Source: Methanococcoides alaskense
GTDB taxonomy: Archaea; Halobacteriota; Methanosarcinia; Methanosarcinales; Methanosarcinaceae
Length of the DNA stretch: 64,000 nt
Direction of reading: 5' to 3'
NCBI RefSeq assembly: GCF_027594145.1
Contig: NZ_JAQFFK010000005.1
Coordinates: 62,001 to 126,000, forward strand
Under the pieces are notes generated by a model. The model saw nothing but the letters and a program-made list of their open reading frames with translations, searched no databases and had not been told where the DNA came from. Positions 1-64,000 of this stretch are shown piece after piece. A program made the translations under genes and the position numbers. Within the stretch, counting starts at the first letter, position 1; each line of letters begins with the position of its first letter.

Positions 1-366
1 ATTGTAGCAATTCAGGCACAGGTGAAAATTGGGGATGAGAGGGTAAGGAGATGTAAATCACTTACCGAGATCATAGGGGTTGATCCAAGGTCTGGTGAAC
101 TTCTGACTAACGAGGTATTTGTATGGAATGCAGCAAAAGACCTGTTCCAATATTCCGGTCGTTCCTACGTCCTTGATGATCTAATGGAATCAAGAGGCTG
201 GGATGATGCTAAGGTCAAGGAAGAATTGCAGGAGCGTCAAGACGTTCTCGAATGGTCACGCTTGAAGAATATCACATACTTCAGGGATTTCTCCAAGATA
301 GTGGTTGCGCACAGGCGTGAGCCTGAAACATTAATGAAAGTTGTAAGGCAGGATCTGAATGGATAA
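1..366 (+). CDS. Pilus/type II secretion ATPase (TadA/FlaI-like), C-terminal end only
   Basis: The gene enters from the left edge, and only about the last 121 residues are present. They align well by eye with the end of the complete secretion ATPase at 31005-33308: both have an IQAQ segment, an RVRR segment, a V/IDP turn and an FVWxxxxD stretch followed by a GW motif. The Walker boxes lie outside the window. These hexameric ATPases power assembly of archaeal type IV pilus-like structures at the membrane. The stop overlaps the next gene by 8 bases, so it is the first visible gene of a three-gene operon with the two GspF-like membrane proteins. Confidence 0.85.
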   Translation: MVAIQAQVKIGDERVRRCKSLTEIIGVDPRSGELLTNEVFVWNAAKDLFQYSGRSYVLDDLMESRGWDDAKVKEELQERQDVLEWSRLKNITYFRDFSKIVVAHRREPETLMKVVRQDLNG

Positions 367-1279
367 ATATCTCAATATAGCTTTTGCTCTTTTTGGTAAA
401 TACTATATGGACAAACGTTCAAAGTATTTTTCCTTAAGACAAAATCTCCTCAGGTCCAGGATGAATCTGGGGTATGATCGATATCTTTCTGGTGCCCTCC
501 TGATATCGATTCTCACCACATTAGGTATACTTCTCCTATTCTTTTTTGTTATAGCACTTATTGGTGTGCCAGTGATAGAGGCAAATAGGTTTGGTTTTCC
601 AGCATGGACTGCTGCTTATCGTCCTTACCAGCCTATACTGATAGCGGTATTTGGAGGACTTACTTTTGCAGCTTTATGTTTTGGCAGTATTTATTCATTA
701 CTGAAATATTATCCCGCTATGATCGCAGGTGATAGAAAACGCAGGATCGAACAGATGTTGCCTTATGCTATCAACTATATGTCTGCAATGTCTGGTGCAG
801 GAGTTCTTCCAGTCGATCTCTTCCGTGCTCTTTCAAACAATGAGATCTATGGTGAAATGTGCGTTGAAGCAAAATATCTCGTACGTGATCTGGAAGTTCT
901 TGGCAGTAACCTTGTGTCTGCAATGAAGAACCTTGCATCTGCAACACCATCTCCGATGTTACAGGAATTCCTTCAGGGTGCTATCACCGTTGTAACTTCT
1001 GGTGGTGAGCTTGAGCCATATTTCAAGATAAAGGCTGAACAGTATATCATTGATAACAGGCAGAGACAGAAAGAGTTTCTGGAAACTCTCGGTCTTCTTG
1101 GTGAGACATATGTTACTGCATTTGTCGCTGGTCCTTTGTTCCTTATTATCACAATAGCTATCGTATCACTCATGGGTGGTGCAGATGATATGTTCCTATA
1201 CATTCTTGTTTATGGCCTGATCCCAGTTGGAAGTGCGATGTTTCTTGTGATAATAAGTTTATTAACTCCGGAGGAATGA
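359..1279 (+). CDS. Type II secretion F-family membrane protein (TadC/GspF-like), first half-unit
   Basis: A 306-residue polytopic membrane protein, with hydrophobic segments near residues 45-75, 95-120 and 245-300. The central soluble part carries the GspF/TadC pattern (LPYAINYMSAMSGAG, then a GETYVTAFVAGPLF segment), nearly identical to the first half of the fused protein at 33326-35476. It would form the inner-membrane platform with the ATPase encoded just upstream. The start overlaps that ATPase by 8 bases, and the stop overlaps the next gene in an ATGA. In the paralogous locus this domain and the next are one polypeptide, so here the platform is split in two. Confidence 0.85.
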   Translation: MDKYLNIAFALFGKYYMDKRSKYFSLRQNLLRSRMNLGYDRYLSGALLISILTTLGILLLFFFVIALIGVPVIEANRFGFPAWTAAYRPYQPILIAVFGGLTFAALCFGSIYSLLKYYPAMIAGDRKRRIEQMLPYAINYMSAMSGAGVLPVDLFRALSNNEIYGEMCVEAKYLVRDLEVLGSNLVSAMKNLASATPSPMLQEFLQGAITVVTSGGELEPYFKIKAEQYIIDNRQRQKEFLETLGLLGETYVTAFVAGPLFLIITIAIVSLMGGADDMFLYILVYGLIPVGSAMFLVIISLLTPEE

Positions 1280-1281
1280 TC

Positions 1282-2268
1282 ATGAAGTTCAATAAAAAAA
1301 CCGGAAAAAATATTGTTGAAATTGATGAACTTGATGAGGATCAGCTCAGTGCCTATGAAGAACAGGTCATCCTAATGAAGCTTGATGATGTCAAGAAAGA
1401 TGATCGTTTAAGAGATTTCATGAAGGATCCCAAAGGTTCCTTTTCAACATATCCTTATTATGCCATGATCTTCAGTGTACCTGCAGCAATTCTATTCATG
1501 ATCGCTGGTTTGTACTTGACCTGGGGTACACCCGGCATTGATAATGTTCTAATTATTTCAAGCTGGATATTTATGCTCCCTCCTGCATTGACATACTATC
1601 GTAAAGCAAGTTACATCAACAAGGTAGAGGAATATCTTCCGAATTTTCTTCGTGATATTGCAGAGATGAGCAGAGCAGGTCTCACCCTTCCGTCTGCTGT
1701 AGGAACTGTTGCAAAAGGTGAATACGGTGAAATGACCGCGGAGATCCGTAAGATGGATGCTTCTCTTTCATGGGGTATCTCTTTTGAGGACACGCTTGAA
1801 ACTTTCGGAAAAAGGATGAACACCAGTCTTATTACTCGGTCAGTAGCACTTATCACACAGGCAAATCGTGCAGGAGGTCGTGTTTCTTTTGTCCTCGAGG
1901 CTGCTGCAAGGGATGCAAGTGAGATCAAGACCCTTGAACGGGAGCGCCGTGGTAACATGGCTGTTTATGTTGTGATCAGTTACATGTCATTCTTTGTATT
2001 CATTTTTGTTATATTGATGCTGGCTACAAAGTTCGTTCCTACTATGCACATGGCAAGTGTAGCTTCATCTTCTGCACCTGCCGGTGGTTCTTTCATAGGT
2101 AGTTTCGATGCTGATAATTTTGTACGTGTACTTTTCCATGCCACCATCATCCAGGGTTACATGAGTGGCCTTGTTGCAGGGCAGATGGGGGAAGGGAAGT
2201 TGAGTGCCGGGCTGAAACACTCTTTCGCCCTGACGTTAATTGCATGGCTTTCATTCATAGTGCTTTAA
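1282..2268 (+). CDS. Type II secretion F-family membrane protein (TadC/GspF-like), second half-unit
   Basis: A 328-residue membrane protein homologous to the second half of the fused GspF protein at 33326-35476. Shared features are a soluble acidic N-terminus, a YLPNFLRDIAEMSRAG stretch, then SLITRSVALITQANRAGG and a final QMGEGKLSAGLKHS motif. I place the start at the second ATG (1282) because GGAGG at 1270-1274 sits 7 bases before it but only 1 base before the ATG at 1276 that overlaps the upstream stop. It is presumably co-translated with its partner and forms the other half of a pilus assembly platform. The pilin cargo is not visible here. Confidence 0.85.
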   Translation: MKFNKKTGKNIVEIDELDEDQLSAYEEQVILMKLDDVKKDDRLRDFMKDPKGSFSTYPYYAMIFSVPAAILFMIAGLYLTWGTPGIDNVLIISSWIFMLPPALTYYRKASYINKVEEYLPNFLRDIAEMSRAGLTLPSAVGTVAKGEYGEMTAEIRKMDASLSWGISFEDTLETFGKRMNTSLITRSVALITQANRAGGRVSFVLEAAARDASEIKTLERERRGNMAVYVVISYMSFFVFIFVILMLATKFVPTMHMASVASSSAPAGGSFIGSFDADNFVRVLFHATIIQGYMSGLVAGQMGEGKLSAGLKHSFALTLIAWLSFIVL

Positions 2269-2346
2269 ACTATGCTGGACTATGAATGTTGGCTTCTCGA
2301 ATAGTTGAACTATCGGTTGAACGAATGGTCAGTCAAATAAATGAAT

Positions 2347-2390
2347 TAAAAAAAGAATATCAGAAGCTCAAAGTTTTAAAAATGAGCTTC
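2347..2390 (-). terminator. Hairpin terminator after the fumarase genes
   Basis: A perfect 8-bp inverted repeat, GAAGCTCA (2363-2370) and TGAGCTTC (2383-2390), is followed on the minus strand by a run of seven T. The fumarase beta stop codon lies inside the hairpin (2368-2370). It probably also separates the convergent secretion operon. Confidence 0.6.
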
Positions 2391-2940
2391 TTGCCTTTTC
2401 TTTTATCGATGTGAAAAGGTCTTCTCCTTTTGTGTCTATTCCCACTATAAGAGGTCCGAATTCATTAACTTCAAGTTCCCACACGGCTTCCGGCATTCCA
2501 AGGTCGGGCCAGTGGACTGCAGGTACGTTCTTTATGGATCCTGATGCAAGGGCGGCACATCCGCCGGTATAGGCAAGATATACGCATTTTTCTTTCATGG
2601 CATCAGCCACATTGTTCATTCCGCCTTTTCCAATAAGGACGCGAACATTGAAGTTCTCAAGAAGTGCAGGCGTCATCTTTGACATTCTGTCACTTGTTGT
2701 AGGGCCTGCAGCAACAACTCTCCATTTTCCATCTGTCTGTTGCATAAGTGGGCCACAATGGTAAATGGCTGCACCTTCAAGGCTGAATGGAAGTTCTTTA
2801 CCTTCTTCTTTTAGTTCGAGGATCCTCGCATGCGCTTCATCACGGGCTGTCAGTACTGTTCCGGAGATATAGACAATGTCGCCTGCACTGAGTTCTTTGA
2901 TATCTTCTTTTTTCAGGGGTGTGCTAAGGTGATATTCCAT
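2368..2940 (-). CDS. Fumarate hydratase (class I), beta subunit
   Basis: This is the C-terminal domain of the oxygen-sensitive [4Fe-4S] class I fumarase, which in archaea is a separate subunit. It interconverts fumarate and malate. Family hallmarks visible are [18 protein letters not shown] near the start, [17 protein letters not shown], and the GKGGM motif around residue 110. At 190 residues it has the normal length. The alpha-subunit stop overlaps this start. A strong GGAGGTGA (2954-2947) sits 6 bases before the ATG at 2940, which I prefer over the ATG at 2943. Methanogens use fumarase in an incomplete reductive or oxidative TCA branch that makes 2-oxoglutarate precursors. Confidence 0.92.
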
Positions 2941-3770
2941 CATTCGTCACCTCCGAGAACAACGGATGCGTGTCTGTTTGCCCAGCACTGGATATTAATG
3001 GCTACCGGAAGCGAGGCAGTGTGGCAGTAGGAAGTAGCAAGATGCACAGCAAGGGCTGTGTTATCCCCTCCTAGTCCCATGGGCCCGATGCCAAGGGAAT
3101 TTATGTCTTTGAGGATGCCCTTTTCCTCATCGTTCATGTCCGTTACTTTGCGCAGGAGGGCAGCTTTTGCAAGACGAGCGGCTTTATCAAAGGACCCGCC
3201 GATACCAACTCCTACGATTATTGGAGGGCAGGGTCTTCCGCCAGCGTTGAGAACGGTCTCAAGGATGAATTTTCTTATATCTTTCAGTTCTGTGGGATTC
3301 ATCATCTTAAGGGCACTCATGTTCTCCGAGCCTGCACCTTTTGGTGCGACCATTATCTTTAGCTGATCGCCTTCGACAAAGTCGTATTTGATATCAGGGA
3401 GGCCGTCTCCTGTGTTATCACTACTATTGCTTCTTGTTATGGGGTGTACTGCATTTGGCCTGAGGGGAACTTCCTGTGTGGCTATCCTGGAGGCTTCAAG
3501 GATAGCTCCTTTAAGGTCAATATCAAGCTTCAGTTCCCTTCCTATCTCTACATAAAATATAAGAATACCTGTGTCCTGGCAGAGGGGTATATTGTTGTTG
3601 CTTGCGATTTCAATGTTCTTCAGTATAGCATCGATCTGTGATTTAGCAACGTCACTTGATTCATTTTGTCTTGCGCTTTTAAGTGCGTCTATAACATCAT
3701 CAGGGAGTTGTGTCTCTGCCTCTCTGATTATATCTACAGTGGCCTCAACTACATTTTTGTATGTCACCAT
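2940..3770 (-). CDS. Fumarate hydratase (class I), alpha subunit
   Basis: This is the catalytic N-terminal domain of class I fumarase, which binds the [4Fe-4S] cluster. Visible are LCQDTG (cluster cysteine), [20 protein letters not shown], a KGAGSEN segment and [13 protein letters not shown]. The protein body is unmistakable, but the start is uncertain. Three tandem 12-base units place in-frame ATGs at 3794, 3782 and 3770, and the frame is open to a TTG at 3815. I give the ATG at 3770, because homologues begin close to the following [16 protein letters not shown]. The ATG at 3782 has a GGTGA 5 bases upstream and is a real alternative. It is translationally coupled to the beta subunit. Confidence 0.9.
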
Positions 3771-3794
3771 GCTTGTTACCATGCTTGTCACCAT
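3759..3794 (-). repeat. Three tandem 12-base units containing alternative start codons
   Basis: On the minus strand the units ATGGTGACAAGC, ATGGTAACAAGC and ATGGTGACATAC follow one another directly. Each begins with an in-frame ATG and contains a GGTGA/GGTAA core that resembles a ribosome-binding site for the next unit. Confidence 0.75.
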
Positions 3795-3839
3795 GACCAT
3801 CGTCATGCCTGTCAAAAAAGATCAATTTAATAATTAAAA

Positions 3840-3925
3840 TGGTGCGGGAGAAGGGACTCGAACCCCCGAACGTCTACACGAGCAGATCTTGAGTCTGCCA
3901 CCGTTGGCCACTTGGTTACTCCCGC
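3840..3925 (-). tRNA. tRNA-Leu (anticodon CAA)
   Basis: The acceptor arms GCGGGAG and CTCCCGC pair perfectly. The anticodon stem GCAGA/TCTGC holds the loop CTCAAGA, which gives anticodon CAA (3891-3889). The variable arm is long, as expected for class II tRNA-Leu, and the T-loop is GGTTCGAGTCC. The discriminator A and a CCA end (3842-3840) are encoded. No intron is seen. Confidence 0.93.
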
Positions 3926-4153
3926 ATTTGAGAAATACGTTGCTATTAATAGCAGTATTTGTTATAAACATATCCATTCAAATTATTTGCATCTGTTGTT
4001 ATAAGATGCGTTTATTGAGGTTCTTTAATGTGTCTTTGATATGTTCTTATCATGAATTCATTAATTTTTGATCGAATGCTGATCATGTCCTTATAAACAT
4101 TCTGTTATTTTTGGAATTATATTTATTAGTGAGTAAGTAATTATATTATTCTG

Positions 4154-4606
4154 ATGACAACCGTTCGATCTGAGAGTAATCTATCTTCTGGTCCATGCAG
4201 TGACAATGAGAGCAACAAAGAGCTTGTTCTGAGTGTAGCCAGTCGCGGCTGGCATCCGGAAATGCTGACCAAGAAGTGCAGCCATGGTTATCAGATGCAT
4301 TTCGGGGGTTCTACCCTTGACCTTGAAGGATTGATCGAGTTCATGGGAGCTATCCATTATGCCCTTCCAAACCTTGTGTTCGAGATATATGATGTCATTG
4401 CAGAAGGCGACAAGGTAGTTACACGCTGGAATGCAAGTGGCACCCATCTTGGTAAGTTTCAGGGAGTTATACCCACAAAAAAACCTGTGCATTTCACGGG
4501 AATAACGATCAGTCGCATTGAAAATGGGGAAATAGTTGAAGACTGGGAAGAGGTGGATCAGCTTAATTTTGCACAGCAGTTCGGTTCCTTCTCTGATATG
4601 TTCTGA
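4154..4606 (+). CDS. SnoaL-like / ester cyclase fold protein
   Basis: A 150-residue protein of the NTF2-like SnoaL group. The fold markers are an EFMGAIHYALPNLVFEIYDVIAEGDKVVTRW stretch (residues about 63-93), a GxHxGxFxG segment and an ending ENGEIVEDWEEVDQ. Members range from polyketide cyclases to proteins of unknown role in methanogens, so no substrate is assigned. It stands alone between tRNA-Leu and a protease gene. An AT-rich TATA-like stretch lies about 30 bases upstream and no ribosome site is evident, so the message may be leaderless. Confidence 0.75.
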   Translation: MTTVRSESNLSSGPCSDNESNKELVLSVASRGWHPEMLTKKCSHGYQMHFGGSTLDLEGLIEFMGAIHYALPNLVFEIYDVIAEGDKVVTRWNASGTHLGKFQGVIPTKKPVHFTGITISRIENGEIVEDWEEVDQLNFAQQFGSFSDMF

Positions 4607-4728
4607 TACTGTCCTTTCTTATCCTTATGAAATATCTTTTATAGAAACAGATGACTCTACAAATGACAATAATATATAAATTAAAAACGTGATCTTAATT
4701 TCAGTACCACTAACAAAGGAGAGTTCAT

Positions 4729-6477
4729 TTGGTCAGCACTACCACCTTGTTTGCCCTTTTCCTTGTATATTGGGCAATCATATCGATACTTGACAAGAAA
4801 GGAATACTTGAGCGATACAACATATCTACCTATGGTCCTGTCCTTATGATAAGGACGGTCAAAGGTCAAGCCCTGTTGGATACCCTTGCACGCCCGAAGA
4901 GAAGTTGGAGGACCTTTGCGAACATTGGCATTGTCCTTATGTTCGTTGGCATGTTCGCCATGTTCTTCATAATCATACTTTCAGATGTTGCAATGCTGGC
5001 CTCTATAGGCCAAAGCACATTGCCGGAGCCCGGGAAGTTCAATGAGGCAAGGAATATTTTTCTGATACCAGGTGTCAATGAATTCATACCTCTGACGTGG
5101 GGTGTTATAGCCTTGCTTGTTACTCTTGTAGTCCATGAGTTCTCACATGCTATCCTCTGTAGGGTCGAGGGCATAAGGGTAAAATCCATGGGAATTCTCC
5201 TTGCCATCGTTCCAATAGGTGGTTTTGCCGAGCCTGACGAGGAGGAGCTATTCGGTGTTATAAAGGAAAATGCAGAAGACCTAAGTGCTGATACTACTGA
5301 TGGACTCATCGAAAGACGTATTCTGGGCACCGTTAAAAAAGTGGTGCCTAAAAAAGTTGCTTCAAGGGAGCAGAGGGCAAGGATACTTGCTGCAGGTGTA
5401 ATGTCTAATTTCGTTGTTGCTTTAATTGCATTCCTCCTTTTCTTCGGTCCTGTTCTTGGTGCTATAGCTCCAATGAGCGATACCATGATCATCAATGTGA
5501 CCTCTGATTCGCCAGCCGATATTGCAGGGCTTCAGGACGGCATGGTCATAACACGGATAGATGATACTTCTATACAGAAGGCCAATGACATCATTCTTTA
5601 CATGAACAATATAGAAGCAGGGACAGTTGTTCAGGTGCATGCTTCAAAGGATCAGAACTTGTTGGTCTATGATGTTGAGGTAGTAAATGATACGGATGAT
5701 GGCATAAAGGGTATCTATGTCAATAATATCGTTACGGATTCTCCGGCTGAAGCAATGGGTCTTGAAAGCGGTATGCTGATAATAAAGATCGATGATACTC
5801 CAATAGGTTCATCGGAAGATTTTGTTACCTTTATGAATTCCACCAAGGTTGGTCAGGTCTTATCCGTGGAAACTGTGATCGCTGACAAAGCTACAGAAGG
5901 GAATGTCTCATCTGAGATATTTGAGATCGAATTGGCTTCCCACCCGGACGGCGGGTCTGAAAAAGGGTTCCTTGGTATCTATTATGGATCAAATGGAATT
6001 GAAATTGTGCCTCTTGGTATGTCCATAGGCGAATTCCCTGCAAAGGACTACCTTGCGGCTCTGAAAGCTATTCCTTCGATGCTTGGCGGATTCACTGGCT
6101 GGATAATTATTCTGGGCCTTCCTATATTTGGATTTGCAGGGGAGGGCTTCCCCGGATTTAGTGGTCAGCTTGCACAGTTCTATTCTCCGATAGGATGGGG
6201 TGAGCCATTAGGAATAGGTTTATTCTGGATCGCGAACACATTGTTGTGGGTAGGTTGGCTCAATTTTTATGTTGGCCTTTTCAATTGTCTGCCGGCAGTA
6301 CCACTTGATGGTGGTCATGTGTTCAGGGACTATCTGCACGCTTTGATCAGCAGGTTCATTTCTGATGAAACCAAAGCAAAAGAGGTATCTTCCGCCATTG
6401 CAGCATCCTTTACAATGCTAATCCTGGCTTCGTTCCTCTTTATGATATTCGGTCCTTATATTGTACACGGATTCTAA
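4729..6477 (+). CDS. Site-2 protease family membrane metalloprotease (M50) with two PDZ domains
   Basis: A 582-residue intramembrane zinc protease. The HEFSH motif (HExxH) lies near residue 137 in a membrane segment, and the second metal ligand motif PAVPLDGGHVF is near the C-terminus (about residue 525). Between them are two PDZ-like domains, each with an SPA(D/E)...GL..GM...IDDT pattern (about residues 258-320 and 340-400), and several further membrane helices. Such enzymes cut membrane-bound regulators. The start is TTG at 4729, supported by AAGGAGAG about 7 bases upstream. A potassium channel gene follows 61 bases later, so the two may share a transcript. Confidence 0.9.
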   Translation: MVSTTTLFALFLVYWAIISILDKKGILERYNISTYGPVLMIRTVKGQALLDTLARPKRSWRTFANIGIVLMFVGMFAMFFIIILSDVAMLASIGQSTLPEPGKFNEARNIFLIPGVNEFIPLTWGVIALLVTLVVHEFSHAILCRVEGIRVKSMGILLAIVPIGGFAEPDEEELFGVIKENAEDLSADTTDGLIERRILGTVKKVVPKKVASREQRARILAAGVMSNFVVALIAFLLFFGPVLGAIAPMSDTMIINVTSDSPADIAGLQDGMVITRIDDTSIQKANDIILYMNNIEAGTVVQVHASKDQNLLVYDVEVVNDTDDGIKGIYVNNIVTDSPAEAMGLESGMLIIKIDDTPIGSSEDFVTFMNSTKVGQVLSVETVIADKATEGNVSSEIFEIELASHPDGGSEKGFLGIYYGSNGIEIVPLGMSIGEFPAKDYLAALKAIPSMLGGFTGWIIILGLPIFGFAGEGFPGFSGQLAQFYSPIGWGEPLGIGLFWIANTLLWVGWLNFYVGLFNCLPAVPLDGGHVFRDYLHALISRFISDETKAKEVSSAIAASFTMLILASFLFMIFGPYIVHGF

Positions 6478-6541
6478 GTGTACAATACATTTACATAGAT
6501 CTGATCTTAGTAGTAAAATATAGATATAAGAGGTAAATTTG

Positions 6542-7546
6542 ATGAAGTACCCAAATTTCTTACGCACGCATATGGCAGGGTATATTGGCATGTCCATAGC
6601 TGTCGTTGTTATCTATATTTTTATTTTTATTAAGATCATGCAGTTTGAGCAGCAGCTCGAACACATCAACTTTCACGATGCCTTCTACTGGGTGGTCTCA
6701 ACTATCACAACGGTTGGTTATGGTGATATCGTATTCGGTTCTGTCATAGGAAAGTTATTCTCCATAGTTGTGCAGGTTTCTGGCATTTCCATGTTCTTTG
6801 GTATTCTGATAACACTTGTTGTAACTCCCTGGTTCGAGAAGACAATGAAACTTCCTTTACCTGCAAGGGTTCCTAAGAACATGTCCGACCATATCATAAT
6901 CTGTGGGTATAACCAGCTCGTAGAGACCTTGATAGAAGAGTTTCAGGAGCAGAAGCTGGACTTTGTCATTCTTTCGGATGATGAGGAAGTCCTTCGTTCC
7001 ATAAATAAAAAACATATTCCTTGCTTGTATGGTATAGCCAGTGAAGAGTCTTCTCTTGAGAATGCGAATATCCATTCTGCAAGGTTTCTCATTGCCAATA
7101 TGTCGGACAGGGAGAATGCGAATATCACTCTGACCGCACGCAAGCTCAGTGATGTCCGGGTAATAGCGGTGGCTGAGGATGCTTCTAATGTGAAGTACCT
7201 GAAATATGCAGGTGCTGACAGGGTAATTTCACCAAAGCTCGTGCTTGGCAGGTTCATTGCAAAAAAGGCGGTCGATCCTATCCTTGGAATGGTTTCCGGT
7301 GCAACCGAGTTCTTTGATGGTTTTCGAATTGTAGAACTTCCGATACAGTCAAAAAGCAGTCTTGTTGGAATGACACTTTTTCAGGCATCGATAGAAGATA
7401 GGACGGGTGCCAAGGTCATAGCTCTGCGTAAAAGCGGGAATTTAACATTCGATGTTGATCAAAGTGATCGAATTAAACATAATACTGTAATCCTTGCAGC
7501 TGGTACAGTGGAACAACTTGCAAAACTTGAAAATTTAGCTGGGTGA
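6542..7546 (+). CDS. Potassium channel with RCK (TrkA-N/TrkA-C) domain, MthK-like
   Basis: The protein has two membrane helices flanking a pore loop that ends in the K+ selectivity filter TVGYGD (about residue 60). A Rossmann-type TrkA-N domain follows (IIICGYNQLVETLIEEF), and then a TrkA-C ligand-binding domain. The layout matches MthK-type ligand-gated K+ channels, with about 334 residues. I use ATG 6542, because GAGGT (6530-6534) sits 7 bases before it and only 4 before the TTG at 6539. The next gene encodes another RCK unit without a pore, which suggests a hetero-gating ring. Confidence 0.9.
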   Translation: MKYPNFLRTHMAGYIGMSIAVVVIYIFIFIKIMQFEQQLEHINFHDAFYWVVSTITTVGYGDIVFGSVIGKLFSIVVQVSGISMFFGILITLVVTPWFEKTMKLPLPARVPKNMSDHIIICGYNQLVETLIEEFQEQKLDFVILSDDEEVLRSINKKHIPCLYGIASEESSLENANIHSARFLIANMSDRENANITLTARKLSDVRVIAVAEDASNVKYLKYAGADRVISPKLVLGRFIAKKAVDPILGMVSGATEFFDGFRIVELPIQSKSSLVGMTLFQASIEDRTGAKVIALRKSGNLTFDVDQSDRIKHNTVILAAGTVEQLAKLENLAG

Positions 7547-7555
7547 AGCATTGCT

Positions 7556-8242
7556 ATGAGAACAGATGAACATTTGATAGTACTTGGTTATGGTGATGTG
7601 GGTAAACGCATTGTAGAGGTGCTTCAGGACCATCAGCTCAATTTTATGGTAGTTGATACAAATGAGCAGAATTTTTCAAATGCTGATTTCCCTTATGTTG
7701 TGGGCGATGGTATGGATGAAGATGTCCTTAAAAAAGCCGGTATCGATAAAGCATCAACTTTGATAATCACTTTGAACGATGACAATGATGTTATTTTTGC
7801 AACCCTTATTTCACGTGGCATGAAACCAGATTCCCTCATATTCTCGCGTGCAAATTCTGTAAGGTCCATCGATAAGATATACAAGGCAGGTGCTGATTAT
7901 GTGGGTTCACTTTCCATTGTTGCAGGGCAGATGCTTGCCAAGATAACTTCCACATGTACAAAATATGAATGTGACCATCTTTTCGAAGATATTGTTCTCT
8001 ATGAGGGAATAGGGATCGAGAAGTTCCAGTTACATGAAAGTTCTTCGATGGTCAATGTTGCTATAGCCGATCTGAACCTTATCAAAAAGTTCGGTTGCAG
8101 GATACTGGGCGTTGAACGCAATAAGGAAGTTACTATCGATCCGCATGATCTGTTCGTCCTTGAACTTGGGGATGTGGTTGCAGTGGTAGGTGGCAGGGAA
8201 CAGATGGAACTGTTCCACAATGCACATGTGACAAAGAATTGA
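7556..8242 (+). CDS. Stand-alone RCK protein (TrkA-N plus TrkA-C domains)
   Basis: A 228-residue soluble protein. Residues 1-120 form a TrkA-N nucleotide-binding domain with VLGYGDVGKRIVEVL and an acidic strand end VVDTNE. The rest resembles TrkA-C. There is no membrane segment. It begins 9 bases after the potassium channel gene and so is almost certainly co-expressed with it. It may assemble with the channel's own RCK domains or control another K+ transporter; that partner is an inference from position. Confidence 0.85.
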   Translation: MRTDEHLIVLGYGDVGKRIVEVLQDHQLNFMVVDTNEQNFSNADFPYVVGDGMDEDVLKKAGIDKASTLIITLNDDNDVIFATLISRGMKPDSLIFSRANSVRSIDKIYKAGADYVGSLSIVAGQMLAKITSTCTKYECDHLFEDIVLYEGIGIEKFQLHESSSMVNVAIADLNLIKKFGCRILGVERNKEVTIDPHDLFVLELGDVVAVVGGREQMELFHNAHVTKN

Positions 8243-8265
8243 TATATTCCTGGGAAAACGATATT

Positions 8266-9036
8266 ATGGATCCTCTCATTCTGGTTGCATTGGTGCTATT
8301 GCTTTCTATCCTCTTCTCATTTCTCGGAATGGGTGGTGCTGTTATCTATGTGCCACTGTTCTATTGGCTAGGGATCGACCTGATTACTGCCATTGCAATG
8401 GCTCTCATGCTCAATGTGGTCACAACTGCTTCTGCATCCATTACTTATCTAAGGAAAAAGGCAGTTGATCTCCCCACAGCAGCACCATTCATCTTATCCT
8501 CTGCAATAGCTGCACCCTTGGGTGCTTATGTCTCCACATCTGTTCCGGAAGAGTTCGTCCTTCATACTTTCAGTGTGGTCGTAGCTGCTGCCGGTGTATT
8601 TATGATACTCTCAAAAGATATCGGGGGGAATGATACTGCTTCTAACCTGAATGTAAAGGAACGTTTTGCTATCGGGATAATATCCGGTTTGTTCATAGGT
8701 TCCATTGCAGGACTGCTGGGCATAGGTGGCGGTATTTTCCTTGTACCAATACTCCTGTTCCTGGGATTTGGTGTCAGACGTGCTCCTGCAACATCTGCTT
8801 TGGTGGTGCTGTTCTCTTCCCTTTCCGGTTTCCTTTCCCACATCAGCAATGCCCAAATAGAACTTCGTACACTGGCAATCCTTGGGATCGTGGCTTTTAT
8901 CGGAGGTCAGCTAGGTTCTCATCTAATGTACTTTAGAGTTTCATCCCTTCGTGGTTTCTTTGAGAAATATTTTAAAAAGATATTCGGTCTGCTATTGATA
9001 TTGATATCCATGATGCTACAGTTATCCCTTCTTTAA
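8266..9036 (+). CDS. Sulfite exporter TauE/SafE family membrane protein
   Basis: About 256 residues with eight predicted hydrophobic segments. Each half carries the family glycine motif (SFLGMGGAVIYVPLF near the start, GSIAGLLGIGGGIFLVPILL in the middle). This family exports sulfur-containing or other small anions, but the substrate is unknown here. The open frame extends upstream to a TTG at 8239 that overlaps the previous stop. I prefer ATG 8266, since MDPLIL begins the first hydrophobic helix. It is the last gene before the AT-rich island. Confidence 0.85.
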   Translation: MDPLILVALVLLLSILFSFLGMGGAVIYVPLFYWLGIDLITAIAMALMLNVVTTASASITYLRKKAVDLPTAAPFILSSAIAAPLGAYVSTSVPEEFVLHTFSVVVAAAGVFMILSKDIGGNDTASNLNVKERFAIGIISGLFIGSIAGLLGIGGGIFLVPILLFLGFGVRRAPATSALVVLFSSLSGFLSHISNAQIELRTLAILGIVAFIGGQLGSHLMYFRVSSLRGFFEKYFKKIFGLLLILISMMLQLSLL

Positions 9037-9129
9037 TGATGGCATAATGCGCTGTATGATTCTGCTTTCATGATGGAAAGCTTTAATAGTAAACATTAGG
9101 TTAGATTTGCATATTTCACATTTCTTCCA

Positions 9130-9165
9130 AAATATTTATATCTATTAAATTAATATTTAATACTA
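9130..9165 (+). promoter_or_regulatory. Integrase promoter with overlapping inverted repeat
   Basis: A TATA-like AATATTTATATC (9131-9142) is followed directly by a perfect 8-bp inverted repeat, TATTAAAT (9143-9150) and ATTTAATA (9155-9162), with a 4-base spacer. The repeat lies where the start of transcription would be expected, so it could be an operator for the integrase at 9188. Confidence 0.45.
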
Positions 9166-9187
9166 AAGATATAATAATGGTGATTTT

Positions 9188-10513
9188 ATGAAGAGAGAAT
9201 TCAAGATTAGTGAAAATTTAAAAACGCTTTATAATGATATGAAAGTAAGACTCTGGCTTCTCAACGTTGCAAAATCTGATGCTACAACTAAAACACACTT
9301 AGGTATTATGCACTCTTATGTGCGATTCACTGAGAAGTCACCAACCGAATTAATCATAGAAGCAGGTGATGAAGAAAAATGTGTTCCAATGCGGGATAGG
9401 TCGATTAAATTACATTTGCTATTATTTCAGGAATTTTTATCAAAGGGTGGTACATATCCCGATGGTTCTAAACAAAAATCATTAGCACAATCATCTGTGA
9501 AACAACAAGTTTCTGTTATCAATGGGTTCTATAAATCACATGATATTACAATTCCAACATCAATCAAGCCAATAACAGCATCTGGAAAGGCTGGAAATAT
9601 TGGAATTCCTGAAAAGGAAGAATTGGAAATTGCATTGGCAAATGCTAATCTAACACAAAAAACTGTAATATATATTGGAACATCCAGTGGATTAGCTATC
9701 AGTGACATTCTTAAATTAAGTGTGGGGCAAGTAACAAAAGATATTGATGAAAATAATATCACTACTTTGACCCTTAACAGAAAGAAAACCGATATACCTT
9801 TTGAAACATTCTTATCACCTGAAGCAACAAGGACTATAAGACAATATCTGAATTATCGCAATGGTTACGGAACATCAAGTAAAAAACATATTCAACAGGA
9901 TTGGCACAATAAACGGAAAGTCAATAGTGATGATGATTTTCTTTTTGTAAATGAACAAATTAGTAGTAAATATTTAGAAACTCTCGATGATAGTATCAGA
10001 GCATTGGATGAAAATGCCTTCATGAAGTCCGTGAAAAGCCTTTCAATAAAATGTGGATTCAATCCTGAAAAGAACACATATTGTAAATTCCATAGTCATT
10101 CATTTAGAAAATATTTTTCTACTAAATTACTATCGGCAGGCTGTAATGAAATCTTTAAGGACTATATATGTGGCAAAAAAATTGATATGAGTAAGAAAAC
10201 ATACTTTTTTCCTACTACAGCAGCTGCCAAAAAGCTTTACATGACCTATCTTAATGAGTTCACCTTTGAGAATACACAGACCATTACAATCAAAGATGAT
10301 AATTACACGGCTTTGGAAAAGCAAATTGAAGAAATAGAAAAGGTCAAAGATGATAATGAACTATTGTTAAGACAAGAGATAGACAAAGTAAACTCCATGT
10401 ATGTGGATATGTCCAACATGAGTAAACTTGTAGTTACATACAAAGGGATTCTAAATGGCTACAAAGGGCGTCTTGATATTTTAGAAGCAGAACGTCAAGT
10501 GCAACAAGTTTAA
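9188..10513 (+). CDS. Tyrosine recombinase (phage/plasmid-type integrase)
   Basis: A 441-residue site-specific recombinase. An N-terminal SAM-like DNA-binding region (about residues 15-125) precedes a catalytic domain. The box II pattern HSFR gives H304 and R307, and the probable nucleophile is Y339 in KKTYFFP. The box I region reads SSGLAISDILKL: where most family members have the first catalytic Arg (SGLR) there is Ala170. This may be a subfamily feature or reduced activity. The C-terminal 80 residues are coiled-coil-like. Base composition is much more AT-rich than the genes to the left, which marks the start of the island. Confidence 0.85.
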   Translation: MKREFKISENLKTLYNDMKVRLWLLNVAKSDATTKTHLGIMHSYVRFTEKSPTELIIEAGDEEKCVPMRDRSIKLHLLLFQEFLSKGGTYPDGSKQKSLAQSSVKQQVSVINGFYKSHDITIPTSIKPITASGKAGNIGIPEKEELEIALANANLTQKTVIYIGTSSGLAISDILKLSVGQVTKDIDENNITTLTLNRKKTDIPFETFLSPEATRTIRQYLNYRNGYGTSSKKHIQQDWHNKRKVNSDDDFLFVNEQISSKYLETLDDSIRALDENAFMKSVKSLSIKCGFNPEKNTYCKFHSHSFRKYFSTKLLSAGCNEIFKDYICGKKIDMSKKTYFFPTTAAAKKLYMTYLNEFTFENTQTITIKDDNYTALEKQIEEIEKVKDDNELLLRQEIDKVNSMYVDMSNMSKLVVTYKGILNGYKGRLDILEAERQVQQV

Positions 10514-10533
10514 TCCGCAAAACAAGCATATTT

Positions 10534-10567
10534 TCATCTGAATCTATTCTGTTAAAAATTCAGATGA
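10534..10567 (+). terminator. Inverted repeat after the integrase, possible terminator
   Basis: TCATCTGAAT (10534-10543) and ATTCAGATGA (10558-10567) form a perfect 10-bp stem with a 14-base loop just after the integrase stop. The following bases are only moderately T-rich. The rest of 10568-10840 shows no gene. It contains two TTGACAAA repeats (10640-10660) and a reversed GTCAA nearby, which could be protein-binding iterons. Confidence 0.4.
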
Positions 10568-10843
10568 TTCTTATGCCTCTTCCCACTTACTCTTTTTTAA
10601 ATTATACATTATAGTTTGATTTTTCGATTCTCTTATCTTGTTGACAAAAATTGACAAAGGACGTAACCGAGTTCGTCAATATTTTCAAAAATTAAAATGC
10701 TTTTTTAATGTTTAAAAATTAACTACGAAAGGGACATATTACTTTTCAAATAATTGGTTTATGTCATAGCATGTGCAATTTTTGCAGATTACAAAATCGT
10801 AATTGGGCGACCCAAAATATATATATCTAACTTCAACGGTCTC

Positions 10844-10876
10844 AATACTTAGAAGTATTAATGTATATTTATACAT
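10844..10876 (+). promoter_or_regulatory. Two adjacent palindromes upstream of the RHH-primase operon
   Basis: AATACTT-AG-AAGTATT (10844-10859) is followed at once by ATGTAT-ATTT-ATACAT (10861-10876). A TATA-like AAATATATATATC lies just upstream (about 10815-10827). Paired palindromes in front of a small ribbon-helix-helix gene are the usual arrangement for autoregulation. Confidence 0.5.
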
Positions 10877-10914
10877 AAACTTCTATAAATTAAATTTAAA
10901 AATGAGGTGAAAAA

Positions 10915-11082
10915 ATGAAAAAGAAAATTGTAATTTCAGTTGACCACGATGTTTTGGTTGACTTTGATAATGCCATTGAAAAAAGAATGATACCACGTAG
11001 TAGGTACTTAAACAAATTAATGAAGGAAGAAATAAAAAAATTAGAAAATAAAAACTACTATGTGAGTAGAAATGACAAATGA
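10915..11082 (+). CDS. Small ribbon-helix-helix (RHH) DNA-binding protein
   Basis: A 55-residue protein. The strand KKKIVISVD (residues 2-10) is followed by helix HDVLVDFDNAIEKR, a turn with IPRSR, and helix YLNKLMKEEIKKLE. This is the CopG/Arc-like plan used as a dimer for operator binding. A strong ribosome site GAGGTGA (10904-10910) precedes the ATG by 4 bases. The gene overlaps the primase start by 11 bases, so the two form one operon. It probably represses its own promoter through the palindromes just upstream, and may control element replication. Confidence 0.7.
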   Translation: MKKKIVISVDHDVLVDFDNAIEKRMIPRSRYLNKLMKEEIKKLENKNYYVSRNDK

Positions 11083-12835
11083 AATTGAAAAATCAGTGCA
11101 TGCCAGTGCACTAGATGTTAAAGATACAAGTAATACTGATGAAATCAAACTACTTAAGCTTTGCCAAGATGACGAATTTGCAGTAGATATATCAAAAAAG
11201 GACAGTTCATTTGTGACTTCCTTAAAAGAAAATTCAGTATTCTATTCTCAAAAAGTTCAGATGATAGTTAACGAATTTGGTTTAAGTGAAGTTGAAGCAA
11301 CAAAAGCTCTCCAGACCCTAGAATCGTCTGTTGCATCTAATCATAAAATGGATGAAATAATAAAGGGACTTTGCAGTACATTCAAAATTCCATTGGATGA
11401 TGCGAAGGAATTATTTGAACTTGTACAGTTGGCTAATTTAGATACAAATGCTAAAAAGCCAAAAAAAGAAGACATGGTATGGGAAATTTCTGATTATATT
11501 AGGGAAACTCATCATGTTTTATGTATAGCTGATTCAAGGGAAGTGTTGCTTTATCAGGATGGAATATATACAAGCGCTGGTGCCATCACAAAAATCGAAA
11601 ATCTAATCGCTGAAGGAGCATATTCTAAATTTAAAACCAAATTTTTAAAGAGCGATATTGCAAATACTCTTCATCGTCTGGAATACACATCCAGCATTGA
11701 CCGAAACGAAATGGATTCGGATAAAGATTGTATTGTGGTCAATAATGGAATATTAAATGTTATAACAGGTGAATTAAGACCTCATATCCCCGATGAAAAA
11801 TTCACAACTAAATTGGACATGCACTATGATAAGAACGCAGATTTAGTTAAAGAATTCAAATTTTACCTTGACTCTACTTTCAAAGGAATTGAATGGGAGA
11901 TAGACATTTTCCAGGAATGGTTTGGTTATTGTCTTTACAACGGCTACCCATTGGCAAAATTTCTTTTCTTGAATGGCGATGGTGGAAACGGAAAAGGTAC
12001 AGGATTAACTATACTTGAGCGTTTCTTGGGGGAATCGAATTGTAGTTCATTGTCGCTGGAAGAGATTGCATCAAATGACAAATTCACATTATGTACACTT
12101 GACAAAAAATGGGTTAACATATGTGGCGATATTGGAAATGGTACAATCAAAGCTACCAAAAATCTAAAAAAACTGACTGGAAGGGATACTATTACAGCAC
12201 AATGGAAATACGGGCAACCATTCAGTTTTAAAAATCGTGCAAAATTGGTGTTTGCAGGGAATGAATTGCCTGAATCAACTGACCAGACAATGGGTTTTCT
12301 TAGAAGGCTTATTGTTTTAGATTTTCCAAACTCGTTTAAAGAAGGCGATAAAAATACGATTGTCGACTTAGAAGGAAAATGCACCACGCCTGAAGCATTA
12401 ACAGGTATATTAACATGGGCTATTGAAGGACTTCAAAGGTTGTTAAAGAACAAGAAGTTTTCACACAGTATTTCTTGCAATGAAACTGCCAAACTATATG
12501 CCAAAAAAACGAATCCTGTTGAAAATTTCATAAAAGATAGGATAATTGGCGTGGAAGGTAATCTCGTTGAGAAAGACTTAGTGTATGATATTTACAAATC
12601 GTATGCGAAAGAACATGGGTTACCGAGTAAAGGAAAAACAATATTTAGCAAGGAAATAATTTCTGGCTGTAAAAAAGTTGGGATAAATATAAGCCCAAAA
12701 CAGGCAACTTATGGCAAAAGACCTTACTGCTATATTGGAATAAAACTTGTATGTGATGATAGAGTGGAAATTAAAGATGGACCTTTTGAGGCTAGTAAAG
12801 TTTCATCAAATATTTCAATTCCTGTGAATCCGTAA
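11072..12835 (+). CDS. D5/P4-family replication primase-helicase (phage/plasmid type)
   Basis: A 587-residue protein. Its C-terminal half is an SF3-like helicase of the D5_N/P4 family: Walker A-like GDGGNGKGTG (about residue 303), Walker B-like VNICGDIG, then a TGRDTI motif with FAGNELP and a GFLRRL arginine-finger segment. The N-terminal 130 residues are helical and unlike known primase domains, so primase activity is not proven. Such proteins start replication of plasmids, proviruses and integrated elements. It overlaps the RHH gene. A hairpin terminator follows 40 bases after its stop. Confidence 0.85.
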   Translation: MTNEIEKSVHASALDVKDTSNTDEIKLLKLCQDDEFAVDISKKDSSFVTSLKENSVFYSQKVQMIVNEFGLSEVEATKALQTLESSVASNHKMDEIIKGLCSTFKIPLDDAKELFELVQLANLDTNAKKPKKEDMVWEISDYIRETHHVLCIADSREVLLYQDGIYTSAGAITKIENLIAEGAYSKFKTKFLKSDIANTLHRLEYTSSIDRNEMDSDKDCIVVNNGILNVITGELRPHIPDEKFTTKLDMHYDKNADLVKEFKFYLDSTFKGIEWEIDIFQEWFGYCLYNGYPLAKFLFLNGDGGNGKGTGLTILERFLGESNCSSLSLEEIASNDKFTLCTLDKKWVNICGDIGNGTIKATKNLKKLTGRDTITAQWKYGQPFSFKNRAKLVFAGNELPESTDQTMGFLRRLIVLDFPNSFKEGDKNTIVDLEGKCTTPEALTGILTWAIEGLQRLLKNKKFSHSISCNETAKLYAKKTNPVENFIKDRIIGVEGNLVEKDLVYDIYKSYAKEHGLPSKGKTIFSKEIISGCKKVGINISPKQATYGKRPYCYIGIKLVCDDRVEIKDGPFEASKVSSNISIPVNP

Positions 12836-12874
12836 TAGAAGGCTCTTTTAACTGAAATATAAAAGTTGCATTGA

Positions 12875-12910
12875 GTTGATTCTATTTATTGGAATCAACT
12901 TTTTCTTTTT
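12875..12910 (+). terminator. Hairpin terminator after the primase gene
   Basis: GTTGATTC (12875-12882) and GAATCAAC (12892-12899) form a perfect 8-bp stem with a 9-base loop, followed by TTTTTCTTTTTT. Confidence 0.7.
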
Positions 12911-13348
12911 TGTTCCTTCTTATGTGGTTTACTTAAAAATTCGAAAATTACTTAAAATCTAAATAAAACCAACTTGTTTTTGACACTGTTTCTTATGCAA
13001 TTTAATTAAAAATAAGTTATTTTTGCTTAAAATATTAGTAAATCTAAAATCAATTTCGTGTGTAATTTATCATTCGATTTTCTCTAAAATCTGGAATAAA
13101 TGAAAATAAGTTTTTTTATATATTTGAATTCAATGCCTTACTCGAACATTGTCAGCTCTTATTAAGGTAATATTTGTTTTACAGACTTTTTTGGATATTT
13201 CCATAAATTTCAAGTAAAATGATATCAGTAAGCTATTTATTGGAAAATATTTTTAAGATAAATTTTGAGTAACTAATTTATCCCATATAATTTTTGAAAA
13301 TGAATATTTGAGTAAATTCCAATCAAATTTTAAGTTTCTTCAAAGTAA

Positions 13349-13482
13349 GGCTTTGTACAAATCCTCTATAATATATGTACCACATATAAAGGAAATATCG
13401 ATGTTCACCTGCTTTCATATGTAGTTAATCGATTCATCTACATTGCTCTAAATTCCTTGATATGAAGGATTTCTACAGAGCC
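13349..13482. mobile_element. MITE-like element (134 bp) sharing termini with the copies at 48.6 and 49.2 kb
   Basis: The left end GGCTTTGTACAAATCC and the right end GGATTTCTACAGAGCC are imperfect inverted repeats matching the termini GGCTCTGTAGAAATCC of the MITE at 49180-49311. Interior sequence differs from the other two copies. No clear target duplication flanks it. It has no coding capacity. Confidence 0.55.
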
Positions 13483-13539
13483 GTTTTTAATCAAAAAAGA
13501 AGCTTCAAACATAGTTGAATTGATGGGGAGAGAATTAAA

Positions 13540-13689
13540 ATGTATTGTAGATATTGTTCTGCTTTCACTGTATATTCTTCATATTTCAGAGGTTTAAATT
13601 CTGAAGCCTACTCCTTACCCTATCCACCACTCCACATCGTCGTACAAAGCATTCTGAGCATTCTGAGCCACTTACATAAAGAAGACTAA
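13540..13689 (+). CDS. Possible small CxxC protein, doubtful
   Basis: A 49-codon open frame begins MYCRYCSAF and has GGGGAGAG about 9 bases before its ATG, a reasonable ribosome site. Its codons show no convincing coding bias and I recognise no family. It sits in the 1.2-kb stretch between the primase and winged-helix genes that otherwise shows no gene. Confidence 0.2.
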   Translation: MYCRYCSAFTVYSSYFRGLNSEAYSLPYPPLHIVVQSILSILSHLHKED

Positions 13690-13699
13690 ACTTGCTTTT

Positions 13700-13860
13700 T
13701 GAATGGATTTTCAAAATTATGCAGGTAAATAGACACCTTCTTATCATAGCATTTTTTGGAAATTAAATAGCAAATTGACACCATCTACTTGTATGAATTT
13801 TCAAGACATTATTCCAGCTTTGGTTACCTAGGCATTTTTTGGAAAAGCTAAATACGGAAC
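13700..13860 (+). repeat. Imperfect direct repeats, possible replication or regulatory region
   Basis: Two units about 90 bases apart each contain a GAATTTTCAA-like segment followed some 45 bases later by GCATTTTTTGGAAA (13749-13762 and 13832-13845) and a TAAATA tail. The rest of 12911-13999 is AT-rich with no supported gene apart from the MITE and the doubtful small frame. Confidence 0.35.
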
Positions 13861-14018
13861 TTATGCAATTTGCATGTTCAATATTTATATTTTTTAAGAA
13901 AGTTTTATATTGTTTTGAAACATTCTAAATTATGTTGTCAGTGATTTAGACGCTGACAAACTTTCAAAATAGATATTTTTCATAAAATTTATCGACCCGT
14001 TTAAAGGTGATTATAATC

Positions 14019-15059
14019 ATGACTCAAAATTATCCTCCATTCATTGTAAAAAAATTAATATTGACCACGATACTAAATAACGAAAATTCCTATACTTCTG
14101 AAGCAATTTACGAAAAAAGCAACTATAGAGGCACATATAACTCTTTACGAAGCTTGTTGTATGATTATAAAAAGAGAGGCTATCTTGAAGTTATCAATAA
14201 AGGTAGACCTGCACTTTATTCTGTTACTTCACTTGGGAAGATGCATGCAGAGAACGAGTTTTTTGCAATCAATCGAAGAAGACGGAAAATTGAAGAAAAA
14301 GCTGTACTGATAGCAAATGCAATGCTTGAGGATTCAGATATTGTACAACAAAAAGCCTCAGAAATCGCAAATAGAATAAAAAGTGACAATGTAACTACTA
14401 TAATTAAGCAGGAAGATTCCAATATCTGTGACATAGGCAATGAAAGTAAACCGAAAGTCATTGAAAATAATAATGAATCTTCAGAACAGAGCTTGCCTGA
14501 CGGAAAAGATGGGATGATTGCAAAATTACGTGAAGAAATTGAATTCCTGGAAAGCAAGCCACCGGAAATTATCTACAGAAATGTATATGTATCAGCTGAA
14601 GATGAAAAACAACAACGAAATGATAAATCTGTAAACCGTGCGCCTTTAGCTCGTAGTTATAATGGAAAATTGTTGGATGATGTTTTTTTTGATGGTTTAG
14701 TTCATTATGGTCTTTACAAAAAACCAAAAGGTGCTTTGGAATTTATCCTCGGAAAAGATATTTTTATACTTCCTGTTACACAGGGCAACCCAAGTGTGAA
14801 ATTAGACCTCTTAGAAAAGATTACCGACAGGAAAGAAGTCCTCAGTTACAAACTCTTTATCAGCAACTACTTCTCGGATGGATTTATAATCAGTAGTAAA
14901 AACATTGAAGAGCTAGCGAGAATCCCTTATGGGTCTAAGTCAAAAGCATCTGAGCCAAAGAATTCGCAATCTCCTACTAGAAGACAAAAAGGAAGTCTAA
15001 AGTCAGATATAAGTACAGGAAAAAATTCAAAAGTAGTAATTAAACCACCCAAAAAATAA
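14019..15059 (+). CDS. Winged-helix DNA-binding protein of unknown role
   Basis: About 346 residues. The first 80 residues look like a winged helix: helices around ILTTILNNENSYTSEAIYE and YNSLRSLLYDYKKRGYLEV, then a wing GRPALYSVTSLGK. A basic helix RRRRKIEEKA follows, then a polar region and a C-terminal domain (about 210-310) that I do not recognise, and a Lys/Ser-rich tail. The start is ATG 14019, 8 bases after AAAGGTGA (14003-14010). The upstream GTG at 14007 lies inside that ribosome site. It may be an element regulator or partition-type adaptor; no function is assigned. Confidence 0.65.
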   Translation: MTQNYPPFIVKKLILTTILNNENSYTSEAIYEKSNYRGTYNSLRSLLYDYKKRGYLEVINKGRPALYSVTSLGKMHAENEFFAINRRRRKIEEKAVLIANAMLEDSDIVQQKASEIANRIKSDNVTTIIKQEDSNICDIGNESKPKVIENNNESSEQSLPDGKDGMIAKLREEIEFLESKPPEIIYRNVYVSAEDEKQQRNDKSVNRAPLARSYNGKLLDDVFFDGLVHYGLYKKPKGALEFILGKDIFILPVTQGNPSVKLDLLEKITDRKEVLSYKLFISNYFSDGFIISSKNIEELARIPYGSKSKASEPKNSQSPTRRQKGSLKSDISTGKNSKVVIKPPKK

Positions 15060-15229
15060 TGTTTCTGGAATTTCTTTGAGATATTACACTATATCAGAAA
15101 TTCCTTCACTGTTATCTTCATCTGTTTCATCCATTTCATATCTTGAATTCATGACTCTAACTTGTAACTAGGCAATATTAGGTCAAGTTACAATATGCTA
15201 GTCATAAATTATGATATGTTTTATCTTTC

Positions 15230-16201
15230 CTATAAATTCCAAAATGTTGAAATTTGCATGGATTCTCCCTTTAAAGAATCCCAATTTACTTTATTCCTAA
15301 CATACCCTGGAATATATTGTGCAATTTTAAATTTATCTTTAAAGCAGATATTTCTATTATTTGAAATAAATTTATTTTCGAAAATTCCCAAAATAAGAAG
15401 TGTCCTTAGTTGAGCTTCTTTATTACCCATATTTTCAGTACTACAGCACAAAATACTATTTACAGCATATAAATTTCCAACACTGCTTAGTATGTAACTA
15501 AGTAAACGTTCTCGCTCGGTACAATTTTTTCTTCTCAACCAAGTATTATATGATTTGAATTTCATCTTTTCGTTTTTAAAATTTTCACGTAATAAATCCA
15601 ATTCATCAGATGTAAATTCATTATCTGCTAGCAATGCATGCATAATTTTAAATTTATTCCTATCTATAATTTGATAATCGCTATCATGAGCGAGCTTACA
15701 AAGAACCGATTTATCGAATATAAATTTGAATTGCTCAAGTGAAGTCTCTTCAATAGCCCCATCAAAACTTATTGTAAACACCTTAAGCTTACCTAGTTTC
15801 ATATATTGATAAAACCAGTCCATATTAATCCGCGCCGTCTTAGCGAGATTAGTTTGCAGATAATCTAAATATGCAGAGTCAAAAAAGAATAAACACTGTT
15901 CATACCTTTCGATATTTTGTTTTAATTGCTTTTCTATCATTTGTTCAAAGTACGAATGACTTAATGCATATTTTTCTTTTTTGCGTGCTAGTACAGTACT
16001 TTGAATTTCTACGGGTAAATTTTCGCCAAGTACTACAAAGTCAACCTTATTAAATTCAGGTAATATTATAGAGTTAGGATATTCATTTTTCAAAAAATGT
16101 AAAATATAAGGCGAAACAACGTCAGCATTGTTCCAAAAAGTGTACTCAGCATCATTAAATGTTAATCTCGTTATACCATTATTTCTTTGCTCCCCTTTCA
16201 T
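15230..16201 (-). CDS. Uncharacterised protein with a possible PD-(D/E)XK nuclease core
   Basis: A 323-residue protein on the opposite strand to its neighbours. The segment VDFVVLGENLPVEIQS (D54, E65, Q67) fits the D-x(n)-E-x-Q form of the PD-(D/E)XK restriction-nuclease core, with hydrophobic strands in the right places. This rests on pattern only. A later all-helical region (about 190-290) is unrecognised. GGGGGTAA lies about 6 bases before the ATG. It may be a solitary endonuclease or defence effector. The gene is divergent from the serine recombinase, with 315 bases between them. Confidence 0.55.
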   Translation of the reverse strand: MKGEQRNNGITRLTFNDAEYTFWNNADVVSPYILHFLKNEYPNSIILPEFNKVDFVVLGENLPVEIQSTVLARKKEKYALSHSYFEQMIEKQLKQNIERYEQCLFFFDSAYLDYLQTNLAKTARINMDWFYQYMKLGKLKVFTISFDGAIEETSLEQFKFIFDKSVLCKLAHDSDYQIIDRNKFKIMHALLADNEFTSDELDLLRENFKNEKMKFKSYNTWLRRKNCTERERLLSYILSSVGNLYAVNSILCCSTENMGNKEAQLRTLLILGIFENKFISNNRNICFKDKFKIAQYIPGYVRNKVNWDSLKGESMQISTFWNL

Positions 16202-16516
16202 GTATAATTACCCCCTTAAACCAATTTTGTTCACATGTCGTGTCCATTAACATCTTTTAAAATGGGTTCATTGTAATGTTTCACCTCATTGATATTAAGC
16301 TTATCGGAGGGTAAATAGAGCTTCTTTTGTTCTCAATTCCAATTTCTATTCTCAATTTCTAAATTGAGTATCTAAAAAGTCATAAAATTGCGTATTTTTG
16401 TTTTAAAAGCATTTTTTCATTCGATAAGTTTCAGCTTTTTAATATTACAAACAAAATATATATATACATTTAGAAATATATAATCTTCTTGAAAATAAAA
16501 AAAGAGTTGATTTAAA
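16202..16516. promoter_or_regulatory. Divergent intergenic region with TATA box for the serine recombinase
   Basis: The 315-base gap contains a TATA-like run (AAAATATATATATAC, about 16454-16467) some 50 bases before the recombinase ATG. No gene is visible in it. Confidence 0.4.
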
Positions 16517-17149
16517 ATGAAAAATAATATTATAAAAAAAGCTGGGCTTTACATTAGAACTTCGACAGACAATCAGCAGGATTCGATACAATTGCAAAGA
16601 CAAGAACTCCGAAATTATTGTCAATCAAAAGGTTGGGTCGTTCATGAAGATTATGTCGATTTTGGTTTCAGTGGAAAAAACACAGAACGCCCTGCATTTC
16701 AAAATATGATGCGAGATGCAAAGGAAGGTAAATTTGACATTTTGCTAGTTACTAAAATTGACCGATTTGCCAGGTCTATAATCGACTGTCTTGTCAATGT
16801 TGAGAAATTGGAATCATACAGTGTATCATTTGCAGCTACTGGTCAGCCAATCGATACGTCATCTGCTATGGGTAAACTCACATTGCAGATTATGGCTTCC
16901 TTTGCGGAATTTGAACGTTCAATCATTAATGAAAGAATGACAGCTGGGCGAAAGGCTGCGGAGAAAAGGGGTGTAGTGTGCCATCGACCAAGAAAAGATA
17001 TTCCAAAAAAGAAGCTTGAAGAACTTGTTGGAAAAGGATTGTCAGCAAATGCTTGTGGAAAATTCTTTGAAGTTACAACTTCGACTATAACTCATAGATT
17101 GGTAGAGTATGGTTACGTGTATGAAAATGGAAAATGGGTAGAAAAATAA
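16517..17149 (+). CDS. Serine recombinase (resolvase/invertase family)
   Basis: A 210-residue protein. The N-terminal resolvase domain has AGLYIRTSTDNQ (catalytic Ser about residue 14), SIQLQRQEL, and LLVTKIDRFARS with the conserved Arg pair. It then shows a GKLTLQIMASFAEFER helix and ER..AGRKAA, followed by a short helix-turn-helix of the Hin type. It could resolve multimers, invert DNA or aid integration of the element. A second recombinase of a different class (integrase at 9188) lies in the same island. Confidence 0.92.
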   Translation: MKNNIIKKAGLYIRTSTDNQQDSIQLQRQELRNYCQSKGWVVHEDYVDFGFSGKNTERPAFQNMMRDAKEGKFDILLVTKIDRFARSIIDCLVNVEKLESYSVSFAATGQPIDTSSAMGKLTLQIMASFAEFERSIINERMTAGRKAAEKRGVVCHRPRKDIPKKKLEELVGKGLSANACGKFFEVTTSTITHRLVEYGYVYENGKWVEK

Positions 17150-17383
17150 TATACAAATTAAATATATTATGTATATTACATTTCGAAAATACTCTTAATA
17201 ATGCAATTTGAACAAATAATAAAGGACTAAAATGTTTTCTATATATGTTGAAAATATCAGTTACAAGATTTTTAAAATTTATTATTATATTCAATGCCTT
17301 AAATTAATCCAAAATAGACCCGTTAATAGATTTCAACGATACTTTTACAGAAACAAATTATTCCTTCATCCCAAGGTGCAAAA

Positions 17384-17549
17384 ATAGTACTTACCCTCAA
17401 CGAACTAAGCACCCATTTATTAAAGGCAGCAGACATCCTGCGAAGCTCTATTGACAGTTCCGAATAACAAGCAGTACATATTTGGTCTTCTCTTCCTGAA
17501 GCGTCTATCTGACCAATTTGATGAGAATGCGAAGAAAAGGATTTGTTGA
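17384..17549 (+). pseudogene. hsdM: Fragment of type I restriction methyltransferase subunit (hsdM start)
   Basis: A translated stretch reads LTLNELSTHLLKAADILR SSIDSSE, then after a one-base shift (about 17465) KQYIFGLLFLKRLSDQFDEN. This is the conserved N-terminal signature of HsdM, the DNA adenine methyltransferase subunit of type I restriction systems. The frame ends at a TGA at 17547. The catalytic NPPF motif and everything after are missing, so the gene is dead. It marks the left edge of an older type I locus; its codons look more like backbone genes than those of the cassette that follows. The remaining gap (17150-17383 and 17550-17868) shows no gene. Confidence 0.7.
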
Positions 17550-17868
17550 AAATGAATGAAGCACAGTTTCTATTGTACGTATTATGCAAGGATTATATCG
17601 GATATTGAAAAAGATTTGATTGAACAGCATGTGGAGAGTTTGATGGGAGTTTGAAGAAGATAGATTTCCATCCACCTGATTTAATCTTTTATGCTTGTTA
17701 TCAAATTTAGAATATTCTGATACATGAAACATTTTAATATATTTAAACTGCTAATTATTTATACAACTATTGCCATTATTTAATAAATTTTAGAATTTAT
17801 GGCAAGAGTTTGATGCATATATGGATTTTATCTTAAATTTATAAAAAAATAAAATGTGGTAGAAGTAA

Positions 17869-20643
17869 ATGAATAGTCTCTCTTTGACATCACAACAACA
17901 AGAAGCTATCAAGTATGTAGATAGTCCACTATTAATTATTGCAGGCCCTGGAACTGGAAAAACAAGAGTTCTTACAGAAAAAGTAATTTTTCTCGTTAAA
18001 GAAGGATATGACCCTAATAGAATAATTGTCAGTACATTTACCATCAAAGCAGCAGAAGAACTTAAAGACAGATTACGTAAAAGTTTAGGTGATGCTGTAG
18101 AAAACATGCAAATTTCCACAATTCATTCGTTCTGTCAAAAAATGCTTCAATCTTTTCCGGAATATCATAATTTTGGTAATATTTTCGAAGTAATGGATGA
18201 TTTAGACCAGTTTATCTTTGTAAATAAGAATTTTTGGAATTATGGATTAAAAGATTATGCAAAGGACATTAAAGTTGCTGAGCTTATAAACTTTTATAAT
18301 AAATGTACTGAAAATGATGTTGACCCAGTAAAACTTATAAACTACTGCAAAACAAACAATCTGGATAGTTTTAAAAAAGCAATTGCAAAAAGTTACCAGA
18401 TATATCTGGGGAATATTCTTGACCCAAATAATACAAGGCTTGATTTTGCACTTCTTCAAAGAGAATTCTATCATTTGCTTCAACAAAGTCCAGACGTTTT
18501 GCAGATTGTAAGAGATTCTCACGACTACATACTAATTGATGAGTACCAAGATACAAATCCAATCCAAGATGCTATTTTCAAGCTTATAAGTGAACCAAAA
18601 TTTAATATTACTGTTGTGGGTGATGAAGACCAGAGTTTGTACAGTTTTCGAGGGGCATCAATCAAGAATTTTAGAACATTCCTCGACAGATATCCCAATG
18701 CAAAAAAATTGGTATTGGAAGAGAACTTCAGGTCAAATAAAGAGATAGTGTCTATGTTTGACGACTTTATGAAACCTCACAGAAAATTTAAAAAGAACAT
18801 ATTTACAAATAATCCAACTTTTTCAAAGCCAATATACATAACTGGAGACTCAAAGCAGTCTGAAGCTGAAAATATTGTTCAATTCATAAAAAGTGTGGTC
18901 AAGAATAATAACATCAAATATGAAGACATAGCCATACTTTTCAAAAGTGTAAAATTTCATTCATCATCTATTGTCGATGAACTTGAAAAAGAAAAGATTA
19001 CATATATAGTAAAAGGAGATGGCTCACTCTTAGTACAAGATGAAGTTAAAGATTTGTTAATACTAATGGTATACATCAATTCACATATTCCAAACAAATA
19101 TCAGAAAGAAAAGTATTTTGACAACAATATTCTTTATTCTAAATTTTTGGATTTGAAAGAAGACACAATTACAAAATTAAATCCAAAAATTGATATTTAC
19201 AATCTTCTTGAGTCTTTTGACTATGATGAATTACAACGCTTAAATATTGACAACGAAGATTCTGATAAACTAATGGCTTTGAGGAATCTTAAATTTCAAC
19301 AAACAAGAAATCCTATTAGTCAATTAAAGCTGTTTTATAAAATAATGGACGCAACTGGCTACCATTACAGATTATTCAAGAAATATCTAAAAGATAGAGA
19401 CGAAACTGCAAATATGGCTATAAAGAATCTGGCCAAATTTTCAACTCTTATCTACAAATTCGAAGAAAATACGCATTCTAAACAGTTCAAATCTCTACTT
19501 TATCAAATTGGGACAATACCAGAAAACAAAATTGATGATGCTGCATCCTTTGAAAATATTAATGCAGTAAACCTAATGACTGTGCATCAAGCCAAAGGTC
19601 TTGAATTTCCTGTAGTGATTATGGCAGGTGTCACAAATAGGAGATATAATACGATAAATAATCGTGAAACAATTATAATGGATATACCAAAGGAATTAAT
19701 GCTCGATAAAAATGACTACAATCGAGGGGAAGAAATAAGGAGAATATTTTATGTTGGAGTATCAAGAGCACAAAAACTGTTGGCCATAAGTACGATTGAT
19801 GGACCTGGGAGTCATCCATCTAAATTCATTGATGAAATTGGGCAGAGTAACTTTATTAAATTAAACGATTTTAATAAAAAATTCACAGATAAAGACCATT
19901 ATGAGCCTATAAAGGGTAAAACGAAATTAAGTTATTCTTCTGTAAGTGCATATATTGATTGCCCTTTTAGATTTTATTGTAGGGATTTTCTTGGATTCCA
20001 GACTCCAACAGATTACTATCAAGCATACGGTGTAATTGTTCATAATTCTCTTAAAAAACTACATGTTCTCATCAAAGAGGGAAAAGAAATTGATATACAA
20101 GATATCATCTCAATAGTTGACCTATATTGTAAAGATGATGATTCTCGAACTAAATGGCGTGATGAACTCATCACAGATTTATGGACTTACTATGAAAATA
20201 CTGATAACTTTTTGACTGAAGTTCTTGATATAGAACTTCCCTTCTCGTACATTAACAAAGACCTTTTAATAAGTGGTCAGGCAGATTTAGTTATCAAGAA
20301 CGAAAATAATGAAATTGAGTTGATAGATTACAAATCCAGATATAAAGAAGGTCTTGGAAGAATGAATGTGGATATTCAACTGCGACTTTATAATATTGCA
20401 CTTCAATATAAATATGATGAAGAAATTAAAAACATCAGTGCTTATACATTCAAGGATAATGAACGAACACGATTTATGAATACAGAAGAAGACCTTGAAA
20501 AAACCAAGACTTTGGTAACTTCAATTGCTGAATCAATTGATAATAAAGATTTTGGAAGAAACTGGCAAGGAACTTCTTGTAATAATAAAACTGGAAAATG
20601 TGAATTTTACCATATTTGTGATGGACTTGAAGGGGGTAACTAA
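17869..20643 (+). CDS. UvrD/Rep-type superfamily 1 helicase with C-terminal RecB/Cas4-like nuclease
   Basis: A 924-residue protein. SF1A helicase motifs are clear: Walker A AGPGTGKT (K31), motif II DEYQDTN (about residue 224), GDEDQSLYSFRGA, LEENFRS, MTVHQAKGLEFP and YVGVSRAQKLL. From about residue 690 a PD-(D/E)XK nuclease domain follows with CPFRFYC, GQADLVI, ELIDYKS and QLRLY motifs, and the last cysteines (Cx6Cx5C) suggest an AddB/Cas4-like Fe-S cluster. It is an AddA-like single-chain helicase-nuclease. It is followed 1 base later by the methyltransferase gene, so it is the first gene of a three-gene operon. Confidence 0.88.
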   Translation: MNSLSLTSQQQEAIKYVDSPLLIIAGPGTGKTRVLTEKVIFLVKEGYDPNRIIVSTFTIKAAEELKDRLRKSLGDAVENMQISTIHSFCQKMLQSFPEYHNFGNIFEVMDDLDQFIFVNKNFWNYGLKDYAKDIKVAELINFYNKCTENDVDPVKLINYCKTNNLDSFKKAIAKSYQIYLGNILDPNNTRLDFALLQREFYHLLQQSPDVLQIVRDSHDYILIDEYQDTNPIQDAIFKLISEPKFNITVVGDEDQSLYSFRGASIKNFRTFLDRYPNAKKLVLEENFRSNKEIVSMFDDFMKPHRKFKKNIFTNNPTFSKPIYITGDSKQSEAENIVQFIKSVVKNNNIKYEDIAILFKSVKFHSSSIVDELEKEKITYIVKGDGSLLVQDEVKDLLILMVYINSHIPNKYQKEKYFDNNILYSKFLDLKEDTITKLNPKIDIYNLLESFDYDELQRLNIDNEDSDKLMALRNLKFQQTRNPISQLKLFYKIMDATGYHYRLFKKYLKDRDETANMAIKNLAKFSTLIYKFEENTHSKQFKSLLYQIGTIPENKIDDAASFENINAVNLMTVHQAKGLEFPVVIMAGVTNRRYNTINNRETIIMDIPKELMLDKNDYNRGEEIRRIFYVGVSRAQKLLAISTIDGPGSHPSKFIDEIGQSNFIKLNDFNKKFTDKDHYEPIKGKTKLSYSSVSAYIDCPFRFYCRDFLGFQTPTDYYQAYGVIVHNSLKKLHVLIKEGKEIDIQDIISIVDLYCKDDDSRTKWRDELITDLWTYYENTDNFLTEVLDIELPFSYINKDLLISGQADLVIKNENNEIELIDYKSRYKEGLGRMNVDIQLRLYNIALQYKYDEEIKNISAYTFKDNERTRFMNTEEDLEKTKTLVTSIAESIDNKDFGRNWQGTSCNNKTGKCEFYHICDGLEGGN

Positions 20644-20644
20644 A

Positions 20645-21820
20645 ATGGTGGATGAAAAATTGATTGATACTAGTGCTGATAAGCTTAAATTACTGTTAAA
20701 GGATTTGTTCCAATTCGAGAACAATGACCTTGATTTTGGAATATACAGAATCATTAACATCAAGAAAAAAGAAATATCTGAGTTTATTAACAAAGACCTT
20801 TTTGAAATTATAAATGAAAAAATCAAAACGGTTGGAGATAATTCAGAATTAAAATCCAATCTAGAAGCATTGAAGACAGTGATTGAATCTGATTTTGGAT
20901 GCGAAATTCTAGAAGCAAAACAGAAGTATGCAGAACTTCCAAAAGTGCAATCTTATCTTGAAAAAGAAAAAGAAATGAATCAGGTTGACAAAGAAAATGA
21001 TATCGAAGAAGAAATCTATGATGATATAATTAGTTTCTTTTCAAGATATTATGACAAGGGCGATTTCATCTCCAAAAGAAGATATTCTAAAGATGCAAAG
21101 TATGCAATTCCTTACAATGGTGAAGAAGTCTATCTGCATTGGGCAAATAACGACCAGTATTACATCAAAACTGGTGAAAACTTCAATAATTATTCATTTA
21201 AGGCTAATGCAATCAAAGTTGATTTTGAAGTAACTAGTGAAGAAGTTGATATTGAAAAAAACAATATTAAAGATTCTGAGAATAAATTTTTCATATTCAA
21301 TGAGGCAGAGTATGATAGCAGAACTAAACATCTCAACGTAACGTTTGGATATCGTGGTTTAACGGGTGAAGAGGAAAACATAATCAAAGACATCACTAGC
21401 AAAAAAAGAATAGGAAAGGATGAAGTAAATCAGCACAATTTGATACAAATTAATGAAAGAATTGCTATTTATGGTTTATCTGATTTACAGAAAAAACACA
21501 TGAAAATGGATGGGGAGAAGTCTGAAAAATCAGAACTTGAATGGCATCTTAATAAATACTCCACTAAGAACACAAGTGATTATTTTATTCATAAAGACCT
21601 GAAAAAATTCCTAAATCAAGAATTAGATTTCTATATCAAAAATGAAATCCTTCACATTGATGATATTGATTCAAAAGATGATTTTGATGTCAATTTGCGA
21701 AAAATAAAAGTTTTCAAAGAAATATCTCTTAAAATTATTGAGTTCCTTGCTCAGGTTGAAGAATTCCAAAAAAAGCTCTGGGAAAAAAGAAGTTTGTCCT
21801 TTCAACTGATTATTGTGTAA
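20645..21820 (+). CDS. Type III-like DNA methyltransferase, N-terminal part (before a -1 frameshift)
   Basis: About 390 residues to the frame stop, with ATG 20645 preceded by GAAGGGGGT. The LDFGIYRIINIKKKEI start is typical of large Mod-type adenine methyltransferases. The in-frame coding homology ends at TGG GAA AAA around 21787; after that this frame adds only a short tail. The correct protein continues in the -1 frame (from AAG at 21787) through the methyltransferase at 22054-23664. Joined, they would give about 1006 residues. Treat the two as one gene with a frameshift or as a programmed -1 site. Confidence 0.75.
   Translation: MVDEKLIDTSADKLKLLLKDLFQFENNDLDFGIYRIINIKKKEISEFINKDLFEIINEKIKTVGDNSELKSNLEALKTVIESDFGCEILEAKQKYAELPKVQSYLEKEKEMNQVDKENDIEEEIYDDIISFFSRYYDKGDFISKRRYSKDAKYAIPYNGEEVYLHWANNDQYYIKTGENFNNYSFKANAIKVDFEVTSEEVDIEKNNIKDSENKFFIFNEAEYDSRTKHLNVTFGYRGLTGEEENIIKDITSKKRIGKDEVNQHNLIQINERIAIYGLSDLQKKHMKMDGEKSEKSELEWHLNKYSTKNTSDYFIHKDLKKFLNQELDFYIKNEILHIDDIDSKDDFDVNLRKIKVFKEISLKIIEFLAQVEEFQKKLWEKRSLSFQLIIV
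21783..21789 (+). other. A6G run at the methyltransferase frameshift
   Basis: AAAAAAG stands exactly where the reading frame must move by -1. It is both a classic slippery heptamer composition and a homopolymer prone to sequencing indels. One extra A would restore the frame. I see no strong downstream pseudoknot. Confidence 0.6.
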
Positions 21821-22053
21821 CACTGGATTATATCGATGAGAAATATTATCCTGAGATACTTAAAAATGAGAAACAGCTTGAAGAATGGAATTATCTCTAC
21901 TCTTTTGATATCAAAACAGAAGTCAAGAAGCTCAACGAAAAAATCACAGTAGTAGGAAAAGGGGATGAAGAACAGAAGATAGAGCTTCTCAAACAAAACC
22001 CAACACTTGTAATTGATACAAGATTCTATAATATTGATTTTAAATATCAAATT

Positions 22054-23664
22054 TTGAGTGAAATAGATAATCTCGATGAAAAAACAACTGGAATTCTCAT
22101 TAACTCTGAGAATTTCCAAGCATTAAACTTGTTACTCAACAAATACAAAAATAAAATCAAATGTTGTTACATAGACCCACCTTATAATACGGGAGGGGAT
22201 GGCTTCATTTATAAGGATGGTTTTTCACATAGTAGTTGGCTTTGTCTTCTGGAAAATCGCTTGTTATTTATGCGAGATATGCTTAAAAAAGATGGATTGT
22301 TTTTTACAAGCATTGATGATAATGAGAAAAACAACTTGAAATTACTATGTGATGCAGTTCTTGGTCGAAATAATGAAATAGCTACAATCATTTGGCAGAA
22401 AGTATACAGCCCAAAGAATCAATCAAGATATTTATCAATTGACCATGAGTATATATTAGCATACTCTAAAGATATTGCTTATGCAAATATTAAGCTATTA
22501 CCAAGAACGGAAGAGATGAATAATAGATATAAAAATCCTGATAATGACCCCAGAGGCCTTTGGAAAGCTGGTGATTTAGTAGCGAATGAAGAAAGAACGA
22601 ATGGTCATTACATAATTAAAGGTCCAAAAGGAGATGAATTTGATGCACCACCAGGCAAACATTGGGCATTTGCAAAAGAAAAAATGATGGAGTTATTGAA
22701 AGATAATAGATTATACTTTGGTAAAAATGACAAATCTATACCGAGTATTAAACAGTTTTTAAGTGAGGTTCAGCAAGGTAGAAAGGGTTCAACACTGTTC
22801 TTGCATAAAGAGGTTGGACACACTGATGAAGCAAAAAAAGAACTTAAACGAATATTTCCACAATCCACTGATTTATTTCCTACAGTAAAGCCTACAAGAC
22901 TAATAAGTCAACTTATAAGATTGGTAGAAGGAGATGACATATATATATTAGACTTCTTTGCAGGTTCAGGAACAACAGGCATTTCAACTCTCAAAATAAA
23001 TAAAACAGATAAATCTAATCGTAAATTCATTTTAGTTGATATGGAACCCTCATTTTCTTCTGTTCTTAAACCCAGAATATTAAGATTCGTTTATTCACAT
23101 AATTGGAAAGATAGCAAACCACAAGATAACAATGGTTCCAAGAAACAAATTATCAAATATCAGACACTTGAGCAATATGAAGATTCTTTGAACAACATTG
23201 ATTTCAAAGAACCTACCACTTTGGCCAAAGAATCTAAAGATTACAATATTAAATACATGCTTGAATTTGAAAGCAAAGGAAGCAATGTTTTCCTTAATCT
23301 GGATGCATTAGATAATCCTTTTGAGTATAAACTCAAAACATATGATAATAATGAATTCAGGGAACATAATGTTGATTTGATTGAAACCTTCAACTATATT
23401 GCTGGGATTGACGTTAAATCAATTCAAAGAAAACTAGATGATAATGAAGTATACCTAATCGTCAAAGGTTACAGAAAAGACAAAGCTGTTATTATAATCT
23501 GGAGAAATAGGGCCGATGGTTTTGAACCTGTAAGAGACAAAGAATTCATTGAAAACAATATTCTGAATGAAGAATATGATGAAATTCTTATCAATGGCAA
23601 CTCATTGATAGAGAATGCTAAATCAATAGATGAAATCTTTAAAACAAATATGTTCAGGGGATAA
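22054..23664 (+). CDS. Type III-like DNA adenine methyltransferase, catalytic part
   Basis: Motif IV DPPYNT is at residue 41 of this frame and motif I FAGSGTTG near residue 300. The order IV before I defines the beta class of amino-methyltransferases (N6-adenine or N4-cytosine), as in Mod subunits of type III systems. An insert between them would carry target recognition. The frame is open upstream to about 21787 and the first in-frame start (ATG 22054) is probably not the true one. A stop-to-start gap of 3 bases links it to the helicase-nuclease that follows. It would protect host DNA from that enzyme. Confidence 0.85.
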   Translation: MSEIDNLDEKTTGILINSENFQALNLLLNKYKNKIKCCYIDPPYNTGGDGFIYKDGFSHSSWLCLLENRLLFMRDMLKKDGLFFTSIDDNEKNNLKLLCDAVLGRNNEIATIIWQKVYSPKNQSRYLSIDHEYILAYSKDIAYANIKLLPRTEEMNNRYKNPDNDPRGLWKAGDLVANEERTNGHYIIKGPKGDEFDAPPGKHWAFAKEKMMELLKDNRLYFGKNDKSIPSIKQFLSEVQQGRKGSTLFLHKEVGHTDEAKKELKRIFPQSTDLFPTVKPTRLISQLIRLVEGDDIYILDFFAGSGTTGISTLKINKTDKSNRKFILVDMEPSFSSVLKPRILRFVYSHNWKDSKPQDNNGSKKQIIKYQTLEQYEDSLNNIDFKEPTTLAKESKDYNIKYMLEFESKGSNVFLNLDALDNPFEYKLKTYDNNEFREHNVDLIETFNYIAGIDVKSIQRKLDDNEVYLIVKGYRKDKAVIIIWRNRADGFEPVRDKEFIENNILNEEYDEILINGNSLIENAKSIDEIFKTNMFRG

Positions 23665-23667
23665 ACA

Positions 23668-26600
23668 ATGGCCAAAGTTCAGAGAAAACTTCAGAATTAT
23701 CTAATTCTGAATAAATACATGTCCTCAATGTTTGGATTTAGAGATATGAAAGAATTCAGTGCATTGTTAAAACCTATTCCAGATGGACTAAATTATCACA
23801 AGAAATTGCATTTTACTGAAGTATTACAAAATTTAAAAATTACTGATGAATTCAGACAGAAACTCAATCTATATGATGAAAACATCCAGGAATATTTGAA
23901 CCACATAAACCAAAAAAGAGACCCACCAATTGTATTGAAATATTTCCAATACATGGCAATTCTGTTTACAGAAATATACCTTGATAAATACTACAATGAG
24001 TTCAATTCATTGTATTCAGAGTTTCTTACATTTGTAATGGCTCTAAATAAAAAAGAGAACAGCAAATATCCATATCCTAATAAAAAAGCCATGCAAAAAT
24101 TGGCATTCTGGTCTGCAACTGGTAGTGGGAAAACACTTTTGATGCATATTAACTTTTTACAGGTTCAAAGGTATAATAATAAAAAGTATGATAATTTTTT
24201 GCTTATTACTCCTAGTGAAGGGCTTTCCACACAACACATGGATGAACTTTTATTAAGTGATATAGAGCACAAAAAGTTTGAAACACAAAAGACGCTTGAA
24301 GATTGGTCTTTAAAGAATCCACTAAAGGTCATAGAAATCACCAAGATTAAAAGTGAAGTCAGTTCTCAAGATGGGAAAACAATTCCAGTTGAAGCTTTTG
24401 AAGATGATAATATTATTTTCGTAGATGAAGGGCATAAAGGCCATTCCACTGATGCTCAGACTTGGAAGAACATGAGAAAAGAGCTTGTTGGTAAGAATGG
24501 ATTCACTTTTGAATATAGTGCCACATTTGGTGAAATTATCGACAAGGATGAGACTTTCAACGAATATGCTTCTTCGATAATATTTGATTACCGCTACAAA
24601 TACTTCTATGAAGATGGGTTTGGAAAAGATTACAGTATACTTAATTTGCATAATAAAGAAGATTACGGCGATGAATATTTTACGGGTTCATTACTCTCAT
24701 TATATGAACAAAAAGTTTATTTCAAGAACTATGGCCGACAAATCAAGCCATTCAATCTTGAAAATCCTCTGATGATTTTTGTAGGCTCGAGTGTTAGTGG
24801 AAAAGCAAAAGAATCAGACGTTCTTCAAGTGGTTAAATTTTTAGCAAGGTTCGTAAATGAGAAAAAGAACTTCAAAGAATTAATTCAAAATATACTTACT
24901 GATAAATCAAGCCTTGTTGACACAAATGACCAGCCAGTATTTGCAACAAAATTTCCATACCTGAGACGTTTGAACAAAATCGACAAAATAGAGATTCATG
25001 AAATATATGAAGATATTCTTAAGGTCTTATTTCATGTCAAGACATCTAAAACATTGCAATTTGTTGAGATTAAAAATGCAGATGGAGAAATTGGGTTAAA
25101 ATTTGACTCGGAGTATTTTGGAGTCATAAATATTGGAGATACGAGTTCTTTCATGAAACTCATTGATAAAGAGGAAGAAGATTACTTCTTTATTGCTCAA
25201 AAATCTAATTTTGAACAATCTTTATTTAAGAAAATTGAAAAGAAAAACTCACCAGTCAATTTCTTAATTGGTTCTAAAAAATTTATTGAAGGATGGAATT
25301 CTTACAGAGTTTCAGCAATGGGTCTTTTGAATATTGGGAAAAAAGAAGGTTCTCAGATAATTCAATTATTTGGACGAGGTGTCCGGCTTAAAGGATATGA
25401 AAATTACTTGAAAAGAAGCTCTGCACCTGAATTCAAAAATGGTATGTTAGCAGATGTTAAAATTCCCGATTATTTGGAACTTCTTGAAACGTTGAATATT
25501 TTTGGATTAAATGCAAATTACATGGAAACATTCAAAAAATCATTGAAAGAAGAAGGAATTGGAGAGTATGAGAGACTAACTCTTAAAATTAAACCAACAA
25601 TGCCTGTTAGTGCTCTTTATGTTCCAAGAAGTACAAAGGATGAAAGTGATTTTACTAAATCTATACAGATAACAAATTTCGATAAATCTATTGCAAAAAT
25701 TAAAATAGATTTAAGTTCAAAGATTGATGTTCTTGAATCAAGAGAAGATATCAAGCAAGTAGATTCGAGTTCTCCTATTAAAGAAAATACATTTAGTTCA
25801 GAACTGGTTGATTTGTTTGATATGGATTATATTTATCTTGAATTGCTTAAATATAAGGATTTAAAAAAATATACAAATTTATATTTTATCAAAGATGATT
25901 TGAGCAGTGTTCTTTATTCTCCAGATAAATATTCTGTTTTGTGCAAAAAAGAAATAATACAACTAAATGAAACTGATGAATTACAGAAAATTCAAAAGCT
26001 TCAAGACTATGCGATACAGTTGCTTAAATCTTATTTGGATAAGCTCTATAATCATGAAAAATATCATTGGTATCAAGAAAATTTACAATATGAAACTGTT
26101 AGTCAGGAAGATGAGTCTTTAATTCCAAAAGAGTACGTATTCACAATTAATTCAGATGCTGACACTTTGATTAAAGATATAGACAAATTTACTAGTGATT
26201 TAACAAGTTTCATAAGAGTAAACTCTGAAGATGGAAATATAATGTATGAAGAAGATATTTCCTTCAAACATGGTATGTCTAATATCATGGATTTTTTCGC
26301 AATGAATGTTCACTTATTTAAGCCATTGATATACAAGAATGTTAAAGCAAAGGACCTTGAATTTATAAAAATATCTCCAGTTAATTTAGTTGAAAGTGAA
26401 AGAGATTTTATAAAGCAATTGAATCTGTATTTAGAAAATGATTCGAAAGCATTAGGGTTCGATGAAATATATTTATTAAGGAATCCTTCAAGGAAAGGTA
26501 TTGGCTTTTTCGAAACTAAAAATTTCTATCCCGATTTCATACTATGGACCATAAAAGGGGATGAACAAACAATCAATTTCATAGACCCTAAAGGACTTGT

Positions 26601-26838
26601 GAGGGTGGACCATCATGATGAGAAAATTGGCCTTTACAAAGAAATAAAACATATTGAAACAGATTTAAAAAAGAAATCAAAACTGAACATTAATCTTAAT
26701 TCATTTATTTTGTCTCGTACAAATTATTCAGACCTTAATTGGTCCGAAAGTAAGGATGAATTGATGGATAAGAATATCCTGTTCTTGGAAGATGGGGCTG
26801 ATTTCTTAAAGCAGATGTTTGAAAAGATAAGCTCTTGA
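23668..26838 (+). CDS. Type III restriction Res-like DEAD/DEAH helicase with C-terminal nuclease
   Basis: A 1056-residue protein. SF2 helicase motifs are Walker A ATGSGKT (K155), motif II DEGHKG (about residue 254), SATF, and a late QLFGRGVRLKG motif VI typical of Res subunits. Near the C-terminus FYPDFILW followed by INFIDPKGL fits a PD-(D/E)XK endonuclease. Res proteins cut DNA after ATP-dependent translocation when the cognate methylation is missing. Directly after the methyltransferase and in the same operon as the UvrD-like enzyme, it is probably the cutting subunit of a composite restriction system. Confidence 0.87.
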   Translation: MAKVQRKLQNYLILNKYMSSMFGFRDMKEFSALLKPIPDGLNYHKKLHFTEVLQNLKITDEFRQKLNLYDENIQEYLNHINQKRDPPIVLKYFQYMAILFTEIYLDKYYNEFNSLYSEFLTFVMALNKKENSKYPYPNKKAMQKLAFWSATGSGKTLLMHINFLQVQRYNNKKYDNFLLITPSEGLSTQHMDELLLSDIEHKKFETQKTLEDWSLKNPLKVIEITKIKSEVSSQDGKTIPVEAFEDDNIIFVDEGHKGHSTDAQTWKNMRKELVGKNGFTFEYSATFGEIIDKDETFNEYASSIIFDYRYKYFYEDGFGKDYSILNLHNKEDYGDEYFTGSLLSLYEQKVYFKNYGRQIKPFNLENPLMIFVGSSVSGKAKESDVLQVVKFLARFVNEKKNFKELIQNILTDKSSLVDTNDQPVFATKFPYLRRLNKIDKIEIHEIYEDILKVLFHVKTSKTLQFVEIKNADGEIGLKFDSEYFGVINIGDTSSFMKLIDKEEEDYFFIAQKSNFEQSLFKKIEKKNSPVNFLIGSKKFIEGWNSYRVSAMGLLNIGKKEGSQIIQLFGRGVRLKGYENYLKRSSAPEFKNGMLADVKIPDYLELLETLNIFGLNANYMETFKKSLKEEGIGEYERLTLKIKPTMPVSALYVPRSTKDESDFTKSIQITNFDKSIAKIKIDLSSKIDVLESREDIKQVDSSSPIKENTFSSELVDLFDMDYIYLELLKYKDLKKYTNLYFIKDDLSSVLYSPDKYSVLCKKEIIQLNETDELQKIQKLQDYAIQLLKSYLDKLYNHEKYHWYQENLQYETVSQEDESLIPKEYVFTINSDADTLIKDIDKFTSDLTSFIRVNSEDGNIMYEEDISFKHGMSNIMDFFAMNVHLFKPLIYKNVKAKDLEFIKISPVNLVESERDFIKQLNLYLENDSKALGFDEIYLLRNPSRKGIGFFETKNFYPDFILWTIKGDEQTINFIDPKGLVRVDHHDEKIGLYKEIKHIETDLKKKSKLNINLNSFILSRTNYSDLNWSESKDELMDKNILFLEDGADFLKQMFEKISS

Positions 26839-26885
26839 GGGGGCTATTTTTTCATCATAATGTTTATTTTTTAAAATAACGTTAT

Positions 26886-27026
26886 TACGTAGTGATTCAT
26901 GAGCTGTGTCACCTGAATCATAAGAACCATTCAAAAGAGTATTGGGATTCCATAAAGACCATCTTGCCTGATTACGAGCAGAGGAAAGAATGGTTGCGGG
27001 TTAATGGTAAGCTGTTGAATGTTTGA
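26886..27026 (+). pseudogene. 3' fragment of a YgjP/DUF45-like metallopeptidase gene
   Basis: An open reading stretch translates as YVVIHELCHLNHKNHSKEYW and continues to a WLRVNGKLLNV ending at a TGA (27024-27026). HELCH plus the second histidine NHS and the WLR.NG tail are signatures of the YgjP-like (M48-related, DUF45) zinc peptidases often encoded next to type I restriction genes. The first two thirds of the gene are gone. No start codon is present. It faces the same way as the hsdM fragment at 17384 and may be the other end of the same lost locus. Confidence 0.65.
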
Positions 27027-27122
27027 TGGATGTGGCCTTGGAATTTTTATATCAAGTTTGTTTATCTTTAAAACATACATATATTTAATTAAATGTATTG
27101 AGGATTTCAATTTGGTGATGTA

Positions 27123-28319
27123 ATGGGTTCAGATGAGGAGGAAATAAATGAAATTTTTGGAAAGATGGCATGGCTTGATAAAAATAGATGGTTATCTGAA
27201 CCGGATGATAACAATCCAAATCTCATTAATTTCTCATCAAGCGATTTGAAGAATTCTGAAAAAATTCTGACTCATTTTTTATGCTACATTAGTGACAGAC
27301 AAATGCCTTTTTCTCAAATATGGGATAAAGGTGGATTCGTATATTCAGATATTGTTCATTCCTATTCTCAAAAGGATTGTGTGACTACAAATTTGTTAAA
27401 TCCATTTAATGAAAATAGTTTTATCCATCGAAGGAAGGATGACGGTACAAAATTTGAACTTATTTCAAATGACGGTTCTGTAACATTTACTCCCAGATAT
27501 TATCCATCTGATATCAAATCAATTCTTCAAACTTTAATGATACTTGAAGAAAAAGAATACAACAAAGACATAATTCAGTTCATTGCAAGAATTATTAGTG
27601 AATTTGATGGTGATTTTTTAGTTAAAAGAATAGGTTTTGCATTACATCTTTTGGCATACTACAATATCGGGCAACCCAAAGCTTCTGAGTATGAAAAATA
27701 TGAAGAAATGCTAAAAAAGATTGAAAAAAATAAATCTGAAGTTTTGGGAATTCTTAGAAACAAGGATAAGTTTGAAGAGAAGTTCGAAGATTTTAAGAAA
27801 AATAAGAACGGTATTCTTTTCAATCAAAAAAGAATGTGGTGTAGTTTGCGTGATTACATAAAATATGATGAAACCTGCAATTATATGATTAACGGTTTAA
27901 AGGACATCAAAGAAGATAGTTTAGTTGAAACGTGGAATAATTTAGATAGAACCGAATTGGAATTGCCAGGTGATGTTTGGAACAATAACTCTAAATTTAG
28001 AAAATGCTTGTTTAAAAACATCTCCATGTTATCTAGTTTGAATAAATACGAATCCCCTCGTTTCATACGAGAAATCTATACTAAATTGAAATCTGAGATT
28101 GATGAAGGTTATCCTGAATCATTTGATGTTACTTTTGATTTTGTTCCGAGAATGTGTGAAAAAGGAATGTGTGATTTTTGTATCTTCAATGAAAATAACA
28201 AAATTGATGAATTATGCACAAAAGACAAATCAAAATATTGTCCTATACTGCTGGTTTCTTGCGGTTATAAAAATAAATGTAATCCAAAAGAATGTGTTGC
28301 TATCTTGGCTGATGATTAA
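27123..28319 (+). CDS. Uncharacterised protein with Cys-rich C-terminal domain
   Basis: A 398-residue protein I do not recognise. The first 300 residues are mostly helical with many acidic and lysine residues. The last 70 contain about ten cysteines in pairs (MCEKGMCDFC, LCTKDKSKYC, SCGYKNKCNPKEC), which suggests metal or Fe-S binding, reminiscent of zinc-binding or Fe-S tails. GGTGAT lies 4 bases before the ATG. Its codon use and AT content match the restriction cassette upstream, but the decayed metallopeptidase separates them. It may be an accessory defence gene; that is only positional inference. Confidence 0.6.
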   Translation: MGSDEEEINEIFGKMAWLDKNRWLSEPDDNNPNLINFSSSDLKNSEKILTHFLCYISDRQMPFSQIWDKGGFVYSDIVHSYSQKDCVTTNLLNPFNENSFIHRRKDDGTKFELISNDGSVTFTPRYYPSDIKSILQTLMILEEKEYNKDIIQFIARIISEFDGDFLVKRIGFALHLLAYYNIGQPKASEYEKYEEMLKKIEKNKSEVLGILRNKDKFEEKFEDFKKNKNGILFNQKRMWCSLRDYIKYDETCNYMINGLKDIKEDSLVETWNNLDRTELELPGDVWNNNSKFRKCLFKNISMLSSLNKYESPRFIREIYTKLKSEIDEGYPESFDVTFDFVPRMCEKGMCDFCIFNENNKIDELCTKDKSKYCPILLVSCGYKNKCNPKECVAILADD

Positions 28320-28350
28320 TCATAAACTTTTCAAGTTTTTTAATACAACA

Positions 28351-28563
28351 TCACCATTCAATAGTAGCTGAACCACCAGAGTTCTTGCCACCTTTACAAT
28401 ATCCAGTAGATTTGCCGCAATTTGTGCATTTTCTTCCGTTTCTGTGAAGCATACCACTAACAATGAAAGTATTGCCACATAATAAACATTTAAAGGCGGC
28501 ATTATTTCCTATCCAATCTTCTTCAGGGCTAAGATTATTTGGGTCTATATTTTTTGTTGCCAT
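28351..28563 (-). CDS. Small zinc-ribbon protein
   Basis: A 70-residue protein with a clear four-cysteine zinc ribbon: CLLCGNTF (residues about 26-33) and CTNCGKSTGYC (about 46-56), followed by a Gly/Ser-rich tail. It is convergent with the Cys-rich protein gene. Such proteins are common in archaea and bind nucleic acid or protein partners. No specific role is assigned. Confidence 0.6.
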   Translation of the reverse strand: MATKNIDPNNLSPEEDWIGNNAAFKCLLCGNTFIVSGMLHRNGRKCTNCGKSTGYCKGGKNSGGSATIEW

Positions 28564-28978
28564 GTTATTTACTCTATTTAATTATCAAATAACTAAGCAT
28601 CTTCTGCACAACACGGGTAGCATACCCTTCCTTATAATATTTCAACAAGCAGTAATCAATGATAGCTCAATGATATAAAGTATCGGCATAAGCTATATGG
28701 TGTGTATTCATTTTCTTCTTAGATGGACTCGATGTACAATAAGACGATAAAAAGCAATAAATGAGCCCTTATTTTATTGCTGTGATGGGCTTATTTCGCT
28801 TGTTGAGTGGTGAAATTTAGTCAATAGCTTCATCTATTATTATGTTATATGATATGTTGTTAGCAAATTATAAATAGAAATAGCCAGTTTAGAAAATAAA
28901 TTATTGGTTGTAATTGTGAAGATGTAACCTTAGCTTTAATAGTAACAATTACAATGATAGCATCGTAATTTTGAAAGA
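28564..28978. other. Non-coding AT-rich stretch before tRNA-Arg
   Basis: No gene, recombination site or convincing repeat is seen in these 415 bases. A weak inverted repeat built on GAGCCC/GGGCTT occurs around 28760-28795. The change from AT-rich island to backbone composition happens here. Confidence 0.4.
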
Positions 28979-29074
28979 GGGCCCGTAGGGTAGCCAGGAC
29001 ATCCTCGTGGGCTTCGATGTAGTATTTTACTGCGAAGACACCCACTGACCCGCGTTCGAATCGCGGCGGGCCCG
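28979..29074 (+). tRNA. tRNA-Arg (anticodon TCG) with a 22-base intron
   Basis: Acceptor GGGCCCG pairs with CGGGCCC, the T-arm is CCGCG-TTCGAAT-CGCGG and the anticodon stem is GTGGG/CCCAC. The loop reads C-T-TCG-A before the intron. The intron (29018-29039) lies in the usual archaeal place between positions 37 and 38. It can form a bulge-helix-bulge: CTTCG pairs with CGAAG, with 3-base bulges ATG and ACA, capped by TAGT/ACTG. The mature tRNA is 74 bases, and CCA is not encoded. T-rich sequence follows. Confidence 0.85.
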
Positions 29075-29159
29075 TATCTTTTTCATCGAAATTCTAAGTT
29101 TTTACAATATCAATTAAAAAAAGAACTGTTCCCGGATATTTCCGGGAATCTTAATATGT

Positions 29160-30782
29160 TTAGTCTGTAAGGTCGATCTCAAATCCAACGATGGGTTGTC
29201 CAAGGCCGAAGTTTGTAATAACTTCAGGATAGAGCTCTCCCATCATTCCGACCTTTTCGCCGTTGACAAGAATATCTGCGCGTCTGCCTTCGATAAATGC
29301 GGGGTCATCTGATACAACTACTTCGTATTCGATATCCCTTTCTCTCATAACTCCATCAAGCACTTCTCTTATCTCTGTAAAGTTAGCCTGAGCGTGTATC
29401 GAGGCTGCTGCGAGGTGCAGGCGGTTCTTTGAATTAACGACTACCTCGCCTACTTCAAAGAGGCACTGTGGCAGTTCATGGTGTTGGTTCAGGGAAAATA
29501 TCTCGATAAGGTTCGGCAATATGGTGGTACGTACCATTGTCTGGTCTTCGCTTATAGGATGAAGTACGAAGGTCACATCATCTGTCTTTTCCCTGTTCAT
29601 CCATTCAAAATGAACCTTCTGGCTTGTGAGGGTGAAAGGCATGACCTCGGAGTAACCAAGGCTCACCATTATCTCACGCATGACGCCTCTTGTAATTGAG
29701 ATCGGGTGTGCACATCCAATGGTCGCACTTTTTGGGAATTCACTTTTGATCTTATCAAAGCCGTATCCAATGGCAATATCCTCGACGATGTCATAATTAT
29801 GAAGGATATCAGCTCTGTAGGTTGGAACGCTTATCTCGAACATCTCTCCATCCTCAAGGATGTTTGCATCGAACCTCATTCTCTTCAGTTCATTTACGAT
29901 CTCATCAGCTGTAAGTTCTATACCGATCAGTGAATCGATATCTGAGCGAGGTACTTTGAGAGTTCTTGGTGTCATGTCCGGTGTGACCTTCTCGGTCCCG
30001 TCAGGATATACTACCTTTACTGACTCTATCTTTCCGCCTCTCTCGGCAAGTGCGCTCACAACGATACTAAGTGCGGTATATACTGCATCTCCAAGACCTG
30101 TGACATCAACGAAAAGGTCTGTGGTGCTCTCCTCGACCCTTGTAAGGGTTCCGTTGATTATTGGCGGGAATGAAAGGACGTTCCCTTCAGAATCACTTAT
30201 CAAAGGATATTTCTCCATTCCTTCGAGGATTTTTGCAAAGCGAACGCCTTTAGGATGCTTTTCGAGTATCTCATCCATTGTCATTGGCTCAGTAAAATCA
30301 AGAGGCACGAACTCGAAGTCCGGGCTGACTGCCTGATATTTGAAAGGTGGTTTGAGATCTGTCATATCGTGAACCCCGATAGACACTTTCTTCCTGTTCC
30401 TTCCAAGGCCCCAATGCAGGTCTTCCTGCAGGTCCATCAATGACTTGATGGAGCTGGATGTGAAATTGATGCCCCTTACAATAGCACATCCTATGACCGG
30501 TCTTACATCCTTGATTCCTTCTTCGAGCTCTATATGAACATCAGATGGCGTTACGTCATATTGACAAAGGCCGGTCTCGATGTTCATAAAACCTCTCATT
30601 GCTCTTGCTACTCCCTCGACACTGTAAAGATCAGGTCGGTCAGGGAAGAACTCGATGTCGATGGATTCCTTTTCAATACGCTCGATATCCGCGCCTATCA
30701 TTGGCACGCGGTCTATGATCGTATCCTTGTCTGCTTTTGTGAGTGATTCCAGATCCTCGTATTGTAAGGTAATTATTGGCAT
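29160..30782 (-). CDS. pheT: Phenylalanyl-tRNA synthetase beta subunit
   Basis: A roughly 540-residue archaeal-type PheT. It shows a B1-like start ([12 protein letters not shown]), [17 protein letters not shown], the B3/B4 region with [15 protein letters not shown], the B5 domain ([22 protein letters not shown]) and a class II core. With PheS it charges tRNA-Phe and the beta subunit edits Tyr-tRNA-Phe. I chose the ATG at 30782, since homologues begin MP.I and a GGAG lies about 10 bases before it. The frame is open to an ATG at 30803. PheS is not in the window. It is convergent with tRNA-Arg. Confidence 0.93.
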
Positions 30783-31004
30783 GGGGGATATCTCCATGGT
30801 CATCTATTCATGACCAGATTGCAATTTGAACCGATAATAGAACGAACATGTATAGCTTTAGATTTAATATTTTTCATTACTTTTCATTATAATGGGTTAA
30901 TCAACATCAATAAGTATAATAATAAGTAATTATAATTATAATAATGTGAATATTACTTGCCATATCTCTGGTATTGGCTCCATATGAATCATTGCGGTGT
31001 AATG

Positions 31005-33308
31005 ATGGTCGAAAAGACAGAAAAAAGAACAGAAGGATCTAGGTTTGATGATGGAATCGATGCCGTTCTGAGGCTGGCTGTTAAAAATGATCATGATCTT
31101 ATAAATGATACGGAAGAGAGTTTGTCAGGACTTCAGATCTTGAGCACAAAAGAAATAGCTCAGGAAAATGGAAACGAGACTTTTCCACACCCCTCTTCCA
31201 ACCATGAAGAGCCAGAGGTCTTTAAACCCGAAACCGCGTCTCCTTCATCAACTCTTGATCGGTTTGCTTTTGAAGAGCCAAAAATATTCAAACCTATATC
31301 AGGTATGGATATTGAAAAAAAAGACCTTGATGCTGTTATACTGAAACCACGCGGTAGGAATAACTCGTATCCTGTGAATATTCCGGAAACTTCCGACGAT
31401 AAAGAGATGGAAGAGGAATTCGGAATACTTCTGCCAAGGTCCGATAAATTTGCTAATTCTAATCATTCTGCCCATGATCCTACAGAAGAATGGGTGTCTG
31501 GTGTGGTTGAATATGATAATATTGACCCGATCGTATCACCTCCAGAAGAGATAATTTCACTCACAACGGTGAATTCGGAGGCAAATGCTTCTGATGTCGA
31601 AGATGAGGGCTTTGATATGGATGAAAACGCTGAAAAACAGTCCAACGAAATATGTGATGAACAACTTGCTGAAGGGACTGATGAAGCACTTGTTGAGCAG
31701 TCTGCAGATACCAACTCAGAACGTGTTTCTGCTGAAAATCTCGGATTTATTCAGAAGATCAAAAATCTTTTCTCTCGTGAAAATGAAGTGATCGAGGCAT
31801 ATGACCCCGAAATACATGGGATGCTTTCCTATTTTGATGGCATTGAGAACTATGAAGAAGTTAATCGTTACTGGGTCAATGAACCTTATGTTTTCATTGT
31901 TATCCTTTACAACGAAGATAGTAATAACCATCTTTATTATGCTGTTGAGCCTCCAATGTCTGATTTTGAGACCGTGTTCCTGGCCGAGGTGCAGGATAGG
32001 CTGCGGAATAAACTTCTTATAGAAAAGATCGATGAGGATGATGACAAAGAAGAGGTAATTGAGAGGGAAATAAGGGATATAATCAAGGATTATGCTATAG
32101 GTATAACTCCTGATATGCTCGAAAAGATCTTCTATTACACCAGACGTGATTTCATAAATTTTGGTAAGATCGATCCTTTGATGAACGATGATTCCCTTGA
32201 GGATATTTCGGGCAATGGTCACAGTAAACCTATATTCCTGTATCATAAAAATTATCAGAATATTGCTACAAACATTGTTTTTGATGAAGAGGAATTGAAC
32301 TCTTTTATAATACAGCTTGCACAGAGGAGCGGCAAACACATCTCTGTTGCTGATCCGATGGTGGATGCTACCATGCCGGATGGTTCAAGGATACAAATGA
32401 CACTGGGTAAGAGTGTTACTACCCACGGCAGCACTTTCACTATAAGAAAGTTCAATGAAGTTCCAATAACCCCTGTGGACCTTCTTAAATGGGGCACTTT
32501 TTCACCGGAATCTATGGCATATCTCTGGCTATGTATAGAGAACAATAAGAGCCTTATCTATGCAGGTGGTACCGCCTCAGGAAAGACATCCTCACTGAAT
32601 GCGGTCTCTCTTTTCATTCCTGAAAAAGCGAAGATAATCTCCCTTGAAGATACTAGGGAATTGAAGTTACCACACCCAAATTGGATACCAGGCGTAACAA
32701 GGGATTCGTTCACATCGGATGAAAGAGGGGCAGTAGACATGTACGATCTTTTGAAGGCTGCGCTCCGTCAGCGTCCTGAATATCTTCTTGTGGGTGAAGT
32801 TCGAGGTAAGGAAGCACTTACGCTTTTCCAGGCCATGTCCACAGGCCATACCACATTTTCGACAATGCATGCGGATTCAGTTCCATCTGCAATTCATAGA
32901 CTGGAAAATCCGCCTATCAGTGTTCCGCGTAATATGATACAGGCACTCGATATAATGTGCATTCAGGCACAGACATACTCTAATGGCAAACGTGTAAGAA
33001 GAAATCTGAAACTTGTGGAGATCGTCGATATCGATCCTAACACGCATAATATCAGGACGAATGATGTGTTTGTATGGGATTCGAATACCGATAGTTTCCA
33101 CAGGACCGGTGAATCAAAAGCCCTCCTGGATATACGTATTCACAGGGGTTGGAATGCTATGGATGTCAATAATGAGCTAAGGAACCGCCAGCGTATCCTT
33201 GAATATATGGTGGATAAAGGTCTCAATGATTTCAAACAGATATCGACCATAATCAATACATATCAATCCAATCCGGCAAAGATCCTGAAGAAATTAGATC
33301 TGCTCTGA
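31005..33308 (+). CDS. Pilus/type II secretion ATPase (TadA/FlaI-like) with long acidic N-terminus
   Basis: About 767 residues. The C-terminal half is a VirB11/GspE-type ATPase: GGTASGKTSS (Walker A), LEDTRELKLPHPNW (Asp box), GEVRGKEA (Walker B) and GHTTFSTMHA (His box). The first 260 residues are acidic and likely disordered. They contain repeated EVFKPE, KIFKPI and VILKPR peptides that look like short binding motifs. GGTG (30996-30999) is 5 bases before ATG 31005, so I prefer it to the far upstream TTG at 30957. The next gene encodes its membrane platform. It is a paralogue of the truncated ATPase at 1-366. Confidence 0.9.
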   Translation: MVEKTEKRTEGSRFDDGIDAVLRLAVKNDHDLINDTEESLSGLQILSTKEIAQENGNETFPHPSSNHEEPEVFKPETASPSSTLDRFAFEEPKIFKPISGMDIEKKDLDAVILKPRGRNNSYPVNIPETSDDKEMEEEFGILLPRSDKFANSNHSAHDPTEEWVSGVVEYDNIDPIVSPPEEIISLTTVNSEANASDVEDEGFDMDENAEKQSNEICDEQLAEGTDEALVEQSADTNSERVSAENLGFIQKIKNLFSRENEVIEAYDPEIHGMLSYFDGIENYEEVNRYWVNEPYVFIVILYNEDSNNHLYYAVEPPMSDFETVFLAEVQDRLRNKLLIEKIDEDDDKEEVIEREIRDIIKDYAIGITPDMLEKIFYYTRRDFINFGKIDPLMNDDSLEDISGNGHSKPIFLYHKNYQNIATNIVFDEEELNSFIIQLAQRSGKHISVADPMVDATMPDGSRIQMTLGKSVTTHGSTFTIRKFNEVPITPVDLLKWGTFSPESMAYLWLCIENNKSLIYAGGTASGKTSSLNAVSLFIPEKAKIISLEDTRELKLPHPNWIPGVTRDSFTSDERGAVDMYDLLKAALRQRPEYLLVGEVRGKEALTLFQAMSTGHTTFSTMHADSVPSAIHRLENPPISVPRNMIQALDIMCIQAQTYSNGKRVRRNLKLVEIVDIDPNTHNIRTNDVFVWDSNTDSFHRTGESKALLDIRIHRGWNAMDVNNELRNRQRILEYMVDKGLNDFKQISTIINTYQSNPAKILKKLDLL

Positions 33309-33325
33309 GCCTTAGGGGTGTTAAA

Positions 33326-35476
33326 GTGACAGAAAACAACTCTTTGGAAAAAAAGAATGAGCATGTTGAAGCCCTGGATCCTTCCACCGTTGAGAAGACG
33401 TCGTTATTTGCAAAGCTAAAAAGCAAGTTCTCTGTCAGTGCTGACGATACAAGCTATTCCAAAGAGAAGGCCAGTGCATATTTAAATATCCTCAAAAAAA
33501 TACCTTTTGCATTGCTTGGTGATTATGTCCAGGAGAGGAAAGAGAAATATGAGAACCTTCAGTTACGCCTTTTCCAGGCCAGAATTCCAGTCTCTTACGA
33601 GGTGTATGTCTCGAACGCAATATTCTATTCGTTACTAAGTTGCGTTTTCGGCTTGATACTAGGTATTTTGATTGCGTATATCTCTATCTATGTGGTTGGA
33701 TTGCCTGAATCTCTGACAAAACTGGAGTTCTCTGCGTCAAGTGAATGGATATTGCAATTCAGGGGTATATTCGTAGGTCTTCTGATGACGGTCTTCTTTG
33801 CTGCTTCACTTGGTGGTGGGATATATGGTCTGTTCATGCTTTATCCCAGGTTTCAGGCTGGTGAAAGGAAAGGCAATATTGACAGGCAGCTTCCGTATGC
33901 AGTCACTTTCATGTATGCACTTAGCAAAGGTGGCATGAACATAATCGAGGTGTTCAGGTTGCTTTCCCTCTCAGGCAGCACCTATGGGGAAGTTTCGAAC
34001 GAGGTCAATGCCATTATCCGCGAAATGGACTATTTTGGACATGATATGAAGACCGCGATCTCGAACATAAGTGAGAGGACCCCTTCTGATAGATTCAAGG
34101 AACTAATGGATAATCTTACTACAGTTATCGATAGTGGTGGCAGCATTCCACGCTATTTCCAAGATAAAGCCGAACAGTATCTTCAAAAAACAGTTATCGA
34201 CGAGAAAGGGTTTTTGGAGACCCTTGGACTACTTGCGGAGTCGTATGTGACCGCATTCGTTGCTGGTCCTTTGTTCATTATAATCATGGGCGTCATGATG
34301 GCGGTCATGGGTTCCGGTTCGGAGGTCATGGTCTATGCTATCATATATGCTGTTTTACCTATAGGCTCCTTCATGTTCGTGGTCATGATCAGTATCATAA
34401 CTCCGAGTGAAATAGGTGAACCTGAACTCTTGCCTACCCGAACCATACTTGACCACGGGATTCCTGATCTTCCTTCATATCTGGAACCGGTTTATGATGA
34501 AGCAGGAGAACTCATCAATGAACCTGAAGAAATTGTGCGTAATAGAGAATACTATCTGAACTTTGCGAAAACCAAAAAATCGCTTTCTGTCAGGAAATTC
34601 CTGAAAAACCCTTTCGATATGGTAATGAATAATCCGTTATATTCTCTTGCTGTTACAATTCCTGTTGCAATTCTTGTTCTTGTCATACCATATTGGTCTA
34701 ATCTTGATAGTCTCGGGACAACAGCACAAAAGATTGGATTCATTGATGACTATATCGTGCTCACACTGTTCATTGTTATGATACCAATGGCCCTTTTCCA
34801 TGAGATAAGGTCTCATAAGAAAAAGCATCTTGAAAGGAATTTCCCCGATTTTTTGAAGAAGCTCGCAAGTACCAATGAAACCGGGATGACACTTAGAGAT
34901 TCTATCAAGCTGATGGCAAATTCCAAATCCGGCCATCTTGGAAATGAGATCCGGATGATCTGGGCAGATATCTCATGGGGACTGAATGTCAATGATTCTC
35001 TTATAAGATTTGCCAACAGGCTTCGGACACAGGTAATTGCACGGTCATTAACGCTTATCACAAAAGCCAATGAATCAAGTGGTGATGTTAGCGAAGTGCT
35101 TCTGGTAGCGGCTCACGATGCGGCTTCCGAACAGTCAATGAAACGTGAACGTGCCATGGGCATGATGATCTATATTGTGATCATCTATATTTCCTTCATG
35201 GTATTCGTAGGTGTTATCTATGTTATTTCTACTACATTTCTGGCAGAGATGGCGGCGGCTGGGGAAAAGATGGCAGAATCCGGTGGTGCCGGAGGTTTTT
35301 TAAGTAGTTTCAATCTTGATGCATACATAAGTCTGTTTATGCATGCTTCTCTTATTCAGGGTCTAAGCTCAGGACTTATGGCAGGTACTATGGGGGAAGG
35401 CAGTGTAATGTCCGGTCTTAAGCATTCAATTATCATGATGGGAATCGGCTACCTTATATTTACTGTGTTCGTATGA
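33326..35476 (+). CDS. Fused double GspF/TadC-like pilus assembly membrane protein
   Basis: A 716-residue membrane protein with two GspF domains in one chain. The first (about residues 50-365) has LPYAVTFMYALSKGGMN and ESYVTAFVAGPLF. The second (about 430-716) has FPDFLKKLASTNETGM, RSLTLITKANESSG and GTMGEGSVMSGLKHS. The two halves correspond one to one to the separate genes at 359-1279 and 1282-2268. An acidic linker joins the halves. The start is GTG, with AGGGGTG upstream, 17 bases after the ATPase stop. It forms the inner-membrane platform worked by that ATPase. Confidence 0.9.
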   Translation: MTENNSLEKKNEHVEALDPSTVEKTSLFAKLKSKFSVSADDTSYSKEKASAYLNILKKIPFALLGDYVQERKEKYENLQLRLFQARIPVSYEVYVSNAIFYSLLSCVFGLILGILIAYISIYVVGLPESLTKLEFSASSEWILQFRGIFVGLLMTVFFAASLGGGIYGLFMLYPRFQAGERKGNIDRQLPYAVTFMYALSKGGMNIIEVFRLLSLSGSTYGEVSNEVNAIIREMDYFGHDMKTAISNISERTPSDRFKELMDNLTTVIDSGGSIPRYFQDKAEQYLQKTVIDEKGFLETLGLLAESYVTAFVAGPLFIIIMGVMMAVMGSGSEVMVYAIIYAVLPIGSFMFVVMISIITPSEIGEPELLPTRTILDHGIPDLPSYLEPVYDEAGELINEPEEIVRNREYYLNFAKTKKSLSVRKFLKNPFDMVMNNPLYSLAVTIPVAILVLVIPYWSNLDSLGTTAQKIGFIDDYIVLTLFIVMIPMALFHEIRSHKKKHLERNFPDFLKKLASTNETGMTLRDSIKLMANSKSGHLGNEIRMIWADISWGLNVNDSLIRFANRLRTQVIARSLTLITKANESSGDVSEVLLVAAHDAASEQSMKRERAMGMMIYIVIIYISFMVFVGVIYVISTTFLAEMAAAGEKMAESGGAGGFLSSFNLDAYISLFMHASLIQGLSSGLMAGTMGEGSVMSGLKHSIIMMGIGYLIFTVFV

Positions 35477-35521
35477 GTGGTATACTCTAAGATAATGGTG
35501 ATCATATCAGGGAAGATCTCA

Positions 35522-36163
35522 ATGAAGATACTGGGAATTGATGAAGCAGGAAAAGGTCCGGTCATCGGGCCGATGTGCATAGGCGGTGTGAGGATCGATG
35601 AGGACAGAAGCAATGCTCTGAAGAATCTGGGAGTTGCAGACTCCAAGAAGCTTTCCCCGAAAAGAAGGGTGCAGCTTGCCGCCCAGATAAAGAAATATGC
35701 GGATGGGTGGTTCGTTTATGAGGTATCTCCAAATCAGATCGATGAGCTTCGAAAACTGATGAGCATGAACGATATAATGGTACTTGCTTTTGGTTCGGTC
35801 ATCGAGGAGCTTCCTTCTGACAAGATATATGTGGATGCAGCAGATGTGAAGGAGGAACGTTTTGGAAAGCGTCTTCTTGACAATTATATGGAAAAGCATC
35901 CGGATATATCAGCTCCTGAAGTTATCTCAAAACATAGGGCAGACGATCTATATCCAGTTGTTTCAGCGGCATCTATATTGGCAAAGGTAAGGCGTGATGA
36001 ACTTATCGAGCAGATAAAGGTAGATCTGGGTGTGGACATCGGTAGTGGTTATCCATCAGATCCCAAGACCAAGAAGTTCCTTGAGGAATGGTATCGTGAG
36101 AATGGCTCTTTTCCCGACATTGTCAGGCATTCATGGAAAACGGCACAGAAGTTCATTCAATGA
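35522..36163 (+). CDS. rnhB: Ribonuclease HII
   Basis: A 213-residue enzyme that removes RNA from RNA-DNA hybrids and single ribonucleotides. The catalytic DEDD set is visible: GIDEAGKGPVIGPM at the start (D, E), the VDAADV segment and SKHRADDLYPVVSAASILAKV. ATG 35522 gives the canonical MKILGIDEAGKGP start. The frame is open to a GTG at 35477 right after the secretion gene. Length is typical of archaeal RNase HII. Confidence 0.93.
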   Translation: MKILGIDEAGKGPVIGPMCIGGVRIDEDRSNALKNLGVADSKKLSPKRRVQLAAQIKKYADGWFVYEVSPNQIDELRKLMSMNDIMVLAFGSVIEELPSDKIYVDAADVKEERFGKRLLDNYMEKHPDISAPEVISKHRADDLYPVVSAASILAKVRRDELIEQIKVDLGVDIGSGYPSDPKTKKFLEEWYRENGSFPDIVRHSWKTAQKFIQ

Positions 36164-36194
36164 TAAGATTAATAGAAGATGGATAGTGTCGAAG

Positions 36195-36246
36195 TAAATT
36201 AATAAAAAAATAAAAAGAGAATGGGAGTATAACAGGTGTTCACCTG
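36195..36246 (-). terminator. Hairpin at the end of purQ
   Basis: The palindrome CAGGTGTTCACCTG (36233-36246) contains the purQ stop. Downstream on the minus strand a T-rich run follows after about 25 bases. It is a weak terminator candidate. Confidence 0.35.
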
Positions 36247-36935
36247 CTTGAAATATACTCTACCATTGACTTGAACATCCTTATCCCATCATTGGAACCG
36301 AGGACTTCTTCAGATGCCCTTTCAGGGTGGGGCATAAGGCCCATTACATTTCTGTTACCGCTGAGTATTCCTGCAATGTTCTCCTTTGAACCATTGGGGT
36401 TTACTTCTTCGGTCACATGACCTTCGCTGTCAACATATCTGAACGCTACGAGATCATCGTCTTCCATTTTCGAAAGGGTTGCTTCATCTGCGTAGAAATT
36501 ACCTTCCATGTGGGCTATGGGTATGCGGATGACCTCGCCTTTCTTGAATGCGGATGTGAAAGGGGAATCGTTCGTCTCGACCCTCAAGTTCGTCCATTCA
36601 CATCTGAACTTTGGGTATTCGTTGGTGGTAAGTGCTCCACCCAGGAGACCTGATTCTGTGAGTATCTGGAAACCGTTGCAAATTCCCATTATAGGCTTTC
36701 CTTCGTCTGCCATCTTCTTGATGGAGTCCATAATAGGTGTCCTTGATGCGATAGCACCTGCGCGCAGGTAGTCGCCGTAGGAGAATCCTCCGGGGATAAT
36801 TGCAGCTTCGTACTTATCAAGGTCGTGTTCCTTGTACCAGACAAGTTCTGCATCTGTTCCGACAACATCTTCCAGTACATGCAGAACATCAAGATCGCAA
36901 TTGCTTCCACCAAATTGAATGATGGCGATAGTCAT
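36240..36935 (-). CDS. purQ: Phosphoribosylformylglycinamidine synthase, glutaminase subunit
   Basis: A 231-residue class I glutamine amidotransferase. The catalytic Cys is in GICNGFQIL (about residue 85) and the His/Glu pair is in MPHPERASEE near the C-terminus. It supplies ammonia to PurL for the fourth step of purine synthesis, in a complex with PurS. Its ATG follows the PurS stop without a gap, with GAGGGA inside purS as the ribosome site. PurL is not in the window. Confidence 0.95.
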   Translation of the reverse strand: MTIAIIQFGGSNCDLDVLHVLEDVVGTDAELVWYKEHDLDKYEAAIIPGGFSYGDYLRAGAIASRTPIMDSIKKMADEGKPIMGICNGFQILTESGLLGGALTTNEYPKFRCEWTNLRVETNDSPFTSAFKKGEVIRIPIAHMEGNFYADEATLSKMEDDDLVAFRYVDSEGHVTEEVNPNGSKENIAGILSGNRNVMGLMPHPERASEEVLGSNDGIRMFKSMVEYISSR

Positions 36936-37184
36936 TTAAACTTCCCTCAAGTCGATCGTATAATTATGGATCATCGGGTTTGCAATAAGTTTCTGGCACA
37001 TTTCATCAACTTTAGTCTCTGCCAGCTCTGAGGACTCTTCTTCGAGATCGATGATATATCTCTTTGAGGTCTTGATATCGTTTGTGTGGTAGCCAAGGTG
37101 TTCAAGTGCCCTCTTGATAGTAGTGCCTTCAGGGTCCAGCATTCCTGACTTACGTTCTATGGTTACTTCTGCACGGTATTGCAT
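36936..37184 (-). CDS. purS: Phosphoribosylformylglycinamidine synthase, PurS subunit
   Basis: An 82-residue PurS: begins YRAEVTIERKSGMLDPEGTTI and continues with an HLGYHTNDIKTSKRY segment, both typical. PurS dimers bridge PurL and PurQ. A GAGGAA site lies upstream of the ATG. It is followed directly by purQ. Confidence 0.93.
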   Translation of the reverse strand: MQYRAEVTIERKSGMLDPEGTTIKRALEHLGYHTNDIKTSKRYIIDLEEESSELAETKVDEMCQKLIANPMIHNYTIDLREV

Positions 37185-37333
37185 TTTTTTCCTCTGTGTT
37201 TAATTATGATGTGATTATGGCTATTAATGGACACCAAGCAATTAAAAATATCGCTTTGACAATGATATCTTTCTTAATGTGGTCATTATCTGATCGATAT
37301 CTTGTACCTTAAATTATTATCTTATATATAGGT

Positions 37334-37879
37334 TTATAAGGTCTGTTTGGCTTTCCATATCCTTTGTAAAAGCGTTACGTGTGTAAGGATTGCGATAAGT
37401 GCCACTGCGACCATTATCTGAGAACTGAATGCTCCCAGTACCAGTATGATCATACGCTCTGACCTCTCTGCGATACCAACGTTCATTGATGAAGAGCCTG
37501 CGGCTTCGGCACGGGCACGCGTGTAGCTGACCATGTAAGAACCGATCAGCGCGATTATACATAATAGCCACAACGGTACCTGTAATAATGTGGGCTGATG
37601 TATAACGCCTGTTATTGAACCGTAGATGATCCCAGCAAAGATAATTGCGTCAGCATATCTGTCACATACCGAATCAAGTACTCCTCCAAAAGGTGTTATC
37701 ATCCCTGATGCCTTTGCAACGGCTCCGTCAAGAACATCAAATATGCCACTTAGCATTATATAAACAGCTCCCATTATCAGATCCCCTGTGGCGAATTCGA
37801 TGGCAGCCAAAAAACTGATGCCAAGGCCTATCACAGTAAGCACATTTGGTGAGATCGGAATATTCTTTGCAATTGGCAA
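37334..37879 (-). CDS. CDP-alcohol phosphatidyltransferase, archaetidylinositol phosphate synthase-like
   Basis: An integral membrane enzyme with the CDP-alcohol phosphotransferase motif DVLDGAVAKASGMITPFGG followed by VLDSVCDRYAD: D-G-x2-A-K-x8-G-x3-D-x3-D, with Lys instead of the usual Arg. Six hydrophobic segments are present. The sequence most resembles archaetidylinositol-phosphate synthases that transfer inositol phosphate to CDP-archaeol. The first usual start is TTG 37879. However, 13 further family-like codons (FNELKNNIRTLALPIA) lie upstream in frame, back to an ATT at 37918 that has GAGGGAT 5 bases before it. The true start is therefore non-standard, or a base is missing. Confidence 0.8.
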   Translation of the reverse strand: MPIAKNIPISPNVLTVIGLGISFLAAIEFATGDLIMGAVYIMLSGIFDVLDGAVAKASGMITPFGGVLDSVCDRYADAIIFAGIIYGSITGVIHQPTLLQVPLWLLCIIALIGSYMVSYTRARAEAAGSSSMNVGIAERSERMIILVLGAFSSQIMVAVALIAILTHVTLLQRIWKAKQTL

Positions 37880-37983
37880 TGCAAGTGTTCTAATATTGTT
37901 CTTCAGTTCATTGAAAATAGTTTATCCCTCATGAGATCAAGGATCATCTGTCTGACTGTACAACTTAAGGCTGGATCTGATTA

Positions 37984-38601
37984 TTATGCTTCATCGCGTT
38001 TTAGTTTTGCCATTGCTGCGGCCATATTGATCTTTGCATCTTTATAATCGGGATCTGCATTCAAGACTTTTGCAAAGCAAGTGATGGCTTCTTCATATTT
38101 TTGCATGTGGTAGTAAGCGACACCTTTTTTGTTCCATTTAATAGTGTATTTTGAATTAAGTTCCATGCTAGTATGGACATTCTCATAACATTCGATCGCA
38201 TCTTCATATCTGCCAAGCATGTCAAATATAATTCCCTTATTTATCCACGCATTATCATATTTTGGGTCGATATCAAGAGCCTTTGAATAAGATCTTATCG
38301 ATTCTTCATGTTCACCAACATAAGAATGAGCGATACCCTTGTTGTACCATATATCAGGATTATCGGTGTCGAGCTCAAGACCCTTTTCAAAACTGTGGAT
38401 GGCTTTATCATAAATGCCAAGGTCGCAATATGCAATGCCGGTGTTGGTCCAGACCAATGCGATAGCTTCTTCATTCCATATCAGGGTGTCCTTTGATTCG
38501 AATTCAAGTACTGCAGAATAGTACTCTATCTTCTCATCCGGGTATTCTGCATAGAATCCCATATGAAATAGTTGCTCTACTGTCTTGCCTTTCCCTTCCA
38601 C
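37984..38601 (-). CDS. Tetratricopeptide repeat protein
   Basis: A 205-residue protein made of about five TPR units, with repeated A..Y...G....A...F...L..DP.....W.N.G patterns from residue 45 to 195. TPRs act as protein-protein scaffolds, and no enzymatic domain is seen. The start is GTG at 38601. No partner is implied by the neighbours. Confidence 0.8.
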   Translation of the reverse strand: MEGKGKTVEQLFHMGFYAEYPDEKIEYYSAVLEFESKDTLIWNEEAIALVWTNTGIAYCDLGIYDKAIHSFEKGLELDTDNPDIWYNKGIAHSYVGEHEESIRSYSKALDIDPKYDNAWINKGIIFDMLGRYEDAIECYENVHTSMELNSKYTIKWNKKGVAYYHMQKYEEAITCFAKVLNADPDYKDAKINMAAAMAKLKRDEA

Positions 38602-38842
38602 TAAAGTCTAACTCCGTTTTTATTTTTGAAACAAAAGATAAAAGCATACCGATCATCAAATATACAATGTTTTGATGGCTTTTTATTCCAAAGGACTTTC
38701 ATTATTAGTGCATAATTAGAATATATAATCAGTGGTTCATTATTAAATATCCAGTAATTATCCTGTCTTATTTTATCACTGTATATATTCCATGTGTCAA
38801 TTTCCGATAAATAAATATATGGTAGACAAGTGTTCCAACTAC

Positions 38843-40318
38843 ATGGGTAGAATCGCAGGTTTCTTCAAATTGGCTCCTTCCTCCATCCGGCCGATTAAGA
38901 TCTTTAATGAAATGGAAGCTCGTGGTGAATACAAAGCGTTCATCTATACAGATGATACTATTCACAATGTGTGTTCTGCCTCTGAAATACAGTCCATGTC
39001 ACTCAATGAAACCATGATAGGTTTTGATAGTCTGGCAGCTTCATCCCCATTGAGTTCATCATCAGACCAGTTCGAACTAATAGGGGACACTGACATCTAC
39101 AATTTAGATGAGCTTGCATGTGAACTTCATTGTGATGCTGTGGAGAACATGCCAATTCTGACACGACTTTTGCAGGATACTTTTAGCCTTGATAACTGCA
39201 GTGATCATGAGATGTTCCAACGTTTTGATAGTTCATTGAGGACTATTCGCGGGGTTTATGCAATTGCCTTTCATATAGGTGATAAAGTGTTTCTCGCAAG
39301 GGACCGGATCGGTATAAAACCTCTCTGGTATGACGTATCTTCAGGCTTTGCATTCGCTTCGGAAAAGAAGTTCTTAGAGATGTCCGGGCTTCATGAAATG
39401 GTGGAACTTGATCCTCGGCAGATCCTATGCTACGATCTTAAAAACGATACTATAAAGTCATACGACAGGGAATTTTTGCAGGGACTTGCAGAACATCAGG
39501 GATCATTCGTGGAGGTCCGGGACGGTCTTCTTTCTTTGCTTAAGGAAGCGGTCTCTATACGTGTGCCGGATGAGGATTTTGGTGTAATGTTCTCAGCAGG
39601 AATTGATTCCACTATCCTCGCTCTGCTTTGTAAAGGGTTTGCTGAAGCTAAAGGTGTAAAATGTAATTGTTATACGGTGGGACTTTCAGGACAGGTCCCG
39701 TCACCGGATATCGCCTGTGCAAGAAAGCTGGCAGATGAGCTTGAGCTTGAATTAAATGTGCATGAGATCGAACTAGATACTGTGGAAGAGTATCTTAGTA
39801 CAGTTGTCCCTTTGATAGAGGATGCGACCGTTCCGAAGACAGGTGTCGCATTGACGATGTATGCAGCTTGTAAGGCAGCAAAAGAGGATGGCATAAATAT
39901 ATTGTTCGCAGGTGCCGGAGCCGATGAACTTTTTGCCGGATATAACAGATTCAAAAGTTCAGTATCTGTAAATAAGGATTGCATCAGGGATATCATGGAA
40001 ATGCATGAAGTGAACACGTATCGCGATGATACGGTCGCGGCGTTCACGGGAGTGAAAGTGCGTCTTCCTTATCTTGATGAGAAGTTTGTGGAATATGCCC
40101 TTGCCATTCCAAAAGAGTATAAGATATCCGATGAGATGAACAAGATCATCCTGCGAAAGGCAGGTGAGGAACTTGGCTTACCAAAGTATGTGGCCGAGCG
40201 GGGAAAAAAGGCCGCTCAGTATGGTAGCAGGTTCGATCAAGGTTTAAAGAAGCTTGCAAAAAGAGCAGGTTTTGCGAATAAGACAGATTATATCAATAGT
40301 TTTCAGGAGAGTAGATAA
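38843..40318 (+). CDS. Asparagine synthetase-like protein lacking the glutaminase cysteine
   Basis: About 491 residues. The N-terminal amidotransferase fold is recognisable (RIAGFF at the start, RGVYAIAFHIGDKVFLARDRIGIKPLWY). The C-terminal half has the ATP-pyrophosphatase loop FSAGIDSTI (about residue 255) and AGAGADELFAGYNRF. AsnB enzymes begin MCGIAGF with Cys as nucleophile. Here the aligned start is MGRIAGF, so glutamine hydrolysis is not expected and it may use free ammonia. The frame is open to ATG 38792, whose MCQF start does not align. The start is uncertain and no ribosome site is seen. The dph6 gene follows 1 base later, in the same operon. Confidence 0.8.
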   Translation: MGRIAGFFKLAPSSIRPIKIFNEMEARGEYKAFIYTDDTIHNVCSASEIQSMSLNETMIGFDSLAASSPLSSSSDQFELIGDTDIYNLDELACELHCDAVENMPILTRLLQDTFSLDNCSDHEMFQRFDSSLRTIRGVYAIAFHIGDKVFLARDRIGIKPLWYDVSSGFAFASEKKFLEMSGLHEMVELDPRQILCYDLKNDTIKSYDREFLQGLAEHQGSFVEVRDGLLSLLKEAVSIRVPDEDFGVMFSAGIDSTILALLCKGFAEAKGVKCNCYTVGLSGQVPSPDIACARKLADELELELNVHEIELDTVEEYLSTVVPLIEDATVPKTGVALTMYAACKAAKEDGINILFAGAGADELFAGYNRFKSSVSVNKDCIRDIMEMHEVNTYRDDTVAAFTGVKVRLPYLDEKFVEYALAIPKEYKISDEMNKIILRKAGEELGLPKYVAERGKKAAQYGSRFDQGLKKLAKRAGFANKTDYINSFQESR

Positions 40319-40319
40319 A

Positions 40320-41015
40320 GTGAAACTTGGCGTTCTTTTCAGTTCAGGCAAGGATTCCTGTTATGCATTGCAGATCATGCAGGAAAAAGGGAATTCAATT
40401 GAGTGTTTGATCACTATAAAAAGCAAAAATCCTGATTCTTATATGTTCCACACCCCGAACATCGACCTTTCAAGGTTGCAGGCAGAAGCCATGGGATTCC
40501 CTTTTCTGGAGACCTTTACAGAGGGGGAGAAGGAGCTTGAGCTTGATGATCTGAAAAATGCCATCCTGGAAGCACAGAAGGAATACGGTCTAGAAGGGAT
40601 CGTGACAGGAGCACTGTATTCCAATTATCAGAAGGACAGGATCGAAAAGATATGCAATGAGCTTGGTCTCGATGTGTTCTCACCCTTGTGGCATATGGAC
40701 CAGGAGCAGGAAATGCGGGATCTGCTTGACAAAGGGTTCAGGTTCATTTTCAGCAGCATAGCTGCCTATGGTCTTGACAGTGGATGGGTAGGAAAGGAAA
40801 TTACTGCTTCTGAAGTGGATAAGCTCGTAAAGCTCAATGGGAAGATAGGCTTGAACATTGCAGGGGAAGGCGGTGAGTTCGAAAGTTTTGTCATCGATGC
40901 ACCAATGTTCAAAAAGAGGATTCAGATAAACAAGTATGATCTTGTGGAGAGGGATGAATATACGGCGAAGGTCATTATCGAGGATGCTGTGCTTGTGGAT
41001 AAGGCAGTTGAATGA
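40320..41015 (+). CDS. dph6: Diphthine--ammonia ligase (ATP-pyrophosphatase family)
   Basis: A 231-residue enzyme of the Dph6/MJ0570 family: LGVLFSSGKDSCYAL (PP-loop), a TGALYSNYQKDRIEKIC segment, PLWHMDQEQEM and GEGGEFESFV. It completes diphthamide on elongation factor 2 using ATP and ammonia. The start is GTG 40320, with GGAGAG about 8 bases before; the longer frame from 40254 overlaps the previous gene. It follows the asparagine synthetase-like gene by 1 base. Confidence 0.88.
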   Translation: MKLGVLFSSGKDSCYALQIMQEKGNSIECLITIKSKNPDSYMFHTPNIDLSRLQAEAMGFPFLETFTEGEKELELDDLKNAILEAQKEYGLEGIVTGALYSNYQKDRIEKICNELGLDVFSPLWHMDQEQEMRDLLDKGFRFIFSSIAAYGLDSGWVGKEITASEVDKLVKLNGKIGLNIAGEGGEFESFVIDAPMFKKRIQINKYDLVERDEYTAKVIIEDAVLVDKAVE

Positions 41016-41042
41016 CCCGGGTCTAATAAACGAATGATGGTG

Positions 41043-41067
41043 GCACAATGTCACATTGTGCTTTTCC
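41043..41067 (+). terminator. Hairpin terminator after dph6
   Basis: GCACAATG (41043-41050) and CATTGTGC (41054-41061) form a perfect 8-bp stem with a 3-base loop, followed by TTTTCC. Confidence 0.6.
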
Positions 41068-41101
41068 ATCTTATCGCAAGATCGAATTGAGGTATTTTCT
41101 A

Positions 41102-42496
41102 TTACTTTCCTTTTCTTGACATGATCATGACTACGGTCAGGGTGGATGCTACCAACACCAAAGCTTCAAATCCGGGAGTTGTCTTTGCATCATTTTCGCT
41201 TCTTTCAGAACTTACATCGATACCAAGACTTGCTTCTATATCTGCGTTAAGCCTGATCTGTTCAGCCATTTCCACAATTTCAGCTTTGTCTTTTAGAAGT
41301 TCGTAGAATCCGTGCCATTGTACGTAATCCGGTCCCATCATGAATGCGCCCATTCTTGCACGTCTACCTTCGTGGTGCCAGAACTCATATATCTTGAACT
41401 CAACAGGTTCATCAAAGTCCTGCTCTGTAAGCAAGCCATCTTCCCTCAGGCCGTCGACTATAGAACTTGAATCTGCATATTTCTTGTTGTAGAGCTCTAC
41501 AGTGGCATCTGCATTTTCGTAATAGTTGTCCACCCATGTCTCTGAGTGGCATTGTTCGCAAACGGAGGTCATCCTCTCACGCTTTTCCTGCCAGGTGGTC
41601 CCGTCGCTGATCGGAGTTCCCAGTATGTTAGCCGTGTTGTCGGTATGTTTGGAAACGGGCGGTTCAAGCTCCCATGAAAGCCGTGAACTTACATCATGGG
41701 TGGCCTTTAGCTCATCTGTTCCTGACATGTGGCAGACGGCACAGGTAGGTGCACGATAATCCTCTCCGGCTTTCCAGTCCTCCTCGGTCCAGTCCCAGTC
41801 ATCACCTTCTGTACTGTATATGCTTCCGTGTTTTGATTCAAAGTATATTTCGGTCTGTGGATGGTCAGGCCCAAGATGGCATTGCTGACAGGCTTCAGGC
41901 TTTCGTGCTTCTTCAACTGAAAATACATGGCGTGTGTGGCAGGAAGCACAAGATCCGGAACTACCATCTGGATTTATCCTTCCAATACCATTGTTCGGCC
42001 ACACGTCAGGGTCATCTGTACTTTTTCCGGTCATATTGGTGCCGTGGCATGCCTGACAGCCGTTGACAGTTGCATTGTGACTAGCGGTCGTATATCCATC
42101 AAGTGTTATCTCGCTTTCAAGATATGGTAGTTTTTGACCGTCAAAATCTACCTCATAGTAAAGAGTGCCAAGGGAATGCAGGCTTCTTGTATTCTCTTCA
42201 AATGCAGCAACGTGGCAATTTCCACAGTCAGCAGCTGAAACTACCGGGGTCATATAAAGTCCCATATGTGCTATGGCATCCGGATCATCAGCTCCAGCAG
42301 TATGGCAGCTCTCACATGTTATGCCCGCTTCAGCATGCTTACTGTTCTCCCAATCATCGATGACGGCTGGAAATTTGTTCATGGAACTGTGACAGTCAAG
42401 ACAACTGTCAGATACAGCAGCAGATGCTGATACTGGAACAATTATCAATGTCAATATTGCTATAATAGTTAGTTTTAATATGTGCCCATTCTTCAT
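41102..42496 (-). CDS. Eight-haem c-type cytochrome with signal peptide and PGF-CTERM anchor
   Basis: A 464-residue exported protein. An N-terminal signal (LTIIAILTLIIVPVSASA) is followed by eight CxxCH haem sites: CLDCH, CESCH, CGNCH, CQACH, CASCH, CQQCH, CAVCH and CEQCH. The layout and CxxCH count resemble octahaem hydroxylamine-oxidoreductase-like cytochromes. The C-terminus carries TPGFEAL, a hydrophobic helix and basic tail, a PGF-CTERM signal for archaeosortase A and lipid anchoring outside the cell. In methanogens multihaem cytochromes carry electrons to external acceptors; here the substrate is unknown. Cytochrome maturation genes are not in the window. Confidence 0.88.
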   Translation of the reverse strand: MKNGHILKLTIIAILTLIIVPVSASAAVSDSCLDCHSSMNKFPAVIDDWENSKHAEAGITCESCHTAGADDPDAIAHMGLYMTPVVSAADCGNCHVAAFEENTRSLHSLGTLYYEVDFDGQKLPYLESEITLDGYTTASHNATVNGCQACHGTNMTGKSTDDPDVWPNNGIGRINPDGSSGSCASCHTRHVFSVEEARKPEACQQCHLGPDHPQTEIYFESKHGSIYSTEGDDWDWTEEDWKAGEDYRAPTCAVCHMSGTDELKATHDVSSRLSWELEPPVSKHTDNTANILGTPISDGTTWQEKRERMTSVCEQCHSETWVDNYYENADATVELYNKKYADSSSIVDGLREDGLLTEQDFDEPVEFKIYEFWHHEGRRARMGAFMMGPDYVQWHGFYELLKDKAEIVEMAEQIRLNADIEASLGIDVSSERSENDAKTTPGFEALVLVASTLTVVMIMSRKGK

Positions 42497-42714
42497 TTTT
42501 TACCACTCTGATCGTAATTACAATGCAATGTAAAACGGTAATATTCCCCTTTATAAGTGCATCAAACTCCAATAAAAGGATTTGTAGAACCTCTTGTAAG
42601 GATCGAAGAGATCTTGAAAACTCAAATTTGTTAAGGGTGGATAGTGAAAAAAATAAGAATAAGGGTAAAAATAAGGATTTCTGTATATGGGCAATAAAAG
42701 AAATTCAACAGGCT

Positions 42715-42912
42715 TTATTCTGTATCTTTCTTTTCAGTTGCTTTTTTTGTATCAGTTTCGCTTTCTGGACCCTTACACCATTCATCGATCACAAGGTCAT
42801 CAGCACTTTTGCTATCGGAATTTTCAGTGGATATTTCACACCAGCTTTCGATTTCATCATCCAATGAAGGTAATTCGATATCTTCTTCCTTTTTGTCTTT
42901 TTTATCTTTCAT
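42715..42912 (-). CDS. Small acidic protein of unknown function
   Basis: A 65-residue, very charged protein (MKDKKDKKEEDIELPSLDDE at the start, Lys/Glu-rich end) with two WC motifs. GGGGGCT lies about 6 bases before the ATG. No family is recognised. Composition suggests disorder. Confidence 0.45.
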   Translation of the reverse strand: MKDKKDKKEEDIELPSLDDEIESWCEISTENSDSKSADDLVIDEWCKGPESETDTKKATEKKDTE

Positions 42913-42990
42913 TGATAGCCCCCATTTACTATATCTAAAGGAAGTTGAAATATTTACTGGTTTTTGATGGTGTAGTTACCAATATCTCAA

Positions 42991-43158
42991 ATGCACCTAT
43001 CTCAAAACAGTAGTCATTTAAGCCAAAAGACCAATCTTTTGATCGGGGTGGTAGATTTAAGCATTGATATAGCAAAGGTCCTAGTTCTATTAGGCTTATT
43101 ATGGCTTCTGTCTAAAATTTATGTGTTACTTAAAGAAATATCTCTATTTCAATTATGA
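42991..43158 (+). CDS. Possible small membrane protein, doubtful
   Basis: A 55-codon open frame starting MHLSQNSSHLS with one strong hydrophobic helix (IAKVLVLLGLLWLLSKIYVLL). No ribosome site is seen upstream. It fills most of the 364-base gap between the acidic and coiled-coil genes, which otherwise shows nothing. Confidence 0.3.
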   Translation: MHLSQNSSHLSQKTNLLIGVVDLSIDIAKVLVLLGLLWLLSKIYVLLKEISLFQL

Positions 43159-43276
43159 AAAGGTATCTGGAATGCAAGAATCTCATTTCCACAATAACCT
43201 TTATCAGTTCAGTAGCCATTAAATCACACTACAATTACGATATCTATCGTTCATAATTTCTTAAGAGGTATTCTAT

Positions 43277-43534
43277 ATGGAAAATGACCCATTCAAGCAG
43301 ATCCAGAAGCAGATAGATGAGCTTAAGCGCCAGCTGGATGAGAAGGATAATAGGATAGCTGATCTGGATGGACAGATCGTTGAACTGACCAGTTATATCA
43401 ATATGCTTAATGAGAGATCTATAGGGCATTCTGATGAGATGAAAGAGCTTTTCGATGCAAATCCTTCACAAAAGCGGGGTATTTACGCCCGCGATTCAAT
43501 TGTCTATTCTGCTGATACTGAAGAGTTGAAATAA
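43277..43534 (+). CDS. Small coiled-coil protein of unknown function
   Basis: An 85-residue protein whose first 50 residues form a clear heptad coiled coil (IQKQIDELKRQLDEKDNRI and on). The remainder is polar. GAGGT lies about 9 bases before the ATG. It is 90 bases ahead of the pyruvate kinase gene on the same strand. Confidence 0.65.
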   Translation: MENDPFKQIQKQIDELKRQLDEKDNRIADLDGQIVELTSYINMLNERSIGHSDEMKELFDANPSQKRGIYARDSIVYSADTEELK

Positions 43535-43623
43535 TTTCATTTGTTTTTCCCTTCTTTTTTTATAGTCCTTCTAAAAAAGGTAATGTTTTAAGTCAGCCGG
43601 TTAATAATTAAGCAGTGAGATAA

Positions 43624-45057
43624 ATGAATCTGCCGGACCACAAGACCAAGATCGTATGTACTATAGGACCTGCTTCTTCTTCGGAAGAAATGCTGCGTGA
43701 GCTTATCTTTGCAGGAATGAACGTGGCGAGGATCAACTTCTCGCATGGTAGTTTCGAGGACCATAGCAAAGTTATAAGGCTGATAAAAAAGCTGTGTGAT
43801 GAGCTCAACGTTGTTGTTTCGGTGATGGCAGACCTTCCGGGACCAAAGATACGTGTAGGCGAGATCAAAGATTCCCCTATATATTTACAGAAGGGGGATA
43901 AGGTGAAACTGACAACTGACAGGATCGTAGGGTCAAAGGACCTTATTCCGGTGGACTTTGATAAGCTTCCTTACTGTATCGCCAAAAAGTCTGATGTTTA
44001 TTTCAATGATGGTTTCATTCAGATGAGGTGCAGTGGCATTTGTAGCAATGAGGCTGAATGTGAAGTGATCGTAGGTGGTCCGCTCTCATCCCACAAGGGC
44101 GTGAATCTTCCCGGGATCGATCTTTTGCTTGATCCTGTCACTGAAAAGGACCTTGAGATCCTGGATTTTGCATTGGAAGAGGGAGTGAACTGCTTCAGTA
44201 TCTCGTTCATCGAGCAGGGTTCCGACATACAGAAGATAAGGGATCATGCTGCTAAAAAAGGAAGGTCAGTATTCCTTGTGGCAAAGATAGAAAGAGGTCC
44301 CTCGGTCGAAAATATCGATGACATCATGGACGCTACCGATGCTTTGATGATAGCACGTGGTGATCTCGGTGTGGAAATTCCAATAGAGGAAGTTCCCATC
44401 GTACAGAAAGAACTGATACATAAGGCCAATATACGTGGAATTCCGGTGATAACCGCTACTCATATGCTCGAATCCATGACCGATAACGTGCGACCAACAC
44501 GTGCCGAAGCTACGGATGTTGCAAATGCTATTCTTGATGGAACCGATGCTATCATGCTTTCTGGAGAAACAGCAGTTGGTAAGTATCCGTTGGAGGCCGT
44601 TCATACGATGGTCAGGATCGCAAAAAAGACTGAAGCATGGCGTGATAGTACTGGTAGTGGAATGGGGAACATCAGGGATGCCATTGGTGAGACTGAGATG
44701 GGTATAAGTGATGTCATTTCATTGCAGGTCTATGATGCAATTCGTAAATTATCCATCGAATTTGTAGTTACACCCACTTACTCCGGGGCCACTCCAAGGC
44801 GTATCTCACGCTTTAAGCCGGAGAACTGGATAATCGCCATGAGCCATCTTGACCTTACATGTGAACAATTGGCATATTCCTACGGTGTCTATCCGCTTTC
44901 TGTATCCGATGGCAGTGACGATCTTGAAAAGAAAGTGCTTGGTGCCCTCCTGTCCAGAGGGATAGGCAAGTCCGGTGACACGATCGTTCTGACACAAGGC
45001 TATTCTGGCGGCACCAACCTGTTGAAAATAATCGAGATCGAGCATTTGCTCGAATGA
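43624..45057 (+). CDS. pyk: Pyruvate kinase
   Basis: A 477-residue glycolytic enzyme that makes ATP and pyruvate from phosphoenolpyruvate. Features: TKIVCTIGPASSS and MNVARINFSHG at the start, ADLPGPKIRVG, FSISFIEQGSD, the active-site stretch VAKIERGPSVEN...MIARGDLGVEIP, and ATHMLESM followed by TRAEATDVANAILDGTDA and MLSGETAVGKYP. The C-terminal domain is short but normal. Methanogens with glycogen metabolism keep this enzyme; a glycogen synthase gene lies at 61.6 kb. A 14-base palindrome covers the stop (CGAATGATCATTCG). Confidence 0.96.
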   Translation: MNLPDHKTKIVCTIGPASSSEEMLRELIFAGMNVARINFSHGSFEDHSKVIRLIKKLCDELNVVVSVMADLPGPKIRVGEIKDSPIYLQKGDKVKLTTDRIVGSKDLIPVDFDKLPYCIAKKSDVYFNDGFIQMRCSGICSNEAECEVIVGGPLSSHKGVNLPGIDLLLDPVTEKDLEILDFALEEGVNCFSISFIEQGSDIQKIRDHAAKKGRSVFLVAKIERGPSVENIDDIMDATDALMIARGDLGVEIPIEEVPIVQKELIHKANIRGIPVITATHMLESMTDNVRPTRAEATDVANAILDGTDAIMLSGETAVGKYPLEAVHTMVRIAKKTEAWRDSTGSGMGNIRDAIGETEMGISDVISLQVYDAIRKLSIEFVVTPTYSGATPRRISRFKPENWIIAMSHLDLTCEQLAYSYGVYPLSVSDGSDDLEKKVLGALLSRGIGKSGDTIVLTQGYSGGTNLLKIIEIEHLLE

Positions 45058-45103
45058 TCATTCGATCATTTAATTATTTGTTCTGCATGGGGGAGATGCG
45101 TTC

Positions 45104-46189
45104 TTAAAGAACGCTCTCCAAAAGCAGTTCAGTAATGTCCTTTATATTGAACTCCTTTTCTTCTTGTTGGCATACGTCCTCAAGATGATGATAACAGAAC
45201 GGACAGTAAGCGACAACACCGTCAGGATAATCCTTTGTTTTTTCTATTGTTATCATACCGACCTTTGATGATATCTCCGGGAAGTTCGGTTTCACACCTG
45301 CAGGTCCTCCACAGCATCCGTGTTTACCGCCAAACATCTCCGTGACCTCGACCTGCATGGACCTTAGTATATCTCTTGGAATATCTGACATTTCCAGAAT
45401 TGCACAGGCATCTCGTACACCCATCTTTCTGTCCAATGCCTTGGGGACGAGCTTGCCTTCCTGTATCAGATCCCTGAACAATTCAAGAGAATAGACCACT
45501 TCGAATTTAGGTTCCCTGAAAAGCCTGGCATATTCTTCCTTCAGGACAATATAGCAGCCCGGGCATGAAACTATTATCTTTTTGATCCCGAGAGATTCAA
45601 TATATTCGACATACTCTTTGGCGTATTCCTTTGCTTCTTCCATATGACCGTTGTCAATGAGGAAAAGACCACAGCATTTCTCTTCGGGTATAGCTCTTGG
45701 GGTGATACCTGCCTTGTTGAGCAGCTTGATGGTGGAGCGGGCGATATCCTGATGTGCAAATGCTATCCAACAGCCAGCCATATAAGCAACATCGGATGTT
45801 TCGGAAAGCTCGATCTCATCGTTTATCCACGAGTTCCTCAGTGTGGTATCCTTTCTTCCGGGGCTTCCGGCTTCGATGATGTTCTTGCATATCTGTGATG
45901 TTCTTACAGGTTCCTTTCCCTGTTCTGCCAGTATCGTCCTTTCCCTCTGAATGATATCGGTGATCGGAATGCTCATGGGGCATATATCGTCACAGGCGCC
46001 ACATCTGGTGGAAAGATAAACATCGTCCACCTCGTCCTGATCAAGCTCATCACCCTCGATAAGTTTCTGTAAAAGCATTATCTTCGATCGGGGTGTATAT
46101 TTGTTGTCCGTGACCTTTGCGATATGACAGACATCATTACATTTTCCACAGTCTATACAATAACTAACGGCAAGCAGATCTTCATCCAT
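45104..46189 (-). CDS. Fe-S oxidoreductase with two CCG domains (HdrD/GlpC-like)
   Basis: A 361-residue protein. The N-terminal ferredoxin-like part has CIDCGKCNDVC and CGACDDICPMS, giving two [4Fe-4S] clusters. Two CCG domains follow (CCGLFLID around residue 165 and HGCCGGPAG around 285), as in HdrD/HdrB and GlpC-type subunits, which can bind a non-cubane cluster. It carries electrons for a heterodisulfide reductase or dehydrogenase. No HdrE, HdrA or lactate-type dehydrogenase gene is adjacent, so the electron partner is unknown. GGAGC lies about 7 bases before the ATG. It is divergent from the GntP-type permease. Confidence 0.88.
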   Translation of the reverse strand: MDEDLLAVSYCIDCGKCNDVCHIAKVTDNKYTPRSKIMLLQKLIEGDELDQDEVDDVYLSTRCGACDDICPMSIPITDIIQRERTILAEQGKEPVRTSQICKNIIEAGSPGRKDTTLRNSWINDEIELSETSDVAYMAGCWIAFAHQDIARSTIKLLNKAGITPRAIPEEKCCGLFLIDNGHMEEAKEYAKEYVEYIESLGIKKIIVSCPGCYIVLKEEYARLFREPKFEVVYSLELFRDLIQEGKLVPKALDRKMGVRDACAILEMSDIPRDILRSMQVEVTEMFGGKHGCCGGPAGVKPNFPEISSKVGMITIEKTKDYPDGVVAYCPFCYHHLEDVCQQEEKEFNIKDITELLLESVL

Positions 46190-46237
46190 ATTATTGCTCC
46201 GATGCTATCATATATGTCCTGATACATCAAATCTCGT

Positions 46238-47494
46238 ATGGAATCCTTGCTTTTATTTGTTCTCACGATCATCTTCATCAGTGTCCTTACCATTCGGTAT
46301 CATATCACTCCGTTCTTGACCCTTATAGCAGCAGCTTTCCTTTTTGGGACTTTCAGCGGAATGGACTGGCTCATACAGTATGTGACAGGTGGAGCAGGAC
46401 GTATCTTTTCACTTCTGGGTATCCCCATCTATTGTGGTGCGGTCATTGCACAGTTATTAAGGCATGGTCATTTTATAGAAAAGATAGTCGAGGATGTAAA
46501 ACGCACCATTAAGGCTCCTGACCTGGCAGCCGGAGTTGTCGGTTATCTTCTTTCCATTCCTTTGATGTGCTGTCTTACTAGTTATGTCGTAATGCTCCCG
46601 CTTATTGAACAGATGGAAAAGGAACAGTCTTCAGGTGGAAGACTGTTCTACATGGCAGCATTTGGAAGTGTGCTTTCCTTTGTGCTTATATTGCCATTAC
46701 CGGTCGTTTATAGCATGACAACGGCATTCGGAGTTTCCAATTCGGATACTTTCAGTATCAATTTCATCACTGTGCCCCTTTCCCTGTTCCTCCTGGGTAC
46801 AGGCTATGTGGTCACAAAAAGACTTTCAGGGTTTTCTCAACATCCTCTTCCGGAACTTTCGGGTCTGGTGGAGCCTGCTATGCTCGCATTACCACGGTGG
46901 AAGGTCTGGTTGCCTATAGCATTACCAATAATCCTGATATCTATTGGTTATCTGTTCTCCCCGCTTTCAATTATCAGCGATGTCAATATCGCTCTTGTGA
47001 TATCCGTGTTCGTTTCCCTGATGCTTGTTGATGAAAAGCCTCGCAAGATCGCACTTGAGAAAGGAACGAAGAATGCAGGGATCATTCTCTTTGATCTGTG
47101 CGGTGCAGGAGCACTTGGTTTTGTGATAGCTGCCAGTAGTTTTCCGGATGATGTTTTTACTCTTATCAATGGTGTGTTCCCTGTTGTTGTAGTTCCCTTC
47201 GTTCTGGCGGTCCTGATCCAAACGGCACAGGGTTCACGTATAGTTACAGCGGTCATAACGTCCACCATCGTTGCAGGAACTGATATCGTCACATCTGTTC
47301 CGACAGTTCCGCTTATCCTTATGATAAGTGCTGGCACTTTGATAGTTTCCTATGTCAGTGACCCATATTTCTGGCTGATACAGCGTTCCACAGGTGACCG
47401 CATACCAACCGTTGTACGCAGGTTCACGCTTCCTCTTGCAGGTGCAGGCTTCCTTATATTTTGCTGTGCTATGATATTGTTCATGTTCGCATGA
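46238..47494 (+). CDS. GntP-family permease
   Basis: A 418-residue membrane protein with about 11 to 12 hydrophobic segments. FGTFSGMDWLIQYVTGGAG, PLMCCLTSYVVMLPLI and a late VAGTDIVTSVPTVPLILMISAG place it in the gluconate:H+ symporter (GntP) type. The natural substrate in a methanogen is unknown, perhaps a sugar acid or other organic acid. It is divergent from the Fe-S oxidoreductase, with only 48 bases between. Confidence 0.75.
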   Translation: MESLLLFVLTIIFISVLTIRYHITPFLTLIAAAFLFGTFSGMDWLIQYVTGGAGRIFSLLGIPIYCGAVIAQLLRHGHFIEKIVEDVKRTIKAPDLAAGVVGYLLSIPLMCCLTSYVVMLPLIEQMEKEQSSGGRLFYMAAFGSVLSFVLILPLPVVYSMTTAFGVSNSDTFSINFITVPLSLFLLGTGYVVTKRLSGFSQHPLPELSGLVEPAMLALPRWKVWLPIALPIILISIGYLFSPLSIISDVNIALVISVFVSLMLVDEKPRKIALEKGTKNAGIILFDLCGAGALGFVIAASSFPDDVFTLINGVFPVVVVPFVLAVLIQTAQGSRIVTAVITSTIVAGTDIVTSVPTVPLILMISAGTLIVSYVSDPYFWLIQRSTGDRIPTVVRRFTLPLAGAGFLIFCCAMILFMFA

Positions 47495-47538
47495 GTTTAA
47501 GGATAACTATAAATTCCTATGAATTCCAACAATGATAC

Positions 47539-48063
47539 ATGCTTTCGGAAAGAATAGTGGTCACTAAAGATGATATTGTAAAACTGAACGTTGATGCCAT
47601 TGTGAACGCTGCCAATAATTCTCTTCTTGGCGGCGGTGGGGTTGATGGTGCTATACATAAGGCTGCAGGACCACAACTTCTTGAGGAATGCAGATTTCTC
47701 GATGGATGTCTGACAGGTGAGGCTAAAATAACCTCAGGCTATCGTCTTCCTGAAAAATATGTCATCCACACGGTAGGTCCGATATGGAAAGAAGGCGCTT
47801 CAGGTGAGGACAACAAGTTGGCTAAATGTTACCGTAACTCTCTGAAGGTCGCTGTAAATAACGGTGTAAGAACGATAGCTTTTCCCTCTATAAGTACAGG
47901 TGCGTATGGTTTTCCTGTGGAGAAGGCGGCGAAAATAGCCATGCGTGAGATAACTGGCTTTCTTGAGAAGAATGGGACCATTGAGAAGGTATTTGTTGTT
48001 TGTTTTAATGAGGATGCTTTCAGGAGCTATTCGGATGCTCTTGAGGAAGTTTTGGGGAGTTGA
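47539..48063 (+). CDS. Macrodomain protein, O-acetyl-ADP-ribose deacetylase type
   Basis: A 174-residue macrodomain of the MacroD/YmdB type: [23 protein letters not shown] with the catalytic-loop Asn and Asp, then [19 protein letters not shown], and the phosphate loop [12 protein letters not shown]. These enzymes hydrolyse O-acetyl-ADP-ribose or remove mono-ADP-ribose from proteins. No sirtuin or transferase gene lies nearby. Confidence 0.9.
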
Positions 48064-48306
48064 TTTATCTCACATTTAATTACAAAGGGATATTTACCAT
48101 GTGGTTTTCATCCCTCTCCCATTTGTTTTTGAATATTTTTATTGTTCTAAGAAAACAGTTGAATTTGACATGCTTACAACAGTGGCATTATATCATTAAT
48201 TCGATAAAAAATGAAATAAAAGATGTGAGCGATCTCATATCAAATATAAGATTCTATGCTGCAAGATAAGCTAAGATCAAACTCTTAAAAATGGTGGATC
48301 AAAGGA

Positions 48307-48594
48307 TCACTCCAACATTTCCTCGTTCTCTTCTGCCCAAGAAGGCTGGTTTATAGCCAAGAACTCAAGGTCAACAGTCCCGGTGTTCTCCGTATGCTGC
48401 TTTGAATTCGCAGGTATGTGAACAAGCTTCTCTTTGCTCAGCTCAAATGGCACATCCTCTATGTAGAGCAAACCTTCACCTTCAAGAACATAATAGACCT
48501 CCGGGTTCTTCACCATGTGAGGTTCAATGGACTTGCCGGGCTTGATTATTACGTGTGCAATGCTGTAATTAACGTCCAGATCATCTGTAATTCA
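48307..48594 (-). pseudogene. 5'-truncated cupin-domain gene
   Basis: The reading frame encodes a cupin core: SIEPHMVKNPEVYYVLEGEG (metal-binding His and Glu) and later HIPANSKQHTENTG. The conserved part, including the first metal His and the strand before it (VNYSIAHVIIKPG), lies upstream of the only in-frame ATG (48516) and runs into a TGA at 48592-48594 with no start codon. The N-terminal end of the gene is therefore lost. A 132-bp MITE ends 53 bases further on, and its insertion may have cut the gene. If translated from ATG 48516 it would be 69 residues and lack a metal ligand. Confidence 0.6.
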
Positions 48595-48646
48595 TGTGAT
48601 CAGAGCATCATCGGATTGGTAATTAATTTGCTGTTATACGATAATG

Positions 48647-48778
48647 AACTCTGCAAAAAACCTATCAAAATCAACAGATATAGGCTGTTATTTGGATTAT
48701 ATTTCAACATCATGTGACACATCCCATAATCTTTTCAAATTGAATTCTTATCCGAATATTGAGAATTTCTACAGAGCT
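48647..48778 (-). mobile_element. MITE copy A (132 bp, reverse orientation)
   Basis: This is the reverse complement of the element at 49180-49311, with scattered changes. Shared blocks include CCTATCxAAATCAACAGATA and ATTATATTxCAACATCATGT. Its ends are degenerate (AACTCTGCAAAAAACC and ACAGAGCT). The 8 bases before it (CGATAATG) match, with one change, the target duplication of the other copy. Confidence 0.7.
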
Positions 48779-48858
48779 CAACTTTGAAACATTAATTAAG
48801 GGATTTATGCAAAAAATTCTGGAAATAATGTCATTGGGGGATAGTACAATCCCCTCAA

Positions 48859-49110
48859 TTAGTTGTTGTAGGCATCATATATTTGCCATAACCAGATTAT
48901 AGGGGCAAGTACAAAGCCTATTACAATAAATGTCAATAGTCCGCTGATACCCAGTGCTACCCATATACCTATAGCCTTGAATATTTCTCCCTTTATGATC
49001 TGCCCTAAGCCTGGTACAAAAAATGATAGTAATGCTGGAACTCCGTGTTTTCCATTTTCGCTTATATTAATCACCTTTATTATATTTAAAAAGTTGTGCA
49101 ACAATATCAT
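48859..49110 (-). CDS. Small membrane protein (TM2-like) between two MITEs
   Basis: Up to 83 residues. The core VPALLSFFVPGLGQIIKGEI with two hydrophobic helices and the ending IWLWQIYDAYNN is typical of short TM2/DUF5683-like membrane proteins of unknown role. The start is unclear. ATG 49110 has no good ribosome site, a GTG lies at 49074, and AAGGTGAT (49077-49070) precedes no ATG/GTG/TTG in frame, although an ATA follows at a suitable distance. The gene is flanked by inverted MITE copies (48647-48778, 49180-49311). Confidence 0.6.
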   Translation of the reverse strand: MILLHNFLNIIKVINISENGKHGVPALLSFFVPGLGQIIKGEIFKAIGIWVALGISGLLTFIVIGFVLAPIIWLWQIYDAYNN

Positions 49111-49179
49111 TCATTGTTATAAATATCTGTTGTTTGTTATGATAGCTTTTTATTACCATTTCTGAGTTGTAGGATAATG

Positions 49180-49311
49180 GGCTCTGTAGAAATCCTCGAT
49201 ATTCGGACACTAATCCGATTTGAAAATATTATGGAATGTGTGACATGATGTTGGAATATAATCCCAATTCCAGGCTATATCTGTTGATTTGGATAGGTTT
49301 TCTACAGAGCC
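49180..49311 (+). mobile_element. MITE copy B (132 bp) with 8-bp target duplication
   Basis: Termini GGCTCTGTAGAAATCC (left) and GGTTTTCTACAGAGCC (right) are inverted repeats. The flanks are identical: GGATAATG at 49172-49179 and again at 49312-49319, an 8-base target duplication. There is no coding capacity. The GGCTCTGT-type ends and 8-base duplication fit insertion sequences such as the IS6 or IS1 groups, but the parent transposase is not in the window. Confidence 0.8.
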
Positions 49312-49384
49312 GGATAATGATCAACTATTTAGCCGATATTAAGTTTTATCAGCTTTTCTAAAAATAAAAAAAGAAAAGTGGGGA

Positions 49385-50305
49385 TTATTTCTTCTCTTTG
49401 GCATATGCCACAAGTGCATCTTTGATTCCCCACTTGAAAGCTACTACAACAGCTAATCCCCATGCCAGTGGTCCTATCAGCAGATAGAAGATACTTGTAT
49501 CGATCAGCATTGTATCAAGTGCAAGTAATACTAGTACCAGTGCAAGGAATCCCTTGAGTAATGGAATCCAAACATTACTTCCCTCTACATCCATTCCTTC
49601 CATTATACCTTTTAGGTAATCTGTAAGGAGGTCAAGTACCAATAGTCCAACTATCAGTATGAGAACACCTGCAAATAAACTGGGTATGTAATTGAGTATA
49701 GATGCCAGGAAATTAGATACAACATCCAATCCAAGAATATTAGAAGCTGCCAGAATGAAGATCAAGTACCCAAAGGCTTTTATAATACCTGCAATTATTC
49801 CCGAAATTTTCAAATTTGCTGCTTCAAGACCTTTTCCGATGCCGCTGCTTCCGATCTTTTCATCAATACCTGATGCTATCAAGATCGTTTTTACCAGTCC
49901 TGCCAGGAAATCAACGATAAGCAATCCAATTATAAGAATTACCGCTGCCGATATTACAAGAGGCAAGAATAATATGATCTGGGCGAGGAAATCTGCCACT
50001 ATCTGTATCTTCAGTATGTCTATAATAATTACTGCAAATATGATGTAGATGAACCATTTGATTATGCTGTCAAACATTGCCACGGTGGTCGATCCAGTTC
50101 TTTTGATCATACTACCTAAGAATGTTTTATCAATGAGGTCCTCCAGACCTATCTTATCAAGGACCTTTGCTCCGACCTTTCCAAGTATTTTCCCGACAAT
50201 CAATGCTACTATCATCAATATTATGACAGCGACAAGTGTCGGAATAAATGCAATGAATTGATCTACCATTCCAAATATACTTCCCAGTATAGGTGATTCT
50301 ACCAT
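49385..50305 (-). CDS. Multi-pass TM-helix repeat protein (CmpX/PF05552-like)
   Basis: About 306 residues with at least eight hydrophobic segments and repeated PxLxxxxxILIVGLLxxDxLxxLxK units (for example ILIIGLLIVDFLAGLVK and ILIVGLLVLDLLTDYLK). These are the conserved TM-helix repeats found with mechanosensitive-channel-like proteins, but no MscS pore domain is present. I use the ATG at 50305, which has GGGGGA 8 to 9 bases upstream; the longer start at 50320 overlaps that site. It may help in osmotic response; this is inference from the family. Confidence 0.75.
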   Translation of the reverse strand: MVESPILGSIFGMVDQFIAFIPTLVAVIILMIVALIVGKILGKVGAKVLDKIGLEDLIDKTFLGSMIKRTGSTTVAMFDSIIKWFIYIIFAVIIIDILKIQIVADFLAQIILFLPLVISAAVILIIGLLIVDFLAGLVKTILIASGIDEKIGSSGIGKGLEAANLKISGIIAGIIKAFGYLIFILAASNILGLDVVSNFLASILNYIPSLFAGVLILIVGLLVLDLLTDYLKGIMEGMDVEGSNVWIPLLKGFLALVLVLLALDTMLIDTSIFYLLIGPLAWGLAVVVAFKWGIKDALVAYAKEKK

Positions 50306-50320
50306 TATATATTCCCCCAT

Positions 50321-50837
50321 ATAATTATTTATTTATTTTATTTATTTTGTAGAAGAAATGTTCTAAAACCAAATATCTCTCCTACACCACTCCTCATTTA
50401 AATTTAGTATGTTTGTATTTAAGGCTTCTGCCTAAAATATTTCGTATAGTGATTTAAAACAAAATATATTAAAAATAGGCTAAATCTCTTGAGTTAAAAG
50501 CTGGTCTTTCTATTTCTGTAGAATTTCTTATCAGATCAAAAGGTGAAGTTTGCATAACTTGTACTTTAACAAAGAAATGGTGTCATAATTAGAATATAAG
50601 TTTTTTACAGGATCATTTTCTTCCATTTCTTTTTGTGATCTATATGTAATGCGAGGCTGCTCGTTCTAAATCATCGATGTACTTTTATTTCCATTGATGT
50701 CTTTTTTTAGTCATTCAATTATATCATTTTACAAGAAAAAATTCGAAACATTAATGTATGGTACTTGTTAACAGATATCAACATCAGTGTGTGTTATATG
50801 GTAGCATATATCAGGCAAAAAATGGCAAGTGATAATT
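50321..50837. other. 517-base AT-rich intergenic stretch
   Basis: I see no supported gene, repeat or hairpin here. It must hold the divergent promoters of the TM-helix protein and the symporter operon. TATA-like runs occur near 50464-50475. Confidence 0.4.
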
Positions 50838-50957
50838 ATGTTAGGAATTGATGATCCTCAAATCTGGTTGGCATACATACTGTGCATTGTTAGTGCATTG
50901 GGTTGTATGGTGTATGGTCTTTTAAGGTGGAACGAAGAAGAAAGTGAGGAGTGGTGA
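50838..50957 (+). CDS. Symporter small accessory protein (39 residues)
   Basis: A short membrane protein beginning MLGIDDPQIWLAYILCIVSA with one hydrophobic helix (residues 10-30), a GLLRWN boundary motif and an acidic tail ending EEEW-like (EEESEEW). GTGAT lies upstream of the ATG and its stop is 3 bases before the symporter start. The IWLAYILCI...YG....W pattern and its place match the small accessory proteins found ahead of sodium:solute symporters. Confidence 0.75.
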   Translation: MLGIDDPQIWLAYILCIVSALGCMVYGLLRWNEEESEEW

Positions 50958-50960
50958 TAA

Positions 50961-52553
50961 GTGGCGGTAAATACTTCAACGCTTGGTATCTTCATTCTTG
51001 TATATCTTCTTGCAGTCTTCTATTGTGGCTGGTTGGCTTACAAAAGGACGAAGGATGTAGATGACTACATGCTTGCCGGACGGAACGTAAATCCTTATAT
51101 TCTTGCTCTTTCTTATGGTGCTGCTTTCATCAGTACAGCAGCTATCATCGGTTTTGGAGGAGTGACGGGAACACTTGGTCTTGGAACTCTCTGGCTTGTG
51201 TTCATGAATATCTTTGTGGGTATCTTTATAGCGTTCGTGGTATTTGGTGCAAGGACCAGAAGGATAGGTTTGAACCTTGGCGCTGTAACTTTCCCTGAAC
51301 TTCTCGGAAGGCGTTTCCAGTCTCGTTTCATTCAAGGTTATTCCGGTGCTCTCATTGCCCTTTTTATGCCTCTCTATGCAGGTATCGTCCTTATTGGCGG
51401 TGCAAGGTTCATGGAAACCGCACTTTCAATAGATTACAATATTGCAGTACTTATCCTGATAGTCATCGTAGCAGCTTATGTTATTACAGGTGGTCTGCTT
51501 GCTGTCATGTACACAGATGCACTTCAGGGAACTTTGATGCTTGTTGGAATGGCAATTCTTCTGGTACTGACCTATTCTAAGCTCGGTGGTGTCGTAGAAG
51601 CTCATCAGGCACTTACGAACCTTGCTCCAATGGTTCCTGAATCTCTTGCAGCAGGTGGTCATCAGGGCTGGACCGCAATGCCGGTATTTGGTTCTCCTAT
51701 CTGGTGGACAATGGTCTCAACCATCATTCTTGGTGTTGGCATTGGTGTATTGGCACAGCCACAACTTGCTGTCAGGTTCATGACAGTCGATAGTAAGAAA
51801 TCTCTTAATAGAGCAGTTTTCGCAGGCGGTCCGTTCATTCTTATGATGGCAGGCGTAGCATACATTGTAGGTGGTCTTTCAAACGTCCATTTCTTCAATA
51901 AGGTGGAAATGATCTCCATCGATGTTGCAAAAGGGAATCTGGACGTTATCATGCCTGAATACATTAACAGCGCAATGCCTGAATTGTTCGTTATCTTTTT
52001 CATGATAACTTTACTTGCAGCGGCGATGTCCACATTAAGCTCACAATTTCACACAATGGGAACAGCTATAGGACATGATTTTTACCGTGAGTTCCTCATG
52101 AAAGGGAATGCAGGTAATACTATTACTGTTACCAAATTAGGTATCATTGTGACCATTATATTCAGTGTCATACTTGCATACATTCTACCTATCAGCATAA
52201 TTGCAAGGGCAACCGCTATCTTCTTCGGACTTTGTGCAGCAGCTTTCCTGCCTATGTATATGGGTGCATTGTTCTGGAAAAGAATGACAAAAGAAGGCGC
52301 AATCGCGAGTTTGATCATAGGCACTTTCAGCAGCCTGTTCTGGCTGACATTCGTGCATGTAAAGGAAGCAGCACCTCTTGGCATCTGCAAGGCTCTTTTT
52401 GGAACCGATACTTTACTTACAGGTACCTGGACAGTCGTTGACCCAATTCTTATTGCCGTTCCTCTTGCAATGGTAGCTGCAGTGAGTGTAAGTCTTTTGA
52501 CAAAACAGCCATCAAAGGAACACCTTGATGCGTGTTATGGAAAGAAGTTCTGA
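50961..52553 (+). CDS. Sodium:solute symporter family transporter
   Basis: A 530-residue SSS-family protein with about 13 transmembrane segments. Visible signatures are DDYMLAGRNVNPYILALSYGAAFISTAAIIGFGG, GGLLAVMYTDALQGTLM and the late AAAMSTLSSQFHTMGTAIGHD motif near residue 355. Substrates in this family include amino acids, acetate and osmolytes; none is assigned. The start is GTG with GGTGAT about 5 bases upstream, overlapping the end of the small accessory gene's ribosome region, so the two are translated together. Confidence 0.9.
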   Translation: MAVNTSTLGIFILVYLLAVFYCGWLAYKRTKDVDDYMLAGRNVNPYILALSYGAAFISTAAIIGFGGVTGTLGLGTLWLVFMNIFVGIFIAFVVFGARTRRIGLNLGAVTFPELLGRRFQSRFIQGYSGALIALFMPLYAGIVLIGGARFMETALSIDYNIAVLILIVIVAAYVITGGLLAVMYTDALQGTLMLVGMAILLVLTYSKLGGVVEAHQALTNLAPMVPESLAAGGHQGWTAMPVFGSPIWWTMVSTIILGVGIGVLAQPQLAVRFMTVDSKKSLNRAVFAGGPFILMMAGVAYIVGGLSNVHFFNKVEMISIDVAKGNLDVIMPEYINSAMPELFVIFFMITLLAAAMSTLSSQFHTMGTAIGHDFYREFLMKGNAGNTITVTKLGIIVTIIFSVILAYILPISIIARATAIFFGLCAAAFLPMYMGALFWKRMTKEGAIASLIIGTFSSLFWLTFVHVKEAAPLGICKALFGTDTLLTGTWTVVDPILIAVPLAMVAAVSVSLLTKQPSKEHLDACYGKKF

Positions 52554-52581
52554 TCTAAGTCCATTTAAATATACGATCTTG

Positions 52582-52609
52582 GGCAGCATTTGGCTGCCTC
52601 TTTCTTTGT
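52582..52609 (+). terminator. Hairpin terminator after the symporter
   Basis: GGCAGC (52582-52587) and GCTGCC (52593-52598) form a 6-bp stem with loop ATTTG, followed by TCTTTCTTTGT. Confidence 0.65.
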
Positions 52610-52659
52610 ACCTTTTTCAAATGATAGGCACCCTTATTCATCCTAAAATGATATATATA

Positions 52660-52904
52660 CCATTAGTTCATATGTCCCAGTAGTCACTGGTTATGAGAAC
52701 CAAGCAATCAATGGAAATATATGTCTACCTACAGGCGAATTAGGTCGTGGATAAAGTGTCGCTATTGCTCGAAACATGTAAAGCCGAATCGAGATAGGAA
52801 CGAAGACATAGTAGGGCAGGGACTGCCCCATTTCAAGCTCGTGGTGATTCCAGTAGGTAATCAATGAAACAAGAAGTCACTCATTTTAATGGGTGGCAGT
52901 TCAC
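52660..52904 (+). mobile_element. IS200/IS605-type remnant (tnpB 3' end and right-end hairpin)
   Basis: The segment ends in the hairpin CACTCAT-TTTA-ATGGGTG (52878-52895) followed by CAGTTCAC (52897-52904), the layout of IS200/IS605 right ends. Upstream sequence translates with interruptions as VTGYENQAINGN and CLPTGELGRG, then stops, resembling the degenerate tail of tnpB. The same stretch is rich in local stems (for example GGGCAGGGACTGCCCC, 52810-52830) as expected for the omega RNA that overlaps a tnpB end. The transposase and the rest of tnpB are absent. The left limit is a guess. Confidence 0.5.
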
Positions 52905-52952
52905 ATATTTCCGATGATCAACATTATCCAGCTATTGTATGAGGAATAACAG

Positions 52953-53762
52953 ATGCCTGTAATGAGTCTTATTGGATGCCGGATGTTCGAAGATGAGATC
53001 GTCCATCTGGTGGAGAACGATCCGTTTATAGATGAGCTTATTGTGGTGGAGAACAAGGATTGTTCCCGTCTGGTGGAAAAGCTTGATGGTGTCGGAATGT
53101 CCTACAAACTTGTTCCTGCAACATCCCTGAACTCTGCTTACAAGGGCAATTGTGCGGACAAATACTGCTTTATCATCAATATCCTTGAGTTCGCTCTGCA
53201 TGCTATACCTCAAAACCTTAAATCTGAGGTATATAAAGCAGTTGAGGACATGGCCGACTTTTCGGATGGTGTCCTGTTGTTCTACGGGCTTTGTGGAAAT
53301 GTTCTTGGCAAGATCGAGGAAGATCTTGGTGATCTGGATTGCAGGATCTATATCCTTAAGGAAGAGAATGGCGAGATCGTTGATGATTGCATTGGAGCTG
53401 TACTTGGTGGCAGGGATGCATATCTTGAACAACTTAAGAGTTTCAAGGGTGTAGGTACGTTCTTCCTTACTCCTATGTGGGCAGCCAATTGGGGAGATAT
53501 GCTCGTTGCCGGAGGTTTTGGTAAAGACCCTACTGATGTTAAAACCTCAAAGTGGGTTTTCGATTCTATTGGCTACAAAAAAGTTGCGAAATTGAATACC
53601 GGTCTGCATTACGAAAAGGAGTTCGATAATATCGTCAAGGAATTTGCTGATATATTCGAGTTCGATATTCTGAACATTGAAGGTACCCTTGACCTTGTGG
53701 AGAGATGTTATCGTGATTTCAGGGATGAAATTCTTGAAGGCCATCATGAAAAGCTCGATTGA
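52953..53762 (+). CDS. DUF1638 domain protein
   Basis: A 269-residue protein with the DUF1638 hallmarks: SLIGCRMFEDEI at the start, VLLFYGLCGN near residue 110, DDCIGAVLGGRDAYL and FFLTPMWAANWGDM. In methylotrophic methanogens these proteins often accompany corrinoid methyltransferase systems, though none is seen here. The function is unknown. AGGAAT lies about 5 bases before the ATG. Confidence 0.85.
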   Translation: MPVMSLIGCRMFEDEIVHLVENDPFIDELIVVENKDCSRLVEKLDGVGMSYKLVPATSLNSAYKGNCADKYCFIINILEFALHAIPQNLKSEVYKAVEDMADFSDGVLLFYGLCGNVLGKIEEDLGDLDCRIYILKEENGEIVDDCIGAVLGGRDAYLEQLKSFKGVGTFFLTPMWAANWGDMLVAGGFGKDPTDVKTSKWVFDSIGYKKVAKLNTGLHYEKEFDNIVKEFADIFEFDILNIEGTLDLVERCYRDFRDEILEGHHEKLD

Positions 53763-53846
53763 GCATTCTTCTTTTGCATACTGTTATTAAGGATATTGTC
53801 AATGATTAAAGCAAAATTAAGCTATGTATAACTATGGTGATATTTC

Positions 53847-54278
53847 TTGACACGAGTACTTGCTACGGGAACTTTTGATCTTCTGCATCCGGGACATGTT
53901 TTTTTCTTGACACAGGCACGTAGTTTAGGCGATGAGCTTTATGTCCTTGTTGCAAGGGATTCCATGATAAAGCACAAGGCACGACCTATTGTTCCTGAAG
54001 GACAGCGACTTGAGATGATAAGTGCTTTCGGGGTCGTGGACAAAGCACTTCTTGGAAGTGAGAGTGATATCTTTGAGCCTTTAAAAGAGATAGACCCTGA
54101 TATCATCGTTCTGGGACATGACCAGTTCTTCGATACCGGTGAGCTTCAAAAAAGTCTGGGTGAGAGGGGCTTTAAAGCAAAGGTAGTACGTGTCGATGAT
54201 GCGATGAAATGTGAACTTTGTAGTAGTGGAAGAATTATTAAAAGAGTACTTGAAAGGTACGGACAGAATGAGGAATGA
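53847..54278 (+). CDS. ribL: FAD synthetase (archaeal RibL type)
   Basis: A 143-residue nucleotidyltransferase with GTFDLLHPGHVFFL (HxGH at residues 15-18) and the partner motif SSGRIIKRV near the C-terminus (ISSS-like). Archaeal RibL makes FAD from FMN and ATP; conserved cysteines CELC are typical. The start is TTG, supported by GGTGAT upstream. Another riboflavin gene, ribH, lies on the opposite strand at 55.5 kb, so flavin genes are loosely clustered. Confidence 0.9.
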   Translation: MTRVLATGTFDLLHPGHVFFLTQARSLGDELYVLVARDSMIKHKARPIVPEGQRLEMISAFGVVDKALLGSESDIFEPLKEIDPDIIVLGHDQFFDTGELQKSLGERGFKAKVVRVDDAMKCELCSSGRIIKRVLERYGQNEE

Positions 54279-54331
54279 AAGCTCTCTCAAAAACCGTCTG
54301 AAAAAAAGTAGAAAAGAACAAGATGTGAGAT

Positions 54332-55474
54332 TTAGAGGAGTGTTTCCTCTATCCTCTGAAGTGCCTGTTTTATCCTTTCCTGTGATGTTGCGTAGGATAT
54401 TCTTACGAAATCCTTTCCACTGACTCCGAATGCTGAGCCAGGTGTTACGGCTACGCGTGCTTCCTGAAGCAGTTTTTCAGCTACTGTATCGCCGTTGCCA
54501 AATTCACTTACATCGGCAAATGCATAGAAAGCTCCGTCCGGTCTTTTGCATTTGATGCCAATGGAGTTCAGTCCATCGATGAGGATATCACGTCTTGCTT
54601 TGAACTCTTTGAGCATGTCATTGACAGGTTCTTGTGGACCTTCAAGGGCAGCAACACCACCGAATTGTGCGAAAGTGGCCGCACTGCTTACGGAGTGTGA
54701 GTGTATCTTCCTGAACCCTTTCATGAGCTCAGGTATTGCTGTTAAGTAACCTAGTCTCCAACCTGTCATTGCGTATGCTTTTGAGAATCCGTTGACCGTT
54801 ATGGTACGTTCATGCATGCCGTCAAGTGAACCCATGCTGATATGCTTTTTGTCGTAGATGATCTTCTCATATATCTCATCCGATAACACCAGAAGATCGT
54901 GGTCTATGGCAAGGTCTGCAATGGTCTTGAGCTTTTCCTTGTCAAATACTCCACCTGTGGGGTTGCATGGTGAGTTCACTACGATGAGCTTTGTCTTGTT
55001 CGTGATGAGCTCCTCGATTCCGTATGGCATGAAACCGTTCTTGGGGTCAGTTGGTGCCCATACGGGGTTTGCACCTGCGAGTTTGATGCAGGGGCTGTAG
55101 GATACCCATGACGGGTCCGAAAGGATAGCTTCATCGTTATCATCGAGAACTGACATCATGATCTCGAAGATAGCCTGTTTTGCACCGGGTGTGACGAGCA
55201 CGTCATCGGAGGTTACTTCCAGTTTGTTCTCTGTCTGCAACTTGTTTGCGATGGCTTCCCTCAGTTCAGGTATCCCTGTGGAAGGTGCGTAATGAGTTTC
55301 ACCGCGGTACATGGCATCTGCTGCTGCTTTACATATGTGGTCAGGTGTGTTGAAATCAGGCTCGCCGAGGCTGAAGCTGATGACGTCGATACCTTCGCTT
55401 TTCATCTTGTTCGCAGCATTGGCGATTTTAATCGTTGCCGATTCTTCAACACGTTCAAGTCTGGAGGATGGCAT
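54332..55474 (-). CDS. Pyridoxal-phosphate aspartate/aromatic aminotransferase (class I)
   Basis: A 380-residue fold type I aminotransferase. SLGEPDFNTPDHI, the NSPCNPTGGVF motif, LSDEIYEKIIYD and the PLP lysine in NGFSKAYAMTGWRLGYL are all present, plus a FVRISYATS tail with the substrate-binding Arg. It probably transfers amino groups between aspartate or other amino acids and 2-oxoglutarate; specificity cannot be read. It is in the same direction as ribH with 50 bases between them. Confidence 0.9.
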   Translation of the reverse strand: MPSSRLERVEESATIKIANAANKMKSEGIDVISFSLGEPDFNTPDHICKAAADAMYRGETHYAPSTGIPELREAIANKLQTENKLEVTSDDVLVTPGAKQAIFEIMMSVLDDNDEAILSDPSWVSYSPCIKLAGANPVWAPTDPKNGFMPYGIEELITNKTKLIVVNSPCNPTGGVFDKEKLKTIADLAIDHDLLVLSDEIYEKIIYDKKHISMGSLDGMHERTITVNGFSKAYAMTGWRLGYLTAIPELMKGFRKIHSHSVSSAATFAQFGGVAALEGPQEPVNDMLKEFKARRDILIDGLNSIGIKCKRPDGAFYAFADVSEFGNGDTVAEKLLQEARVAVTPGSAFGVSGKDFVRISYATSQERIKQALQRIEETLL

Positions 55475-55524
55475 TTCAGATCACTCTTTAAAGATTCGTC
55501 TTTAACTCAAGTATAGCTCAAATA

Positions 55525-55941
55525 TCACAGACGCTGGACCAGTTTCACCGCAGCTTCAACGGCACGTTTTGCATAATCTACACGCTGATGTGCTTCCATA
55601 CGTGTCATTCCCGGTCCTGCTATTCCAAGTGTCACCGGCTTGTCGTATTCAAGTGAAAGGTCTATTATCTTCCTTGCTGCTTGCTGTACGACTATCTCAT
55701 CATGTTTGGTGGCACCTTCGATAACGATCCCAATGGTTATCACAGCATCAATATCATCCTTCAAACAAAGCTTCTTGATAGCAAGAGGCATATCATAAAC
55801 GCCAGGAACAAGGATAGTTTCTGTAACTTCTGCACCAAGGAACTTTGCATGTTCAATTCCCATAAGTTCCATCTGGTAAGTCAGGTCTCTGTTAAATTCA
55901 GCTACTACAAATCCCAATCTAATAGTTTCACTATCACTCAA
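55525..55941 (-). CDS. ribH: 6,7-dimethyl-8-ribityllumazine synthase
   Basis: A 138-residue Rib[45 protein letters not shown] and [13 protein letters not shown] match the family over its full length. It joins the pyrimidine and 3,4-dihydroxybutanone phosphate to make the riboflavin precursor. The start is TTG at 55941 with GGAG about 9 bases upstream; the nearby ATG is out of frame. Confidence 0.95.
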
Positions 55942-56094
55942 AGCATTTAACTCCTTTATAATGACTAAATTCTCTCATTTATTAAACATCAATCTTGCAT
56001 ATAAATATACGTATAGGCTATTATAACATCAAAATCTTATTATTTAAGATTATCATACACAACGATAAATAGGAATAATTTTAAGTAACAGTTG

Positions 56095-57141
56095 ATGCTA
56101 TCAAATGTTGTTATCCTGCTCATAGGTCTGATACTGCTGGTCAAGGGCTCGGATATTTTTGTCAGTTCAGCATCTTCCATTGCAAAAAAGCTCGGAGTTT
56201 CAGAGTTCATCATTGGCTTGACACTTGTTGCTATTGGAACTTCTATACCTGAACTTGCTTCTTCTATGGCTGCGTCACTTTCACATTCAAGTGGTATCGT
56301 GATAGGCAATGTTGTAGGTTCAAATATTGCAAACATAGCTCTTATAGTTGGATGTGCTGCGATCATCTCGGAGGTGAAGACCCATTCACAGATGATACAA
56401 AGGGATGGTTACATCATGCTTTTTGCATTCATTCTCTTCTTAGTTCTTGCATTTGATCTGCAACTATCAAGAACTGAAGCATCCATTCTTATCCTTCTCT
56501 ATGTAGCTTATATTTTCTTTTTGTTCGAAGAGACATCAAAATACGAAGGTAAATCCTACTTTAAGGAGTTTATAACTTATTTCGTCAAATTCAAATATGT
56601 AAAGACCATGAACCAGCGTATACGAACAGGGATCAATAACCACAACTCCGGTGAAGAACAAGAAAATAAAAAGGAACATAGTGATCTCTACAAAGATCTC
56701 TTTATCATTGCCTTTAGTGGAATTGCAGTGATGTTGGGTGCGAAATACTTTGTTGAGCAAGCAATATTCTTTGCGCAGCTCTTTCAGGTCCCTGACACTT
56801 TCATCGGTATCACACTGGTTGCAGTCGGTACCTCCCTTCCCGAACTAATGGTGACAATATCTGCTTCACGTAAAGGCTATGGGAGCATTGCAATTGGGAA
56901 TGTCATCGGTTCCAACATAACGAATATCCTTCTGGTACTGGGGATCTCTGCATTCGTGTTCCCTCTTGAAATAACAGGATTAAGCATCATGTTCACGATA
57001 CCGTTCATGATCATGATCAGTGTTGTTCTGTTATGGTTCATCCACACTCACTGGGAGATCAGGAAAATAGAAGGAATGGCATTGCTCTTGCTGTATTTGA
57101 TCTTCCTGATATTGTTGTTCAGTTTCGGGCTAGCTATCTGA
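56095..57141 (+). CDS. Na+/Ca2+ (CaCA family) cation antiporter
   Basis: About 348 residues in two homologous halves, each with the alpha repeat: VGLTLVAIGTSIPELASS with GNVVGSNIANI in the first, and GITLVAVGTSLPELMVTI with GNVIGSNITNI in the second. A charged linker at about 180-210 separates them. It exchanges Na+ or H+ for Ca2+ across the membrane. The ATG at 56095 is preferred over the TTG at 56092. Beside a P-type cation ATPase on the opposite strand, it suggests a cation-homeostasis pair. Confidence 0.9.
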   Translation: MLSNVVILLIGLILLVKGSDIFVSSASSIAKKLGVSEFIIGLTLVAIGTSIPELASSMAASLSHSSGIVIGNVVGSNIANIALIVGCAAIISEVKTHSQMIQRDGYIMLFAFILFLVLAFDLQLSRTEASILILLYVAYIFFLFEETSKYEGKSYFKEFITYFVKFKYVKTMNQRIRTGINNHNSGEEQENKKEHSDLYKDLFIIAFSGIAVMLGAKYFVEQAIFFAQLFQVPDTFIGITLVAVGTSLPELMVTISASRKGYGSIAIGNVIGSNITNILLVLGISAFVFPLEITGLSIMFTIPFMIMISVVLLWFIHTHWEIRKIEGMALLLLYLIFLILLFSFGLAI

Positions 57142-57208
57142 GCATTCCTCCTCAATTAACTTTTCAATTATTGGTCGATCGGTCAAATTACAGTATATAT
57201 TGACCTGC

Positions 57209-59926
57209 TCACCATTTCAGGAAAGTCTTTGCAAGCAATGACCCCTTTCTGATGTAATATTTCCTTATCTCATCCTGCACGAACAGCAATATTGCAAAAG
57301 GCATTGCAAGTACAAGATATTCCATTGAGAACGGTGCTGTTCCAAATATCTTGTTCGCAAATGGATGGAACATTATCATGGAAAGTATCACTAATTCGCT
57401 CACTACCGCCAGTAGTATCATTTTATTCGTGAACATATTCCTGGATAGTGCAGACTCAATTCTTGTACGGGATACGAGCAAATTTGCTATCTGGCAGACT
57501 ATGACCGCAGCAAAAAACGCCATAATGGCCTGTCTGTAGAGAAGATCATTGCTTAGCAAGGCCTGTCCCCAGGTCCAGCCCCCATCCAGAAGTACTGCAA
57601 AATAACAGGTAAAGCCTGCCAGGGCTTCGATGGGTCCTTTCATTCCATAGGATGTCAAAAGTACCTGTGGTGTCAGGAGCCTTTCATATTTTGAGCGGGG
57701 AGGACGCTTCATTATGTCCCCTTCCCCCTTCTCAACAGCCAGTGCCAGTGCCGGAAGTATATCTGTACCAAGGTCGATGGCAAGGATCAACTGCACGTTC
57801 ATGGGCAGGGGTATCGAAAGGAGGACAAATGCAATGAATGGCAGTATTTCCGGAATGTTGCTTGTAAGGATGTAGGCAATGAACTTCTTGATGTTATCGA
57901 AGACTGTCCTTCCTTCTTCCACCGCATTGACGATAGTGGCGAAATTATCATCAAGAAGTATCATGTCAGCAGATTCTCTTGCAACATCCGTACCGCTTCC
58001 CATGGCGACACCCATGTCTGCGTTCTTTATTGCAGGAGCATCATTTACACCATCCCCGGTCATGGTCACTATCTCTCCTCTTGACTGAAACGCCTGTACT
58101 ATCTTCAATTTCTGGACCGGGGATGTTCGTGCGAATATAATATACGGAGCCTTCAGTTTTTTTGAAAGTTCATCAATTGATAATTTGTCCAGCTCAGCAC
58201 CTGTGATCATCACCGGCTCATGGCCATTGCTACTAAAACCAACGTTCTTTGCAATGGAAAGGGCAGTTACCGGATGATCTCCTGTTATCATCACTACTTT
58301 AATTCCCGCCTGATGACATTTGTGAATAGCATCTTTGACCTCAGGTCTGTGAGGATCTACCGCACCGGCAAAACCGATAAATGTAAAACCTGTGTCGTAT
58401 TCGATCTCCTCATCTGCCCTGCGATATGCAAGAGCAAGCACACGTTCACCTCTTCCAGCGATCTTCAAATGCATATCAAGGAGCTTGTTCCGGTCATCTT
58501 CGGTAATAGGTACTTCGTCCCCGTCCATCAGGATATGGTCGCACATTTTAATAACAACTTCAGTTGCGCCTTTCAGGTAGGATTCCTGTTCACCCGGATA
58601 AGTATGGTAAATTACCTGCATTCTTTCTTTCAGGGAGTCGAACGAATACTCCTTCAAGCGAGTATTATTTTCCCGCATCAGATCAATATCAGCAAATTTG
58701 GATGCGTACATCAACAACGCACCTTCAGTGGGGTCTCCCTTATATCTCGAAGGTCCTTCAACGAGCCTTGAATTATTGCAAAGTACTGCTACTTTCATTA
58801 GAATGTCTGGTGGAACTTCCCCGTTGCTCACATCAATTTGCTCAAAGCCCAGGGTCATTGAATGTATGGCCATCTTATTCTGGGTCAGTGTTCCGGTCTT
58901 ATCCGTACAAATGACCGTGGTCGATCCAAGGGTTTCCACAGATTCGAGCCGTTTGATAAGTGCATTCCGCTTTGCCATTCTTTTTGAAGCCAGACTTAAG
59001 GACAGGGTCACAGTCGGAAGCAATCCTTCAGGGACATTGGCAACTATGATACCTATTGCAAAAATGAGATTTAACAGGAACAGATCCTGTGTCACAAAGC
59101 CGATTGTAAAGAATGATATTCCGAGAAATATTGCAATTATTGAGATGATCCTGATGAAATTATTGAGCTCTTTGCGAAGGGGTGTTTCAACTGATGTTGT
59201 CTGTTCCGTCAGGGTTGCAAGCTTTCCCATCTGTGTATTGTGCCCAGTTCCATAAACAACGGCTTTTCCGTTCCCTGTCAATACAAGCGTTCCTGAGAAG
59301 ACCATATTCCTGCATTCGAGTATATTTGGATGGGTGCATTCAAGGGAGCGTAACTGTGGCTCAGCCTCCCCCGTCAATGACGAATTGTCCACTTTCAAAG
59401 TGTTCTCTTCAATGAGCCGGCCATCGGCAGGGACCTTGTCTCCTTCTTCAATGAATATGACATCCCCGACAACTAGTTCGGGTGCCAATATTTCCTTTAT
59501 CTCTCCATCTCTCAGGACCTTGGCAACAGGGGGTATAAGTTGGCGAAAACTCGCCATTATCTGTTCTGCCTGATATTCCTGTATAAAGGTGAACGTGGCA
59601 TTGAGAATGACAACTCCAAAAAGCGCAATGGCGATGTACAAGTTGCCTTTTCCAGGGTCAAGCAGTTCTGCTGCATAGGAAAGCGAAGCCCCTGCAATAA
59701 GCAGGACCGAGAAAAAATTGTTGAATTGCTTAAAGTACTTTTTGAGAACTGATTCGCTCCCTATATTCTCAAAAATATTCCTTCCACAGATCTCCAGCCT
59801 TTTTAAGGCTCCACGTGTTGTTAATCCCTCGATGCCAGCATCGAACCTTTTGAGAAAATCTTCAAGAGAAATGCTATGCTCATCGCCTTTTGTCTCGCAA
59901 TCAGGACCTTTATTGTTGAGTATAAT
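57209..59926 (-). CDS. P2C-type cation-transporting ATPase (Na,K-ATPase-like)
   Basis: About 905 residues if counted from the ATT at 59926. The pump core has IIVANVPEGLLPTVTLSLSL, the phosphorylation site ICTDKTGTLTQNKM, TGDGVNDAPAIK and IDLGTDILPALALAVEKGEGD. The last two resemble animal Na,K-ATPases more than Ca2+ pumps. The first ordinary start codon is TTG 59641, but 95 upstream codons (NIFENIGSESVLKKYFKQF, then the first helix) clearly belong to the protein, without any ATG/GTG/TTG. GGGGGT lies just before ATT 59926 or ATA 59923. A G-run indel linking it to the ATG at 59949 is the alternative. Confidence 0.85.
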   Translation of the reverse strand: MILNNKGPDCETKGDEHSISLEDFLKRFDAGIEGLTTRGALKRLEICGRNIFENIGSESVLKKYFKQFNNFFSVLLIAGASLSYAAELLDPGKGNLYIAIALFGVVILNATFTFIQEYQAEQIMASFRQLIPPVAKVLRDGEIKEILAPELVVGDVIFIEEGDKVPADGRLIEENTLKVDNSSLTGEAEPQLRSLECTHPNILECRNMVFSGTLVLTGNGKAVVYGTGHNTQMGKLATLTEQTTSVETPLRKELNNFIRIISIIAIFLGISFFTIGFVTQDLFLLNLIFAIGIIVANVPEGLLPTVTLSLSLASKRMAKRNALIKRLESVETLGSTTVICTDKTGTLTQNKMAIHSMTLGFEQIDVSNGEVPPDILMKVAVLCNNSRLVEGPSRYKGDPTEGALLMYASKFADIDLMRENNTRLKEYSFDSLKERMQVIYHTYPGEQESYLKGATEVVIKMCDHILMDGDEVPITEDDRNKLLDMHLKIAGRGERVLALAYRRADEEIEYDTGFTFIGFAGAVDPHRPEVKDAIHKCHQAGIKVVMITGDHPVTALSIAKNVGFSSNGHEPVMITGAELDKLSIDELSKKLKAPYIIFARTSPVQKLKIVQAFQSRGEIVTMTGDGVNDAPAIKNADMGVAMGSGTDVARESADMILLDDNFATIVNAVEEGRTVFDNIKKFIAYILTSNIPEILPFIAFVLLSIPLPMNVQLILAIDLGTDILPALALAVEKGEGDIMKRPPRSKYERLLTPQVLLTSYGMKGPIEALAGFTCYFAVLLDGGWTWGQALLSNDLLYRQAIMAFFAAVIVCQIANLLVSRTRIESALSRNMFTNKMILLAVVSELVILSMIMFHPFANKIFGTAPFSMEYLVLAMPFAILLFVQDEIRKYYIRKGSLLAKTFLKW

Positions 59927-60237
59927 GTTACCCCCGTACTCTCAACATATTTGTAGATATAACTGTAATAATAGGATATAGATTGTTCTATCTGAGCAAA
60001 TTACAGGGTTAAAATATTCGGGGTATTTTTTAGAAAGAGGTAAGCTTCCAGCAGATCAGCTTTTCAATTTAAAACCGTAGTTGTTTTTATCATGAGCAAT
60101 AAAACGAGTTCGGGCACAGCTCATGAATCATATTTATGGTATAGAAAAAGTGCAAGCCCATGAAACATATTTGAATATTTTCGGGTGGAATTGGTATCAG
60201 TTACTTGTGATCATAAATTTGTAAAGTAGAGGCTAAT

Positions 60238-60292
60238 AAAAAGGCGATGAAGTAAAGAAGTTTCCGGTCTTACGGAAGGCTCCTTTACTTAG
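60238..60292 (-). terminator. Hairpin terminator of the small gene at 60289-60456
   Basis: On the minus strand AAGTAAAG pairs with CTTTACTT around an inner TTCCG/CGGAA stem, with a T-run soon after (60238-60242). Confidence 0.55.
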
Positions 60293-60456
60293 AAGAGGCT
60301 AGCATAAGATGAAAGTCTGAGGAAGGCCATCAGAGCAATTGATACTGTAAGGGTGGCAATGAATGCTCCGTTTCCATCAATTTTAAGTCCTCTATTTGTC
60401 CATTCAAGGATACTGTCTTCGTCATCCATTGTAGAACCTGCGTAGTATGTGTCCAT
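60289..60456 (-). CDS. Small single-helix membrane protein, 55 residues
   Basis: The frame begins MDTYYAGSTMDDEDSI and ends in a hydrophobic helix (FIATLTVSIALMAFL). AGGAG precedes the ATG by about 10 bases and a good hairpin terminator follows the stop, so it looks like a real transcription unit. No family is recognised. Confidence 0.55.
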   Translation of the reverse strand: MDTYYAGSTMDDEDSILEWTNRGLKIDGNGAFIATLTVSIALMAFLRLSSYASLF

Positions 60457-60986
60457 TTCTTCTTTTCTCCTGGTTTTATGGGCAATGCGTATCTATCACG
60501 GTTAATCATTGCACACATCTATAACGATTAATCATTTATTAATGTTTCGGAGTAGAGCATTATTTGCAAGATTAAATGAGAGCCATTAAGCATATTGGAA
60601 TGATCAACTACTCTGATCGGCCCACAGTCATTTCTGGTTCCCGGGATACTTAGCTATATAGTTCCTCATTCCCATCTTATAATTGGACCAAATTATTCTA
60701 ACAACTGGGGGTTCCCTGGTATGAAGGTAAATATTATCTTGTTGCTCTCAAAGACCATTTGAACATGGTTTTTTCAATTGATGGTCTGTCAGAAAAAGAG
60801 AAATAACTTTTTGACGGCACAGGAAAAACAATGAAGCATATAAAGGTATTTCCCTGAAAGAGATAGATGAAGAAGAGATCGTTAGGTTGCTTAAAGTAGT
60901 AAAGAAATAATGGACCAATATACTACTGATAATATCCCCTGATAAGCCCAATACCAGTATCTGTGATATCAGGCTCCTGCCTGACC
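60457..60986. other. Region without a clear gene; possible decayed coding fragment
   Basis: At 60815-60910 on the plus strand a frame ends EAYKGISLKEIDEEEIVRLL...KK with coding-like composition but no start, so it may be a gene remnant. Nothing else is supported here. Confidence 0.3.
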
Positions 60987-61386
60987 TTAGGACAGCATCC
61001 TGTTGGCAAGCCAGGGGGATGTCGCTGTTACAATAAAGCACAAGTAACCAGATACGTCCTTCGAAGATATTGTAATCATATAGCAATTTATCCTAGGAGT
61101 GGCCTATGACAAAGTGTCCAAAGAGGAATTCAAAGCATATTGTCAGGCACAACCACATCAGTCCAACATAGATGAACTGTACAGATTTCCCCGAAATACC
61201 TGAATATTTCAGGAAAATATAGGTAACTGTAAATATGACCGCGCTGAAGATCACCGAACTTATCGGGTGGGCAAGAAGTTCACCAGTATATGGTGCATAA
61301 AGCCCTCTTGATATGCCATTTAATATAGCAGGTATTATGAAAAGCAACCAGAGCCCAAAGGAATACAAATAAAGTTTGGGAACCAT
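60987..61386 (-). pseudogene. Decayed membrane protein gene with in-frame TAG and a frameshift
   Basis: The first 97 residues form an intact 3-helix membrane protein (SFGLWLLFIIPAILNG, ending CFEFLFGHFVIGHS). The frame then meets TAG at 61093-61095 and continues as DKLLYDYNIFEGRIWLLVL, the obvious rest of the same protein. After that a one-base shift leads to VTATSPWLANRMLS and a TAA (60987-60989). Homologous small membrane proteins have a Trp at the TAG place (GHSW), so TGG to TAG is likely. With two lesions the gene is probably dead, although TAG can be pyrrolysine in these methanogens. Confidence 0.6.
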
Positions 61387-61589
61387 ATTAGTAATTTTGA
61401 CCTTTACAGATAAAAAATTATTCTTCTATTTAAAATTAATATTGTAAGTTTCAAGCTTTAATTTAGGTTTTTTAGCCAGATCGTGTGTATATTTTGGTTT
61501 AGACTCTCCACAGAGCCAATATCTTTACAAAACCTAATATAGTGTTCCTGCTAATTCTATAGACGATTAATAAGTTCGGGGGTTAATGG

Positions 61590-63395
61590 TTGATCGAACG
61601 TAAGTGTATTATTATCGCTGGTGAAGAAGCTGGTCCGAAGTCCAATAAGATGGGCGGTATATGGAATGTTATTGATGCGGAAGTAAAGAATCTTGCTCAA
61701 ATGCTTGAAGACGGTACCATCGAAGAGGAATCGGTTCCAAGGATCTTCGTTGTGGGTTCTTATTATGGGCATAGTGGTTCGGATTGGAACAAAGGTCTGA
61801 ATCGTATCACAGACATGACTGAATTTGATGATTTTGTTCCCGATGAAGAACTTTCAATGATCATTGAAGAACTCAAGGTAAAAGGTATTGAACTTGTTGT
61901 TGGAGCCATACAGATCAAAGGGATAGAAATTGTTTACTTGATGTTCAAGACCAATGATTTTTGTAGAGTGGTCGTTGAATATAAAGGCGAACATATTTGT
62001 CTGGAAAATAAGATCAAGGCTGAAGCTTATGACCTCATTGGTCTCGATTCCCTATCTTTTGAGGATCTGGGGAACAGGACCGAATATACACATTATCTTA
62101 ATCTTTCATATGCAATATCTGAATTTGTTCATACTCTAGTATCTCTCAGGGAAGAGACTGCCGGTGCCTATAAAGATAAACTGATATCCGAATTTGCCAG
62201 TTCTTTGATGCCTACATTGTATGTTTCACTGCACTGCCACGAGTTTGGGGTATTTTATGCAATTGCCAGACTCAAGAAGATAGGTGTTACTATCAATACA
62301 GTTGCAACATATCATGCAACTATTCCAGGAAGAGTTGCAGGACATCTTTCTATAAAGAAAATACGTGAAAATGATAGTTCATTGGGTGACGGGGCTCCAA
62401 AGAATATGGTAACTCTTGAGTCGTTGTCCTCATATGCAGATGTTGTAACTGCAGTAGGAGATTCTACAAAAAAAGAGATCAAATTGTTCTATGGCATTGA
62501 TTCCATTGTTGTAAGGAATGGTATCGATCTTGAGATAGAGGACATCGATGAACTATTGGATAAAAAGTTAAAATGCCGTACTAAGATCCAGGAATTAACT
62601 GCCAGTAAACTTTATAATACGCATCACAGTGTAGAGCTATTGCCGGAAAAGATAATTCCTATATTCTCTATATCACGGATCGAAATTGAAAATAAAGGTT
62701 ATCCTGACCTACTGGATTCACTTCTTCTTCTTGACAGGATGGTAAGGATCGAGATCGAAGCTGGTAGGCTTGATAATAACTACAGGGTCGTGTGTTTCAT
62801 CATAACTGCTCATGGTCCAAAAACAAATCTGCCGGAAAATTTCCCGATCATGCTCAATGAAGATATACTGATCGGTGAAGAATTGCGGATCCAAAATATG
62901 ATCGAGAACAGGGGACTTGAATGTTCCAAACTTCCAAATGGTGACAGGTATGTTTCTGCTATTCTTTACCCCCAGTGGTTGTCAGACCATGATGGCGGTT
63001 TCAACATGAATGTTGATGAATTCATGGCTGGCTGTATTGCCGGCATATTCCCTTCAAGATACGAGCCTTTTCTGTTGACTGGTCTTGAAGCTGGAAAGGA
63101 AGGAACTCCCAGCATTGTCAGCAAGGTTTGTGGATTCAGTGATGCGTTAAGCACTGCCAAGCGTCTGGTGATGGGTATGGGTGGGGTACTGGTGGTTGAT
63201 AATATCGATCTTGCCTATCTTGAAACGATAGCAGATTATGCACTTACCCTGGATTACTTCATAGACACTTACACTGATGACAAAACAAAATACAACTTCC
63301 TCTGTCAGGAAGCAAATCTCCTTGCTAAGGAGATGAACTGGAAGGAGCCTACTAAGCAATACTACGAGATGCTTACAGGTACAAAATTAAAATAA
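61590..63395 (+). CDS. Glycogen synthase-like glycosyltransferase
   Basis: A 601-residue protein. The N-terminus has GPKSNKMGGIWNVI, as in glycogen synthases that bind ADP/UDP-glucose, then SLHCHEFG, VATYHATIPGR, and NGIDLE. The C-terminal donor-binding part reads PSRYEPFLLTGLEAGKEGTPSIVSKVCGF, with the catalytic Glu in the E-x7-E pattern typical of GT3/GT5 retaining enzymes. It resembles the GT3-like synthases of Methanosarcinales. Start TTG 61590 has CGGGGGTT about 8 bases upstream. The GalT gene follows on the same strand, so this is a carbohydrate-storage locus. Confidence 0.85.
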   Translation: MIERKCIIIAGEEAGPKSNKMGGIWNVIDAEVKNLAQMLEDGTIEEESVPRIFVVGSYYGHSGSDWNKGLNRITDMTEFDDFVPDEELSMIIEELKVKGIELVVGAIQIKGIEIVYLMFKTNDFCRVVVEYKGEHICLENKIKAEAYDLIGLDSLSFEDLGNRTEYTHYLNLSYAISEFVHTLVSLREETAGAYKDKLISEFASSLMPTLYVSLHCHEFGVFYAIARLKKIGVTINTVATYHATIPGRVAGHLSIKKIRENDSSLGDGAPKNMVTLESLSSYADVVTAVGDSTKKEIKLFYGIDSIVVRNGIDLEIEDIDELLDKKLKCRTKIQELTASKLYNTHHSVELLPEKIIPIFSISRIEIENKGYPDLLDSLLLLDRMVRIEIEAGRLDNNYRVVCFIITAHGPKTNLPENFPIMLNEDILIGEELRIQNMIENRGLECSKLPNGDRYVSAILYPQWLSDHDGGFNMNVDEFMAGCIAGIFPSRYEPFLLTGLEAGKEGTPSIVSKVCGFSDALSTAKRLVMGMGGVLVVDNIDLAYLETIADYALTLDYFIDTYTDDKTKYNFLCQEANLLAKEMNWKEPTKQYYEMLTGTKLK

Positions 63396-63470
63396 TATCT
63401 GTACATGTTAAAAAAGTATTGTTCTTATGAAAAGAAAATAAATATGTCTGTATTGGGGATGATGGGAAAT

Positions 63471-64000
63471 ATGTCAGAGATACGCAAGCACTATTTTCTG
63501 GATGAATATTGCATAATAGCACCAGGAAGAAGTAAAAGACCTTCAGTGTTCAAATCAGAAAAGAAAGAAAAGGCCTCCAATAAGTGTGTTTTTTGTGCCG
63601 GGGAAGAAGATAAAACACCTCTTGCAACTGCTGTTTATAAAAATGGCAGTATTCTGAAAGATTCCGAAAGTTCAAGAGTAACAGGATGGGATGTGCGTTG
63701 TATGCCAAATCTTTATCCTGCACTTGCTCCGGATGCAGGTGAAGTTAATTCTGACCATGAGGTACTTCCAGGTTATGGTTTTCATGAAGTTATAGTTGAA
63801 ACACCTACGCATGAGAATGTGATCCCTGATCTTTCAGATGAAGAGATGGCATTACTTATGAAGGTCTATCAGGATCGTGTAATACACTACGAAGGCATCG
63901 ATAATGTTGAATACGTTTCACTGTTTAAGAACTGGGGGGAAAAGGCCGGTGCGTCTCTGGAACATAGCCATTCTCAGCTAATAGCGATGCCCATTAAACC
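63471..64000 (+). CDS. galT: Galactose-1-phosphate uridylyltransferase, 5' part
   Basis: The gene runs off the right edge; about 176 residues are visible. It shows MSEIRKHYFLDEYCIIAPGR, the zinc motif CVFCAG, NLYPAL, GFHEVIVETP and the histidine triad-like HSHSQLIAMP. GalT moves UMP between glucose-1-phosphate and galactose-1-phosphate; archaeal members may instead act in sugar-nucleotide turnover. ATG 63471 matches the family start and has GGGA ahead. In-frame ATGs also lie at 63444, 63459 and 63462. It follows the glycogen synthase gene. Confidence 0.85.
   Translation, partial: MSEIRKHYFLDEYCIIAPGRSKRPSVFKSEKKEKASNKCVFCAGEEDKTPLATAVYKNGSILKDSESSRVTGWDVRCMPNLYPALAPDAGEVNSDHEVLPGYGFHEVIVETPTHENVIPDLSDEEMALLMKVYQDRVIHYEGIDNVEYVSLFKNWGEKAGASLEHSHSQLIAMPIK

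What the first reader, a model, noticed from the sequence alone, without database searches (positions are those of the whole stretch)
17384..27026. Restriction cassette that appears to have replaced the middle of an older type I locus
The sequence shows an hsdM N-terminal fragment (17384-17549) on the left and the 3' end of a YgjP/DUF45-like zinc peptidase gene (26886-27026) on the right. Both are on the plus strand and broken at the side facing the cassette. In known type I loci this peptidase family often lies next to hsdR. The inferred event is that a 9-kb helicase/methyltransferase/Res cassette replaced hsdM-hsdS-hsdR and left both ends.
Basis: partly seen in the sequence, partly recalled or inferred. 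Interest (0 to 1): 0.7.

Follow-up and report, generated by a model that had tools for sequence, protein, structure and literature searches.

The report
Type III cassette in type I ruin
A three-gene DNA-restriction cassette in a methane-making archaeon sits between the two broken ends of an older restriction operon, showing one defence system standing where another was lost, which is ordinary turnover seen unusually clearly.

Summary
Window 17384-17537 is the head of hsdM (codons 1-51; start codon lost, one frameshift); 26884-27026 is the tail of a YgjP peptidase gene. Both are broken towards the cassette. A congener, G008, has an intact hsdM-hsdS-hsdR-ygjP operon elsewhere; matches to its ends run past both genes (75 bp upstream, 47 bp downstream). 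The fragments share that operon's G+C (40% against 30-31% in the cassette) and its pattern of divergence, so they are very probably the two ends of one operon.

The cassette (UvrD/Cas4-like helicase-nuclease, Mod, Res) occurs without hsdM or ygjP in another genus and is a published type III arrangement.

Corrections. (1) No congener has an intact type I block here. The locus lies in an island bordered by a 14-bp direct repeat; of 10 congeners, 5 have an empty site, 2 hold about 2 kb of other DNA, 1 has the same cassette, 2 are unresolved. (2) A two-ended scar without a cassette exists in a related genus, so scar-first and one-step replacement are both open. (3) The left junction also holds an integrase tail. 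mod is one base short in the window; G008's copy is intact.

The parts
9079..28945 (.). Integrated island that holds the locus, bordered by a 14-bp direct repeat AGCTTTAATAGTAA (9079-9092 and 28932-28945)
   Evidence: Repeat: (four overlapping 11-base words). Aligned chromosome blocks end at ~9033-9088 or a little before and restart at ~28932, with 160-296 bp between them in G001, G003, G004, G006, G007, 1748 bp in G009 and 2114 bp in G010
9188..10513 (+). Tyrosine integrase, 441 aa, likely integrase of the island
   Evidence: PF00589 E 4.5e-9, PF16795 archaeal phage integrase E 5e-6, just under its cut-off
11072..12835 (+). D5-like primase/helicase of the island
   Evidence: PF19263, PF08706
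16517..17149 (+). Serine recombinase, 210 aa
   Evidence: PF00239 E 1e-44; an 83% identical copy lies near another type III locus in G004
17309..17383 (+). Upstream region of the lost type I operon
   Evidence: DNA match to the 75 bp before hsdM in G008:C4
17384..17537 (+). hsdM head, codons 1-51, pseudogene (ATA for ATG, one-base insertion)
   Evidence: tblastn E 9e-16; 90% DNA identity to G008:C4
17580..17654 (+). 3' tail of a 221-aa tyrosine-integrase gene, between hsdM head and cassette
   Evidence: tblastn codons 196-218, 61%, E 0.001; 69 bp alignable to the G003 int
17869..20643 (+). UvrD helicase fused to Cas4/AddB-like PD-(D/E)XK nuclease, 924 aa
   Evidence: PF00580, PF13361, PF12705; GPGTGKT, DEYQD, ELIDYK and C-terminal Cys 904/911/917
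20645..21820 (+). Type III mod, 5' part, cut short by a one-base deletion at about 21787
   Evidence: PADLOC MTase_III E 6e-70; alignment to the intact G008 copy
22054..23664 (+). Type III mod, 3' part as an ORF, with DPPY and FAGSGT
   Evidence: PF01555 E 5e-37; PADLOC MTase_III; motifs
22191..22944 (+). Stretch of mod with no blastn match to G008; probable target-recognition region
   Evidence: blastn blocks break at 22190/22945 against G008 and 22239/22945 against G015
23668..26838 (+). Type III res, 1056 aa, open
   Evidence: PADLOC REase_III E 7e-154; PF04851; ATGSGKT, DEGH, YPDF, FIDPK
26884..27026 (+). ygjP tail, codons ~193-239 and stop, pseudogene
   Evidence: tblastn 83%, E 6e-23; 79% DNA identity to G008:C4
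27027..27073 (+). Downstream flank of the lost type I operon
   Evidence: DNA match continues 47 bp past the ygjP stop

Best explanation
The locus is the scar of a type I operon of the Methanosarcinaceae kind hsdM-hsdS-hsdR-ygjP. About 6 kb of its middle (from hsdM codon 51 to ygjP codon 193) is gone, and a low-G+C type III cassette (UvrD/Cas4 helicase-nuclease, Mod, Res), which I take to be horizontally acquired, stands in the gap. Shown: the identity, order and orientation of the two ends and their fit to one operon; that the cassette occurs elsewhere without them; the same structure in a second genome; and an island setting. Inferred: that loss and insertion are linked, by illegitimate recombination, since the one comparison of the joints found no repeat beyond single A/T-rich words. 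Inferred function (established type III biochemistry, recalled): Mod methylates one strand at an asymmetric site, Mod-Res cuts DNA with unmodified sites, and the UvrD/Cas4 protein unwinds and degrades the ends. In the window genome mod is one base short; if that is real, Mod and hence restriction are off there.
For: Intact operon in G008 at L016 4869-11308. Matches to both ends extend outside the genes and then stop. G+C: head 40.4%, tail 39.9%, intact operon 38.8%; UvrD, Mod and Res 30.7, 30.5 and 30.1%. Divergence: hsdM head 90.2% and ygjP tail 78.7% to G008, while the intact G008 and G077 operons differ in the same way, 82.4% and 72.3%; of the six intact operons compared, G008 and then G077 is closest for both pieces. 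The cassette alone is in G015 (UvrD 66%, Res 72%, DNA match from 17893 to 26838 in three blocks) with no hsdM or ygjP hit in 20 kb. The same scar is in G008. Another decayed copy: own contig 3 has hsdS tail - OLD - ygjP tail, against intact hsdM-hsdS-OLD-hsdR-ygjP in G077.
Against: No intact block at this site in any of 10 congeners, 2 of them unresolved. The integrase tail in the left junction means at least one further rearrangement. The fragments are short (51 and 46 codons). Type I and type III loci share neighbours: a relative (65-66%) of the gene after ygjP in G008:C4 lies beside the type III cassette in G353 and G455, so chance meeting in a defence island is not excluded. The window genome is 76.6% complete, so an intact copy elsewhere in it could be missing.
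Confidence: 0.82

Rival explanations
1. Sub-case A, scar first: the type I operon collapsed by an internal deletion that joined hsdM head to ygjP tail, and the type III cassette later inserted at or near that joint.
For: G091 has such a joint without a cassette: hsdM codons 5-112 (degraded) run into ygjP codon ~201. Its joint lies at an 11-base word, CATTTGAAGCA, that I read in both hsdM and ygjP of the intact G077 operon of the same genus. ygjP tails without a head occur at 13 places in 11 of 111 genomes.
Against: The cassette would have to land close to the joint: res ends 45 bp before the ygjP tail. The window break points (codons 51 and 193) are not those of G091.
Confidence: 0.4
2. Sub-case B, one-step replacement: one exchange removed the middle of the operon and brought the cassette in.
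For: Needs the fewest events for the two joints; the right joint is tight (45 bp).
Against: No shared repeat at the joints beyond one direct and one inverted A/T-rich 10-base word. The integrase tail and 42 unplaced bases at the left joint. No intact block at this site.
Confidence: 0.42
3. The two fragments come from two different type I loci and meet here by chance accretion in a defence island.
For: The island is patchy: G008 has a CBASS-like pair inserted 5' of the hsdM head and about 15.9 kb more between window 15035 and 16419. Own contig 3 has two further ygjP tails.
Against: Order, strand, flanking sequence, G+C and divergence all fit one operon.
Confidence: 0.1
4. The peptidase tail belongs to the cassette, not to the type I operon.
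For: It lies 45 bp after res on the same strand.
Against: 0 of 14 other Res loci gave a YgjP hit; 8 of 11 full-length relatives follow hsdR.
Confidence: 0.02

Closest known systems
UvrD-Cas4 fusion beside type III Mod/Res (Phylogenomics of Cas4 family nucleases, PMC5704561; passages read)
   Same: Same domain fusion (UvrD + pfam12705) and the same neighbours; the paper calls this the most common neighbourhood of the fusion and sees it as part of defence systems
   Different: Here the cassette stands between two type I remnants and mod is one base short in one genome; the passages seen do not mention such a setting
Type I operon hsdM-hsdS-hsdR-ygjP of Methanosarcinaceae (intact in G008:C4, G111, G112, G109; with OLD in G077)
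   Same: The two fragments match its two ends, 90% (hsdM head) and 79% (ygjP tail) in DNA to G008
   Different: hsdS, hsdR and most of hsdM and ygjP are missing
Replacement of restriction-modification by another defence system (A. baumannii, R-M by Ssp, PMC12421847; abstract and outline seen)
   Same: Turnover of one innate modification-based defence for another
   Different: Its abstract reports which genomes have which system; here the break points are visible in one locus
Archaeal R-M survey (PMC10609329; passages read)
   Same: Type I systems dense in Methanosarcina (more than four per genome); type III prevalent among Methanomicrobia
   Different: Its main text has no 'Methanococcoides' and no word beginning 'fragment'

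Membership tests
Type III restriction-modification system | Mod with N6/N4 methylase motifs (DPPY before FxGxG) | tested here: met
   PF01555 E 5e-37 and PADLOC MTase_III; DPPY at 41 and FAGSGT at 302 of the 3' part
Type III restriction-modification system | Res with SF2 helicase motifs and a C-terminal PD-(D/E)XK nuclease | tested here: met
   PADLOC REase_III E 7e-154; ATGSGKT, DEGH, YPDF...FIDPK. Reading the last pair as the nuclease motif is recalled knowledge; no nuclease domain was called by Pfam
Type III restriction-modification system | mod and res adjacent, mod first, both readable | tested here: not met
   Order met; mod is one base short and split in the window but readable throughout in G008
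Type III restriction-modification system | Strand-specific methylation and cleavage at two unmodified sites | not testable with these tools
   needs methylome or biochemistry
UvrD-Cas4 / type III cassette of PMC5704561 | UvrD helicase fused to pfam12705 nuclease, next to mod and res | tested here: met
   PF00580+PF13361+PF12705, directly before mod. Among 14 other Res loci, at tblastn E 1e-4: 6 have UvrD directly before mod (G015, G082, G004, G329, G353, G455), 1 has it with one ORF between (G249), 7 do not (in G158 UvrD-like pieces lie about 5 kb off on the other strand; in G236 no mod hit either)
Type I operon remnant (hsdM-hsdS-hsdR-ygjP) | Both outer ends of one operon, same strand, with outer flanks | tested here: met
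Type I operon remnant (hsdM-hsdS-hsdR-ygjP) | Intact operon at the same chromosomal place in a relative | tested here: not met
   0 of 10 congeners; 2 of the 10 (G002, G005) not resolvable
Phase-variable mod | Length-variable simple repeat in the reading frame | tested here: inconclusive
   The missing base lies in GGGAAAAAAGAAG; G008 reads GGGAAAAGATGAAG there. Six A are too few to call; a base-calling error is possible

The most novel reading that the evidence does not exclude
The ygjP end of this type I operon is a preferred anchor for exchange of defence cassettes in Methanosarcinaceae: heads and middles are swapped again and again while the last 30-140 codons of ygjP stay as a fixed right border, perhaps with the help of the 221-aa integrase or the serine recombinase whose genes or fragments recur beside some of these scars.
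Probability: 0.08. Interest if true: 0.6.

Novelty: new member of a known kind. Interest (0 to 1): 0.33.

Why it matters
Defence systems are known to turn over quickly, but this is mostly inferred from presence and absence (recalled; one example is PMC12421847, abstract). Here both break points of a lost system are still readable around its successor, and several other stages of decay of the same operon exist in related genomes (intact, hsdR lost, two-ended scar, tail only). That makes the order of loss and gain testable with more Methanococcoides genomes.

Tried and rejected
Considered and rejected: that ygjP belongs to the cassette (0 of 14 Res loci); a transposon-like cassette with terminal repeats or target duplication (10-base word comparison of 17301-17900 with 26801-27130 gave one direct and one inverted A/T-rich match). 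The island as a whole is another matter: the repeat finder looked at each island end on its own and found nothing useful, but a comparison of the two ends gave a 14-bp direct repeat at the borders; its chance expectation was not computed.

A tRNA as the island's attachment site: find_trnas gave only tRNA-Leu at 3840; Rfam at gathering threshold on 8000-30000 gave nothing; permissive Rfam on 28850-29160 gave only a lncRNA match at E 0.73. In G009 the stretch beside the right border looks to me like an intron-bearing tRNA; that is by eye and no tool called it.

The excess of tail-only over head-only ygjP fragments (13 places in 11 genomes against 1, G009:C77) comes from the listed part; that table was cut at its weak end, and two weaker tails (G022:C75 at 43%, G119:C293 at 48%) and one weaker head (G011:C151 at 29%) were left out. 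The 13 are not independent: window and G008:C11 are one locus, and G020, G060, G061 and G033 share one site; by eye about 8-9 events. A simple reason would be that deletions running out of the operon into downstream host genes are purged; not tested.

The 11 full-length YgjP relatives were picked by an identity cut (44% or more); more distant full-length ones (36% and below) were not used, although at least one of them, G009:C118, also follows an hsdR.

Open: whether the missing base in mod is real. The window genome has 6 contigs and 76.6% completeness, so sequencing error cannot be excluded.

Literature: six searches. Three papers were opened: PMC5704561 and PMC10609329 (passages only) and PMC12421847 (abstract and outline). 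By title and start of abstract, none of the papers listed (15, 15 and 3 rows) is about this event; that is a statement about these listings only.
Full report
Observation. The hsdM head and the ygjP tail are real, at the stated places, on the plus strand and broken on the inner side. The hsdM head has lost its ATG (ATA) and carries one extra A, so it is a pseudogene. Chance is not a reasonable explanation: tblastn E-values in a search of the window and fetched loci are 9e-16 and 6e-23, and the DNA matches run 75 bp before hsdM and 47 bp after ygjP into the outer flanks of an intact operon.

The intact operon. G008, a genome of the same genus, carries hsdM-hsdS-hsdR-ygjP in a row on another contig (C4; L016 4869-11308), with Pfam support for each gene. 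G008's contig 11 has the length (106416) of JAIORD010000044.1, Methanococcoides sp. SMBSF09, returned by a scan with the window Res, so I take the window to be Methanococcoides (inference). Among 111 family genomes 11 full-length YgjP relatives have 44% identity or more: 8 have hsdR within 0.35 kb upstream (G008, G077, G103, G109, G111, G112, G123, G024; in G103 hsdR is in several frames), G068 keeps only an hsdR tail, and G074 and G015 have none. In G077 an OLD-family gene lies between hsdS and hsdR.

One operon, two ends. Six intact operons were compared with the window. For both fragments the nearest is G008's, then G077's. The head is about ten points more conserved than the tail between window and G008 (90.2 and 78.7%) and also between the intact operons of G008 and G077 (82.4 and 72.3%). 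G+C is 40.4% in the head, 39.9% in the tail and 38.8% in the intact operon, but 30.7, 30.5 and 30.1% in UvrD, Mod and Res. These tests agree with one source operon; on pieces this short they do not prove it.

The cassette. UvrD+PD-(D/E)XK (924 aa), Mod and Res (1056 aa). In G015, of another genus, the same three genes (UvrD 66%, Res 72%; mod interrupted by an ORF that occurs twice in the stretch and looks transposon-like by eye) align in three blocks from window 17893 to 26838, the stop of res, and no hsdM or ygjP hit is in the 20 kb fetched. G015's ygjP lies about 860 kb away. Of 392 phylum genomes 14 besides the window's own have a Res match at 1e-60; in the stretches fetched around these 14, none gave a YgjP hit or a hit to the clade HsdM head at E 1e-4; 6 have UvrD directly before mod and 1 with an ORF between. 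In two of them (G353, G455) the neighbour is a relative of the gene that follows ygjP in G008:C4, a sign that both kinds of system use the same neighbourhoods. The UvrD-Cas4/Mod/Res arrangement is described in PMC5704561 (passages).

The place. Flanking chromosome (window 1 to ~9033-9088 and from 28932) is contiguous with 160-296 bp between aligned blocks in G001, G003, G004, G006 and G007, with 1748 bp in G009 and 2114 bp in G010. G008 has the same island plus extra DNA. G002's contig ends there and G005 has another neighbour. The island is bordered by a 14-bp direct repeat, AGCTTTAATAGTAA, at 9079-9092 and 28932-28945, which I read as its attachment core or target duplication. A panel search of the stretches fetched around this site (L091-L102) found no type I gene at E 1e-4. 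So the island, with its integrase and primase, came in from outside, and the type I operon was lost either inside the island or before the island reached this site.

Other ruins of the same operon. In the window's own genome, contig 3 holds an hsdS tail (codons 391-418), an OLD gene and a ygjP tail (codons 166-239), which is the end of the G077 order without hsdR, and a third ygjP tail (codons 208-239). G091 holds degraded hsdM codons 5-112 joined to ygjP from codon ~201, with no cassette; the joint coincides with an 11-base word that I read in both hsdM and ygjP of G077. At one site of the genera g7 and g11, beside a 268-aa gene that I take for the start of the trp operon (by eye), G111, G112 and G123 have the operon (G123 cut by its contig end) where G020, G060, G061, G033, G120 and G102 have only tails. 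G083 has a ygjP tail about 80 bp from an integrase tail. A close full-length HsdM was not found in the window genome (the best match is 30%), which is 76.6% complete.

The left joint. After the hsdM head come 42 unplaced bases and the last codons of a 221-aa tyrosine integrase (17580-17654), whose intact relative lies 1.9 kb upstream of hsdM in G008:C4. In G008's copy of the locus a CD-NTase-like and a Cap15-like gene (PF18144, PF18153) lie between the serine recombinase and the hsdM head. The left side has therefore been rearranged more than once.

Order of events. Loss before gain and one-step replacement both fit; I give them nearly equal weight. Nothing at the joints (10-base word comparison) points to a recombinase.

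State of the cassette. Mod in the window lacks one base relative to G008 (GGGAAAAAAGAAG against GGGAAAAGATGAAG) and so ends at 21820; G008's mod is readable to its stop. Res of type III needs Mod to cut (PMC10609329 passage), so the deletion, if real, should silence restriction without harm to the cell (inference). The stretch 22191-22944 of mod has no blastn match to G008 while its flanks are 92-96% identical, and it breaks the match to G015 too, as expected of a swapped recognition region.

Verdict.

Noticed in passing
window 21780-21795: mod of the type III cassette is one base short of the intact G008 copy; real deletion or base-calling error is undecided.
   Followed up: partly
window 22191-22944: Probable Mod target-recognition region has no match between two otherwise near-identical loci (G000, G008), a likely specificity swap.
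   Followed up: partly
window 9079-9092 and 28932-28945: 14-bp direct repeat AGCTTTAATAGTAA at the borders of the island, a likely attachment core.
   Followed up: partly
L014 2983-4472 (G008): CBASS-like pair (SMODS-type nucleotidyltransferase and Cap15-like receptor) between the serine recombinase and the hsdM head.
   Followed up: partly
L015 11291-16340 (own genome, contig 3): Two ygjP tails flank a 675-aa gene, a 110-aa ORF, an hsdS tail and an OLD gene, beside a second type I operon of another class.
   Followed up: partly
window 16419-20101: 98.6-99.8% identical to G008 while the mod 5' part is 92% and the chromosome beyond is 94-96%: a recent exchange or stronger constraint.
   Followed up: no
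L124, L125, L127, L129: In four archaeal genomes the type III cassette is followed by a similar row of ORFs: 281-293 aa (adenine-methylase-like by eye), 665-721 aa and about 440 aa (cut in L127), possibly a larger defence cluster.
   Followed up: no
L075 9408-10173 (G004): A serine recombinase 83% identical to the window's, with an integrase tail about 60 bp after it (match placed on L075), lies near a different type III locus.
   Followed up: no
window 28932-29082: Conserved spot at the right border of the island whose G009 counterpart looks by eye like an intron-bearing tRNA; ARAGORN and Rfam did not call it.
   Followed up: partly
window 27123-28319: 398-aa protein with a Cys-rich C terminus, no Pfam or PADLOC match at 0.001, shared with G008.
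   Followed up: no
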